Origin: Elioraea sp. Yellowstone
Lineage (GTDB): Bacteria > Pseudomonadota > Alphaproteobacteria > Acetobacterales > Acetobacteraceae
Assembly: GCF_006704265.1 (NCBI RefSeq)
Contig: NZ_VIKA01000013.1
Span: forward strand, 1-42,926
Length of the DNA: 42,926 nucleotides
Reading direction: 5' to 3'
Part shown: one piece after another, positions 1 through 42,926 of the stretch
How the letters are laid out: each line of letters starts with the position of its first letter
How positions within the stretch are numbered: position 1 is the stretch's first letter
Notes under the pieces: model-generated
Seen by the model: only the letters and a program-made list of their open reading frames with translations
The model's database searches: none
What the model was told of the DNA's origin: nothing
Position numbers and translations under genes: made by a program

Positions 1-336
1 GCGCTGCCCCTCGTCGTGCCGCTGCTCGGTGCCGCAGGCGGGTTCTTCGCCGCCACCAATGTCGGCTCGAACAGCATCCTGATGCCGGTCGTCGCCGCGC
101 TGCCGCTGTCGCTGCCGCCGGCCTTCGCCGCCGCGGTGCAGAACTTCACCGGCTCGGCCTTCTGCGTGATCGCGCCGATGCGGCTCGCGGCGACCGCGGC
201 GCTCGCGGCGGACGGCACCAGCCCGGGCGCCATCGGGCGGCGGCTGCGGGCGGCGGGCGCGGCCGCGGTGGCGGTGGCCTGGATCGCGACCGGAGCCCTT
301 GCGGTCGCCGGCGCACCCGGCAATGGTCCAGCCTGA
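1..336 (+). CDS. L-lactate permease family protein, C-terminal part (5' end outside window)
   Basis: The reading frame is open from base 1 and stops with TGA at 334-336, so only about the last 111 residues are present. Two hydrophobic stretches flank a polar loop. The pattern GGFFAATNVGSNS, followed by QNFTGSAFCVIAPMRLA, resembles the C-terminal part of LldP/LutP-type lactate permeases, which have a GxFLTGSxTxSNALF-like segment and then an ISPxxIA-like segment. It would be an inner-membrane carboxylate transporter. The downstream aldehyde dehydrogenase starts 24 bases after the stop and may be co-transcribed. The family call rests on this short C-terminal match recalled from memory, so another carboxylate permease family is possible. 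Confidence 0.55.
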   Translation, partial: ALPLVVPLLGAAGGFFAATNVGSNSILMPVVAALPLSLPPAFAAAVQNFTGSAFCVIAPMRLAATAALAADGTSPGAIGRRLRAAGAAAVAVAWIATGALAVAGAPGNGPA

Positions 337-360
337 CAACGAACACCAAGGAGACCGCGC

Positions 361-1788
361 ATGCCCGATGCCGCGCACCTGATCGGCGGCCGCTGGCAGG
401 AATCCGCCGCCACGCTCGACGTGATCGACCCGTCCGACGGGGCGGCCTTCGCGCGCATCGGCCGCGGCGGCGCGGCCGAGATCGACGCCGCGGTCGCCGC
501 CGCGCAGGCCGCGCTGGACGGCGCCTGGGGGCGGATGACGGCGACCGAGCGCGGCCGGCTGCTCACGCGGCTTGCGGCGCTGATCGCACGCGACGCGGAG
601 CGGCTCGCCGCGCTCGAGAGCCGCGACGTCGGCAAGCCGATCCGCCAGGCGCGCGCCGATGCCGCCGCCTGCGCGCGCTACTTCGAGTTCTACGGCGGCG
701 CCGCCGACAAGGTGATGGGCGACACGATCCCCTACCAGGACGGCTTCACCGTCTTCACGCTCTGGGAGCCGCACGGGGTGACCGCCCACATCGTGCCGTG
801 GAACTACCCCCTGCAGATCGCCGGGCGGTCGGTCGCGGCGGCGCTGGCGATGGGCAATGCCTGCGTGCTGAAGCCGGCCGAGGACGCCTCGCTCACCTGC
901 CTCGCGATCGCGCGCCTGGCCGAGGAGGCGGGCTTCCCGGCGGGCGCGCTCAACGTCGTGACGGGCCTCGGCGAGGAGGCCGGCGCGGCGCTCTCGGCCC
1001 ATCCCGGCATCGGGCACGTCTCCTTCACCGGCAGCCCGGAGGTCGGCCGGCTGATCCAGGCCGCGGCGGCGCGCAACACGATCCCGGTGACGCTCGAGCT
1101 CGGCGGCAAGTCGCCGCAGCTCGTCTTCGCCGATGCCGATCTCGACACCGCCGCGGCGACGGTGGTGAACGCGGTGATCCAGAACGCGGGGCAGACCTGC
1201 TCGGCCGGGTCGCGCGTGCTGGTGGAGGGGCGCATCTACGATCGTTTCGTCGCCGATCTCGGCGCGCGCTTCGATGCGCTGGTCGCCGGCCCCGCCGATC
1301 GCGATCTCGACCTCGGCCCGGTGATCAGCGCGGCGCAGAAGGCGCGCATCGAGGGATATCTGGCGCGCGCCGAGGGGCTGCGCGTCGCCGGGCGCGGGCA
1401 GGTCGCCTCGAACGCGCCGCCGGGCGGGTTCTATGTGCGCCCGGTGCTGTTCGCCGACGTGCCGCCCGACCACGTGCTGGCGCAGGAGGAGGTGTTCGGC
1501 CCGGTGCTGGTGGCGATCCACGTCAGGGACGAGGAGGAGGCGTTGCGCGTCGCGAACGGTACGCCCTACGGGCTCGTTTCCGGTGTCTGGACCGGCGATG
1601 CGGGCCGCGCGATGCGGCTCGCGCGGCGGCTGCGCACCGGCCAGGTGTTCGTCAACAACTACGGCGCCGGCGGCGGCATCGAACTGCCCTTCGGCGGCAT
1701 GAAGGGTTCCGGGCACGGGCGCGAGAAGGGCTTCGCCGCGCTCTATGGCTTCGCGACCATGAAGACCGTGGCGGTGAGGCACGGCTAG
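361..1788 (+). CDS. NAD(P)-dependent aldehyde dehydrogenase
   Basis: A 475-residue protein of normal length for the soluble aldehyde dehydrogenase superfamily, which oxidises an aldehyde to the carboxylate with NAD(P). The substrate- and cofactor-binding segment VPWNYPL is present. The general-base motif ELGGKSP has Glu at about residue 246, and the catalytic cysteine motif GQTCSAGSR has Cys at about residue 280. A late EEVFGPV motif and a C-terminal PFGGMKGSGHGREKG segment complete the fold. The start is supported by AAGGAGA a few bases upstream. It lies just downstream of a probable lactate/carboxylate permease, suggesting oxidation of a small hydroxy- or keto-aldehyde, but the substrate cannot be read from the sequence. 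Confidence 0.93.
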   Translation: MPDAAHLIGGRWQESAATLDVIDPSDGAAFARIGRGGAAEIDAAVAAAQAALDGAWGRMTATERGRLLTRLAALIARDAERLAALESRDVGKPIRQARADAAACARYFEFYGGAADKVMGDTIPYQDGFTVFTLWEPHGVTAHIVPWNYPLQIAGRSVAAALAMGNACVLKPAEDASLTCLAIARLAEEAGFPAGALNVVTGLGEEAGAALSAHPGIGHVSFTGSPEVGRLIQAAAARNTIPVTLELGGKSPQLVFADADLDTAAATVVNAVIQNAGQTCSAGSRVLVEGRIYDRFVADLGARFDALVAGPADRDLDLGPVISAAQKARIEGYLARAEGLRVAGRGQVASNAPPGGFYVRPVLFADVPPDHVLAQEEVFGPVLVAIHVRDEEEALRVANGTPYGLVSGVWTGDAGRAMRLARRLRTGQVFVNNYGAGGGIELPFGGMKGSGHGREKGFAALYGFATMKTVAVRHG

Positions 1789-1802
1789 GGCGGATCGCGT
1801 AC

Positions 1803-1877
1803 GGCTGGAACCAGCCGGATGCGTGAAGATGCTCGCCTGACGGGTTGGAGCGGTTTCCACTGGTGCGGAAACCGCTC
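1803..1877. repeat. Two hairpins in the intergenic gap before livG
   Basis: The 152-base gap between the aldehyde dehydrogenase and the first Liv ATPase contains two inverted repeats. GGCTGG at 1803-1808 pairs with CCAGCC at 1811-1816 across a 2-base spacer. GAGCGGTTTCC at 1848-1858 pairs perfectly with GGAAACCGCTC at 1867-1877 across 8 bases. Neither is followed by a T-run, so a classical intrinsic terminator is not obvious. They may be a terminator/attenuator or a copy of an interspersed palindromic repeat. The rest of the gap (1878-1940) shows no recognisable promoter. Confidence 0.55.
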
Positions 1878-1940
1878 GAGAGCCGCCGGGCAAGGGCCAT
1901 GGGCCCTTCCCCGCCACCCCCATCCCGTTAATCTCCCCCC

Positions 1941-2711
1941 ATGCCCCTGCTCGAGGTCCGCGGCCTCGCCCGCAGCTTCTACGGCGTCCAGGCGCTGACC
2001 GGCCTCGACCTCGACGTCGAGGCCGGCACCATCACCGGCCTGATCGGCCCGAACGGCGCCGGCAAGACCACCGCCTTCAACGTCATCACCGGCCTCGTCC
2101 CGCCGGATGCCGGCACGGTGCGCTTCGACGGCGTCGACATCACCGGGTTGCGCCCCGACCGCATCACCGGCCTCGGCCTCGTGCGCACCTTCCAGATCGC
2201 GCGCGGCTTCCCGCGCCTCTCGGTGCTCGAGAACCTGATGCTCTACGGCGCGCGCCAGCCGGGCGAATCCCTCCCCCTCGCCATCCTTCCCTCCCGCGCC
2301 GCCCGCGCGCGCGAGGCCGAACTGCTCGAGCGCGCCATCACGACCGCCCGGCGTCTGAACCTGCTGCGGGTGGCGAACAATCCGGCCTCGGACCTCTCCG
2401 GCGGCCAGAAGAAGCTGCTCGAGCTCGGCCGCGCCCTGATGACCGACCCCAAGCTCATCCTGCTCGACGAGCCGATCGCCGGCGTGAACCCCACGCTCGC
2501 CGGCGAGATCGGCGACCACCTGATGCGGCTGCGCGACGAGGGGATCACCTTCCTCATCATCGAGCACCACATGGACGCGATCGCGCGGCTCTGCGCGCCC
2601 GTCATCGTCATGGCCGAAGGCCGCAAGCTCGCCGAAGGCGCGTTCGACGCGATCGCCGCCGACCACGCCGTCCAGGAGGCCTACATGGGCCGCCGCTTCG
2701 CCTCCGCATGA
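1941..2711 (+). CDS. livG: ABC transporter ATPase, LivG type
   Basis: A 256-residue nucleotide-binding subunit of a branched-chain-amino-acid-type (HAAT) importer; it hydrolyses ATP on the cytoplasmic face to drive uptake. The Walker A motif GPNGAGKT is at residues 36-43, the ABC signature LSGGQ at 152-156, and Walker B LILLDEP has Asp/Glu at 176-177. The internal VRTFQIARGFP segment is typical of LivG. No strong Shine-Dalgarno precedes the ATG. The stop overlaps the next ATPase start by 4 bases (ATGA), which begins a seven-gene unit reaching 8180. The family transports amino acids but also amides, urea and aromatic acids, so substrate is open. Confidence 0.9.
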   Translation: MPLLEVRGLARSFYGVQALTGLDLDVEAGTITGLIGPNGAGKTTAFNVITGLVPPDAGTVRFDGVDITGLRPDRITGLGLVRTFQIARGFPRLSVLENLMLYGARQPGESLPLAILPSRAARAREAELLERAITTARRLNLLRVANNPASDLSGGQKKLLELGRALMTDPKLILLDEPIAGVNPTLAGEIGDHLMRLRDEGITFLIIEHHMDAIARLCAPVIVMAEGRKLAEGAFDAIAADHAVQEAYMGRRFASA

Positions 2712-3436
2712 GCGGTCCGCTGCCCTCCGCGCCCCTGCTCAGCGCGCGTGGCGTGGTCGCGGGCTACGCCGTCGCCGACATGATCCTCAAGGGCGTGGAT
2801 CTCGACGTCCACCCGGGCGAGGTCGTCGCGGTCATCGGGCCCAACGGCGCCGGCAAGTCGACGCTCCTGAAGGCGATCGCCGGCATCCTCGTCCCCTCCG
2901 CGGGCACCATCACGCTCGCGGGCGCGCCGATCGCCGGCCATCCGCCGCGCGAGATCGCCGCGCGCGGGATCGCCTTCGTGCCCCAGGAGCAGAACGTCTT
3001 CCCCACCATGTCGGTGCGCGAGAACCTGGAGATGGGCGGCTTCATCAGCCCCAGGGAGACGCCGCGCCGCATCGAGGCGATCTTCGCCCGCTTCCCCGTG
3101 CTCGCCGAGAAGCGCCGCCAGGCCGCGCGCACCCTCTCGGGCGGACAGCGCCAGATGCTGGCGATGGCGATGGCGCTGATGGTGGACCCCAAGGTGCTGC
3201 TGCTCGACGAGCCCTCCGCCGGCCTCTCGCCGGTCGCGGCCGAGGCGCTGTTCGACACCATCCGCGCCATCAACGCCGAGGGCACCGCGATCGCCATGGT
3301 CGAGCAGAACGCGCTCGAGGCGCTCGCGATCGCGCGCCGCGGCGTGATCCTGGTGGACGGCCGCAACGCCCGCACGGGCGACGCCGCAGCACTCGCCGCC
3401 GACCCCGAGGTGCGGCGGCTCTTCCTCGGCGGCTGA
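2708..3436 (+). CDS. livF: ABC transporter ATPase, LivF type
   Basis: A 242-residue second ATPase of the same importer. Walker A GPNGAGKS is at residues 44-51, the LivF-typical VPQEQNVFPTMSV segment around 91-103, signature LSGGQ at 143-147, and Walker B LLLDEPSAGLSP around 165-175. The ATG overlaps the livG stop by 4 bases, implying translational coupling. LivG and LivF form the heterodimeric motor beneath the LivH/LivM membrane pair encoded downstream. The binding-protein gene follows after 43 bases with its own ribosome-binding site, as is common when the binding protein is made in excess. Confidence 0.9.
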   Translation: MSGPLPSAPLLSARGVVAGYAVADMILKGVDLDVHPGEVVAVIGPNGAGKSTLLKAIAGILVPSAGTITLAGAPIAGHPPREIAARGIAFVPQEQNVFPTMSVRENLEMGGFISPRETPRRIEAIFARFPVLAEKRRQAARTLSGGQRQMLAMAMALMVDPKVLLLDEPSAGLSPVAAEALFDTIRAINAEGTAIAMVEQNALEALAIARRGVILVDGRNARTGDAAALAADPEVRRLFLGG

Positions 3437-3479
3437 AACCACGCCATCCTCTGACGGAAAGGCCCGAGGGAGACCACGC

Positions 3480-4673
3480 ATGCCGATGTCCCTGAACCGC
3501 CGCGGCCTGCTCGCCGGGACCGCCGCCGCGCTTGCCGCCCCCTCCGTCATCCGCGCCCAGGCGGAGCCGATCCGCCTCGGCGCGCTCAACCCGCTCACCG
3601 GCGCCGGCGGGCCCTACGGTCCCTCGATGCGCAAGGCGATCGAGGGGATCGTCGAGGCGGTGAACGCCGCCGGCGGCATCGGCGGCCGGCGCGTCCAGCT
3701 CTTCGGCGAGGACACCCAGACCAATCCCGACGCCGCGGTGCGCGCCGCGCGCAAGCTGATCGACGTCGATCGCGTCGCCGCCATCATGGGGACCTGGGCC
3801 TCCGCCGTGACCACCGCCGTCGCGCCGCTCTGCTGGGAGAGCCGCACCATGCTGTTCACCGTCTCGGGCGCGGACAGCATCACCCAGCTGCCGCATCGCG
3901 GCTTCATCATCCGCACCCAGCCCAACTCGAGCCTGCAGATCACCAAGCTCGCCGAGTTCCTGGGCGAGCGCGGTGCCAGGAACATCTTCATCCTCGCCGC
4001 CCAGACCCCGTTCGCCGAGCCGAACCGCGTCATCCTCGAGCGCGAGATGCCGAAATACGGCGGCAGGGTCGCCGGCCAGGTGATCTACGACCGCGACAAG
4101 ACCGTGTTCCGCTCCGAGGTCGACCAGGCGCTCCGCGCGAGGCCCGACTACATCTTCCTCAACGGCTACACCCCCGACGTGACCATCATCCTGCGCGAGC
4201 TGTTCCGCGCCGGCTGGACCGGCGGCAAGGTCGCGCCCGCCTACGCGGTGAACCAGCGCCTGCTCGACTCGCTGCCCGCCGAGGTGACCAACGGCACCGT
4301 CACCTGGGCGCCGAGCCCGGATGTCGAGAGCCCGGCCTTCAAGCGGCTGCAGGCGCTGCTCGGCACCAACGATCCGGACCCCTATTCGTGCCAGACCAAC
4401 GACCACGCCTCGCTCGCCTGCCTCGCCATCGCGCGCGCCGGCGCGGCCACGGGCGAGGCGATCCGCGAGCATGTGCGCCAGATCAGCCAGGGCGGCGGCG
4501 AGCGCGTGACCGACGTGGTCGAGGGGCTCAGGCTGCTGAGGGAGGGCAGGAAGATCGACTATGCCGGCGCCTCCGGCGCCTGCGACTTCACCGACACCGG
4601 CGACATCCTGACCTGCCCGTTCCGCTACGAGATCGCGGAGGGCGCGAAGCTGCGCACGCTGCGCATCGCCTGA
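3480..4673 (+). CDS. Periplasmic ligand-binding protein, Liv type, Tat-like leader
   Basis: A 397-residue ABC substrate-binding protein of the LivJ/LivK (type I periplasmic fold) family. The N-terminus has twin arginines at residues 7-8 (NRRGLLAG), a hydrophobic stretch and a likely cleavage after IRAQA near residue 27, so export by the Tat route is likely. The mature protein begins with IRLGALNPLTGAGG, the usual first strand and ligand loop of this family. GAGGGAG lies 7 bases before the ATG. It delivers the ligand to the LivHM channel encoded next. The ligand pocket cannot be assigned by eye; the neighbouring GAF and M24 genes suggest an amide, amino acid or peptide-like compound. Confidence 0.88.
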   Translation: MPMSLNRRGLLAGTAAALAAPSVIRAQAEPIRLGALNPLTGAGGPYGPSMRKAIEGIVEAVNAAGGIGGRRVQLFGEDTQTNPDAAVRAARKLIDVDRVAAIMGTWASAVTTAVAPLCWESRTMLFTVSGADSITQLPHRGFIIRTQPNSSLQITKLAEFLGERGARNIFILAAQTPFAEPNRVILEREMPKYGGRVAGQVIYDRDKTVFRSEVDQALRARPDYIFLNGYTPDVTIILRELFRAGWTGGKVAPAYAVNQRLLDSLPAEVTNGTVTWAPSPDVESPAFKRLQALLGTNDPDPYSCQTNDHASLACLAIARAGAATGEAIREHVRQISQGGGERVTDVVEGLRLLREGRKIDYAGASGACDFTDTGDILTCPFRYEIAEGAKLRTLRIA

Positions 4674-4677
4674 GCGC

Positions 4678-5568
4678 GTGCTGTCCGATCTGATCGGGGA
4701 GCTGCCCCAGCTTCTCGTCAACGGGCTTGTCGCCGGCACCATCCTCGCGCTGCCGGCGATCGGCTTCACCGCCATCTACGCCGTGCTGCGCTTCCCGAAC
4801 TTCGCGATCGCCTCGCACGCCACGATGGGCGCCTATGCGGGCTATGTCGCGAATGTCTGGCTCGGCCTGCCGGTGATCCCGAGCCTGCTCGCCGCCTTCG
4901 TCGTCCCCGCCCTCTCCGGCATGGCCTGCGACGAGGTGGTGCTGAAGCCGCTGCGCCGCACCGGGCCGCTCACCGCGGCGATCGCGGCCGTCGCGCTGAC
5001 CATCGCGCTCGAGAACGTCATCCGCTTCGTCTTCGGCAACGACCTGCGCGGCTACGACCTGCCGGTCTGGCGCGACTGGCGCTTCGATCTCGGCTTCGCC
5101 GTCCTGCGCGTCGGCCCCCAGCAGGTCGAGAACGCGGCGATCAGCGTCGCGGTCATGGCGATGGTGTTCCTGTTCCTCGCCTTCACGCGCACCGGCAAGA
5201 TGATGCGCGCGGTCGCCGACAACCCCATGCTCGCGGGCATCAAGGGGATCAACGCCGACACGGTCGCGCGGCTCGGCTCGTTCATGGGCATGGGGCTGGT
5301 CGGCGTGGGCGGGATGCTGCTCGGGCTCGACACCTCGATCGATCCGCTGACCGGCTTCCGCGCCGTGCTCTCGGTGTTCGCCGCCGCGGTGGTGGGCGGG
5401 CTCGGCTCGATCCCGGGGGCCGTGGTCGGCGCGGCGGTGGTCGGCGTCGGCGAGGAGCTCTCGCTCCTGGTGCTCGACGCCTCCTACCGCACCGCGGTCG
5501 GCTTCCTCGCCATCGTCGTCGTGCTGCTGGTGCGCCCGCGCGGCATCCTCGGGGAGCGCGCCTTCTGA
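4678..5568 (+). CDS. livH: ABC transporter permease, LivH type
   Basis: A 296-residue, strongly hydrophobic inner-membrane subunit of the Liv-type importer. It starts with GTG 4 bases after the binding-protein stop. The N-terminal LLVNGLVAGTILALPAIGFTAIYAVLRF region and the C-terminal AVVGGLGSIPGAVVGA and RPRGILGERAF segments are characteristic of LivH. About eight membrane spans are apparent. The stop shares one base with the ATG of the next permease (TGATG), so the two channel halves are translationally coupled. Confidence 0.9.
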   Translation: MLSDLIGELPQLLVNGLVAGTILALPAIGFTAIYAVLRFPNFAIASHATMGAYAGYVANVWLGLPVIPSLLAAFVVPALSGMACDEVVLKPLRRTGPLTAAIAAVALTIALENVIRFVFGNDLRGYDLPVWRDWRFDLGFAVLRVGPQQVENAAISVAVMAMVFLFLAFTRTGKMMRAVADNPMLAGIKGINADTVARLGSFMGMGLVGVGGMLLGLDTSIDPLTGFRAVLSVFAAAVVGGLGSIPGAVVGAAVVGVGEELSLLVLDASYRTAVGFLAIVVVLLVRPRGILGERAF

Positions 5569-6482
5569 TGGAGAACTACCTCGTCGCGATGGCCGTGTTC
5601 GCCGGGCTCTACGGGCTGATGGCCTTGGGGCTCAACGTGATCTGGGGCATGGCCGGGATGATCAATCTCGGCCTGGTGGGCTTCATGGCGGTCGGCGCCT
5701 ACACCTCGGCGCTGCTGACGGTGCGCCACGCCACCTGGCCGATCCCGCTCGGCATCCTCGCCGCCGTGCTGGTGACCGCGACCGCGGGCGCGCTGGTCGC
5801 GCGCATCACGGCGAGGATGCGCGGCGACTACCTCGCGATCGTGACACTCGGCTTCTCGGAGGTGGTGCGTCTGGTCGCCGCGAACGAGATCCGCTTCACC
5901 AACGGCACGGACGGGATCAGCGCGATCCCAGGTCCCTGGCGCGGGGAGGTCGCGCCGGCCACCTTCAACCTGATCTTCCTCGGCCTGACCGCGCTCGCGG
6001 TGCTGGTGGTCTATCTCGTCTGCCAGCGCATCCGCCACTCGCCCTACGGCCGCGTGCTGCGCGCGATCCGCGACGACGACCAGGTGACGGCGGTCGCCGG
6101 CAAGCCCGTGCTGCGCTTCAAGACCGAGGCCTTCGCCGTGGGGGCGGCGATCACCGGCTTCGCCGGTGCGCTCTACGGCCACTACAACGCCTACATCGCG
6201 CCCGAGGGCTTCGTGCCGCTGATCACCATCTATGTCGTGCTGGCGCTCACCGCCGGCGGCACCGGCACCAATGCCGGCGCGGTGGTCGGAGCCGTGCTGG
6301 TGGTCGCCTTCATGGAGGGCACGCGCTTCGTGGTCGCGGCGATCCCCGGCCTCGCCGCGGTCCAGATCGCCGCGGTGCGCGAGTTCCTGATCGCCGCCCT
6401 GCTGATCCTGCTGCTGCGCGTCCGCCCCCAGGGCCTGTTCCCCGAACGCCACATCCGCCATCCGGTCCCCGATCCGCGATGA
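5568..6482 (+). CDS. livM: ABC transporter permease, LivM type
   Basis: A 304-residue hydrophobic permease pairing with LivH to form the membrane channel. Family features are LMALGLNVIWGMAGMINLG near the N-terminus, the cytoplasmic GDYLAIVTLGFSEVVR segment that contacts the ATPases, GTDGISAIP, and the C-terminal RVRPQGLFPERH. The last codons overlap the GAF-domain gene by 4 bases (ATGA). The GAF and M24 genes are therefore likely co-translated with the transporter rather than being incidental neighbours. Confidence 0.9.
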   Translation: MENYLVAMAVFAGLYGLMALGLNVIWGMAGMINLGLVGFMAVGAYTSALLTVRHATWPIPLGILAAVLVTATAGALVARITARMRGDYLAIVTLGFSEVVRLVAANEIRFTNGTDGISAIPGPWRGEVAPATFNLIFLGLTALAVLVVYLVCQRIRHSPYGRVLRAIRDDDQVTAVAGKPVLRFKTEAFAVGAAITGFAGALYGHYNAYIAPEGFVPLITIYVVLALTAGGTGTNAGAVVGAVLVVAFMEGTRFVVAAIPGLAAVQIAAVREFLIAALLILLLRVRPQGLFPERHIRHPVPDPR

Positions 6483-6979
6483 CCGACCGTTCCGATCCGC
6501 TGCCGCATCTCCTGGCCGTCGCGCAGGCCGTCCGCCGCGAGGGCCAGCCGCGCGCGACCTTCGCCGCCCTGCAGGCCGGCATGGGTGCCGCGATCGGCCA
6601 GATCCTGTTCACCGTGCTGCTGCACCACGCCGACAGCGGCGAGAGCGAGCGCGTCTGGACCAGCCACCCGACCCAGTATCCGGTCGGCGGCCGCAAGCCC
6701 CTGAACCCGACGCCCTGGACGCGGCAGGTCCTGCGCGACCTGCGCGCCTATGTCGGGCACACCGCCGAGGACATCCGCGCCGTGTTCGCCGACCATGCGC
6801 TGATCGCCTCGCTCGGCTGCGAGTCGGTGCTGAACGTGCCGGTGGTGTGGAACGGCCGCGCGCTCGGCACGCTCAACCTCCTGCACCGTGCGCACTGGTA
6901 CCGCGAGACCGACGTGCCGGTGGCGGAGGCGTTTGCCGCCCTCGCCGTGCCGGCCTATCAGATGCTGCTTCACCGCTGA
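6479..6979 (+). CDS. Stand-alone GAF-domain protein
   Basis: A 166-residue protein whose whole length fits one GAF domain, a small-molecule-binding fold. The N-terminal half contains a TFAALQAGMGAAIGQILFTVLL helix-strand region. The second half contains SLGCESVLNVPVVWNGRALGTLNLLH, the typical GAF strand set (xSxLxVPVxxxGxxLGxLxL). No kinase, cyclase, HTH or transmembrane segment is attached, so it is not a complete sensor on its own. It is translationally coupled to LivM and is followed by an M24-fold protein. It may sense or bind the imported compound or act as a regulatory partner; the role is unknown. Confidence 0.8.
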   Translation: MTDRSDPLPHLLAVAQAVRREGQPRATFAALQAGMGAAIGQILFTVLLHHADSGESERVWTSHPTQYPVGGRKPLNPTPWTRQVLRDLRAYVGHTAEDIRAVFADHALIASLGCESVLNVPVVWNGRALGTLNLLHRAHWYRETDVPVAEAFAALAVPAYQMLLHR

Positions 6980-6989
6980 GAGGACCCCG

Positions 6990-8180
6990 ATGGCCAACTT
7001 CCTGAGCCGTGCCGTGTTCGACTATCGGCGCGGGCTGATGACCGCGCTGATGGACCGCGAGCGCTGGGACGCGATCGCCTTCACCACGCCCGACTTCTTC
7101 CAGTTCGGCACCAACTTCCACACCGACGTGCAGACCTGGGAACGCCCGATCCTGCTGGTCGTGCCGCGCGACGGCGCGCCCTTCGCGGTGATGCACGAGC
7201 TCTCCACCAACCACATCCGCTTCGCGCGCGAGGCAGGACGGCTCTGGGTGGAGGACATCACGCTCTACGCCGAGCATCCGCGCATCGGCGCGCGGCTGGC
7301 GCTCTATCCGCAGTGGCCCGACCTCGTCGCCGAGACGCTGAAGGCCAGGGGCCTGGGCCGCGCGCGGATCGGCGCGGACGCGGGCGGCGGCCCGCTCGCC
7401 CGCGCGTTCTCCCTGCTGCCCGAGGCGACGCTGATCCCGGCGACCGCGGCGATCCGCACGCTGCGCCTCGTCAAGTGCGACGAGGAGATCGCGCTGATGC
7501 GCGAGGCGGCGGCGCTGTCCGACTGGGTGCAGGACCGCTACCGCGAGAACATCCGCCCCGGCCGCCTGGTGCAGGAGCTCGACATGAGCATGGCCGCGCT
7601 GATGGCCGAGGAGGCGGCGCGACGCTTCCCCGGCCAGAACGTGGAGCTGCGCTGCTTCACCCTCTCCGGCCCCGCCTCCTGCGCCCCGCACGGCGACGGC
7701 CAGCCCACGGGAGCGCGCATCGAGGCCGGCCACGTGCTGGTCAACATCGTCATCCCGCGCCTGAACGGGCTCGTGGTGGAGAACGAGCGCACCTGGTTCT
7801 GCGGCAAGCCCTCCGACCTCCAGGTGAAGGCCTTCGAGGCGGCGAACGCGGCGAACGAGGCGGCGATCGCGGCGCTGGTCGAGGGCAACCCGGTCTCCGC
7901 CTTCGACGCGGCGGCGCAGAGCGTGATCGAGCGCGCGGGCTTCGGCGCCAACATCCTGCACCGCACCGGCCACGGCATGGGCACGCTCGGCCACGAGTTC
8001 CCCGACGACACCGCCTTCCTGCACCGGCCGCTGATGGCCAACGAGGTCTATTCCTGCGAACCGGGGATCTATCTCTGGGGCGTGGGCGGGTTCCGCCAGG
8101 ACGACACGGTGGTGGTGGGCAGGACGCCCGAGGTGCTGACCAGGGCGCCGAAGGACCTGAGGAGCCAGACGGTGGGCTGA
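6990..8180 (+). CDS. M24-fold (creatinase/aminopeptidase P-like) protein with altered metal site
   Basis: A 396-residue two-domain protein of the M24 family. The ATG at 6990 was chosen because it has GAGAGGA just upstream and a standard N-terminal domain (FDYRRGLMTALMDRERWDA) follows. M24 metallopeptidases bind two metals with Asp, Asp, His, Glu, Glu. Here the His (HGMG, H328) and first Glu (CEPGIY, E357) remain, but the first Asp position is Ile/Asn (252-253), the second is Glu (E264 in ENERTW) and the last Glu is Asp (D371 in RQDD). This resembles the metal-free creatinase branch more than a dipeptidase. It ends the Liv importer unit and probably acts on the imported compound. Function inferred, substrate unknown. 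Confidence 0.85.
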   Translation: MANFLSRAVFDYRRGLMTALMDRERWDAIAFTTPDFFQFGTNFHTDVQTWERPILLVVPRDGAPFAVMHELSTNHIRFAREAGRLWVEDITLYAEHPRIGARLALYPQWPDLVAETLKARGLGRARIGADAGGGPLARAFSLLPEATLIPATAAIRTLRLVKCDEEIALMREAAALSDWVQDRYRENIRPGRLVQELDMSMAALMAEEAARRFPGQNVELRCFTLSGPASCAPHGDGQPTGARIEAGHVLVNIVIPRLNGLVVENERTWFCGKPSDLQVKAFEAANAANEAAIAALVEGNPVSAFDAAAQSVIERAGFGANILHRTGHGMGTLGHEFPDDTAFLHRPLMANEVYSCEPGIYLWGVGGFRQDDTVVVGRTPEVLTRAPKDLRSQTVG

Positions 8181-8220
8181 TACCCTCCGCACAAAGGCTC
8201 GACCTTTGTGCGGAGGGTAT
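8180..8220. terminator. Perfect 18-bp hairpin overlapping the M24 gene stop codon
   Basis: The arms at 8180-8197 and 8203-8220 are exact reverse complements (18 bp) separated by the 5-base loop CTCGA. The left arm begins with the last base of the M24 stop codon. The stem is stable enough to end transcription of the Liv unit, but no T-run follows. Its layout (TACC, then AAGG, 5-base loop, CCTT, then GGTA) is shared with the hairpin at 8265-8303, so it may be a member of a palindromic repeat family rather than a dedicated terminator. Confidence 0.75.
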
Positions 8221-8264
8221 CGCGCGCGGGGCTGGTGGGGCGGCCGCGCGCGAACATGACCCCG

Positions 8265-8303
8265 TACCAGCCCGCCGAAGGTCAACCCTTCGGCGGGCTG
8301 GTA
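8265..8303. repeat. Second perfect 17-bp hairpin, same architecture as the first
   Basis: The arms at 8265-8281 and 8287-8303 pair perfectly over 17 bp around the 5-base loop TCAAC. Like the hairpin 45 bases upstream, it starts with TACC, has AAGG/CCTT flanking a 5-base loop and ends in GGTA, although the middle of the stem differs in sequence. It lies upstream of the putative sulfide:quinone reductase promoter. It could insulate that gene from the Liv unit or be a mobile palindromic repeat. Confidence 0.7.
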
Positions 8304-8326
8304 TGAGACGTCCCGCAGCGGAACCT

Positions 8327-8340
8327 CTGACATAGATCAA
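8327..8340. promoter_or_regulatory. Candidate FNR/CRP-family operator upstream of the SQR-like gene
   Basis: The sequence CTGACATAGATCAA matches the FNR-type pattern TTGAT-N4-ATCAA at 8 of 10 defined positions when C and T differences in the left half are counted. It is about 70 bases before the flavoprotein start, a plausible location for an oxygen-, NO- or redox-responsive regulator acting on a sulfide-oxidising gene. No convincing -35/-10 pair could be fixed nearby. This is a pattern match only. Confidence 0.35.
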
Positions 8341-8377
8341 CGACAGGGAGGGACCCGGCAGCGTTATTTGTGACCTT

Positions 8378-8395
8378 CGAAGATAAAAATCTTCG
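8378..8395. promoter_or_regulatory. AT-rich palindrome next to the SQR-like gene ribosome-binding site
   Basis: CGAAGAT at 8378-8384 and ATCTTCG at 8389-8395 form a perfect 7-bp inverted repeat around AAAA, directly before the GGAGGAG ribosome-binding site at 8396-8402 of the gene starting at 8410. The local AT-richness stands out sharply from the surroundings. It may be an operator for a dedicated repressor or a leader hairpin controlling ribosome access. Confidence 0.4.
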
Positions 8396-8409
8396 CGGAG
8401 GAGAACGCC

Positions 8410-9726
8410 ATGCCGGGCCCCGCCCTCGCACCCCTGAACCGCCGCGATCTCGTCCGTCTCGCGGTCGCCGCCGGCGTCGCCGCGCCGGTTGCGGGTGCTG
8501 CCCGTGCCCAGCCCCTGCGCACGCCGGCGCGCGTCGTCATCGCCGGCGCCGGCGCGGCCGGGCTGACGATGGCGTCGAAGCTCTCGCGCCTGCTGGAGGG
8601 TGCGCGCATCACCCTCATCGGCGCCCGCACGGCGCACTGGTACCAGCCCGGCTTCACCATGGTCGCCTCCGGCGTCTGGCCGGCAACCAAGGTGGTGAGC
8701 GAGACCGCCGACTACATCGCCCCGGGCGTCACCTGGGTGCGCGCCGACGTCGCCGCGTTCGAGCCCGAGGCGAAGCGCGTGGTGGCGACCGACGGCTCGA
8801 CGCACCCCTACGACGCGCTGGTGGTCGCCACCGGCTGCACGCTGGAGTGGAGCCGGATCGAAGGCATGGACCCGACGCTGATCGGCCGCGAGGGCATCGC
8901 CTCGGTCTATGCCGGGCCGGAGGGTGCGGCGGCGACCTGGCGCGTGCTGCAGCGCTTCATGGAGACCGGCGGGGTGGCGCTGCATGGCCGTCCGCCGACC
9001 GAGATGAAATGCGCCGGCGCGCCGCTGAAGGGCGCGCTCCTGTGGGATGCGCGGCTGCGCGAGGCAGGCACGCGCGGCCGCGCCGAGCTCCACTACTTCA
9101 CGCCGTTCCGCAACCTGTTCGCGGTCGCGCCGGTGCACGCCAAGGTGCTGGAGCTGTTCGCCGCGCGCGACATCGCCTTCGCCTACGACCACACCCTGAC
9201 CGCGGTCGATCCGGCTGCCAGGACCGCGACCTTCCGCACGCCCGACGGGCCGAAGACGCTGCGCTACGACTACCTGCACGTGGTGCCGCCGATGGCAGCG
9301 CCGCAGCCGGTGCGCGAGAGCGCGCTCGCCTGGGGCTCCGGCCCCTTCGCCGCGGACGGCTGGGTGGAGGTGAACCGCGACACCCTGCAGCACCCGCGCT
9401 TCCCGGAGGTGTTCGCCGTCGGCGATGTCGCCGGCGTGCCGCGCGGCAAGACGGCCGCGAGCGTGAAGACGCAGGCGCCGGTCGCCGCGGCCAATCTCGT
9501 CTCGTTCCTCGCCGGCGAGCAGCTCGAGGCGGCCTACAACGGCTACACCTCCTGTCCGCTGATCACCCGGCCCGGCCGGGCGATGCTGGTGGAGTTCGAC
9601 TACGAGGGCCGGCTGACCCCGACCTTCCCCTTCATCGATCCGCTCGCCGAGCACTGGGTGCCCTGGGTGATGAAGGACAGGCTGCTCGGCCCGATCTACC
9701 GGGCGATGCTGCACGGCTCGATCTGA
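8410..9726 (+). CDS. Sulfide:quinone oxidoreductase-like FAD flavoprotein with Tat-like leader
   Basis: A 438-residue flavoprotein of the SQR/flavocytochrome c sulfide dehydrogenase group, which oxidises sulfide to polysulfide/sulfur species and passes electrons to quinone (or cytochrome c in FCSD). Twin arginines R11-R12 (NRRDLVRLAV) precede a hydrophobic stretch and a likely cleavage near AARAQ, about residue 34. The FAD Rossmann motif GAGAAG is at 46-51. The two redox cysteines expected for SQR are C201 in KCAGAPLKG and C382 in SCPLIT; a further C143 follows ATG. FAVGDVAGVPRGKTAASV is the second FAD motif. GGAGGAG precedes the start. A Tat leader is more usual for FCSD, so the electron acceptor is uncertain. 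Confidence 0.85.
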   Translation: MPGPALAPLNRRDLVRLAVAAGVAAPVAGAARAQPLRTPARVVIAGAGAAGLTMASKLSRLLEGARITLIGARTAHWYQPGFTMVASGVWPATKVVSETADYIAPGVTWVRADVAAFEPEAKRVVATDGSTHPYDALVVATGCTLEWSRIEGMDPTLIGREGIASVYAGPEGAAATWRVLQRFMETGGVALHGRPPTEMKCAGAPLKGALLWDARLREAGTRGRAELHYFTPFRNLFAVAPVHAKVLELFAARDIAFAYDHTLTAVDPAARTATFRTPDGPKTLRYDYLHVVPPMAAPQPVRESALAWGSGPFAADGWVEVNRDTLQHPRFPEVFAVGDVAGVPRGKTAASVKTQAPVAAANLVSFLAGEQLEAAYNGYTSCPLITRPGRAMLVEFDYEGRLTPTFPFIDPLAEHWVPWVMKDRLLGPIYRAMLHGSI

Positions 9727-9737
9727 GGGAGGCGACC

Positions 9738-10130
9738 ATGGAGCTGTTCGCACCGCGCGCGCTCGCCGCGATCCTCGGCGAGATGTTCGGCGGGCTTCTG
9801 TGGGTCGCCGCGGCCACCGCCGCGCTGGCTCTCGCCCTCTGCCTGCTGGCCCTGCGGCGCGGCGTGCGCTGGCGGCTTGCCCTGCGCGGCGCGGCCGCGT
9901 TCGGTGCGCTGGTCGCGGCCGGCGTGCTCGCAGCGCTTCCGGGCTTCACCAACGCCACGCATGCCGACCTCGCGGGCGCGCTCGACTGGCTGATCTGGGG
10001 GGTGGTCGGGCTCGGCGTCGGCCTCGCGGCTGCGCTCGCGGTGCTGCCGATGCTGGCCCTCGCACTCGGCGAGCGCGCGGACGCGCCCGCGCGGAGGCCT
10101 CAGCGCGGCGCGGCCTCCAGCCTGCGATGA
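9738..10130 (+). CDS. Small membrane protein downstream of the SQR-like gene
   Basis: A 130-residue protein with three hydrophobic segments at about residues 17-39, 49-69 and 80-111 and a basic C-terminal tail (ARRPQRGAASSLR). I do not recognise a named family. The ATG lies 11 bases after the flavoprotein stop with GAGGGAGG upstream, so the two are probably one transcript. It may anchor the flavoprotein or form a quinone-proximal membrane partner; that is inference from position alone. Its 3' end overlaps the convergent permease gene by 31 bases. Confidence 0.72.
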   Translation: MELFAPRALAAILGEMFGGLLWVAAATAALALALCLLALRRGVRWRLALRGAAAFGALVAAGVLAALPGFTNATHADLAGALDWLIWGVVGLGVGLAAALAVLPMLALALGERADAPARRPQRGAASSLR

Positions 10131-11014
10131 TGCATCCGGCGTGACAGCACGGTGGTGCCGATCACCGTCAGCACCAGCGTCGAGACCATCAGGATGAAGG
10201 CGAGCGCCGCGCCGAACGGCCAGTTGGTCGTGCGCACGAACTGGTCGTAGAGGGCGGGCGCCATCATCTTGAACTGCGGCCCGCCCAGCAGCACGGGCGT
10301 GGCGTAGGCGTTCATGCACAGGATGAACACGAGCGTCGAGCCCGCGATCACGCCCGGCAGCGAGAGCGGCAGCAGCACGCGGCGGAACACCGTGATCGGC
10401 CCCGCGCCGAGATTGCTCGCCGCCTCCTCGACGTCGCGGCCGATCCCCTCGATCACGCTCTGCAGCGTCAGGATCATGTAGGGCAGCACCACCGCGATGA
10501 TGCCCACATGCACCGCGAAGGGCGTGTACATCAGCCGCACCGGCTGCGTGACCAGGCCGAGCCCGAGCAGCGCATGGTTGACGATGCCGTCATTGCCGAG
10601 CACCGCCATCCAGCCGGCGGCGCGCACCACGTTGCCGACCATCAGCGGGAACACCACCGCGATCACCAGCGCGCTCTTCCAGCGGCTGTCGGTGCGCGCG
10701 AGCAGGTAGGCGAGCGGGAAGGCGAACAGCAGCGACACCGCCGTGCACACCGCCGCCACCTGCACCGTGGTGGCGAGCACGCCGATGAAGTAGGCGTCGG
10801 TGAAGAAGCGGATGTAGTTCTCCGCCGTCACCGCATCGATCATGAACTCGCGCGGGCTGTAGCGGTTCAGCGAGTAGCGGAACAGCACCGCGAGCGGCGC
10901 GGCGAGGAAGGCCGCGACCAGCAGCGCGGCCGGCACGGCCAGCGCCGGGCCGAGGCTGAACGCCCCCGCCCGGCGCCCGGAACGCGCGGCCGCCAGTGCC
11001 GCCGCCCTCGCCAC
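10100..11014 (-). CDS. ABC transporter permease, PotB-like
   Basis: A 304-residue inner-membrane permease of the spermidine/putrescine/opine/iron(III) (PotB/PotC, BPD) family. It starts with GTG 4 bases after the binding-protein stop. The cytoplasmic coupling motif EEAASNLGAGPITVFRRVLLPLSLPGV (the EAA loop, around residues 196-222) contacts the ATPase. Six membrane spans are apparent. It is the last gene of a minus-strand importer unit. Its stop lies inside the 3' end of the convergent small membrane gene. Together with the permease at 13149-13982 it forms the channel. Confidence 0.88.
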   Translation of the reverse strand: MARAAALAAARSGRRAGAFSLGPALAVPAALLVAAFLAAPLAVLFRYSLNRYSPREFMIDAVTAENYIRFFTDAYFIGVLATTVQVAAVCTAVSLLFAFPLAYLLARTDSRWKSALVIAVVFPLMVGNVVRAAGWMAVLGNDGIVNHALLGLGLVTQPVRLMYTPFAVHVGIIAVVLPYMILTLQSVIEGIGRDVEEAASNLGAGPITVFRRVLLPLSLPGVIAGSTLVFILCMNAYATPVLLGGPQFKMMAPALYDQFVRTTNWPFGAALAFILMVSTLVLTVIGTTVLSRRMHHRRLEAAPR

Positions 11015-11018
11015 CGCC

Positions 11019-12056
11019 TCAGCCCTTGAACTCGCGCGTCCACCAGTCGAGATAGGCCGCGTTGTTGTCGGCGATGTACTGGTAGTCGATCTTGACGAAC
11101 TTCTCCTGCTCGGCCTCGGTGAAGCTGATCTGCTTCGCCAGATCCTCGGGCAGGGTGGCGTTGCGCACCGTCGGCACGTAGCCCATGCGCGCGGCGAAGC
11201 CCGCCTGGGCCGAGGGTTCGAGCATCGCCTGCATCCACTTCCAGCCGTTCGCCTTGTTGGGCGCGTTCCTCGGCACCGCCTTGTCGAACACGATCGGGGT
11301 CGCGCCCTCCTCGGGCACCGCGTGCTCGACCGGGATGCCGGCCTGCTTCCACATGAAGCCGCGCGCGAGCCACATGATCGTCGCCCACACCTCCTCGCCC
11401 TTCAGCGCCGCCGCCAGCGCCTCGTTCGAGGGATAGACCTTGGCGCCGAGCGCCTTCAGCTCCAGGAGCTTCTTCTTCGCCGGCTCGAAGTTGCTCGGGC
11501 TGCCGCCGTTGATCAGCGCCGCGGTCTCGATGAACTGCATGTAGAGCCCGTCGGCGAGGCCGACGCGCCCGCGCAGCTTCGGATCCCACAGGTCGTTGTA
11601 GGACCTGGGCTTGGCCATCTTCGCCGGGTTGTAGAGGATCACCTTGCCCGAATAGATGTGCGGCAGGGCGTAGCGCTTGGCCAGCGCCGGGATGACGTTG
11701 CGCATGTTCGGCACGAGGTCGGGGGTGGGCTCGTCGAACAGGTTCTGCTGCGCCATCTCGAACATGTCGATGTCGGACAGGCAGGCGACGTCGAAGGTGC
11801 CGCGCCGCGTCATCCGCTCGGCGAGCAGCTTGGTCTTGCGCGGCGGCGCCACCGCGACGTCGTAGAGCACCTCGATCCCCTGCGGCTTCATCAGCGGATC
11901 GTCGATGTTCGCCTTCAGCAGGTCCTGGTAGTCGCCGCCCCAGGTGCCGACCACGCAGCGCCCGCCGCCCTGCGCGCGCGGCACCCCGGGTGCCGCGAGC
12001 AGCCCCGCCGCCGCGCCGACCAGCGCGCGCCGGCCGATCGTCATCCGTGTCATCAT
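11019..12056 (-). CDS. Extracellular solute-binding protein, PotD-like, Tat-like leader
   Basis: A 345-residue binding protein of the spermidine/putrescine/opine family. The leader has twin arginines at residues 9-10 (GRRALVGAA) and a probable cleavage near PRAQG (about residue 29). The mature start CVVGTWGGDYQDLLKANI is the typical first lobe of this family, and WATIMWLARGFMWKQAGIPVEH lies in the second lobe. The ATG overlaps the ATPase stop by 4 bases. Related proteins bind polyamines, opines or organic acids. Ligand residues were not assigned, so polyamine specificity is not claimed. Confidence 0.87.
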   Translation of the reverse strand: MMTRMTIGRRALVGAAAGLLAAPGVPRAQGGGRCVVGTWGGDYQDLLKANIDDPLMKPQGIEVLYDVAVAPPRKTKLLAERMTRRGTFDVACLSDIDMFEMAQQNLFDEPTPDLVPNMRNVIPALAKRYALPHIYSGKVILYNPAKMAKPRSYNDLWDPKLRGRVGLADGLYMQFIETAALINGGSPSNFEPAKKKLLELKALGAKVYPSNEALAAALKGEEVWATIMWLARGFMWKQAGIPVEHAVPEEGATPIVFDKAVPRNAPNKANGWKWMQAMLEPSAQAGFAARMGYVPTVRNATLPEDLAKQISFTEAEQEKFVKIDYQYIADNNAAYLDWWTREFKG

Positions 12057-13144
12057 GAGCCTCCTTCGTCCGTTGGGGCGCCCCGGTCGGGCGCGAGCAG
12101 CCGGCAGGTCTCGGCCGGCCAGGTCAGGGTGACGACGTCGCCGGCGCCGACCCGCTTCAGCGGATCGCCCGGCCGCGGCGTCGCCATGGACGCGGTGAGC
12201 GACTCGCCGCCGTCGAGCGTGACGCGGTACTCGGTCGCGGCACCGAGATAGGTGACGAGCGCGACCCGTCCGCTCACCCCGTTGCCGGCCGCGCCGGGGA
12301 TCACGGTGATCCGCTCCGGCCGGAGCGCGAGCGCGGCCGCCCCCGGTTCGAACCCGTCGGTCGGCACCGCGAGCGCGAGCCCGGCCTCGGTGACGAAACG
12401 GCCCCGCTCCACCACGCGCCCGCGCAGCACGTTGGAGCGGCCGATGAAGCCGGCGACGAACAGGTTGGCCGGCGCCTCGTAGAGTTCCTCCGGCGTGCCG
12501 ACCTGCTGCACCACGCCGTGGTCCAGCACCACCAGGCGGTCGGCCAGCGTCAGCGCCTCCTCCTGGTCGTGGGTGACGAAGACGGTGGTGAGCCCGAGCC
12601 GCTTCTGCAGCTCGCGGATCTCGACGCGCACCTCGAGCCGGAGCTTGGCATCGAGGTTCGAGAGCGGCTCGTCGAGCAGGAACACGCCCGGGTTCACCAC
12701 GAGCGCGCGCGCGAGCGCGACGCGCTGCTGCTGCCCGCCCGAGAGCTGGCGCGGCAGCCGGTCGGCGAGATGGCCGAGCCGGACCAGGTCCAGCGCCCGG
12801 CGCACCCGCGTCTCGGCCTCGGCGCGCGGCACCTTGCGCATCTCGAGGCCGAAGGCGACGTTCTGCGCCACCGTCATGTGCGGGAAGAGCGCGTAGGACT
12901 GGAACACCATCCCCGTGTCGCGGCGGTAGGGCGGGTCCCAGGTGACGTCGCGCCCGCCGATCGTGATCCGCCCGGCGGTCGGCTCGATGAAGCCCGCGAT
13001 CATGCGGAGCGTGGTGGTCTTGCCGCAGCCCGAGGGGCCGAGCAGGGCGACGAGCTCGCCCTCCCGCACGTGCAGCGAGACGTCGTCCACCGCGACGAAG
13101 CTGCCGTACTCCTTGCGCAGGCGGTCGAGGACGAGTTCGCTCAT
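12053..13144 (-). CDS. ABC transporter ATPase, PotA-like
   Basis: A 363-residue ATPase with the long C-terminal extension (TOBE-type domain after about residue 240) typical of PotA/MalK-class importers. Walker A GPSGCGKT is at residues 36-43, the Q-loop FQSYALFPHM around 81-90, signature LSGGQ at 134-138, and Walker B FLLDEPLSNLD around 155-165. It begins 4 bases after the stop of the upstream permease and overlaps the binding-protein start by 4 bases. It powers import through the two flanking permeases. Confidence 0.9.
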   Translation of the reverse strand: MSELVLDRLRKEYGSFVAVDDVSLHVREGELVALLGPSGCGKTTTLRMIAGFIEPTAGRITIGGRDVTWDPPYRRDTGMVFQSYALFPHMTVAQNVAFGLEMRKVPRAEAETRVRRALDLVRLGHLADRLPRQLSGGQQQRVALARALVVNPGVFLLDEPLSNLDAKLRLEVRVEIRELQKRLGLTTVFVTHDQEEALTLADRLVVLDHGVVQQVGTPEELYEAPANLFVAGFIGRSNVLRGRVVERGRFVTEAGLALAVPTDGFEPGAAALALRPERITVIPGAAGNGVSGRVALVTYLGAATEYRVTLDGGESLTASMATPRPGDPLKRVGAGDVVTLTWPAETCRLLAPDRGAPTDEGGS

Positions 13145-13148
13145 CGGC

Positions 13149-13982
13149 TCAGACGATCCGCGAGAGCTTCACGAAGCGGTCGGTGATCAGCATCAGCGCG
13201 CCGATCAGCACGATCTGCACGGTCGCGACCGCGGCGATGGTGGGGTCGATGCGGAACTCGAGGTAGTTGAGCATCGCCACCGGCAGGGTGGTGCGGCCCG
13301 GGCCGACCAGCAGCAGGGTGAGTTCCAGGTTCTCGAAGGACTGGATGAAGCTGAACAGGGACGCCGCCACCAGGCCCGGGCGCATCATCGGCAGGGTGAT
13401 GCGGCGGAACGTGGTCCAGGGCCCCGCGCCCAGGTTCATCGCCGCCTCCTCGACCGCACGGTCGAGCCCGATCAGCGAGGCCGAGACGAGGCGCACCGTC
13501 CACGGGATGGTCAGCAGGATGTGGCCGAGCACCAGCCCGTGCAGGGTGGCGCGGAAATCCATGTCGAGGATGTTCTCGACCATGATGTAGTAGACGTAGA
13601 GCGAGGTGCCGGCGACGATCCCGGGCACCACCAGCGGCCCGAGCAGCAGCGTGTTCAGCGCCTCGCGCCCGGGGAAGCGGAAGCGCACGATCGCGTAGGC
13701 GGCGGCCGCGCCGGAGGTGACACCGATCAGCATGGCCAGGAAGGCGACCTGCAGGCTCAGGCCGAAGCCGTCGCGGAACTCGGTCCGCGCGAAGGCGTTC
13801 TCGTACCAGCGCAGCGTGTAGCCCTCGGGCGGGAACGAGACGATCTGCTGCTGGAACAGGCTGATCCAGACGACGAAGATCACCGGGATGAAGATGAAGA
13901 AGAACACCAGCGCCGCGATCGCGCGCAGCACCCAGCGTCCGGCGCGGCGCTTCAGCCGCGCGGCGCGACCCGCCGGCGCCAT
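13149..13982 (-). CDS. ABC transporter permease, PotC-like
   Basis: A 277-residue permease with six apparent membrane spans and the EAA loop EEAAMNLGAGPWTTFRRITLPMMRPGL. The start at 13982 is preferred over an in-frame upstream codon at 14021 because AAGGAGG sits a few bases before this ATG. It is the first gene of the minus-strand importer, in the order permease, ATPase, binding protein, permease. The 107-base gap to the amidohydrolase stop upstream holds no obvious terminator, so the amidohydrolase may be on the same transcript. Confidence 0.87.
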   Translation of the reverse strand: MAPAGRAARLKRRAGRWVLRAIAALVFFFIFIPVIFVVWISLFQQQIVSFPPEGYTLRWYENAFARTEFRDGFGLSLQVAFLAMLIGVTSGAAAAYAIVRFRFPGREALNTLLLGPLVVPGIVAGTSLYVYYIMVENILDMDFRATLHGLVLGHILLTIPWTVRLVSASLIGLDRAVEEAAMNLGAGPWTTFRRITLPMMRPGLVAASLFSFIQSFENLELTLLLVGPGRTTLPVAMLNYLEFRIDPTIAAVATVQIVLIGALMLITDRFVKLSRIV

Positions 13983-14089
13983 GACGACCTCCTTCCCCGC
14001 CGCCAGCGCGCGCGTGGTCACGTCCCGTCGGTCTCCCTCGCCTCTCGTGCGTCGATCCTAGGAACGGCGCGCCCGCGCGGCAAGCGCGG

Positions 14090-15325
14090 TCAGTGCAGCC
14101 GGTTGCGGCGGATCGCGCCCGCCAGCATGACCAGGGGGATTCGCTCGCCCTGGCCGGTCAGCACGCCGATGTCGCGGATCGGATCGCCCTCCACCACGAT
14201 CAGGTCGGCGAGCGCGCCGCGCGCGACCGTGCCGAGCTCGCCTTCGCGGTTGAGCAGGGCGGCGTTGCCGCTGGTCGCCTGGGCGAGGATCTCGGCCGCG
14301 GGCAGCACCTCGCGGCGGATCACGAACTCGTCCGACTGGCGGCGGTGCATCCCGGCGAGCAGGTCGGTGCCGAAGCCCATGCGCACCCCGGCGGCCTTGA
14401 GGATCTCCAGGCTCCTGAGCCCCGCCGCGCGCACCACCTTCAGCTTCTCCTGGCTCTCCGCCGGCAGGCCCATGGCCGGACCGTCCTTCTCCAGCGCGTC
14501 GTAGGTGACGAGGGTGGGCACGGCGAACGCCCCCTTCTCCGCCATCAGCCGCGCGGTCGGCTCGTCGATCAGGTTGGCGTGCTCGATCGAGCGCACGCCG
14601 AGGCCCACCGCGCGGCCGATCGCCTCGGGGGTGTAGGCGTGCGCGACCACGTAGGTGCGCCAGGCCCTGGTCTCCCACACCGCAGTCGCGATCTCCTCGT
14701 CGCTGTACTGCAGGGTCCAGATCGGGTCGGAGGGCGAGGCGACCCCGCCCGAGGCCATGATCTTGATCGCGTGCGCGCCGCGCTTGAGCTCGGCGCGGAT
14801 GGCGCGGCGCACCTCGTCCACCCCGTCGGCGATCACGCCGATCGAGAGCGCGGGCGCGGAGCAGCCGCAGAACTGCTCGAGCCAGGCGTTGGGGCGCGAA
14901 TCGCCGTGCCCGCCGGTGGGCGAGAGCGCGCGGCCGCAGAACAGGAGGCGCGGCCCGTCGATCAGCCCGGATTCGCAGGCGACCGCGAGGCCGAAATCGG
15001 CGCCACCCACGTCGCGGATGGTGGTGAAGCCGCGGCCGAGCGAGGCTTCCAGGAAGCGGCGCGCGTGCAGCGCCATCAGGCTGCGCGGCATCAGGTCGAG
15101 CCGGCCGATATTCGCGTCCGCGGCATAGGCGTGGTAGTGCGCGTCGATCAGCCCGGGCATCAGCGTGCGCCCGCCGAGATCGATCACATGCGCCCCGTCG
15201 TGGCGGATCGGCCGGTCGGAGACCTCGGCGATCCGCTCGCCCTCCACCAGCACCTCCGCACCCTCGATCAGATGCGGAGTCGCGCCGTCGAACAGGCGCA
15301 GGTTGCGGAACAGTGTCGCCGGCAT
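14090..15325 (-). CDS. Amidohydrolase (imidazolonepropionase/prolidase-like metal hydrolase)
   Basis: A 411-residue amidohydrolase-superfamily protein, a metal-dependent hydrolase with a TIM barrel flanked by a small beta-sandwich. The first-strand metal motif HYH (H63, H65) follows LMPGLIDA. The carboxylated-lysine candidate K188 is in IKIMASGGV, with further ligands H229 (VAHA) and H249 (IEHANL) and the catalytic Asp D321 in GFGTDLL. The SPTGGHGD loop (about 135-142) is typical of the subgroup hydrolysing N-acyl or dipeptide-like substrates. AAGGAGA precedes the ATG. It may process a compound delivered by the PotABCD-like importer encoded downstream; substrate not known. Confidence 0.88.
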   Translation of the reverse strand: MPATLFRNLRLFDGATPHLIEGAEVLVEGERIAEVSDRPIRHDGAHVIDLGGRTLMPGLIDAHYHAYAADANIGRLDLMPRSLMALHARRFLEASLGRGFTTIRDVGGADFGLAVACESGLIDGPRLLFCGRALSPTGGHGDSRPNAWLEQFCGCSAPALSIGVIADGVDEVRRAIRAELKRGAHAIKIMASGGVASPSDPIWTLQYSDEEIATAVWETRAWRTYVVAHAYTPEAIGRAVGLGVRSIEHANLIDEPTARLMAEKGAFAVPTLVTYDALEKDGPAMGLPAESQEKLKVVRAAGLRSLEILKAAGVRMGFGTDLLAGMHRRQSDEFVIRREVLPAAEILAQATSGNAALLNREGELGTVARGALADLIVVEGDPIRDIGVLTGQGERIPLVMLAGAIRRNRLH

Positions 15326-15435
15326 GGTCTCTCCTTCGTCGGCGTGATGGTCGGGCCGGCCGAGGCGCGGGTCAACGGGTGGACGGCCGAGCCCGGCTGG
15401 GGCAGGGTCGCGCCGCCACGCATGAGGGGAGAGCG

Positions 15436-16659
15436 ATGACGGTCGGTGTCGGCGGATCGGATGCGGCGACGGAACTCGCCGCGATCGTGAACGAGCGCGA
15501 GGCGGTGCCGCCGATCCCGGTCGAGGAGCACGAACGCCGCATCGCCGCCGCCCGCGCGCTGATGGAGGAACGGCAGGTCGAGGCGCTCTGGCTCGACGGG
15601 TCGACCAACCTCGCCTACTTCACCGGCGTCAGCCACGGCCAGTCCGAGCGCATGGTCGGCGCGATCCTGCCCAAGCGCGGCGAGATCACCTGGATCTGCC
15701 CGGAGTTCGAGGCCGAGCGCATCCGCGCCATGCAGACGATCCCCGGCCCGGTGCGCGGCTGGGAGGAGGACGAGAGCCCCTATTCCCTGTTCGTCGATGT
15801 GCTGCGCGAGCTCCAGATCGGCTCGGGCACGATCGCCATCGACGACCACGCCCGCTTCTTCATCGCCGACGAGATCCGCTCGGCCGGCGGCGAGGACTAC
15901 CGCTTCGTCCGCTCCGCCGCGATCGCCTCGCACCTGCGGAGCCGCAAGAGCGAGCACGAGCTCGCCCTGATCCGCCAGGCGATGCGCATGACGGTCAAGA
16001 TCCATGCCGCCGCGGCGCGCATCCTGCGCGAGGGGATCGCCACCACCGAGGTGCAGTCCTTCATCGACGCCGCCCACCGCAAGGCCGGGTTCGACGGCGG
16101 CTGCCCGTTCAACATCGTGCTGTTCGGCGCGGCGTCCGCCTATCCGCACGGCGTGCCCTATGCGCAGACGCTCAAGCCGGGCGATGTCGTGCTGATCGAC
16201 TGCGGGGCGGCGCTGCACGGCTATCGCAGCGACATCACGCGCAGTTACGTCTTCGGCACGCCGACCGACCGCCAGCGCTTCCTGTGGGACACGGTGAAGG
16301 CGAGCCAGGCGGCCGGCTTCGCGGCGGCGCGACCGGGTGTCGCCTGCGGGGCGCTCGACGACGCCGCGCGCGCGGTGATCGTGGCGGCCGGGTTCGGCCC
16401 CGGCTACAAGGTGCCGGGCCTGCCGCACCGGGTCGGCCACGGCGTCGGCATGGACGGGCACGAGGAGCCCTATTTCGTCAAGGGCAACGCCCAGCCGCTC
16501 GAGATCGGCATGTGCGGCTCGATCGAGCCCACCCTCGCGGTCTATGGCGAATGCGGGATAAGGCTCGAGGACCACATCCACGTCACGGAGACGGGGGCGG
16601 CGTGGTTCACCACGCCGTGCAGATCCGTGGACGACCCGTTCGACCTCGATCGCGGCTGA
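15436..16659 (+). CDS. M24 family metallopeptidase (Xaa-Pro peptidase-like), intact metal site
   Basis: A 407-residue M24 protein with creatinase-like N-terminal domain and pita-bread catalytic domain. All five metal ligands are present: D255 (LIDCG), D266 (SDITRSYVFG), H335 (GHGVGMDGHE), E364 (SIEPTL) and E378 (RLEDH). It should be an active metallopeptidase removing or splitting Xaa-Pro-type bonds, or a related C-N hydrolase. The start at 15436 was preferred because AGGGGAGAG lies just before it; an in-frame start at 15313 would overlap the divergent amidohydrolase. It is followed 12 bases later by a D-2-hydroxyacid dehydrogenase, probably in the same operon. Confidence 0.9.
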   Translation: MTVGVGGSDAATELAAIVNEREAVPPIPVEEHERRIAAARALMEERQVEALWLDGSTNLAYFTGVSHGQSERMVGAILPKRGEITWICPEFEAERIRAMQTIPGPVRGWEEDESPYSLFVDVLRELQIGSGTIAIDDHARFFIADEIRSAGGEDYRFVRSAAIASHLRSRKSEHELALIRQAMRMTVKIHAAAARILREGIATTEVQSFIDAAHRKAGFDGGCPFNIVLFGAASAYPHGVPYAQTLKPGDVVLIDCGAALHGYRSDITRSYVFGTPTDRQRFLWDTVKASQAAGFAAARPGVACGALDDAARAVIVAAGFGPGYKVPGLPHRVGHGVGMDGHEEPYFVKGNAQPLEIGMCGSIEPTLAVYGECGIRLEDHIHVTETGAAWFTTPCRSVDDPFDLDRG

Positions 16660-16671
16660 GGGAGGATCGCG

Positions 16672-17640
16672 ATGCTGCCACCGAAGGACCGGCTCACGGT
16701 CTGCTTCGCCCATGTCGCCTACCGTTTCGGCGAGCGGTTCGCCCTGCGCGATACCGGCATCCGCTTCCACGAGGTGCGCGACCGCGAGGCGCTGGAGGCG
16801 CGGATCGGCGAGGCGGACGTGCTGGTCGTCTCGGGGATGTGGCGGAACGACCTCGCACCGAAGGCCGGGAAGCTCCGCTTCATCCAGTCGATCAGCGCGG
16901 GCGTGGACCAGTACGACAGGCAGGTGCTGGCCGCGCACGGCATCCGGCTCGCCTCCGCGCAGGGGGCGAACGCCAACGCGGTCTCCGAGCACGGCATGGC
17001 GCTGATCCTGGCGGTCGCGCGCCGCATCCCCGAGGCGGTGCGGAACCAGGACAAGCGGTTCTGGCGCGGCATGATCGGCGACCTGGGAAGCCGCGAGGAC
17101 GAGCTCGGCGGCAAGACCCTTCTGGTGGTCGGCATCGGCCGGATCGGCGGGCGGCTCGCGCGGCTGGCCAAGGCCTTCGACATGCGCGTGATCGGCGTGC
17201 GCCGCGACCCCTCCGCCGGCGCGGCGGGCGCGGACGAGGTCCACGGCTTCGCCGCCCTGCCCTCGCTCTGGGGCCGGGCGGACATCGTCGCGCTCACCTG
17301 CCCGCTGACGCCGGAGACGACGGGGCTTGTGGACGCGACGGCGCTCGCGGCGATGAAGCCCGGCGCGCAGCTCGTCAACCTCGCGCGCGGCAAGGTGGTG
17401 GACGAGCCGGCGCTGATCGCGGCGATGCGCGCGGGGCATCTTTCGGCCGCGGCGCTCGACGTGACGGCGGAGGAGCCGCTGCCGGCGGACAGCCCGCTCT
17501 GGACGCTGCCGAACGTGCTGATCACGCCGCACACCGGCGGCGAGACGCGGCGTTACGAGGACGCCGTGATCGACCTGTTGCTGGAGAACCTCGACCGGCT
17601 TTGGCGCGGCGAGACGACGTTGCGCAACCAGGTGGTGTAG
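16672..17640 (+). CDS. D-2-hydroxyacid dehydrogenase
   Basis: A 322-residue NAD(P)-dependent D-isomer-specific 2-hydroxyacid dehydrogenase that interconverts a 2-oxoacid and a D-2-hydroxyacid. The dinucleotide-binding motif GIGRIGG starts at about residue 154. The catalytic triad is R239 (NLARGK), E268 (TAEEPL) and H287 (TPHTGG). The start has GAGGGAGG upstream. It is encoded directly after the intact M24 peptidase, hinting that the peptidase product is deaminated and reduced or that a hydroxyacid is being recovered. Substrate specificity (glyoxylate/hydroxypyruvate or phosphoglycerate-type) cannot be fixed by eye. Confidence 0.9.
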   Translation: MLPPKDRLTVCFAHVAYRFGERFALRDTGIRFHEVRDREALEARIGEADVLVVSGMWRNDLAPKAGKLRFIQSISAGVDQYDRQVLAAHGIRLASAQGANANAVSEHGMALILAVARRIPEAVRNQDKRFWRGMIGDLGSREDELGGKTLLVVGIGRIGGRLARLAKAFDMRVIGVRRDPSAGAAGADEVHGFAALPSLWGRADIVALTCPLTPETTGLVDATALAAMKPGAQLVNLARGKVVDEPALIAAMRAGHLSAAALDVTAEEPLPADSPLWTLPNVLITPHTGGETRRYEDAVIDLLLENLDRLWRGETTLRNQVV

Positions 17641-17643
17641 CGC

Positions 17644-18810
17644 TCAGACGACGCTGCGCTCCAGCACCAACCGTCCCTCGCCCAGCCGCGCGAGGGCAAG
17701 CGGCGCGAGATCCAGCGCCACGCAGCGGCCATGCATCGCGAGTTCGGCGAGCCCGCGCCCGATCGCCGGGGCCTGCTGGATGCCGTGGCCGGAGAAGCCG
17801 CAGGCCGCCAGCAGCCCCGCCACGCCCGGCACGGGTCCGACCAGCGCGTTGTGGTCGGCGGTGTTGAGGTCGTAATGCCCCGCCCAGGCGCGCTCCACGC
17901 GCAGCCGTTCGAGCGCGGGAATGCGCGCCGCGAGCACGGGCCAGACGCGCTCCTCGAAGAACCCGGGTGTCACGTCGAAATCGTCCTCGGCCACGTCGGG
18001 GTCGGCGTCCGCGGGCGGCGCGGTGCCGCAGATGAACCCCTCGCCCTCGGGGCGGATGTAGACGCCGGTCGGGTCGATCAGCAGCGGGCAGGAGGGCAGC
18101 GCGGCAGGCGTGCGGATGTAGAAGATCAGCCGCTTGCGCCGCCGCACCGGCAGGTCGGTGAACGGCCGCAGCAGGTCGGGCGTCGCGGTGCCGGCGGTGA
18201 CGATCACCGTGCCGGCGGCGATCGCGGTGCCGTCGGCGAGACGCACGCCGCGCACGCGGCCGCCCGACGCCTCGATCGCCGCGACCTCCGCCGTGCGCCA
18301 GGCCACGCCCGCCTCGCGCGAGGCGCGCCGCATCGCCTGCATCACGCCGAAGCCGTCGAACCAGCCCTCGCCCGTCCGCCCCCAGGTGCCGGCGGCGATG
18401 CCGTCGAGCGCGAGCCAGGGGAACCGCGCGGCGAGCGCCGGCGGATCGAGCCACACGACATCCGCGCCCTCCGCGATCTGCACCGCGTGGTTGGCCGCCA
18501 GCGTCTCCCGCCCCGCCTCGGTCGCGAGGAACAGATACCCGCCCTCGCGGAACGCCGCATCGATGCCGAGCCGCGCGCGCGCATCCCGCAGCAGCGCCAC
18601 GCCGTAGCCCGAGACGCGGACATTGATCGCGGCCGAGAACTGCCGCCGGATCGAGCTCGCCGAGAGCGCGGTCGCCGCGCGCGCGTAAGCGGGGTCCTTC
18701 TCCAGCACCAGCACGCGGCCGGCGAAGCCGAGATCGCAGGCGAGATGCCACGCGGTCGAGGCGCCCATGGCAGCCCCGCCCACGATCACCACGTCGAAGC
18801 GCTCGCTCAT
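17644..18810 (-). CDS. FAD-dependent amine/amino-acid oxidoreductase (DadA/sarcosine oxidase-like)
   Basis: A 388-residue protein of the DAO family (glycine/sarcosine/D-amino-acid oxidases and dehydrogenases), which oxidise C-N bonds with FAD. The N-terminal FDVVIVGGAAMGASTAWHLA is the FAD Rossmann motif, although the usual GxGxxG reads GGAAMG. LEKDP supplies the acidic residue for the ADP ribose. The C-terminal AGHYDLNTADHNALVGPVPG and CGFSGHGIQQAPAIGR segments are family hallmarks. It is convergent with the D-2-hydroxyacid dehydrogenase (3 bases between stops) and divergent from the mu-crystallin family gene across 56 bases. It could generate an imine or 2-oxoacid used by those neighbours. 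Confidence 0.87.
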   Translation of the reverse strand: MSERFDVVIVGGAAMGASTAWHLACDLGFAGRVLVLEKDPAYARAATALSASSIRRQFSAAINVRVSGYGVALLRDARARLGIDAAFREGGYLFLATEAGRETLAANHAVQIAEGADVVWLDPPALAARFPWLALDGIAAGTWGRTGEGWFDGFGVMQAMRRASREAGVAWRTAEVAAIEASGGRVRGVRLADGTAIAAGTVIVTAGTATPDLLRPFTDLPVRRRKRLIFYIRTPAALPSCPLLIDPTGVYIRPEGEGFICGTAPPADADPDVAEDDFDVTPGFFEERVWPVLAARIPALERLRVERAWAGHYDLNTADHNALVGPVPGVAGLLAACGFSGHGIQQAPAIGRGLAELAMHGRCVALDLAPLALARLGEGRLVLERSVV

Positions 18811-18866
18811 GCGGCCACTCTGCCGTGCGGGTGGACGGTCGGGAAGTCTCCGCGCATCCTGTGCCG

Positions 18867-19796
18867 ATGCGCGTCATCGACGGACCCGAACTCGAACGCC
18901 GCACCCCCTATCCGGCGCTGATCGCGGCGCTGCGCGCGCGGCTCGCGGACCCGATCGCCGCACCGCAGCGGCTGATCCTCGACCCGACGGGGCAGGGCGA
19001 TGCGCTGCTGCTGATGCCGGCCTGGCGCGAGGGCGGGCTGATGGTGGTGAAGCTCGTCACGGTCTATCCGCGCAACGCCGAGAAGGGGCGGCCGGCGCTG
19101 GATGCGAGTGTTGCCGTGTTCGACCAGCGCGACGGGCGGTTGCGCGCGCTCCTCGACGGCGTGGTGCTGACGGTGCGGCGCACGGCGGCCGCCTCGGCGC
19201 TCGCCGCGGCGCTGCTCGCGCGGCCCGACGCGGCGACGCTGCTGGTGATCGGCACCGGTGCGCTCGCGCCGGCGCTGGCGCGCGCGCATCTCGCCGCGCA
19301 GCCGGGATTGCGGCGCGTGCGCGTCTGGGGCCGCACGCCGGCCAAGGCCGAGGCGCTCGCCGCCGGGCTGCGCGCGGAGGGCGTGCAGGCGGACGCCGCG
19401 CCCGATCTCGACGCCGCGATCGCCGATTCCGACACGATCGTCGCGGCCACCACCGCGACACGGCCGATCATCCGCGGCGCTGCGGTGCGGCCGGGCACGC
19501 ATCTCTCGCTGGTCGGCGCCTTCACCCCGGCGATGGCCGAGGCCGAGCCCGCGCTTCTGCCGCGCGCGCGTCTCTTCGCCGACGACCGCGCCTCGGTGCT
19601 CGCCAAGGGGGGCGAGGTCGCGCAGGCGATCGCCTCGGGGCTGATCGGCGCGGACGCGGTCGCCGCCGACCTGCCGGAACTCGTGCGCGGCGGCCCGCCA
19701 GCGCGAGGCCGCGACGACATCACCGTGTTCAAGTCCGTGGGCTTCGCAGCGCTCGACCTGATCGCCGCCGAGCTCGCGCTCGAGGAGGAGGCATGA
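18867..19796 (+). CDS. Ornithine cyclodeaminase/mu-crystallin family protein
   Basis: A 309-residue NAD(P)-binding protein of the OCD/mu-crystallin family, whose members include ornithine cyclodeaminase, ketimine reductases and alanine dehydrogenases. Visible features are K62 in VVKLVTVYP, R105-T106 in RRTAAASALAA (substrate carboxylate region), the dinucleotide motif GTGALAP near 129-135, and GAFTPAMAEAE late in the protein. The internal ATG at 18867 is preferred because homologues begin with a similar short V-I-D-G segment; a start at 18825 is also possible. The stop overlaps the next gene by 4 bases. With the divergent FAD oxidase it could reduce a cyclic imine, which is inference only. 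Confidence 0.87.
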   Translation: MRVIDGPELERRTPYPALIAALRARLADPIAAPQRLILDPTGQGDALLLMPAWREGGLMVVKLVTVYPRNAEKGRPALDASVAVFDQRDGRLRALLDGVVLTVRRTAAASALAAALLARPDAATLLVIGTGALAPALARAHLAAQPGLRRVRVWGRTPAKAEALAAGLRAEGVQADAAPDLDAAIADSDTIVAATTATRPIIRGAAVRPGTHLSLVGAFTPAMAEAEPALLPRARLFADDRASVLAKGGEVAQAIASGLIGADAVAADLPELVRGGPPARGRDDITVFKSVGFAALDLIAAELALEEEA

Positions 19797-20797
19797 CCGA
19801 GACGAACCGCCGCATCGTGCTGAGGCGCCGCCCCGTCGGCATGCCGGTGCCGGACGACTTCGCCTTCGAGGAGGTGCCGGTGCCCGAACCGGCCGAGGGC
19901 GAGGTGGTGCTGAAGCATCTCTACCTCTCGCTCGACCCGTATCAGCGCGGCCGGCTGTCGGAGGCGAAGTCCTACGCCGCGCCGGTGCCGATCGGCGGCG
20001 TGGTGGAGTGCCGCGCGGTCGGGCGCGTGCTCGCCTCGCGCGACGGCCGCTTCGCGCCGGGCGACGTCGCGCTCGGCGGCTTCGGCTGGCAGACGCACTC
20101 GGTGATGCCGGGCAGGCAGCTCCTGAAGCTCGATCCGGCGGAGGCGCCGGTCTCCACCGCGCTCGGCGTGCTCGGCATGCCGGGGCTGACCGCGCATGTC
20201 GGGATGAGCGACATCGGCCAGCCGAAGAAGGGCGAGACGGTGGTGGTCTCGGCCGCCTCGGGCGCGGTCGGCGCGGTCGCGGGCCAGCTCGCGAGGCTCG
20301 CGGGCTGCCGCGTGGTCGGCATCGCCGGCGGGGCCGAGAAGTGCCGCTTCGTCATCGAGACGCTCGGCTTCGACGCCGCGATCGACCACCGCGCGGAGGA
20401 CCTGGCGGCGGCACTCGACCGCACCTGCCCGGACGGCATCGACGTCTACTGGGAGAATGTCGGCGGCGCGGTGCAGGCGGCGGTGTTCCCGCGCCTGAAC
20501 GATTTCGCCCGCATGGTGATGTGCGGGATGATCGCGCAGTACAACGACGCCGATCCGCCGCCCGGCCCCAATCTCGGCCCCGTCGTGCGCAAGCGCCTGC
20601 GCATCCAGGGCTTCATCGTCTCCGACCAGTGGCACCGCCTTGCCGAATGGCGGGCGCTCGCCGCCCCGATGCTGCGCGACGGCCGGCTCAGGCACCGCGA
20701 GGACGTGGTCGAGGGGCTGGAGGCCACCCCGGCGGCCTTCATCGGCCTCCTGCAGGGCCGCAACTTCGGCAAGCTGCTGGTGCGCCTGCCGGAGTGA
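19793..20797 (+). CDS. NADP-dependent MDR oxidoreductase (CurA/alkenal reductase-like)
   Basis: A 334-residue zinc-free medium-chain reductase of the leukotriene B4 dehydrogenase/CurA group, which reduces activated C=C bonds with NADPH. The N-terminal RRIVLRRRPVGMP and LSLDPYQRGRL are characteristic of this subgroup. The cofactor motif SAASGAVGAVAGQLARLAG is in the middle, followed by DVYWENVGG and the C-terminal GRNFGKLLVR. No zinc ligands are seen. The ATG overlaps the stop of the mu-crystallin-family gene by 4 bases, so the two are translationally coupled. A two-gene operon is likely, since the next start is 87 bases away. Confidence 0.92.
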   Translation: MTETNRRIVLRRRPVGMPVPDDFAFEEVPVPEPAEGEVVLKHLYLSLDPYQRGRLSEAKSYAAPVPIGGVVECRAVGRVLASRDGRFAPGDVALGGFGWQTHSVMPGRQLLKLDPAEAPVSTALGVLGMPGLTAHVGMSDIGQPKKGETVVVSAASGAVGAVAGQLARLAGCRVVGIAGGAEKCRFVIETLGFDAAIDHRAEDLAAALDRTCPDGIDVYWENVGGAVQAAVFPRLNDFARMVMCGMIAQYNDADPPPGPNLGPVVRKRLRIQGFIVSDQWHRLAEWRALAAPMLRDGRLRHREDVVEGLEATPAAFIGLLQGRNFGKLLVRLPE

Positions 20798-20883
20798 CCG
20801 ACCCGCTTGCCGGCCCCGGCCGCCGGGCCTAGGTGTAGCTCAGGGCCGGGACAGCCGGCCGCAACAACGGGAGGTGTCCAAGC

Positions 20884-21863
20884 ATGACCGTCACCATCGG
20901 CCGTCGCGGCCTGCTCGCCGGCACCGCCGCCGCGACAGTGCTCGCCCCTGCCGCGCAGGCATCGGGCGAGCAGATCTCCGTGACCCACTGGGGCGTGCTG
21001 ATGTACGGCGCGCCCTATGCGGTGGCGATGGAGAAGGGCTTCTTCCGGGAGGCCGGCGTCAACATCACCGGCATCCTGACCAGCAAGGGCGGCGGCACCA
21101 CCGTGCGCAACGTGCTCGCGGGCGGCCTGCCCTACGGCGAGGTCTCGCTCGCCGCCGCCGTCGCCGCCGCGCGGGAGGGGCTCGACATCAGGATCGTCAA
21201 TGCCGGCGCGGCCACGGTCGCCGACATCCTCTGGGTCACCACGCCCGACAACCCGGTGAAGACGATCAAGGATCTGGAAGGCCGCAAGATCGCCTTCACC
21301 AGCCCGAAATCGGTCACCGAGATGCTGGTGATCATGTCGCTGACGGCCTCCGGCATCGACCTGAACAAGGTCGAGCGGATCAGCACGGGCGGCATCGGCG
21401 CGGGGCTGACCGCGCTGCGCCAGGGCGGGGTGGCGGCCGCGCCGATCATGGATCCGATCTGGGCGCGCGAGCAGGGACGCTGGCGGCCGGTGTTCTTCGT
21501 CAAGGACATCCTGCCGAAGATGACGCAGACCGTCGGCATCACGACCACGCAGTTCGCCCGCGAGCAGCCCCAGAAGCTGCGCGCCATCATCGCCGGGCGC
21601 CGCAAGGGCGTGGACTTCACCTATGCCAATCCCGAGGAGGCGGGGAGGATCTTCGCCGAGGCCTACGAACTGCCGCGCGAGCTCGGCGTGCGCGCGGTCA
21701 AGAACATGGTCGAGGTCGGCTACTGGAGCCGCGGCGAGATCGACACCAGGGCGCTCGACGCCATGGTCGAGGGGCTGCGCATCATCGGCGAGGTCGAGGG
21801 ACCGGTCGACTGGTCGCGGCTCGTCGATCGCAGCTTCCTGCCGCCCGACCTGCAGGCGACGGG

Positions 21864-21867
<4 letters not shown>
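20884..21867 (+). CDS. ABC substrate-binding protein, NMT1/SsuA type, Tat-like leader
   Basis: A 327-residue periplasmic binding protein of the nitrate/sulfonate/taurine/thiamine-precursor (NMT1/ThiY/SsuA) family. Twin arginines at residues 7-8 (GRRGLLAG) precede a hydrophobic segment with probable cleavage after AQAS near residue 27. The segments YAVAMEKGFFREAGVNI and SKGGGTTVRNVLAGGL match the family's ligand-lobe start. GGGAGGTG lies upstream of the ATG. It begins a four-gene importer unit, each gene overlapping the next by 4 bases. The ligand could be a sulfonate, pyrimidine precursor or aromatic acid. Confidence 0.87.
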
Positions 21868-22696
<829 letters not shown>

Positions 22697-22700
<4 letters not shown>

Positions 22701-23452
22701 CGCGCGCGGGCTGGATCCGGATCGCGATCGTGCTGGGCGCGGTGGCCGCGCTCGAGGTCACGACGCGCGCGGGCTGGATCGATCCGCACACCATCATCCC
22801 GCCCACCGCCATGGCGGCGGCACTCGCCGGCCTGATCGCCTCCGGCGCGATCCTGCCCGACATCGCCAAGACGCTCTCCAACGTCGCCGCCGCCTTCGTG
22901 CTGTCGGTGGGCGGAGGGTTCCTGCTCGGGCTCCTGATCCACGCCGCACCACGGCTGCGCCGCGCGCTCGACCCCCTGCTCGCCACCTACTACGCGGTGC
23001 CGTTCTTCGTCTTCTACCCGCTGCTGATCGTGGTGTTCGGCATGTCGGACCTGCCGATCATCGTCATCGGCTTCCTGTTCGGCGTGGTGGCGATGATCAT
23101 CGCCACGCTGAACGGGCTGGATCGCGTGCCGCGCGTCGCGCTGAAGGTGGCGCGGCTTGCGCGCATGGATCCGGTCTCGACCGCGCTCGTGATCAAGTTT
23201 CCGGCCGCCGTGCCCCATCTCTTCACCGGCATCAAGCTCGCGGTCGCCTACTCCTTCATCGGCGTGATCGCCTCCGAGTTCATCCTCTCCGGCGCGGGAC
23301 TGGGTTACGCGATCGCCTATGCCTACAACAACTTCGACAACCCCAGGATGTACGCGCTGATGCTGTTCATCCTGGTCAGCGTCACGGCGGTCAACATGGT
23401 GCTGCACGGCTTCGAGCAGCGCATGCTGCGCCGCCGCGGCCTCTCGCGATGA
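22697..23452 (+). CDS. ABC transporter permease, SsuC/TauC type (first)
   Basis: A 251-residue permease starting with GTG in a GTGA overlap with the ATPase. It has about six hydrophobic spans. The coupling segment KVARLARMDPVSTALVIKFPAAVPHLFTGIKL and the preceding FFVFYPLLIVVFGMSD are typical of the SsuC/TauC BPD permeases. A second, different permease follows with a 4-base overlap, so the channel is likely a heterodimer, unlike the single SsuC homodimer of sulfonate systems. Confidence 0.9.
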
Positions 23453-24213
23453 GCGCGCGCGCCCCGGCCTGGCAGCGCTACGGCGACATCCTCGCCCTGC
23501 TCGCCGCGCTGGTGCTGCTGTGGTGGGGGCTCGCGCGGCTCGCCGGGCCGGAGGCGCTGACCGGGCCGGCCGAGACGCTCGCGCGCGCGGGCGAGCTGCT
23601 CGACAGCCGCCGCTTCCACGGCCACATCGCCGAGAGCCTGACCGCGCTCGGCTACGCCCTGCTGCTCGCCGCGCTCGGGGGCCTGGGCCTCGGCACCTGG
23701 CTCGGCGTGCGCAGGCTCGCGGGCCAGGTGGCCGAGCCGATCCTGGTCGCGCTCTACGCGCTGCCGAAGATCACGCTCTATCCGGTGATCCTGCTGATCT
23801 TCGGCCTCGGCCTGCCGGCCAAGGTGGCGTTCGGCGCGATCCACGGCATCATCCCGGTGACGATCTTCACGCTGAACGCGGTGCGCACCATCCGGCCCGT
23901 GTACCTGAAGGTCGCGCGCACGCTCCGGCTGACCCCCTGGCAGGCGTTCCGCACGGTCTGGCTGCCGGCGGCCCTGCCCGAGATCGTCTCCGGCCAGCGC
24001 GTCGGCTTCGCGCTGACGCTGCTCGGCGTGCTGATCGGCGAGATGTTCGCCTCGCAGCGCGGGGTCGGCTTCGTCATCATCAACGCGATCGGGCTGAACG
24101 ACGTGCCGACCATCATGGCGGCCGCGTTCCTGCTCGCGGCCTTCGCCGCCACCGTCAGCGCCATCCTGCTGAAGATCGACCGCGCCCTGCACCGCCGCAC
24201 CCTGCGCGCCTGA
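23449..24213 (+). CDS. ABC transporter permease, SsuC/TauC type (second)
   Basis: A 254-residue permease related to the preceding gene. ALPKITLYPVILLIFGLGLPAKV and KVARTLRLTPWQAFRTVWLPAALPEI are the conserved pre-loop and EAA-like coupling segments. It overlaps the first permease by 4 bases and ends the importer unit. The 62-base gap to the next binding protein contains a ribosome-binding site (GGGAGAGG) but no evident terminator, so read-through into the large catabolic unit is possible. Confidence 0.9.
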   Translation: MSARAPAWQRYGDILALLAALVLLWWGLARLAGPEALTGPAETLARAGELLDSRRFHGHIAESLTALGYALLLAALGGLGLGTWLGVRRLAGQVAEPILVALYALPKITLYPVILLIFGLGLPAKVAFGAIHGIIPVTIFTLNAVRTIRPVYLKVARTLRLTPWQAFRTVWLPAALPEIVSGQRVGFALTLLGVLIGEMFASQRGVGFVIINAIGLNDVPTIMAAAFLLAAFAATVSAILLKIDRALHRRTLRA

Positions 24214-24275
24214 GGGCTTCTCCCGCCCCGCGCGGCGCGATAAATGGGCGAGGCTCATCTGGGAGAGGCCCCGCC

Positions 24276-25487
24276 ATGACCACGACATCCTCCGGCATCC
24301 GCCGCCGCGGCCTGCTCGCCGCCACCGCCGCTCTGCCGCTCGCCGCCCCGCATGTCCGCGCGCAGCCGGCGGCCGTGAAGATCGGCATCCTCCAGCCGGT
24401 CACCGGCGCGCTCGCCCAGGACGGCGAGCACGGCCGGCTCGGCGCCGAGATCGCGATCGACCACGTCAACAGGGCCGGCGGCATCAGGTCGCTCGGCGGA
24501 GCGCGGCTCGAGATGGTGTTCGGCGATGCGCGCTCGAACCCCGAGGGCGGCGTGGCCGAGGTCGAGCGCATGCAGGCCGAGGGGGTGGTGGCGATCGTCG
24601 GCGGCTTCGCCTCGCCGATCTGCCTCGCCGCCAGCCAGGCCGCGGCGCGCTACGACCTCCCCTACATCGTCGATGTCGGCGTCTCCGACCAGATCGTGCA
24701 GCGCGGGCTCAGGAACACCTTCCGCTTCGGCCCGGGCTTCGGCACGGTCACCAGGGCCGCGCTCGACAACCTGGTCGCGATCAACGACGCCGCCGGCAAG
24801 CCGGCGAAGACGGTGGTGATCGTGCACGAGGACGGGCTGTTCGGCTCCGGCATGGCGCGGCTCCTGAACGCCCAGCTGCCCGAGCGCGGCTTCCAGGTGC
24901 TCGAGACGATCGCCCATCCCACGCCCTCGCGCGACATGTCGAACGTGGCGCTGCGCATCCGCGCCCTCGGCCCCGACCTGCTGATCCCCTCGTCCTACTA
25001 CGGCGAGTTCGTGCTGCTCGCGCGCACCATGCAGCAGCAGCGCATCCGCCCGAAGGCGGGCATCTACGCGGTGCTGAACGGTGCCGCCTCGAACTTCCGC
25101 TTCGTGCGCGAGTTCCCGGAGGCGGCCAACCACATCATGGACTGCAACCACTGGGCCGATCCGCGCAAGCCGCTGACCGCCGAGGTGCGCAAGGCGGCCG
25201 AGGCGACGGGGCGGTTCTGGCTCTACAACATCCCGCTCAACTACTCCTGCGTGCGGCTGCTCGCGGATGCGATCGAACGCGCCGGCGCGGCCGACCGGGG
25301 CCGGATCATCGAGGCGCTCGCCGCCTCGACCTTCGACGGCCACATCATGCCCTACGGCCCGACGCGGTTCGAGAACGGCCAGAACACCGGTGCGGCGCCG
25401 GTGAACACCCAGGTGCAGAACGGCGACATCAAGGTGATCTTCCCGCGCGCATTCGCCGACGCCCAGCCGGTCTTCCCGGCGGCGTGA
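24276..25487 (+). CDS. Periplasmic ligand-binding protein, Liv type (second importer), Tat-like leader
   Basis: A 403-residue type I periplasmic binding protein. Three consecutive arginines (residues 9-11, IRRRGLLAA) precede a hydrophobic leader with probable cleavage after HVRAQ (residue 30). The mature part begins VKIGILQPVTGALAQDGEHGRLGAEIA, typical of amide/urea/branched-chain-amino-acid binders. VAIVGGFASPICLAASQAA and HEDGLFGSG are later family segments. It is the first gene of a unit running to 36870. The catabolic genes downstream imply that its ligand is the starting compound of that pathway, which is not yet identifiable. Confidence 0.88.
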   Translation: MTTTSSGIRRRGLLAATAALPLAAPHVRAQPAAVKIGILQPVTGALAQDGEHGRLGAEIAIDHVNRAGGIRSLGGARLEMVFGDARSNPEGGVAEVERMQAEGVVAIVGGFASPICLAASQAAARYDLPYIVDVGVSDQIVQRGLRNTFRFGPGFGTVTRAALDNLVAINDAAGKPAKTVVIVHEDGLFGSGMARLLNAQLPERGFQVLETIAHPTPSRDMSNVALRIRALGPDLLIPSSYYGEFVLLARTMQQQRIRPKAGIYAVLNGAASNFRFVREFPEAANHIMDCNHWADPRKPLTAEVRKAAEATGRFWLYNIPLNYSCVRLLADAIERAGAADRGRIIEALAASTFDGHIMPYGPTRFENGQNTGAAPVNTQVQNGDIKVIFPRAFADAQPVFPAA

Positions 25488-25560
25488 CCGGCCGATCCGG
25501 GCGGCGCCCGCGCCGCGCCGCCCCCTCCCGCCACCGCCCCCGCCACCGCCGCGGCGCGTG

Positions 25561-26433
25561 ATGTACTCGCCCGAGATCCTGCTCACCGCCGTCCTGAACG
25601 GGCTGATGACCGGCGCGGTCTACGCGCTGATCGCGGTCGGGCTGACGCTCGTCTACGGCGTGCTGCACATCATCAACTTCGCCCACGGCGCGACGCTGAC
25701 GGCGGCGATGTTCGCGGTCTACGTGCTGCACGCCGCCTTCGGGCTCGATCCCTATCTCGCGATGGCCGTCACCGTGCCCGGCTTCTTCGCCCTCGGCTAC
25801 GCGGTGCAGCGCCTAGTGATCGGCCCGGCCAGCCACGGCGACGACGGCAACATCCTGCTCGTGACGCTCGGCCTTGCGATCATCATCGAGAACGCGCTGC
25901 TCGTGGTCTTCCGTTCCGACACGCGCTCGATCGACGTGCCCTACGGCTTCGCGGTGATCGAGGTCGGGCCGCTGTTCCTGTCGCTGCCGCGCGTGATCGC
26001 GGTCTTCGTCGTGCTGCTGGTGGCACTGCTGCTGTGGCTGTTCCTCGCGCGCAGCACCACCGGCCAGGCGATCCGGGCGGTGGCGAAGGAGAAGATGGGG
26101 GCGGCGCTGGTCGGCATCGACGTGGGCCACATCTATGCCGTCACCTTCGGCCTCGGTGCCGCCTGCCTCGCGGTCGCGGCCTCGCTGCTGATGCCGACCT
26201 TCCTGGTCAATCCGCGCATCGGCAACGCCTTCGTGCTCGTCGCCTTCACCATCGTCGTGCTCGGCGGCATGGGCTCGATCCCGGGCGCGCTGTTGGGCGG
26301 GCTCTTCATCGGCGTGGTGGAGAGCCTCTCCGGCCTGTTCATGGGCGAGAGCCTGGGCCAGATCGGCATCTTCCTGATCTTCATCCTGGTGCTGCTGTTC
26401 CGCCCGACCGGGCTGTTCGGGGCGAAGGCATGA
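25561..26433 (+). CDS. livH: ABC transporter permease, LivH type (second importer)
   Basis: A 290-residue inner-membrane permease. The ATG at 25561 is preceded in frame by GTG at 25558, and no clear Shine-Dalgarno separates the choices. The N-terminal LNGLMTGAVYALIAVGLTLVYGVLHIINFAHG is a textbook LivH segment, and VLGGMGSIPGALLGGLFIGVVE and LFRPTGLFGAKA close the protein. The 73-base GC-rich gap from the binding-protein gene has runs of CCGCCACC but no convincing terminator. It overlaps livM by 4 bases. Confidence 0.92.
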   Translation: MYSPEILLTAVLNGLMTGAVYALIAVGLTLVYGVLHIINFAHGATLTAAMFAVYVLHAAFGLDPYLAMAVTVPGFFALGYAVQRLVIGPASHGDDGNILLVTLGLAIIIENALLVVFRSDTRSIDVPYGFAVIEVGPLFLSLPRVIAVFVVLLVALLLWLFLARSTTGQAIRAVAKEKMGAALVGIDVGHIYAVTFGLGAACLAVAASLLMPTFLVNPRIGNAFVLVAFTIVVLGGMGSIPGALLGGLFIGVVESLSGLFMGESLGQIGIFLIFILVLLFRPTGLFGAKA

Positions 26434-27401
26434 GCGCGCTCCGCCCCTATCGCGCGATCCTGCTCGCGCTCGCCCTGCTCGCGCTGCTGCCGGTGCTGTT
26501 CACCACGGGCACGGTGCGGAACTTCCTGATCTTCACCCTGATCGTCGCGCTCGCGGCGCAAGGCTGGAACCTGCTCGGCGGCTATGGCGGCCAGTTCAGC
26601 TTCGGCCATGCGAGCTTCTTCGGCACCGGCGCCTACGCGATCGCGATCCTGCAGGCACGCGCGGGGCTGAACCCCTGGCTCGCGCTGCCCGTCGCGGTCG
26701 CGCTCGGCGCCCTGGCGGGCGCGGTGATCGGCACGCTCGCCTTCCGCGCGCGGCTGCGCGGCTCCTACTTCGCGCTCGTCACGCTCGCCTTCGCCGAGGT
26801 GCTGCGCATCGTCGCCAACGTGCTGCCGATCACCGGCGGCGCCGCCGGCACGCTGATCCGCCTGAACGTCGATCCGCTGAACTTCCAGTTCGCCGACCGG
26901 GCGCATTTCTACTGGGTCACGCTGGTCTTCCTCGGCGCGGCGATGGTGCTGGTGCGCGCGCTCGAGCGCGGCCGCTTCGGCGCGCGGCTCGTCGCGGTGC
27001 GCGAGAACGAGGATGCGGCGCGCGCGCTCGGCGTCGATGTGCTGCGGGTGAAGATCGTCGCGATCACGCTCTCGGCCGCGATCACGGCCGTCGCCGGCTG
27101 CCTCTACGCGCAGAACTTCCTCTATCTCGACGCCGCCATCGCCTACGGCCCCTGGATCTCGGTCGAGGCGCTGCTCGCGCCCATCATCGGCGGCCTGGGC
27201 ACGGTGTTCGGTCCGCTGATCGGCGCGCTCGTGCTGCACGGGCTGGGCGAGCTCACCAAGGTCTGGATCGGCGCGCTCACCGGCGGCAGCGTGCCGGGGA
27301 TCGATCTCGTGCTGTTCGGCATCCTGCTGATCGCCACCGTGGGCTTCGCGCCGCGCGGCATCCTCGGCCTGGTTGCGCGGTTGAGGATGCTCCCGGCATG
27401 A
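26430..27401 (+). CDS. livM: ABC transporter permease, LivM type (second importer)
   Basis: A 323-residue permease partner of LivH. GWNLLGGYGGQFSFGHASFFGTGAYA near residue 50 is characteristic of LivM, as are RGSYFALVTLAFAEVLRIV, AVRENEDAARALGVDVLRVK and the C-terminal GFAPRGILGL. Both ends overlap neighbours by 4 bases (ATGA), tying it to LivH and LivG. It is distinct in sequence from the LivM at 5568-6482, so the two importers are paralogous systems rather than a recent duplication. Confidence 0.92.
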   Translation: MSALRPYRAILLALALLALLPVLFTTGTVRNFLIFTLIVALAAQGWNLLGGYGGQFSFGHASFFGTGAYAIAILQARAGLNPWLALPVAVALGALAGAVIGTLAFRARLRGSYFALVTLAFAEVLRIVANVLPITGGAAGTLIRLNVDPLNFQFADRAHFYWVTLVFLGAAMVLVRALERGRFGARLVAVRENEDAARALGVDVLRVKIVAITLSAAITAVAGCLYAQNFLYLDAAIAYGPWISVEALLAPIIGGLGTVFGPLIGALVLHGLGELTKVWIGALTGGSVPGIDLVLFGILLIATVGFAPRGILGLVARLRMLPA

Positions 27402-28142
27402 GCGCGCTCCTCGCGGTCGAGGGCGTCACGATGCGCTTCGGCGGGCTGACCGCGGTGGATGGCGTCACCCTGGCGGTGGCCGAGGGAACGATCACCGGGC
27501 TGATCGGGCCGAACGGCGCGGGCAAGACCACGCTGTTCGCGGTGATCTCGGGCTTCCTCGCGCCGACCGCCGGGCGCGTGCGCTACCGGGGCGAGGACAT
27601 CACGGCGATGCCCGTGCATCGGCGCGCGGAGCGGGGCATCGCCCGCACCTTCCAGATCGTGCAGCCCTTCGCCGGGCTCTCCGTGCGCGAGAACATCGCG
27701 GTCGGCGCCTATCTGCGCCATCCGGGGCGCGAGGCCGCCCTCGCCGCCGCCGATGCGGTGGCGGAACGCGTGGGGCTGGCGAGGCTCCGCGACCTGCCGG
27801 CCGGCGCGCTCACGGTCGCCGGGCGCAAGCGGCTCGAACTCGCCCGCGCCCTCGCGACCGCGCCCACGCTGCTGCTGCTCGACGAGGTGCTCGCCGGGCT
27901 CAACCCCTCCGAGATCCGCGACATGATCCCGGTGATCCGGCGCATCCGCGACGACGGCGTCACGATCCTGATCGTCGAGCACGTGATGCAGGCGGTGATG
28001 AATCTCTGCGACCGCGTGCACGTGCTGGCACAGGGGCGCCTGATCGCCGAGGACACGCCCGCCGAGATCGCGCGCGACCCGAAGGTGGTGGAGGCCTATC
28101 TCGGCCATGGCGCGGCCGAGCGCATGCGGCGCGCGCAGGGCC

Positions 28143-28150
<8 letters not shown>
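27398..28150 (+). CDS. livG: ABC transporter ATPase, LivG type (second importer)
   Basis: A 250-residue ATPase with Walker A GPNGAGKT at residues 37-44, RTFQIVQPFAGLSVRENI around 83-100, and Walker B LLLLDEVLAGLNP around 158-170. The usual LSGGQ signature is replaced by LTVAG before RKRLELARAL (about residues 138-151). I recall similar LTLAG-type variants in some LivG proteins, so activity is still likely. The gene overlaps livM by 4 bases and the following livF by 8 bases. Confidence 0.9.
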
Positions 28151-28856
<706 letters not shown>

Positions 28857-28862
28857 ACGACG

Positions 28863-30248
28863 ATGGACGTGATCCGCGCCAGCCAGCTCACGGTGGACGA
28901 CGCCTGGCTCGTCGCATGGTCGCGCTTCGCCGCCGGGCTCCGCGTCGAGGACATCCCCGCGGAGGTGGTCGCGCGCGCGCGCCTCGTGCTGCTCGACACG
29001 CTGGGCGCGATCGCCGCCGGCGCGCAGGAGCCGGAGATGGTCGCGCTGACCGCGCGCATGGCGGCGCTGCACGGCACGGGCGGCATCGCCACGGCGGTGA
29101 TCGGCGGCCGCACCCGCCTGCCGCTGCCGGTCGCCGCGTTCCTGAACGGCACCGCCGGTACGATGCTCGAGCTCGACGAGGGCAACCAGTACTGCCGCGG
29201 CCATCCGGCGATCCATGTCGTGCCGGCCGCACTCGCTGAAGCCGACCGGGGCGGCGCCTCGGGGGCGGCGCTGATCCGCGCGCTCGTGCTCGGCTACGAG
29301 ATCGCCGCGCGCATCGGCATCGCCTCGCGGCTGCGCGTCACCATGCACCCGCACGGCACCTGGGGCACGGTCGGCGCGGCGGTCGCGGCCGCGTCGCTTG
29401 CGGGCGCGGACGCCGCGACCATGCGCGAGACGATCAACGTCGCCTCCACGCTCGGCCTCGCGACCAGCCGGCGCACCATGCTCCAGGGCGGGACGGTGCG
29501 GAACGCCTATGCCGGGGTGTCGAGCCAGCTCGGGCTCACGGCGGTGGAGCTGGTCGGCGCGGGCTTCGTCGGCGAACCCGACGGGGTCGCGACCGTCTTC
29601 GGCACCGTCGCGGCCGACGACTTCCGCCCCGAGGAGATGACGCGCGAGCTGGGATCGCGCTGGGAGATCGCGCGCAACTACTTCAAGCGCCACGCCGCCT
29701 GCCGCTACACCCACGGCGCGCTCGATGCGCTGGGCGCGATCCTGGCCGAGACCGGCCCCGTCGCGCCCGACGAGGTCGCCGCCCTGGAGGTGGACACCTA
29801 TGTCTGGGCGGCGCAGCTCGACGATCCCGCCCCGCGCAACATGCTGGCCGCGAAGTTCTCGCTCCCCTTCGCGCTCGCGACCATGATCGTCAGCGGCGAG
29901 ACGGGCGTGGCGTCGTTCCGCGACCCGGCGCGCCAGGACGCGGCGACACGGGCGCTCGCGGCGCGCGTCACGGTGCGCGAGGACCCGGCCTTCACCGCCG
30001 CCCTGCCCGCGCTGCGGCCGGCGCGCGTCACGCTCGCGCTCCGCGACGGCCGGCGCGTGCAGCGCACGGTGACGACCAATCGCGGCGACGCCGAGGCGCC
30101 CTATCCGCCGGAGGAGATCCTCGCCAAGTTCGACACCCTCGCCGCGCCGGTCTGGGGCGCGCAGCGCACGGCGGCGATCCGAGCGGCGGTCGAGACCATC
30201 GACACGGCCGGGGATGTGCGCGCGCTCACCGCCCTGCTGGCAGGATGA
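28863..30248 (+). CDS. MmgE/PrpD family protein
   Basis: A 461-residue member of the MmgE/PrpD family, which includes 2-methylcitrate dehydratase, cis-aconitate decarboxylase and iminodisuccinate epimerase. The family-typical motifs are visible: RGHPAIHVVPAALAEAD near residue 120, HPHGTWGTVGAAVAAA starting at H162, and FKRHAACRYTHGALDA with K275, H277, C280 and H284. Length is normal. It begins 6 bases after livF and overlaps the next gene by 4 bases. No citrate synthase or acyl-CoA ligase accompanies it, so a standard methylcitrate cycle is unlikely. A dehydration, isomerisation or decarboxylation of a substituted di- or tricarboxylate is the likeliest chemistry. Confidence 0.88.
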   Translation: MDVIRASQLTVDDAWLVAWSRFAAGLRVEDIPAEVVARARLVLLDTLGAIAAGAQEPEMVALTARMAALHGTGGIATAVIGGRTRLPLPVAAFLNGTAGTMLELDEGNQYCRGHPAIHVVPAALAEADRGGASGAALIRALVLGYEIAARIGIASRLRVTMHPHGTWGTVGAAVAAASLAGADAATMRETINVASTLGLATSRRTMLQGGTVRNAYAGVSSQLGLTAVELVGAGFVGEPDGVATVFGTVAADDFRPEEMTRELGSRWEIARNYFKRHAACRYTHGALDALGAILAETGPVAPDEVAALEVDTYVWAAQLDDPAPRNMLAAKFSLPFALATMIVSGETGVASFRDPARQDAATRALAARVTVREDPAFTAALPALRPARVTLALRDGRRVQRTVTTNRGDAEAPYPPEEILAKFDTLAAPVWGAQRTAAIRAAVETIDTAGDVRALTALLAG

Positions 30249-31108
30249 GCATGGACCTGAGGCAGCGACTCGCCGAACCGCGCATCGTGCTCGCCCCCGG
30301 CGTGTGCGACGCGCTGACCGCCGCGATCGCCGCCGCGGCGGGGTTCGAGGCGCTCTACGTCTCGGGGGCGGCGATCGCCTACACGCGGCTCGGCCGGCCC
30401 GATCTCGGCCTCGTCGCGATGACCGAGGTCGCCGATCACGTCGCGCGCATCGCCGACCGCGTGGACGTTCCGCTGATCGTCGATGCCGACACCGGCTACG
30501 GCAACGCGCTGAACGTGCAACGCACGGTGCGGGCCCTCGAGCGCGCCGGCGCGGCGATGATCCAGCTCGAGGACCAGACGTTCCCGAAGCGCTGCGGCCA
30601 TCTCGACGGCAAGGCCGTGATCCCGGCGGCCGAGATGGTCGGCAAGATCCGCGCCGCGGCGGATGCGCGGCAGAACGCCGCCACGCTGATCCTCGCGCGC
30701 ACCGATGCCGCGGCGATCGAGGGTCTCGACGCCGCGCTCGACCGCGCGCGCGCCTATGCCGAGGCCGGGGCCGATGCGCTGTTCGTCGAGGCGCCGCGCA
30801 CGCGCGCGGATCTCGCCCGCGTCACGGCCGCGCTCGGCACGCTGCGTCCCCTGCTCGCCAACATGGTCGAGGGCGGCAAGACGCCGGTGCTGTCCGCGCC
30901 GGAGCTGGAGGCGATCGGCTTCCGCATCGTCATCTTCCCGGGTGGCATCGTGCGTGCGCTCGCCCGCACCGCGCGCGAGTTCTACGCGTCGCTCGCCGCG
31001 ACGGGCACCACCGAACCGTTCCGCGACCGCATGCTCGACCTCGCCGGACTGAACGACCTGATCGGCACGCCCGCGATGCTGGCGCTCGGGAAGAGGTACG
31101 ATGCATGA
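30245..31108 (+). CDS. Isocitrate lyase/PEP mutase family C-C lyase
   Basis: A 287-residue TIM-barrel protein of the ICL/PEPM family. The catalytic-loop motif KRCGH is at residues 115-119, with the cysteine (C117) required by lyases such as 2-methylisocitrate lyase, isocitrate lyase and 2,3-dimethylmalate lyase; phosphonate mutases and oxaloacetate decarboxylases usually lack it. The metal-binding DADTGYG lies at 80-86 and QLED around 107-110. Both ends overlap their neighbours by 4 bases. It would split a 2-hydroxy-dicarboxylate-like acid to pyruvate, glyoxylate or similar plus a second acid. It therefore probably follows the MmgE/PrpD step. Confidence 0.88.
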   Translation: MSMDLRQRLAEPRIVLAPGVCDALTAAIAAAAGFEALYVSGAAIAYTRLGRPDLGLVAMTEVADHVARIADRVDVPLIVDADTGYGNALNVQRTVRALERAGAAMIQLEDQTFPKRCGHLDGKAVIPAAEMVGKIRAAADARQNAATLILARTDAAAIEGLDAALDRARAYAEAGADALFVEAPRTRADLARVTAALGTLRPLLANMVEGGKTPVLSAPELEAIGFRIVIFPGGIVRALARTAREFYASLAATGTTEPFRDRMLDLAGLNDLIGTPAMLALGKRYDA

Positions 31109-32841
31109 GCCTTGATCCCGTCACGCTCGCGGTGCTGAAGGGCAGGCTCGAGCAGATCGCCGACGAGATGGACGCGACGCTGGCGCGCTCGGCCTTCAAC
31201 CCGATCATCGCCGAGGCGCGCGACCTCAGCCACGGCCTCTACCACGCCGAGACCGGCGAGACGCTGGTGCAGGGCCATGCCGGCCTGCCGATCTTCGTCG
31301 GCGCGACCGCCTTCGCCGTGCGCGCGGTGATCGCCGCGGCGGCGCAGGAGGGCGGGGCGCGGCCCGGCGAGACCTGGATCTTCAACGACCCCTATGACGG
31401 GGGGACCCATCTGAACGACTTCCGCCTGGTGCGACCGGTGTTCCGGCAGGGGCGGCTCTTCTGCTGGATCGCCTCGGTCGGGCACTGGCTGGACATCGGC
31501 GGCAACGTGCCGGGCGGCTACAACCCCCGCGCGACGGACGCGCACCAGGAGGGCGTGCGCATCCCGCCCGTGCGGCTGATGCGCGAAGGCATGGTCGATC
31601 CGGCGATCGTCGCGATCCTGCAGGCGAACACGCGCGTGCCGCTCTCCAACTGGGGCGACCTGAACGGACAGATCAACGCGCTCGATCTCGGCGAGCGGCG
31701 GCTTCACGCGCTGCTCGACGAGGCGGGCGAGGAGGTGGTCGCCGAGGCGCTCGCCGCGCTCTCGGCCCGCGCCGAGGCGCTGATGCGGAGCGAGATCGCC
31801 CGCCTGCCCGACGGCACCTACGCGGCGGAGGATTTCCTCGACAACGACGGCATCGCCGATGCGCCGCTGCCGATCCGCCTCGCCATGACGATCGCGGGCG
31901 ATGCCATGACGCTCGACTTCACCGGCTCGGCCCCCGCCTGCGCGGGGCCGCTCAACATCAGCCGCGCGACCACGATCGCCTGCTGCTATGTCGCGCTGAA
32001 GCACCTGTTCCCGGAGGTGCCGGCGAATGGCGGCTGCCTCGCGCCGATCCGTTTCGTCGTGCCGGAGGGATCGCTGCTGGCGGCGAACGCACCGAAGCCG
32101 GTGGCGGGCTACACCGAGACGATCCTGCGCGTGATCGACACGGTGTTCCGCGCCTTCGCCCAGGCCGCGCCCGCCCGCGCCACCGCCGGGCCCTTCGCCA
32201 CCATCAACGCGCTCTCGATCAGCGGCTGGCGCGAGGCGGCGACGCGCTGGGTGATGTTCTGCTTCTTCGGCGGCGGCCTGGGTGGCAACCCGGAGTCCGA
32301 CGGGCTGAACCACGGCAACAACCCCATCAGCACCGCGACCATCCCGCCGCTGGAGATCCTGGAGGCCGCATACCCTGTCCGGTTCACGCAATGGGCGCTG
32401 CGGCCGGACAGCGGGGGGCCGGGCCTGCATCGCGGCGGCCTGGGCGCGATCTACGAGATCGCGGTCGATGATCCGCGCGGCGCGGAGGCGTTCCTGCTCG
32501 GCGAGCGCGGGCGCTTCCCGCCCTTCGGCGTGAACGGCGGCGGCAACGCGGCACCCAACCGGTTCGGCTACGAGACGGAGTCTGGCTGGGAATCGCCGCC
32601 GATGGTCTCGAAAGTCTTCGGCGTGCGCCTCGCACCCGGCGCACGGGTGCGGCTGGAGACGCCGGGCGGCGGCGGCTGGGGCGAGGCGCGCGCGCGCGAT
32701 CCTGCGCGCGTCGCACGCGACGTGCGGCTCGGCTACGTCTCGGTCGAGGCGGCGCGCCGCGACTATGCGGTGGTGGTGAGCGCCGACGGCACCGTCGATG
32801 CCGCCGCGACCGCGGCGCTGCGCGAGGGCGGCGCGGCATGA
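31105..32841 (+). CDS. hyuB: Hydantoinase B/oxoprolinase family subunit
   Basis: A 578-residue HyuB-type subunit. NDPYDGGTHLNDF at residues 94-106 is the characteristic motif, and the N-terminal VTLAVLKGRLEQIADEMDATLARSAFN and late RPDSGGPGLHRGGLG segments are also typical. HyuA/HyuB pairs carry out ATP-dependent amide or lactam hydrolysis (hydantoin, N-methylhydantoin, 5-oxoproline) or ATP-dependent carboxylation (acetone, acetophenone). The gene overlaps both neighbours by 4 bases and precedes hyuA, the reverse of the frequent A-B order. The absence of a third small carboxylase subunit favours amidohydrolase rather than acetone-carboxylase chemistry. Confidence 0.9.
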   Translation: MSLDPVTLAVLKGRLEQIADEMDATLARSAFNPIIAEARDLSHGLYHAETGETLVQGHAGLPIFVGATAFAVRAVIAAAAQEGGARPGETWIFNDPYDGGTHLNDFRLVRPVFRQGRLFCWIASVGHWLDIGGNVPGGYNPRATDAHQEGVRIPPVRLMREGMVDPAIVAILQANTRVPLSNWGDLNGQINALDLGERRLHALLDEAGEEVVAEALAALSARAEALMRSEIARLPDGTYAAEDFLDNDGIADAPLPIRLAMTIAGDAMTLDFTGSAPACAGPLNISRATTIACCYVALKHLFPEVPANGGCLAPIRFVVPEGSLLAANAPKPVAGYTETILRVIDTVFRAFAQAAPARATAGPFATINALSISGWREAATRWVMFCFFGGGLGGNPESDGLNHGNNPISTATIPPLEILEAAYPVRFTQWALRPDSGGPGLHRGGLGAIYEIAVDDPRGAEAFLLGERGRFPPFGVNGGGNAAPNRFGYETESGWESPPMVSKVFGVRLAPGARVRLETPGGGGWGEARARDPARVARDVRLGYVSVEAARRDYAVVVSADGTVDAAATAALREGGAA

Positions 32842-34889
32842 GCGCGATCGTCGGGGTGGATGTCGGCGGCACCTTCACCGACCTCTTCGCGCTCGATCCG
32901 GCGACGGGGACGTTCCGCACCGGCAAGGTGCCGTCGCGGCGCGGCGACGAGGCGGCCGGCTTCCTCGACGGCCTGGACACGGTGGGCGGTGTCGGCGGCC
33001 TCGCCGCGGTGGTGCACGGCACGACGGTCGGCACCAATGCGCTGCTGGAACGGAAAGGTGCCCGCATCGGCCTGATCGCCACGCGCGGCTTCCGCGACGT
33101 GCTGGAGATGCGCCGGCGTGACCGGCCCCACACCTGGGGCCTCTGGGGCGACTTCGTGCCGGTGGTGGACCGCGATCTCAGGGTCGAGGTGGACGAGCGC
33201 ACGCGCGCCGACGGCACGGTCCTGCTGCCGGTCGATCCGGCGCAGGTCGCGGAGGCCGGGCGGGCCCTGCGCGCGCGCGGCGTCGAGGCGATCGCCGTCG
33301 CCTTCATCAACGCCTACGCCAACCCGGCGAACGAACGTGCCGCGATGGCGGCGCTGCGCGCGCTCTGGCCGGAGGGGCATCTCTGCTGCTCCTCCGACAT
33401 CCTGCCGGAGATCCGCGAGTTCGAGCGCACCAGCACGACGGCGCTGAACGCCTATCTCCAGCCGGTGGTCGGCGCCTATCTCGGCCGGCTCGAAGCGGCG
33501 CTGGATCAGCGCCGCTTCCGCGGCGCGTTCCACATCGTGCAGTCGAACGGCGGGGTGATGAGCACGGCGATGGCGCGCCGCCTGCCGGTGCGCACCGCGC
33601 TCTCCGGCCCTGCCGCCGGGGTGATCGCCGCGGCGGCGATCGCGCGCGCGGCAGGCTTCCCCGACGTGATCACCGGCGATCTCGGCGGCACGAGCTTCGA
33701 CGTCTCGCTGATCGCGGACGGCCAGCCTGCCTTCGCCGCGCAGGCGTCGATCGATTTCGGCCTCGTCATCCGCACGCCGATGGTCGAGATCACCACGATC
33801 GGCGCCGGCGGCGGCTCGATCGCGCGCGTCGATGCCGGGGGCCTGCTGCAGGTGGGGCCGGAGAGTGCCGGCTCGGTGCCCGGGCCGGTCTGCTATGGCG
33901 GCGGCAACGACCGGCCGACGCTGACGGATGCCAACCTGGTACTCGGCCGCATCAACGCCGACCGTCCGATCGGCGGCGCGCTCGCGCGGCTCGACGTGGA
34001 CGCGGCGCGGGAGGCGATCGCGCGCCATATCGGCGCCCCGCTCGGGCTCGATGCGCTCGCGGCGGCGGAGGCGATCGTGCGCGTGGCGAACGCCAGGATG
34101 GCGGGCGCGATCCGGCTGCTCTCCATCGAGCGCGGGCACGATCCCGCGCGCTTCGCGCTGATGCCGTTCGGCGGCGGCGGCGCGCTGCACGCGGGGGCGC
34201 TGATGCGCGAGGTCGGGCTGAAGGCGACGCTCGTGCCGCGCTTCCCCGGCGTCACGTCCGCGCTGGGCTGCGTGCTCGCCGATCTGCGCCACGACCAGGT
34301 GCAGACCGTGAACCTGATGCTCGACGGGCTGGATGCGGCGGCGCTGGACGCGCGGCTCGCCGCCGCCGGCGCGGAGGCGCGCGGCGTGATCGAGCGCGCC
34401 GGGCTGCCGATCGAGGGCGTGGAGGTGCGGTTCGAGGCGGACATGCACTATCTCGGGCAGACGCACACCGTCGCGGTGCCCCTGCCGTTCCGGCTCACGA
34501 GCGGGGGGACGGTCGGCGTGCATGCCGAGGCGATCCGCAGCGCCTTCGAGGCGGCCTACAGCGCGGCCTTCTCGCGCCTGCTGCCGGAGATTCCGATCCG
34601 CATCGCCAATCTCCGCACGATCGCGATCGGTCGCCGCCCCCCGCTCGACCTCGCCTCGCTCGCCCCGCCGCCCGGCGCCTCACGCGCGGCGGCCGAACGC
34701 GGCACGCGCCCGGTGTGGTTCGACGGCACGGCGCACGAGACGGCCGTGTGGTCCCGGCTTGACCTGCCGGTCGCCGCCGAGATCCTGGGTCCCGCCATCC
34801 TCGAACAGCCGGATGCGACGATCGTCGTCGATCCGGGCCTGATGGCGCGGGTCGACCGGCTCGGCAACCTGGTGATCACGCGCGCATGA
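32838..34889 (+). CDS. hyuA: Hydantoinase A/oxoprolinase family subunit
   Basis: A 683-residue HyuA-type subunit with an ASKHA nucleotide-binding fold. VGVDVGGTFTD at residues 5-15 is the phosphate-1 loop, HGTTVGTNALLERKG follows around 57-71, and GDLGGTSFDVSLI at 280-292 is the second glycine-rich loop; FGGGGALHAG lies near 443-452. It should bind ATP and phosphorylate the amide or ketone substrate presented with HyuB. The gene overlaps HyuB and the isochorismatase-like gene by 4 bases each. Length and domain order are normal. Confidence 0.9.
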   Translation: MSAIVGVDVGGTFTDLFALDPATGTFRTGKVPSRRGDEAAGFLDGLDTVGGVGGLAAVVHGTTVGTNALLERKGARIGLIATRGFRDVLEMRRRDRPHTWGLWGDFVPVVDRDLRVEVDERTRADGTVLLPVDPAQVAEAGRALRARGVEAIAVAFINAYANPANERAAMAALRALWPEGHLCCSSDILPEIREFERTSTTALNAYLQPVVGAYLGRLEAALDQRRFRGAFHIVQSNGGVMSTAMARRLPVRTALSGPAAGVIAAAAIARAAGFPDVITGDLGGTSFDVSLIADGQPAFAAQASIDFGLVIRTPMVEITTIGAGGGSIARVDAGGLLQVGPESAGSVPGPVCYGGGNDRPTLTDANLVLGRINADRPIGGALARLDVDAAREAIARHIGAPLGLDALAAAEAIVRVANARMAGAIRLLSIERGHDPARFALMPFGGGGALHAGALMREVGLKATLVPRFPGVTSALGCVLADLRHDQVQTVNLMLDGLDAAALDARLAAAGAEARGVIERAGLPIEGVEVRFEADMHYLGQTHTVAVPLPFRLTSGGTVGVHAEAIRSAFEAAYSAAFSRLLPEIPIRIANLRTIAIGRRPPLDLASLAPPPGASRAAAERGTRPVWFDGTAHETAVWSRLDLPVAAEILGPAILEQPDATIVVDPGLMARVDRLGNLVITRA

Positions 34890-35482
34890 CCGACCCCACG
34901 ACCACGGCGCTCCTGCTCTGCGACCTGCAGAACGACTTCCTCCACCCCAAGGGCGCCTATGCGCGCGGCGGCCAGACCGCACCCGAGATCGCCGCATTGC
35001 CGGCGCGGCTCGCGCCGCTCGCCGCGCGGCTGCGCGCGCGCGGCGGCTGGGTGGTGGCGACGCTGTTCACGCTGGTGCCGGGCAGGGGGGGCGAGCCGTT
35101 CATCTCGCCGCACCTGAAGGCGCTGCGGCCCTTCCTGCGCGCGGGCGACTTCGCGCCCGGCTCCTGGGGCCAGGCGCTGGTCGACGAGCTCGCGCCGGCG
35201 GACCTGACGGTGGAGAAGGTCGCCTACAGCGCCTTCTACATGAGCCGGCTCGAATGGGTGCTGCGCAAGGCCGGGATCGAACGGCTGCTGGTGGCCGGGA
35301 TCGTGACGAACGGCGGCGTGGCCTCGACCGTGCGCGACGCGGCAGTGCGCGACATCCCCTGCACGGTGCTGGCGGATGGCTGTGCGGCCTTCGATGCGCG
35401 CACGCACGAGGTCGCGCTCGAGGCGCTGCGGCCGGTCGCGCGCCTCGCGACCGTCGCCGAGACGCTGGACGCGCTCGGATGA
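34886..35482 (+). CDS. Isochorismatase-fold hydrolase lacking the catalytic cysteine
   Basis: A 198-residue protein of the isochorismatase-like/cysteine hydrolase superfamily. The triad in N-carbamoylsarcosine amidohydrolase and nicotinamidases is Asp-Lys-Cys. Here Asp is D13 (LCDLQNDF) and Lys is K111 (VEKVAYSAF), but the cysteine position in the TNxCV motif is glycine (TNGGV, G144). True isochorismatases also lack this cysteine, so a non-nucleophilic hydrolysis or a binding role is possible. In N-methylhydantoin degradation an enzyme of this fold acts right after HyuAB, which makes the position suggestive. It overlaps hyuA and the flavoprotein gene by 4 bases. Confidence 0.87.
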   Translation: MTDPTTTALLLCDLQNDFLHPKGAYARGGQTAPEIAALPARLAPLAARLRARGGWVVATLFTLVPGRGGEPFISPHLKALRPFLRAGDFAPGSWGQALVDELAPADLTVEKVAYSAFYMSRLEWVLRKAGIERLLVAGIVTNGGVASTVRDAAVRDIPCTVLADGCAAFDARTHEVALEALRPVARLATVAETLDALG

Positions 35483-36870
35483 CGGAGCCGACCGTCGCGC
35501 CCGCGGAAGGCATCGCGTTCGGCGCCGAGGCCGAGGTGGTGATCGTCGGCGGCGGCGCGGCGGGGATGGTGGCGGCGCTGGCCGCGGCGGAAGCGGGCGC
35601 GGAGCCGGTGGTGGTGGAGCGCGACGCGGTGCCGCGCGGCTCCACCGCGCTCTCGGCGGGGCTGATCCCGGCCGCGGGCACGCGCTGGCAGCGCGCGGCG
35701 GGGATCGCGGACGACGCGGCGCGGTTCGCGGCCGACATCCAGCGCAAGGCGAAGGGGGAGGCGGACGAGGCGGTGCTCGCGGCCGTCACGCGGACGATCG
35801 CGGGCACGCTCGAGTGGCTCGCGGATTCGCACGGGCTCGCCTTCTCGGTGGTGACGGATTTCCTCTACCCGGGGCATTCGGCGCATCGGATGCACGGGCT
35901 CGCGAGCCGGTCGGGGGCGGAGCTGATCGACCGGCTGCGGAGCGCGGTGGAGCGGGCGGGCATCGCGGTCGCGACCGAGGCGGCGGCGCGCACGCTGTTC
36001 GTCGCTGGCGACGGCACGGTGCGCGGGATCGGCATCGCGCGGCCGGACGGCAGCGGGGAGCGGATCGGCTGTCGCGCCCTGGTGCTGGCCTGCAACGGCT
36101 ATGGCGGCAACCGCGCGCTGGTGCGCCGGCACATCCCGGAGCTCGCCGAGGCGGTGTGGTTCGGCCATGACGGCAACCGCGGCGAGGCGGTGCTGTGGGG
36201 CGAGGCGCTGGGGGCCGAGCTTCGCCACCTCTCCGGGCATCAGGGCCACGGCTCGGTCGCGCATCCGCACGGCATCCTGATCACCTGGGCGGTGATCATG
36301 CAGGGCGGCGTGCAGGTGAATGCGCTGGGCGAACGGTTCAGCGACGAGACGGAAGGATATTCCGAGCAGGCGGCGCGCGTGCTGGCGCAGCCCGGCGGCA
36401 TCGCCTGGGACGTGTTCGACGCACGGATCGCCGCGATCGCGCGGCAGTTCGAGGATTTCCGCGCCGCCGAGGCGGCCGGGGCGGTGCTGCGGGCAGACAG
36501 CCTGGAGGCCTTGGCCGCGGCGATGAAGGTGCCGCCATCCGCGCTCGCGGCTTCGCTCGCGGAGCGTGGCGCGCCGGACCGGTTCGGGCGCGACTGGACG
36601 GGGGTGGCGCCGCTCGCGCCGCCCTATTGCGCGGTGCGCGTCACGGGCGCGCTGTTCCACACGCAGGGTGGGTTGGCGATCCGCGACGATGCGCGGGTGC
36701 GGCGCGCCGCGGGCGGGGTGTTCCCGAACCTGTTCGCCGCCGGCGGCGCGGCGGCCGGGCTCTCGGGCTCGCGCGCCGCGGGATATCTCTCCGGCAACGG
36801 CCTGCTGACGGCGGTCGCGCTCGGCGCGATCGCGGGCAGCGAGTCGGCGCGTCTCAGCCGGGCGTCGTGA
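35479..36870 (+). CDS. Fumarate reductase/succinate dehydrogenase-like FAD flavoprotein
   Basis: A 463-residue soluble FAD_binding_2 flavoprotein. The FAD Rossmann motif VVIVGGGAAGMVAA has GGGAAG at residues 24-29 and the ADP-ribose Glu at E47. GSTALSAG follows, and the late FAAGGAAAGLSGSRAAGYLSGNGL binds the flavin. R286 in GERFSDE aligns with the acid/base arginine of fumarate reductases, and a TQGGL motif precedes the C-terminus. Relatives include tricarballylate dehydrogenase, 3-ketosteroid dehydrogenases and fumarate reductase, so it probably oxidises or reduces a C-C bond next to a carboxylate or ketone. It is the last gene of the unit and overlaps the convergent pqqE end by 17 bases. 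Confidence 0.88.
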   Translation: MTEPTVAPAEGIAFGAEAEVVIVGGGAAGMVAALAAAEAGAEPVVVERDAVPRGSTALSAGLIPAAGTRWQRAAGIADDAARFAADIQRKAKGEADEAVLAAVTRTIAGTLEWLADSHGLAFSVVTDFLYPGHSAHRMHGLASRSGAELIDRLRSAVERAGIAVATEAAARTLFVAGDGTVRGIGIARPDGSGERIGCRALVLACNGYGGNRALVRRHIPELAEAVWFGHDGNRGEAVLWGEALGAELRHLSGHQGHGSVAHPHGILITWAVIMQGGVQVNALGERFSDETEGYSEQAARVLAQPGGIAWDVFDARIAAIARQFEDFRAAEAAGAVLRADSLEALAAAMKVPPSALAASLAERGAPDRFGRDWTGVAPLAPPYCAVRVTGALFHTQGGLAIRDDARVRRAAGGVFPNLFAAGGAAAGLSGSRAAGYLSGNGLLTAVALGAIAGSESARLSRAS

Positions 36871-37978
36871 CCCGGGGTCCAGGGGCCTTGCGGCCCCTGG
36901 CGGGGGGTGCGGGGGGCGGAGCCCCTCGCCTGTACTGTGTGTCCGGCTCGCCAGGTCTGGCGTTGGAGACGAGCGCGTGATCCGGCGCGAGCGCGCAGGC
37001 GGGGTCGGTGCGCGCGGCATCGCCCGTCAGCGCAAACGCCTGGCACCGGCACCCGCCGAAGTCGAGCGCACGCCGGTCGCAGCTCCGGCACGGCTCCGGC
37101 ATCCAGTCTTCGCCGCGATAGGCGTTGAAGCCGGGGTTGTCGCGCCAGATCGCGTTGAGGGCGTGCTCGCGCACGTTCCACCATTCGAGCGGCAATGTGT
37201 GCGCGGCGTGACACGGCAGGGCGGTGCCGTCGGGGCCGACGACGATGAAGCGGCGCGCCCAGCCGTCCATGCAGGCCTTGGGGCGACCCGTGAAGTAGTC
37301 GGGCAGCACGAACAGCACCTCCATGCGGCCTTTCAGCCGCGTGCGCGCCGCGGCGGCCTCGGCGCGGGCGCGGTCGATCTGTGCGCGCGTCGGCAGGAGC
37401 GAGTCGCGATTGGCAAGCGCCCAGCCGAGATACTGGGTGTTGGCGAGTTCCAGACGTTCCGCGCCCCACTCCTCGGCCAGCGCGACGATCTCGGGCACGT
37501 GGTCGAGGTTGGCGCGGTGCAGCACGACGTTCAGCGTCAGCGGCAGGCCGAGCTCGCGCACCCAGGCCGCGACCGCGCGCTTGTGCGCGAAGCTGCGCGT
37601 GCCGGCGATCCGGTCGGAGCGTGTCTCGTCGGCGTCCTGGATGGAGAGCTGCACGGCATCGAGCCCGGCGTCGCGCAAGCCGGCGAGGCGGGCGCGCGTC
37701 AGCGGCACGCCGGAGGTGATCAGCGTCTGGTAGAGCTCGAGGCGCCGTCCGTGCGCGACGATCGCGTCCAGGTCGTCGCGCAGCAGCGGCTCGCCGCCGG
37801 TGAGCGTGACCTGCATCACGCCGAGGGCTTCGGCCTCGGAGAGCACGCGGATCCAGTCCGCGGTCGCGAGCGCGTCGTGGCGCTCCGTCCAGTCGAGCGG
37901 GTTGGAACAGTAGCCGCAGCGGAGCGCGCAGCGATAGGTGAGCTCGGCGACGAGCGTGTAGGGGCGCGGCGCGGTCAC
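36854..37978 (-). CDS. pqqE: PQQ biosynthesis radical SAM enzyme PqqE
   Basis: A 374-residue radical SAM/SPASM protein that makes the C-C bond between Glu and Tyr of PqqA, the first step of PQQ synthesis. The radical SAM cluster motif CxxxCxxC is at C17, C21 and C24 (RCALRCGYC). TLTGGEPLL is the SAM-binding GGE motif. The SPASM cysteines lie in LPCHAAHTL, PEPCRSCDRR and GGCRCQAFALTGDAARTDPAC. The start is GTG in a GTGA overlap with pqqD. After the conserved TDPACALAPDHAL the last 35 or so residues are Pro/Arg-rich and encoded by the GC-rich hairpin region, so this tail is probably not conserved. Confidence 0.95.
   Translation of the reverse strand: MTAPRPYTLVAELTYRCALRCGYCSNPLDWTERHDALATADWIRVLSEAEALGVMQVTLTGGEPLLRDDLDAIVAHGRRLELYQTLITSGVPLTRARLAGLRDAGLDAVQLSIQDADETRSDRIAGTRSFAHKRAVAAWVRELGLPLTLNVVLHRANLDHVPEIVALAEEWGAERLELANTQYLGWALANRDSLLPTRAQIDRARAEAAAARTRLKGRMEVLFVLPDYFTGRPKACMDGWARRFIVVGPDGTALPCHAAHTLPLEWWNVREHALNAIWRDNPGFNAYRGEDWMPEPCRSCDRRALDFGGCRCQAFALTGDAARTDPACALAPDHALVSNARPGEPDTQYRRGAPPPAPPARGRKAPGPRVTTPG
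36879..36900. terminator. GC-rich hairpin at the convergent end of the catabolic unit and pqqE
   Basis: CCAGGGGCC at 36879-36887 pairs perfectly with GGCCCCTGG at 36892-36900 around the loop TTGC. A second short stem, GGGGC at 36913-36917 with GCCCC at 36921-36925, follows. It sits 9 bases beyond the flavoprotein stop and could terminate transcription from both directions. There is no T-run. The hairpin lies inside the pqqE reading frame, so it also encodes part of the PqqE tail. Confidence 0.6.
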
Positions 37979-38253
37979 GGCACGATCCGGACGAGCGCGC
38001 GTTCGGCGAGCGCGGAAAGCAGCGCGATCGTCTCGGCCTCGATCCGCTCCGCGGGTGCGGCGTGCGTGGCGGCGAGGGCGGCCGCGACCTCGCGCACCGA
38101 GCGCGTGCCATCGAGCGCCTTCAGCACGGCGACGGCCGAGGCGTTCAGTTCGAGGCCGCGTTCGGGCGCGAGCAGGACCGTCCTGCCGGTGATGCGGTCC
38201 TCGCGCAGCCGCACCTTGGGCGCGAGCGCGACGACGCTTTCGGGCGCGATCAC
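37975..38253 (-). CDS. pqqD: PQQ biosynthesis peptide chaperone PqqD
   Basis: A 92-residue RiPP-recognition-element protein that binds PqqA and presents it to PqqE. The start is GTG at 38253 in a GTGA overlap with the pqqC stop; a longer reading frame through pqqC is an artefact. The segment VRLREDRITGRTVLLAPERGLELN, followed by LDGTRSVREVAAALA, is the typical PqqD winged-helix-like fold. Length is standard. It is encoded between pqqC and pqqE and overlaps both by 4 bases. Confidence 0.95.
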   Translation of the reverse strand: MIAPESVVALAPKVRLREDRITGRTVLLAPERGLELNASAVAVLKALDGTRSVREVAAALAATHAAPAERIEAETIALLSALAERALVRIVP

Positions 38254-39011
38254 GAGACGTCCTCGGCGAAGGCCGGCGGGGCCATGCGCGGCTCGGCGAA
38301 GTGGGCGAGCCAGACGCAGTCGAGCAGGTGCCAGAGGATCTGCGTCTTGGTGATCAGCGCCTCGACGCATCTCCTCTGCATCGCATAGGTGTCGGCATGG
38401 GCGACGACGTACGCGATCGCCTCCTCGCTGTCGCGGCGGGCGCGCGGCACGCGCGAGCGGAAATAGGCGAGCATGTCGGGGCTGACCCAGGGGTAGTGCT
38501 TCTCCCAGGCGGCGATGCGCCGGCTCATCAGGTCGGGGGCGAAGAACTCGGTGAGCGAGGAGGCGACCGCCTCGACCAGCGTCCGCTCGCGCACGAGCTG
38601 GACATAGGCGTCGCAGGCGAAGCGCACGCCGGGAAGGACATCGACGCAGGAGGCGACGCGGTCGCGATCGAGCCCGACGCCCTCGGCGAGGCGGAGCCAC
38701 AGCGCCAATCCGCCCTCGCCGTCCGCCTCGCCGATATGGTCGTGGATGCGGCGGACCCACTGGCGCGCGAAGGCCGGATCGTCGCTGCGGCTGACGATGA
38801 TCGCGTCCTTCACCGGGATGCGCGTCTGGTAGTAGTAGCGGTTCAGCACCCAGGCCTGGAGCTGCGCCTTCGTCAGCTTCCCCTCGTGCATCAGGACGTG
38901 CACGGGATGATGGTCGTGGTAGCGGCGCGCGCCCTCGCGGCGCAGCCAGGCGATGAAGGCGTCCTTCGGCAGGGGCGGGCGCGCCGCCTCGGCGATCGTG
39001 ATGTCGTTCAC
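38250..39011 (-). CDS. pqqC: Pyrroloquinoline-quinone synthase PqqC
   Basis: A 253-residue cofactor-free oxidase with an all-helical heme-oxygenase-like fold. It performs the last step, ring closure and multi-electron oxidation of the PQQ precursor with oxygen. Typical segments are HDHHPVHVLMHEGKLT near residue 33, NRYYYQTRIPVKDA, a SSLTEFFAPDLM region and YPWVSPDMLAYF. The start is GTG in a GTGA overlap with the pqqB stop. Length matches characterised PqqC proteins of about 250 residues. Confidence 0.96.
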   Translation of the reverse strand: MNDITIAEAARPPLPKDAFIAWLRREGARRYHDHHPVHVLMHEGKLTKAQLQAWVLNRYYYQTRIPVKDAIIVSRSDDPAFARQWVRRIHDHIGEADGEGGLALWLRLAEGVGLDRDRVASCVDVLPGVRFACDAYVQLVRERTLVEAVASSLTEFFAPDLMSRRIAAWEKHYPWVSPDMLAYFRSRVPRARRDSEEAIAYVVAHADTYAMQRRCVEALITKTQILWHLLDCVWLAHFAEPRMAPPAFAEDVS

Positions 39012-39925
39012 AGCGCGATCTCCATCCCGTCCTCGGCGACCGTCCAGCCGGCCGCCTCCACCCTGGCCCGCTCGGCGCTGTCCTCGCGCAGGATCGGGTT
39101 GGTGTTGTTGATGTGCACGAACAGCTTGCGCGCGACGGCGAGATCCGCAAGCCGGGCGAGCGAGCCCGCCTTCCCGCCGATCGGCAGATGCGCCATCTCG
39201 GCCGCGCGCCTGTCCATCAACCCGGGCTTGGCGAGTTCGTCCTCGGACCAGAACGTGCCGTCGAACAGCAGCGCATCCGCGCCGTCGATCGCCGCGCGCA
39301 TCGCGGGGGTGATGCCGCCGGCGCCGGGAAAGGCGGCGAGACGGCGCCCCTGAAGGTCGCGCACGATCAGCCCGACCGCCTGGTCCTCGCGCGCGGGCGC
39401 ACGGCCTTCCAGGTGCACCGGCGGCTTGCCCGGCACCGGCACCGGGGTGGCGAACAGCGCGGCGCGCGCGGGGTCGGGATGATCGAGCGGCACCTCAAGG
39501 CCGGCAACAAGCGTCCGCCACGTCACCTGGCCGGGGAAGCGTTCGAGCGTGCGGTAGAGCGCGTTGCCCTCGACGAAGCCGTGCCGCACCGTCTCGGTCG
39601 CCAGCACCGTGAGCGGGTGGTTCTCGCGGAGCGAGAGCAGGCCGAGGGTGTGGTCGAGGTCGCCGCAGGTGAGCACGATCGCCGCGATCGGCGAGTGGCG
39701 CGGCGCGCGCGGCCAGAGCGCGGGGAAGGCCTCGATCTGGGCGCGGATCTCGGGGCCGCAGTTCACCAGCACCCAGCGGTCGGCATCGCCCGAGAGCGCG
39801 ATCGTCACCTGGCTGCGCGGCCTGGCGCGGATCGTGCCGCGGCGCAGCCCGTCGCAGTTCGGGCAACCGCAGTTCCATTGCGGGAAGCCGCCGCCCGCAG
39901 CGGCGCCCAGGATGCGGATCAGCAT
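39008..39925 (-). CDS. pqqB: PQQ biosynthesis protein PqqB
   Basis: A 305-residue metallo-beta-lactamase-fold protein. Family studies implicate it in tyrosine hydroxylation of the excised Glu-Tyr dipeptide. The N-terminal LGAAAGGGFPQWNCGCPNC is the PqqB hallmark, with a CxCxxC set at C19, C21 and C24. ILTCGDLDHTLGLLSLREN replaces the canonical HxHxDH motif, as is usual in PqqB, and FVHINNTNPIL lies near the C-terminus. The ATG is 45 bases after the pqqA stop. Length is normal. Confidence 0.95.
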   Translation of the reverse strand: MLIRILGAAAGGGFPQWNCGCPNCDGLRRGTIRARPRSQVTIALSGDADRWVLVNCGPEIRAQIEAFPALWPRAPRHSPIAAIVLTCGDLDHTLGLLSLRENHPLTVLATETVRHGFVEGNALYRTLERFPGQVTWRTLVAGLEVPLDHPDPARAALFATPVPVPGKPPVHLEGRAPAREDQAVGLIVRDLQGRRLAAFPGAGGITPAMRAAIDGADALLFDGTFWSEDELAKPGLMDRRAAEMAHLPIGGKAGSLARLADLAVARKLFVHINNTNPILREDSAERARVEAAGWTVAEDGMEIAL

Positions 39926-39970
39926 CGGCGCAGGCGGCCGCCGCAGACGAGGCCGCGGCGGCCGTCGGGA

Positions 39971-40066
39971 TCACTCGGCGCGGTCGTCCTCGCCGAACTC
40001 GCCCTGATAGCTCGAGATCTCGGCGTCCATCTTGATCTCGACGAACGCCGGGGTTTCCCAGGTCAT
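39971..40066 (-). CDS. pqqA: PQQ precursor peptide PqqA
   Basis: A 31-residue peptide, starting ATG at 40066 and ending TGA at 39971, read directly from the minus strand. It begins MTWETPAFVEIKMDAE and contains the substrate pair E16 and Y20 in EISSY, with the required three-residue spacing; these two side chains become PQQ. The N-terminal part up to about residue 13 is the region recognised by PqqD. GGGAGG lies just upstream of the ATG. It begins the pqqABCDE operon. Confidence 0.95.
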   Translation of the reverse strand: MTWETPAFVEIKMDAEISSYQGEFGEDDRAE

Positions 40067-40093
40067 TCGCACCCTCCCGTTTCCGGTTGTGCC

Positions 40094-40126
40094 GCGGGCC
40101 GAGAGCCCGCCGGGCGGTTGCGCCCG
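40094..40126. promoter_or_regulatory. Tandem short hairpins in the pqqA leader
   Basis: Upstream of pqqA, GCGGGC at 40094-40099 pairs with GCCCGC at 40105-40110, and CGGGCG at 40111-40116 pairs with CGCCCG at 40121-40126. The two 6-bp stems are immediately adjacent. If transcription starts near 40125-40130 they could form in the pqqA 5' leader; they could equally be chance GC-rich pairing. Confidence 0.3.
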
Positions 40127-40131
40127 CCCCC

Positions 40132-40163
40132 TGTATATGAGCGCCGGGGCGCGCCGGTGGCAA
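40132..40163 (-). promoter_or_regulatory. Weak candidate promoter for pqqABCDE
   Basis: On the minus strand TTGCCA (40163-40158) resembles a -35 element and TATACA (40137-40132) a -10 element, but the 20-base spacer is longer than the usual 16-18. The TATA-like patch stands out as the only AT-rich stretch in the 109-base gap between pqqA and the SDR gene. This is a tentative assignment. Confidence 0.25.
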
Positions 40164-40175
40164 TGGCCGGAACGA

Positions 40176-40937
40176 TCACCCCAGCGTCAGCCCGGCATCC
40201 ACCACCAGGGTCTGGCCGGTGATCGGGGCGGGGGTGGTGGCGAGGAAGACGATCGCCTCGGCGATGTCCTCGGCCGTGCACTGGCGCTTGAGCAGCGCCC
40301 GCTCGGCGGCGGCCCGCTTGCGCTCCTCCGGCCATTCGGCCTGCCAGGGCGTCGCGACCGAGCCGGGGGCGACCGCGTTGACGCGGCAGTCCGGGGCGAG
40401 CGCGCGGGCGAGATTGCGCGTGAGATCGATCAGCGCGGCCTTGGAGGCGCCGTAGGCGAGCGAGGAGCCGAGATGGCCGAGGCCCGCGATCGAGGCGGTG
40501 TTGACGACCGCCCCCTTGGCCGCGCGCAGCGCGGCGGCGGCGGCGCGGGTGCAGCGGAACGGGCCGAGGAGGTTGGTGTGCAGGATCCTCGCCCAGAACG
40601 CCTCCGTCATCGCGTCGAGATCGGCGGGCGGGATCGGCGCGCGGGTGTTCGGCGTGCCGGCGTTGTTGACCAGGATGTCGAGCCGGCCGAGCCGGTCGAT
40701 CGCGCGCGCGACCATCGCCTCGGCCTCGCCCGGCAGCGAGACGTCGCCGGGCGCGGTCTCGACCCCCAATCCCTCGGCGCGCAGGCGCGCGGCCTCGCGC
40801 GGGCCGGCCGGGTCGTCCGGCAGGTGGTTCAGCATCACGGCGCAGCCCGCGCGCGCGAGCCTCTCCACGGTGGCGAGGCCGATGCCCGAGGCGCCGCCCG
40901 TGACGAGTGCGGTCCTGCCCGCGAAGGCGGACGTCAT
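40176..40937 (-). CDS. SDR family NAD(P)-dependent oxidoreductase
   Basis: A 253-residue classical short-chain dehydrogenase. The cofactor motif TGGASGIG is at residues 13-20, NNAG at 91-94, the catalytic Ser at S149 and the YxxxK pair at Y162 and K166 (AYGASK). The C-terminal PITGQTLVVDAG is also typical. The start overlaps the 3-hydroxyacyl-CoA dehydrogenase stop by 4 bases. It probably oxidises or reduces a hydroxy group on the intermediate handled by its two co-encoded enzymes; substrate not identifiable. Confidence 0.93.
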   Translation of the reverse strand: MTSAFAGRTALVTGGASGIGLATVERLARAGCAVMLNHLPDDPAGPREAARLRAEGLGVETAPGDVSLPGEAEAMVARAIDRLGRLDILVNNAGTPNTRAPIPPADLDAMTEAFWARILHTNLLGPFRCTRAAAAALRAAKGAVVNTASIAGLGHLGSSLAYGASKAALIDLTRNLARALAPDCRVNAVAPGSVATPWQAEWPEERKRAAAERALLKRQCTAEDIAEAIVFLATTPAPITGQTLVVDAGLTLG

Positions 40938-41875
40938 CGGATCATGCTCCCGATCTCCTTGAGCGCGCGCTTGAGCGCGATCAGCCGCCGGTCGCGCTCC
41001 CCGAACAGGCGGGCGGGCTCGGCGCCGCCGTAGTCGTAGAAGCCGCGGCCCGCCATCACGCCGGTGGCGCCTTCGGCGATCAGCCGGTCGAGCGCCGCGC
41101 TGCGCGTGATCGGCGGCGGCGGCGGCACCATGCGGGCGGCGAGCGCCTTCTGCACCAGAGGCAGGCCGGTGAAATCGGCCTTCATGAAATGGCCGAGCAG
41201 CGGCAGGCGCAGGCTGAGCCCGTGCACGATCGCGGCGTCGATCTCGGCCGCATCGGCCACCCCTGCGTCGAGCAGCGTGTAGAGCTCCATCGCGATGACC
41301 GCCTGGATGCGGTTGGCGATGTAGCCGGGCACGAATTTGCGCAGCACGATCGGATGCTTGCCCATGCCCGCATAGAGGTCGCGCAGCCGGATCGGCACCT
41401 GCGCGTCGCAGCGCGGCCCGCCGACCACGTCGACGAGATCGACCAGATAGGGCGGCGTGTACCAGTGCGCGATCGCGGCGCGGTGCTGGCGGCCCTCGGG
41501 CATCAGCGGGAAGGGATCGAGATAGGAGGTGTTGGAGGCGAGGATCGCGTCGCGCGGCGCGTGCGGGTCGAGCGCGGCATAGAGCGCGCGCTTCGCCTCC
41601 GCGTCCTCGGTGATCGCCTCGACGATCAGCTCGGCGTCCGCAACCGTCTCGGCGAGCGAGGTGTGCGTGGTGACGACGGAGGCGAGCCACGCCGCGTCGC
41701 GGTCGGTCTCGCCGGCCTCGCGCAGCGTGGCAAGCGCCTGCGCCATCAGCGCCGGCGCGACCTCGAGCGTCGGCGCGTGCGTGTCGGTCAGCCGCACGCG
41801 GCAGCCGCCGAGCGCATGCACCAGCGCGAGCGCATGGCCCATCACGCCGGCGCCGAGAACCGCGACGCGCATCAT
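40934..41875 (-). CDS. 3-hydroxyacyl-CoA dehydrogenase family protein
   Basis: A 313-residue NAD-dependent dehydrogenase of the 3-hydroxyacyl-CoA dehydrogenase/lambda-crystallin group. The Rossmann motif LGAGVMG is at residues 7-13, SNTS around 114-117, the catalytic His is H137 in AHWYTPP (family HFFNP position), and N188 in ANRI is conserved. The C-terminal domain ends with MAGRGFYDYGG. The HWYTPP variant and short length suggest a short-chain or non-CoA hydroxyacid substrate such as carnitine or gulonate in relatives. Start chosen at the ATG that overlaps the upstream stop by 4 bases (ATGATG). Confidence 0.9.
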   Translation of the reverse strand: MMRVAVLGAGVMGHALALVHALGGCRVRLTDTHAPTLEVAPALMAQALATLREAGETDRDAAWLASVVTTHTSLAETVADAELIVEAITEDAEAKRALYAALDPHAPRDAILASNTSYLDPFPLMPEGRQHRAAIAHWYTPPYLVDLVDVVGGPRCDAQVPIRLRDLYAGMGKHPIVLRKFVPGYIANRIQAVIAMELYTLLDAGVADAAEIDAAIVHGLSLRLPLLGHFMKADFTGLPLVQKALAARMVPPPPPITRSAALDRLIAEGATGVMAGRGFYDYGGAEPARLFGERDRRLIALKRALKEIGSMIR

Positions 41876-42926
41876 CGGTGCTCCTCCGGGATCCAGGGTT
41901 CGGGCGCGCGGACCTCGATGTCGGTCGCGACATCGACGACCACGGGGCCGGGATGGGCGAGCGCATCCTTCAGCGCCGGCGCGATCGCGGCAGGGTCCTC
42001 GACGCGGATGCCGCGCACGCCGAACGCTCGGGCGACGGCCGCGAAATCGGTCGGGCCGAAGCGGATGATCTCCGCGAAGTTGCCGGGCCGGTTGCCCTGG
42101 AGCCGGCGCACGTTCGGCAGGCCCTGGCCGAAACCGCCGTTGTTGTTGATCACGACCACGAGCGGCAGGCCGAGCCGGCGCGCGGTCTCGAGCTCGCCCA
42201 GGTGGTAGTGGATCGCGCCGTCGCCCGCGAAGCACAGCACCGGGCGGTCGGGACAGGCGCATTTCGCGCCGATCGCCGCCGGGAACGACCAGCCGAGCGA
42301 ACCGGCCGCGCGCAGATAGGTCTGCGGAGGCGCGAGCTCGACGCAGGTCGCGGTCCAGATCCCCGAGTAGCCGGTGTCGGCGACCAGGATCGCGTCCTTC
42401 GGCAGGGCCTCGGTGATCGCGGCGCAGAGCCGGTCGGGCCGGATCGGCACCGCGTCGGAGGCGAAATGGGGCGCCATCGCCGCGCGCCAGGCGGCCATGC
42501 GGTCGGCGGCCCGGCGCGCGAAGGCGTCGTCGCGGGGCGTGGCGGCCAGCATCTCGGCGAGCGCTTCCAGGGCCGTGCGCGGATCGGCCGGCAGCGGCAG
42601 GGTGTGGGGGTAGTTGCGGCCGATCTCGGCCGGATCGGCATCGATCTGCACGATGCGCGTGCCGGGCGCGGGCACGCGCCAATCCAGCGTCGGCTGGTCG
42701 CCGAGATGGCTGCCGACCACCAGCACGCAGTCGGCCGCGTGCACGATCTCGTTCGCCGGCGGCGCGCCATAGCCGCCGACCGTGCCGATCGAGAGCGGAT
42801 CGCGCGTGTCGATGATCCCGCGCGCGCCGAGGCTGGTCGCGACCGGCGCGGCGAGGAGGCGCGCGAGGCGGTGCAGCGCCTCGCCGGCGCCGGACAGCAC
42901 CGTGCCCGCGCCGGCGACGATGGCGA
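41872..42926 (-). CDS. Thiamine-diphosphate-dependent enzyme, acetolactate synthase-like (N-terminus outside window)
   Basis: The frame is open to the window edge, giving the last 350 residues of a protein that is usually about 550. The visible part starts in the central domain (AIVAGAGTVLSGAGEAL) and contains the C-terminal ThDP-binding motif GDGAIHYHLGELETARRLGLPLVVVINNN. Relatives include acetolactate synthase, benzoylformate decarboxylase, oxalyl-CoA decarboxylase and 2-hydroxyacyl-CoA lyase. The N-terminal domain with the cofactor-activating Glu is missing from the window, so the subfamily cannot be set. It is the first visible gene of a 4-base-overlapped operon with the two dehydrogenases. 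Confidence 0.88.
   Translation of the reverse strand, partial: AIVAGAGTVLSGAGEALHRLARLLAAPVATSLGARGIIDTRDPLSIGTVGGYGAPPANEIVHAADCVLVVGSHLGDQPTLDWRVPAPGTRIVQIDADPAEIGRNYPHTLPLPADPRTALEALAEMLAATPRDDAFARRAADRMAAWRAAMAPHFASDAVPIRPDRLCAAITEALPKDAILVADTGYSGIWTATCVELAPPQTYLRAAGSLGWSFPAAIGAKCACPDRPVLCFAGDGAIHYHLGELETARRLGLPLVVVINNNGGFGQGLPNVRRLQGNRPGNFAEIIRFGPTDFAAVARAFGVRGIRVEDPAAIAPALKDALAHPGPVVVDVATDIEVRAPEPWIPEEHR

What the first reader, a model, noticed from the sequence alone, without database searches (positions are those of the whole stretch)
24276..36870. Continuous importer-plus-catabolism unit of undescribed purpose
Twelve genes run in one direction from a Liv-type binding protein to a fumarate-reductase-like flavoprotein. 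From livH onward nearly every junction is a 4-base stop/start overlap (8 bases at livG/livF, a 6-base gap at livF/MmgE). The enzymes are MmgE/PrpD, a KRCGH-containing ICL/PEPM lyase, HyuB, HyuA, an isochorismatase-fold protein and a C-C oxidoreductase. I know of no named pathway with this exact set. A plausible scheme is uptake of a cyclic amide, lactam or imide, ATP-dependent ring opening by HyuAB, then dehydration/decarboxylation and C-C cleavage to central metabolites. The scheme is inference.
Basis: partly seen in the sequence, partly recalled or inferred. Interest (0 to 1): 0.78.

Follow-up and report, generated by a model that had tools for sequence, protein, structure and literature searches.

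The report
Operon for breaking down cyclic imides
A string of eleven bacterial genes looks like a complete kit for importing a small ring-shaped nitrogen compound, opening the ring and cutting it into ordinary metabolites; the best-fitting food is a fragment of chlorophyll or heme whose breakdown route in bacteria I did not find described.

Summary
A distinct lyase (ICL) clade marks 131 non-redundant loci (a capped sample) in alpha- and betaproteobacteria; 98 carry a ring-opening module. Three kinds of cyclic amidohydrolase fill that role and never co-occur in the stretches held: HyuB-HyuA with an isochorismatase-fold protein (79 loci), PuuE-like (10), allantoinase/hydantoinase-like (9). LeuCD-type hydratases lie near in 87 of 98. 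I had noted that hematinic acid, a chlorophyll/heme monopyrrole, would give pyruvate plus glutarate; some units then proved to hold glutaryl-CoA dehydrogenase and succinate-glutarate CoA-transferase. My reading: a cyclic imide with a propionate arm, most likely hematinic or dihydrohematinic acid, is opened, hydrated and cleaved. Substrate and chemistry are inferred. Against a simple story: that linkage is seen in only 5 of 131 loci plus one; no LeuCD of the unit's clade was found in the window's genome; and the 'cysteine hydrolase' has glycine at the catalytic cysteine in 80 of 80 copies.

The parts
24276..25487 (+). Liv-type periplasmic binding protein (SBP)
   Evidence: Pfam Peripla_BP_6 E 6.5e-44; orthologs in same position in relatives
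25558..26433 (+). livH-type permease, GTG start
   Evidence: NCBIfam UrtB 143 and LivH 122 bits, below cut-offs; junction
26430..27401 (+). livM-type permease
   Evidence: Pfam BPD_transp_2 155 bits
27398..28150 (+). livG-type ATPase
   Evidence: NCBIfam LivG 210 bits, best model, below cut-off 362
28143..28856 (+). livF-type ATPase
   Evidence: NCBIfam LivF 239 bits, best model, below cut-off 441
28863..30248 (+). MmgE/PrpD-family enzyme; hydratase/dehydratase or epimerase (role unsettled)
   Evidence: Pfam N and C domains; nearest solved chain IDS-epimerase E 4.7e-27; in 14 of 131 unit loci at 49% identity or more
30245..31108 (+). ICL/PEPM-superfamily C-C lyase, methylisocitrate-lyase-like; clade marker of the unit
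   Evidence: TIGR02317 297 bits, cut-off 354 not reached; orthologs at about 55-72% identity
31105..32841 (+). HyuB, hydantoinase B/oxoprolinase subunit
   Evidence: Pfam PF02538 564 bits
32838..34889 (+). HyuA, hydantoinase A/oxoprolinase subunit
   Evidence: Pfam; nearest solved chains N-methylhydantoinase 400 bits and 5-oxoprolinase 396 bits
34886..35482 (+). Isochorismatase-fold hydrolase without catalytic Cys (Asp13, Lys111, Gly144 each in 80 of 80)
   Evidence: Pfam PF00857
35479..36870 (+). FAD_binding_2 flavoprotein, flavocytochrome c / TcuA-like, with Tyr294 where flavocytochrome c has an Arg

Best explanation
A catabolic operon for a five-membered cyclic imide carrying a carboxyethyl (propionate) arm, most likely hematinic acid (3-methyl-4-carboxyethyl-maleimide) and/or its dihydro form from ring D of chlorophyll. 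Steps, all inferred from family and context: the Liv importer takes it up; HyuAB opens the imide with ATP; the isochorismatase-fold protein helps turn the half-amide into a tricarboxylic acid; the FAD protein (TcuA-like) dehydrogenates the saturated form to a methyl-homoaconitate; a hydratase (LeuCD type in relatives; MmgE or an unlinked LeuCD in this genome) adds water; the ICL-type lyase splits the methyl-homoisocitrate into pyruvate and glutarate; succinate-glutarate CoA-transferase and glutaryl-CoA dehydrogenase, unlinked here and linked in some relatives, finish the job. Carbon balance: C8 = C3 + C5. Shown: gene content, order, conservation, exchangeable ring-opening modules. Not shown: any activity, or the substrate. 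My confidence in the wider class (a cyclic imide or amide made into a substituted malate and cleaved) is about 0.8; in this particular substrate 0.45.
For: Three mutually exclusive ring-opening modules in 98 loci: HyuAB 79, PuuE-like 10, allantoinase/hydantoinase-like 9, no overlap in the stretches held (hypergeometric 2e-9, ignoring relatedness); the PuuE and allantoinase labels each need at least 4 changes on well-supported branches of a quick lyase tree. In L129 and L140 the allantoinase-like gene sits between lyase and FAD protein, where others have HyuB-HyuA-isochorismatase fold. PuuE relatives include a cyclic imide hydrolase, HxnM (passages of PMC9304392). Hydratase: the short LeuC of L043 scores 532 bits to the general aconitase/isopropylmalate dehydratase large-subunit family and 470 to the homoaconitate hydratase family, its LeuD 169 bits to LeuD/DmdB, all above cut-off; LeuC or LeuD near in 87 of 98. 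Lyase best model PrpB. Both also in L094 and L168, SUGCT in L044, GCDH in L074 and L078. The own genome holds GCDH 77% and SUGCT 59% identical. Hematinic acid is a known chlorophyll product of leaves and sediments (passages of PMC7318184 and PMC12860425).
Against: GCDH (60% or more) or SUGCT (52% or more) lies in only 5 of 131 loci (L044, L074, L078, L094, L168), plus L092 which lacks the lyase; about 0.5 expected for each, p about 0.002 and 0.012 under an assumed uniform density; L074 and L078 are one family. NCBIfam does not name the L092 dehydrogenase: its best model is a FadE at 235 bits and a glutaryl-CoA dehydrogenase model gives 215, both below cut-off; SUGCT stays below its cut-off of 750. 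Eleven other stretches around close GCDH or SUGCT genes hold no unit. CaiB-family genes at 35-40% beside other units (L136, L150, L179, L190) were not classified. No LeuCD of the unit's clade was found in the window's genome: C344 is basal and lies beside an untested ORF of LeuB size, C332 is 55%. MmgE occurs with LeuCD in 10 of 14 loci, so it is not simply a replacement. The isochorismatase-fold protein lacks the amidase Cys, and the allantoinase-like loci show no counterpart of it. I recognised no tetrapyrrole gene among the neighbours that I looked at; no search for such genes was made. 33 of 131 loci show no ring module in the stretch held.
Confidence: 0.45

Rival explanations
1. Same logic, other cyclic imide: a substituted maleimide or succinimide without the propionate arm (for example ethylmethylmaleimide, citraconimide) or the desmethyl analogue. 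Products would be pyruvate, glyoxylate or 2-oxobutyrate with another acid; glutarate genes would be incidental or belong to some members only.
For: GCDH/SUGCT lie near in only a few loci. Among the solved hits of the lyase are 2,3-dimethylmalate lyase and petal death protein, which cleave several alkylmalates (recalled).
Against: GCDH and SUGCT sit inside the gene string in L092 and L168, and SUGCT in L044; a homoaconitate hydratase family model is among the two best matches of the short LeuC, above its cut-off.
Confidence: 0.27
2. Hydantoin or ureide pathway: HyuAB or allantoinase-like enzymes open a 5-substituted hydantoin and the amidase releases an amino acid, as in creatinine or ergothioneine breakdown.
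For: HyuA is nearest N-methylhydantoinase among solved chains; the allantoinase-like replacement also matches hydantoin-5-propionate amidohydrolase models below cut-off; the Cys amidase of L071 resembles a biuret hydrolase model weakly.
Against: Gives no job to the LeuCD hydratase, the C-C lyase or the glutaryl-CoA enzymes that travel with units; the unit's own isochorismatase-fold protein lacks the Cys expected for carbamoyl hydrolysis.
Confidence: 0.08
3. One reading: HyuAB opens a lactam, followed by dehydration or decarboxylation by MmgE/PrpD and C-C cleavage.
For: The best NCBIfam models of HyuA and HyuB are caprolactamase subunits, 494 and 302 bits; MmgE relatives include cis-aconitate decarboxylases.
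Against: Scores are far below the caprolactamase cut-off of 1000; 117 of 131 loci lack an MmgE at 49% or more, while LeuCD is near in 101 of 131. An aminotransferase expected for an opened lactam was not noticed, but not searched for.
Confidence: 0.12
4. Two or more unrelated functions that happen to be transcribed together: a Liv importer, a HyuAB system and a lyase branch.
For: Importer type varies among relatives; Tistrella splits the lyase part and the HyuAB-isochorismatase-GCDH-SUGCT-LeuCD part over two plasmids.
Against: The combination recurs in many families of alpha- and betaproteobacteria, with exchange of whole modules in place.
Confidence: 0.05

Closest known systems
2-Methylcitrate cycle, lower part (PrpD/AcnB, PrpB)
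   Same: Hydration of an aconitate-like tricarboxylate followed by ICL-superfamily cleavage to pyruvate plus a dicarboxylate (recalled chemistry); MmgE/PrpD and PrpB-like proteins present
   Different: One more carbon is inferred (glutarate, not succinate); fed by cyclic amidohydrolases; lyase below the PrpB cut-off; no citrate synthase noticed in the unit
Nicotinate fermentation branch of Eubacterium barkeri (2,3-dimethylmalate dehydratase DmdAB and dimethylmalate lyase; recalled)
   Same: LeuD/DmdB-type hydratase plus ICL-superfamily lyase on a disubstituted malate
   Different: No HyuAB, Liv importer or such flavoprotein; anaerobic, B12 mutase route (recalled)
ATP-dependent hydantoinase/oxoprolinase systems (N-methylhydantoinase, 5-oxoprolinase, caprolactamase)
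   Same: HyuA and HyuB domain content and closest solved relatives of HyuA
   Different: Well below the caprolactamase cut-offs; coupled to an isochorismatase-fold protein without Cys and to a C-C lyase
Aspergillus nidulans nicotinate pathway cyclic imidase HxnM plus amidase HxnN (PMC9304392, passages)
   Same: Cyclic imide to half-amide to hydroxyacid by a PuuE-related imidase and an amidase, as proposed for the PuuE version of this unit
   Different: Six-membered imide; the passages name no hydratase or C-C lyase at this step

Membership tests
Hydantoinase/oxoprolinase HyuAB | Hydantoinase_A N-terminal and central domains, Hydantoinase_B domain | tested here: met
   All above Pfam gathering scores
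Hydantoinase/oxoprolinase HyuAB | ATP-dependent opening of a cyclic amide | not testable with these tools
   Only indirect: exchange with other cyclic amidohydrolases
Caprolactamase CapAB (NCBIfam equivalog) | Score above curated cut-off 1000 | tested here: not met
   494 and 302 bits
2-Methylisocitrate lyase PrpB (TIGR02317) | Score above cut-off 354 | tested here: not met
   297 bits; another member, of L148, 285
ICL/PEPM superfamily lyase | PEP_mutase family match and catalytic KRCGH motif | tested here: met
   PF13714 161 bits; K115-H119 invariant in 17 rows
Cysteine hydrolases of isochorismatase fold (amidases such as RutB, biuret hydrolase) | Catalytic Asp, Lys and Cys | tested here: not met
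   Asp13 and Lys111 80 of 80, but Gly144 at the Cys position 80 of 80 (aligned to RutB and a Cys hydrolase)
Isochorismatases proper (PhzD, EntB) | Asp-Lys with Gly at the third place (recalled) | tested here: inconclusive
   Asp-Lys-Gly present; PhzD and EntB are distant hits; a passage of PMC12210187 names a conserved Gly156 contacting the substrate and a catalytic Asp but does not say that Gly156 takes the Cys place
Fumarate reductase / flavocytochrome c | Catalytic Arg proton donor (role recalled) | tested here: not met
   Position aligned to an Arg of 1qo8 is Tyr294 in 82 of 82; TIGR01813 213 bits, cut-off 285
Tricarballylate dehydrogenase TcuA | Score above cut-off 369 (NF006130) or 373 (TIGR02485) | tested here: not met
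   150 and 100 bits
Methylcitrate cycle | 2-methylcitrate synthase in the unit | not tested
   None noticed in the annotated relatives; not searched for
Glutaryl-CoA dehydrogenase (in relative L092) | Nearest characterised relatives are glutaryl-CoA dehydrogenases | tested here: met
   620 bits to 1sir; apart from chain 4w9u (600 bits, titled only acyl-CoA dehydrogenase) the best chain of another name has 243; NCBIfam models stay below cut-off
Succinate-glutarate CoA-transferase NF052585 (in relatives L092, L094) | Score above curated cut-off 750 | tested here: not met
   533 and 542 bits, by far the best model (next 295 and 318) but below cut-off

The most novel reading that the evidence does not exclude
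A widespread dedicated bacterial pathway that mineralises hematinic and dihydrohematinic acid, the propionate-bearing monopyrrole left by chlorophyll and heme, through a one-carbon-longer counterpart of the methylcitrate cycle (methyl-homoaconitate, methyl-homoisocitrate, pyruvate + glutarate), with a Cys-less isochorismatase-fold enzyme that may let the substrate's own carboxylate attack the half-amide.
Probability: 0.38. Interest if true: 0.82.

Novelty: new variant of a known kind. Interest (0 to 1): 0.62.

Why it matters
Chlorophyll is made and degraded at about 10^12 kg a year, and hematinic acid is reported from senescent leaves, lake sediments and fossil leaves (passages of PMC7318184 and PMC12860425). 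None of the papers listed by my searches (20 of 862, 4 of 4, none found, 16 of 16; titles and starts of abstracts) was about a bacterial gene set that consumes it; most subscription journals are not held. If the reading is right, the fate of this last nitrogen-bearing pigment fragment becomes testable in relatives such as Azospirillum, Bradyrhizobium, Methylobacterium and Sulfitobacter. Even if the substrate is another imide, this is a recurrent catabolic operon with three interchangeable ring-opening modules, and annotations such as 'cysteine hydrolase' and 'leuC/leuD' hide it.

Tried and rejected
Riboflavin breakdown as a source: passages of PMC12746152 name enzymes that do not match. Searches for hydantoinase with dimethylmalate or maleimide (17 of 17 listed), imidase (15 of 245 listed), petal death protein (1 paper) and the gene-name combination (no paper) gave no description of the unit in what was listed. 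Hydantoin and creatinine routes were set aside because they leave the hydratase and lyase without work. 'MmgE replaces LeuCD' was an early idea and was weakened: 10 of 14 MmgE loci also have LeuCD. A catabolic LeuCD in the window's own genome was sought and not found with confidence. 'The FAD protein is a fumarate-reductase-like ene reductase' was weakened by the Arg to Tyr change. Eleven stretches around close GCDH or SUGCT genes elsewhere (L196-L206) were fetched to see whether they too sit in such units; none does. Structure prediction was not used because the folds were clear from sequence. Not in the counts: L001-L035 (short stretches, mostly of the same places), L081-L084 (lyase 53% or less), L112-L115 and L196-L206 (not lyase stretches), seven near-identical loci (L036, L037, L038, L047, L117, L143, L145), and L092 (no lyase; kept only for the isochorismatase-fold count). 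The sample is capped and partly my choice: one search kept the best 80 of 577 relatives, one search did not list all matches and I fetched stretches for the best, and I took 13 regions out of the plasmid hits. The GCDH/SUGCT densities behind the p values are my rough assumption, not a measured control.
Full report
WHAT IS THERE. The window carries eleven co-directional genes from 24276 to 36870: a Liv-type binding protein, livH, livM, livG, livF, an MmgE/PrpD protein, an ICL/PEPM lyase, HyuB, HyuA, an isochorismatase-fold protein and a FAD protein. From livH on, seven of nine junctions are 4-base overlaps, livG/livF overlap by 8 and livF/MmgE are 6 apart, as stated; SBP and livH are 70 apart. 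An ORF of the other strand (36854-37978) meets the end of the string. The host genome is 3.8 Mb in 358 contigs.

CONSERVATION. The lyase was sought in 385 genomes of the class: 123 have a match at E 1e-60 or better; the listed matches step from E 9e-96 (55% identity) to about 1e-84 (52-54%). Stretches around the better ones, around chosen plasmid hits and around the best 80 of 577 contig matches were fetched, so the sample is capped. Of 139 loci taken into the count, window included, 138 hold the lyase at 54% or more, and 131 remain after removing near-identical ones. The same order of SBP, livH, livM, MmgE, lyase, HyuB, HyuA, isochorismatase fold and FAD protein is seen in Microvirga (L116), a Hyphomicrobiales MAG (L118), Methylobacterium (L119), Salinarimonas (L135), Bradyrhizobium (L189) and Roseomonas haemaphysalidis (L085); livG and livF were not queried in those scripts, but the annotation of L085 shows two ATPases in their place. 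All six also have LeuC and LeuD beside the unit.

RING OPENING IS THE CONSTANT FUNCTION. Of the 131 loci, 79 have HyuAB, 10 have PuuE-like proteins and 9 have an allantoinase/hydantoinase-like protein; none has two of these in the stretch held; 33 have none, some because the contig ends. Under random placement, no overlap between 19 alternatives and 79 HyuAB loci has probability 2e-9; relatedness is ignored in that figure. On a quick tree of the lyase, the PuuE and allantoinase labels each need 8 changes, at least 4 of them forced by well-supported branches. In L129 and L140 the allantoinase-like gene stands between lyase and FAD protein, the place that HyuB-HyuA-isochorismatase fold has in the window. 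Its best model is allantoinase AllB at 235 bits, followed by other cyclic amidohydrolases, all below cut-off; its nearest solved chains are allantoinases. The four PuuE-like proteins scanned match only allantoinase PuuE, at 114 to 141 bits, below cut-off. Passages of PMC9304392 describe HxnM, a relative of PuuE, as a cyclic imide hydrolase followed by an amidase. In 7 of the 10 PuuE loci another isochorismatase-fold protein is near; the five that I aligned have the Cys.

HYDRATION AND CLEAVAGE. LeuC or LeuD proteins are near in 87 of the 98 ring-module loci and 101 of all 131: a short kind, mostly inside the string, or a long kind beside it. The short LeuC of L043 scores 532 bits to the general aconitase/isopropylmalate dehydratase family and 470 to the homoaconitate hydratase family, its LeuD 169 to LeuD/DmdB, all above cut-off. 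The lyase matches methylisocitrate lyase best but stays under its cut-off. By established chemistry of these families (recalled), a hydratase of the aconitase type followed by an ICL-type lyase turns a substituted cis-aconitate into a 2-oxo acid and a dicarboxylate.

THE PREDICTION AND ITS TEST. Before any result on GCDH or SUGCT I noted that hematinic acid would give pyruvate and glutarate. Later, the unit on Tistrella plasmid pTM2 (GntR, HyuB, HyuA, isochorismatase fold, an acyl-CoA dehydrogenase, a CaiB/BaiF protein, LeuC, LeuD) turned out to hold a dehydrogenase that matches glutaryl-CoA dehydrogenase chains at up to 620 bits; apart from 4w9u (600 bits, titled only acyl-CoA dehydrogenase) the best chain of another name has 243. 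NCBIfam does not name it: FadE 235 bits and a glutaryl-CoA dehydrogenase model 215, below their cut-offs. The CaiB/BaiF protein matches succinate-glutarate CoA-transferase at 533 bits (next model 295; cut-off 750 not reached). Burkholderia plantarii has both behind the lyase; L168 has both behind the FAD protein; L044 has the transferase between isochorismatase fold and LeuC; L074 and L078 have the dehydrogenase divergent from LeuC. So 5 of 131 lyase-bearing loci, and L092, hold at least one. With an assumed density of about one gene per 4-5 Mb, 0.54 and 0.47 are expected and 4 and 3 are seen (p 0.002 and 0.012); the density is rough, and L074 and L078 are one family. Outside its own genus, the best match of Tistrella's transferase in 385 genomes is the unit-linked one of L044 (74%), but 11 other stretches around close GCDH or SUGCT genes showed no unit. 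The window's genome has both genes elsewhere (77% and 59%).

PROPOSED PATHWAY (inferred). Hematinic acid or its dihydro form enters; HyuAB opens the imide at the cost of ATP; the isochorismatase-fold protein assists loss of ammonia; the FAD protein dehydrogenates the saturated tricarboxylate; hydratase; lyase; pyruvate + glutarate; glutaryl-CoA; crotonyl-CoA. Eight carbons in, three plus five out. One double bond of ring D of chlorophyll is hydrogenated except in chlorophyll c (passage of PMC7318184), which would explain a dehydrogenase. Hematinic acid is reported from senescent leaves, lake sediments and fossil leaves (passages of PMC7318184 and PMC12860425); a reference title in PMC8669743 says that an E. 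coli heme protein releases it (title only). I recognised no tetrapyrrole gene among the neighbours that I looked at, but made no search for them.

TWO ODD ENZYMES. The isochorismatase-fold protein keeps Asp13 and Lys111 but has Gly144 where RutB and Cys hydrolases have their nucleophile; this is so in 80 of 80 copies, although public records call it a cysteine hydrolase. Asp-Lys-Gly resembles isochorismatases proper (recalled); a passage of PMC12210187 names a catalytic Asp and a conserved Gly156. One way to lose ammonia without a Cys is attack by the neighbouring carboxylate, known for dialkylmaleamic acids (recalled); this is a guess. It stands with HyuAB in 77 of 79 loci; the other two, L126 and L050, are cut by contig ends. 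The FAD protein has Tyr294 in 82 of 82 copies where flavocytochrome c has an Arg (aligned; counted; the catalytic role of that Arg is recalled), so a simple ene reductase is unlikely; it resembles flavocytochrome c (213 bits) and TcuA (150 bits) among others, below cut-offs. It is near in 74 of 98 ring-module loci.

MmgE. Present at 49% or more in 14 of 131 loci, with LeuCD near in 10 and not in the window, L091, L072 and L182; Tistrella (L091) has a LeuCD on another plasmid. Its nearest solved chain is iminodisuccinate epimerase, then cis-aconitate decarboxylases. It may epimerise the dihydro acid or hydrate. In the window's genome the LeuC of contig C344 is basal to the unit's kind and lies next to an ORF of LeuB size, not tested further, and that of C332 is 55% identical, so the hydratase of this host is open.

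VERDICT. The unit is a recurrent catabolic operon of alpha- and betaproteobacteria for a cyclic imide or amide (about 0.8), most likely a propionate-bearing imide from tetrapyrroles (0.45). The papers listed by my searches (lists capped in 31 and 34) hold no description that I could see; most subscription journals are outside the library.

Noticed in passing
window 36854-39925, - strand: Genes that look like PQQ biosynthesis (pqqE, D, C, B; recognised by eye, no profile run) converge on the end of the unit; the first ORF overlaps the FAD gene's end by 17 bases.
   Followed up: no
window 20884-24213, + strand: A second importer (NMT1-type binding protein by Pfam; ATPase and two permeases by eye) ends 62 bases before the Liv binding protein, so it may share the transcript.
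   Followed up: partly
window 361-8180, + strand: Another complete Liv-type importer (1941-6482) with an aldehyde dehydrogenase, a GAF protein and an M24 peptidase/creatinase-like protein.
   Followed up: no
L091 and L092 (Tistrella mobilis pTM1 and pTM2): The pathway seems split over two plasmids; the genus has a second glutaryl-CoA dehydrogenase-like gene, 74% identical, on another contig.
   Followed up: partly
L089 (Variovorax sp. RA8 plasmid), 5939-17286: The lyase and LeuCD stand with a SfnG/RutA-like LLM monooxygenase, SDR, isochorismatase-fold protein, RibBA-type and flavin reductase genes: perhaps another N-heterocycle feeding the same lower pathway.
   Followed up: partly
L087 4056-5024; L148, L091: An old-yellow-enzyme-family gene (NamA 284 bits, below cut-off; annotated as nitronate monooxygenase in L087) sits near some MmgE-type units together with Asp/Glu-racemase-family genes.
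   Followed up: partly
L150 2262-9133: By eye: lyase with an amidase-like ORF before it and isopropylmalate/tartrate dehydrogenase-like, CaiB-family and acyl-CoA-type ORFs behind it; a different downstream route.
   Followed up: no
G000:C332 (L112): A second LeuCD pair beside a CaiB-family gene (37% to SUGCT) in the host genome, purpose unknown.
   Followed up: no
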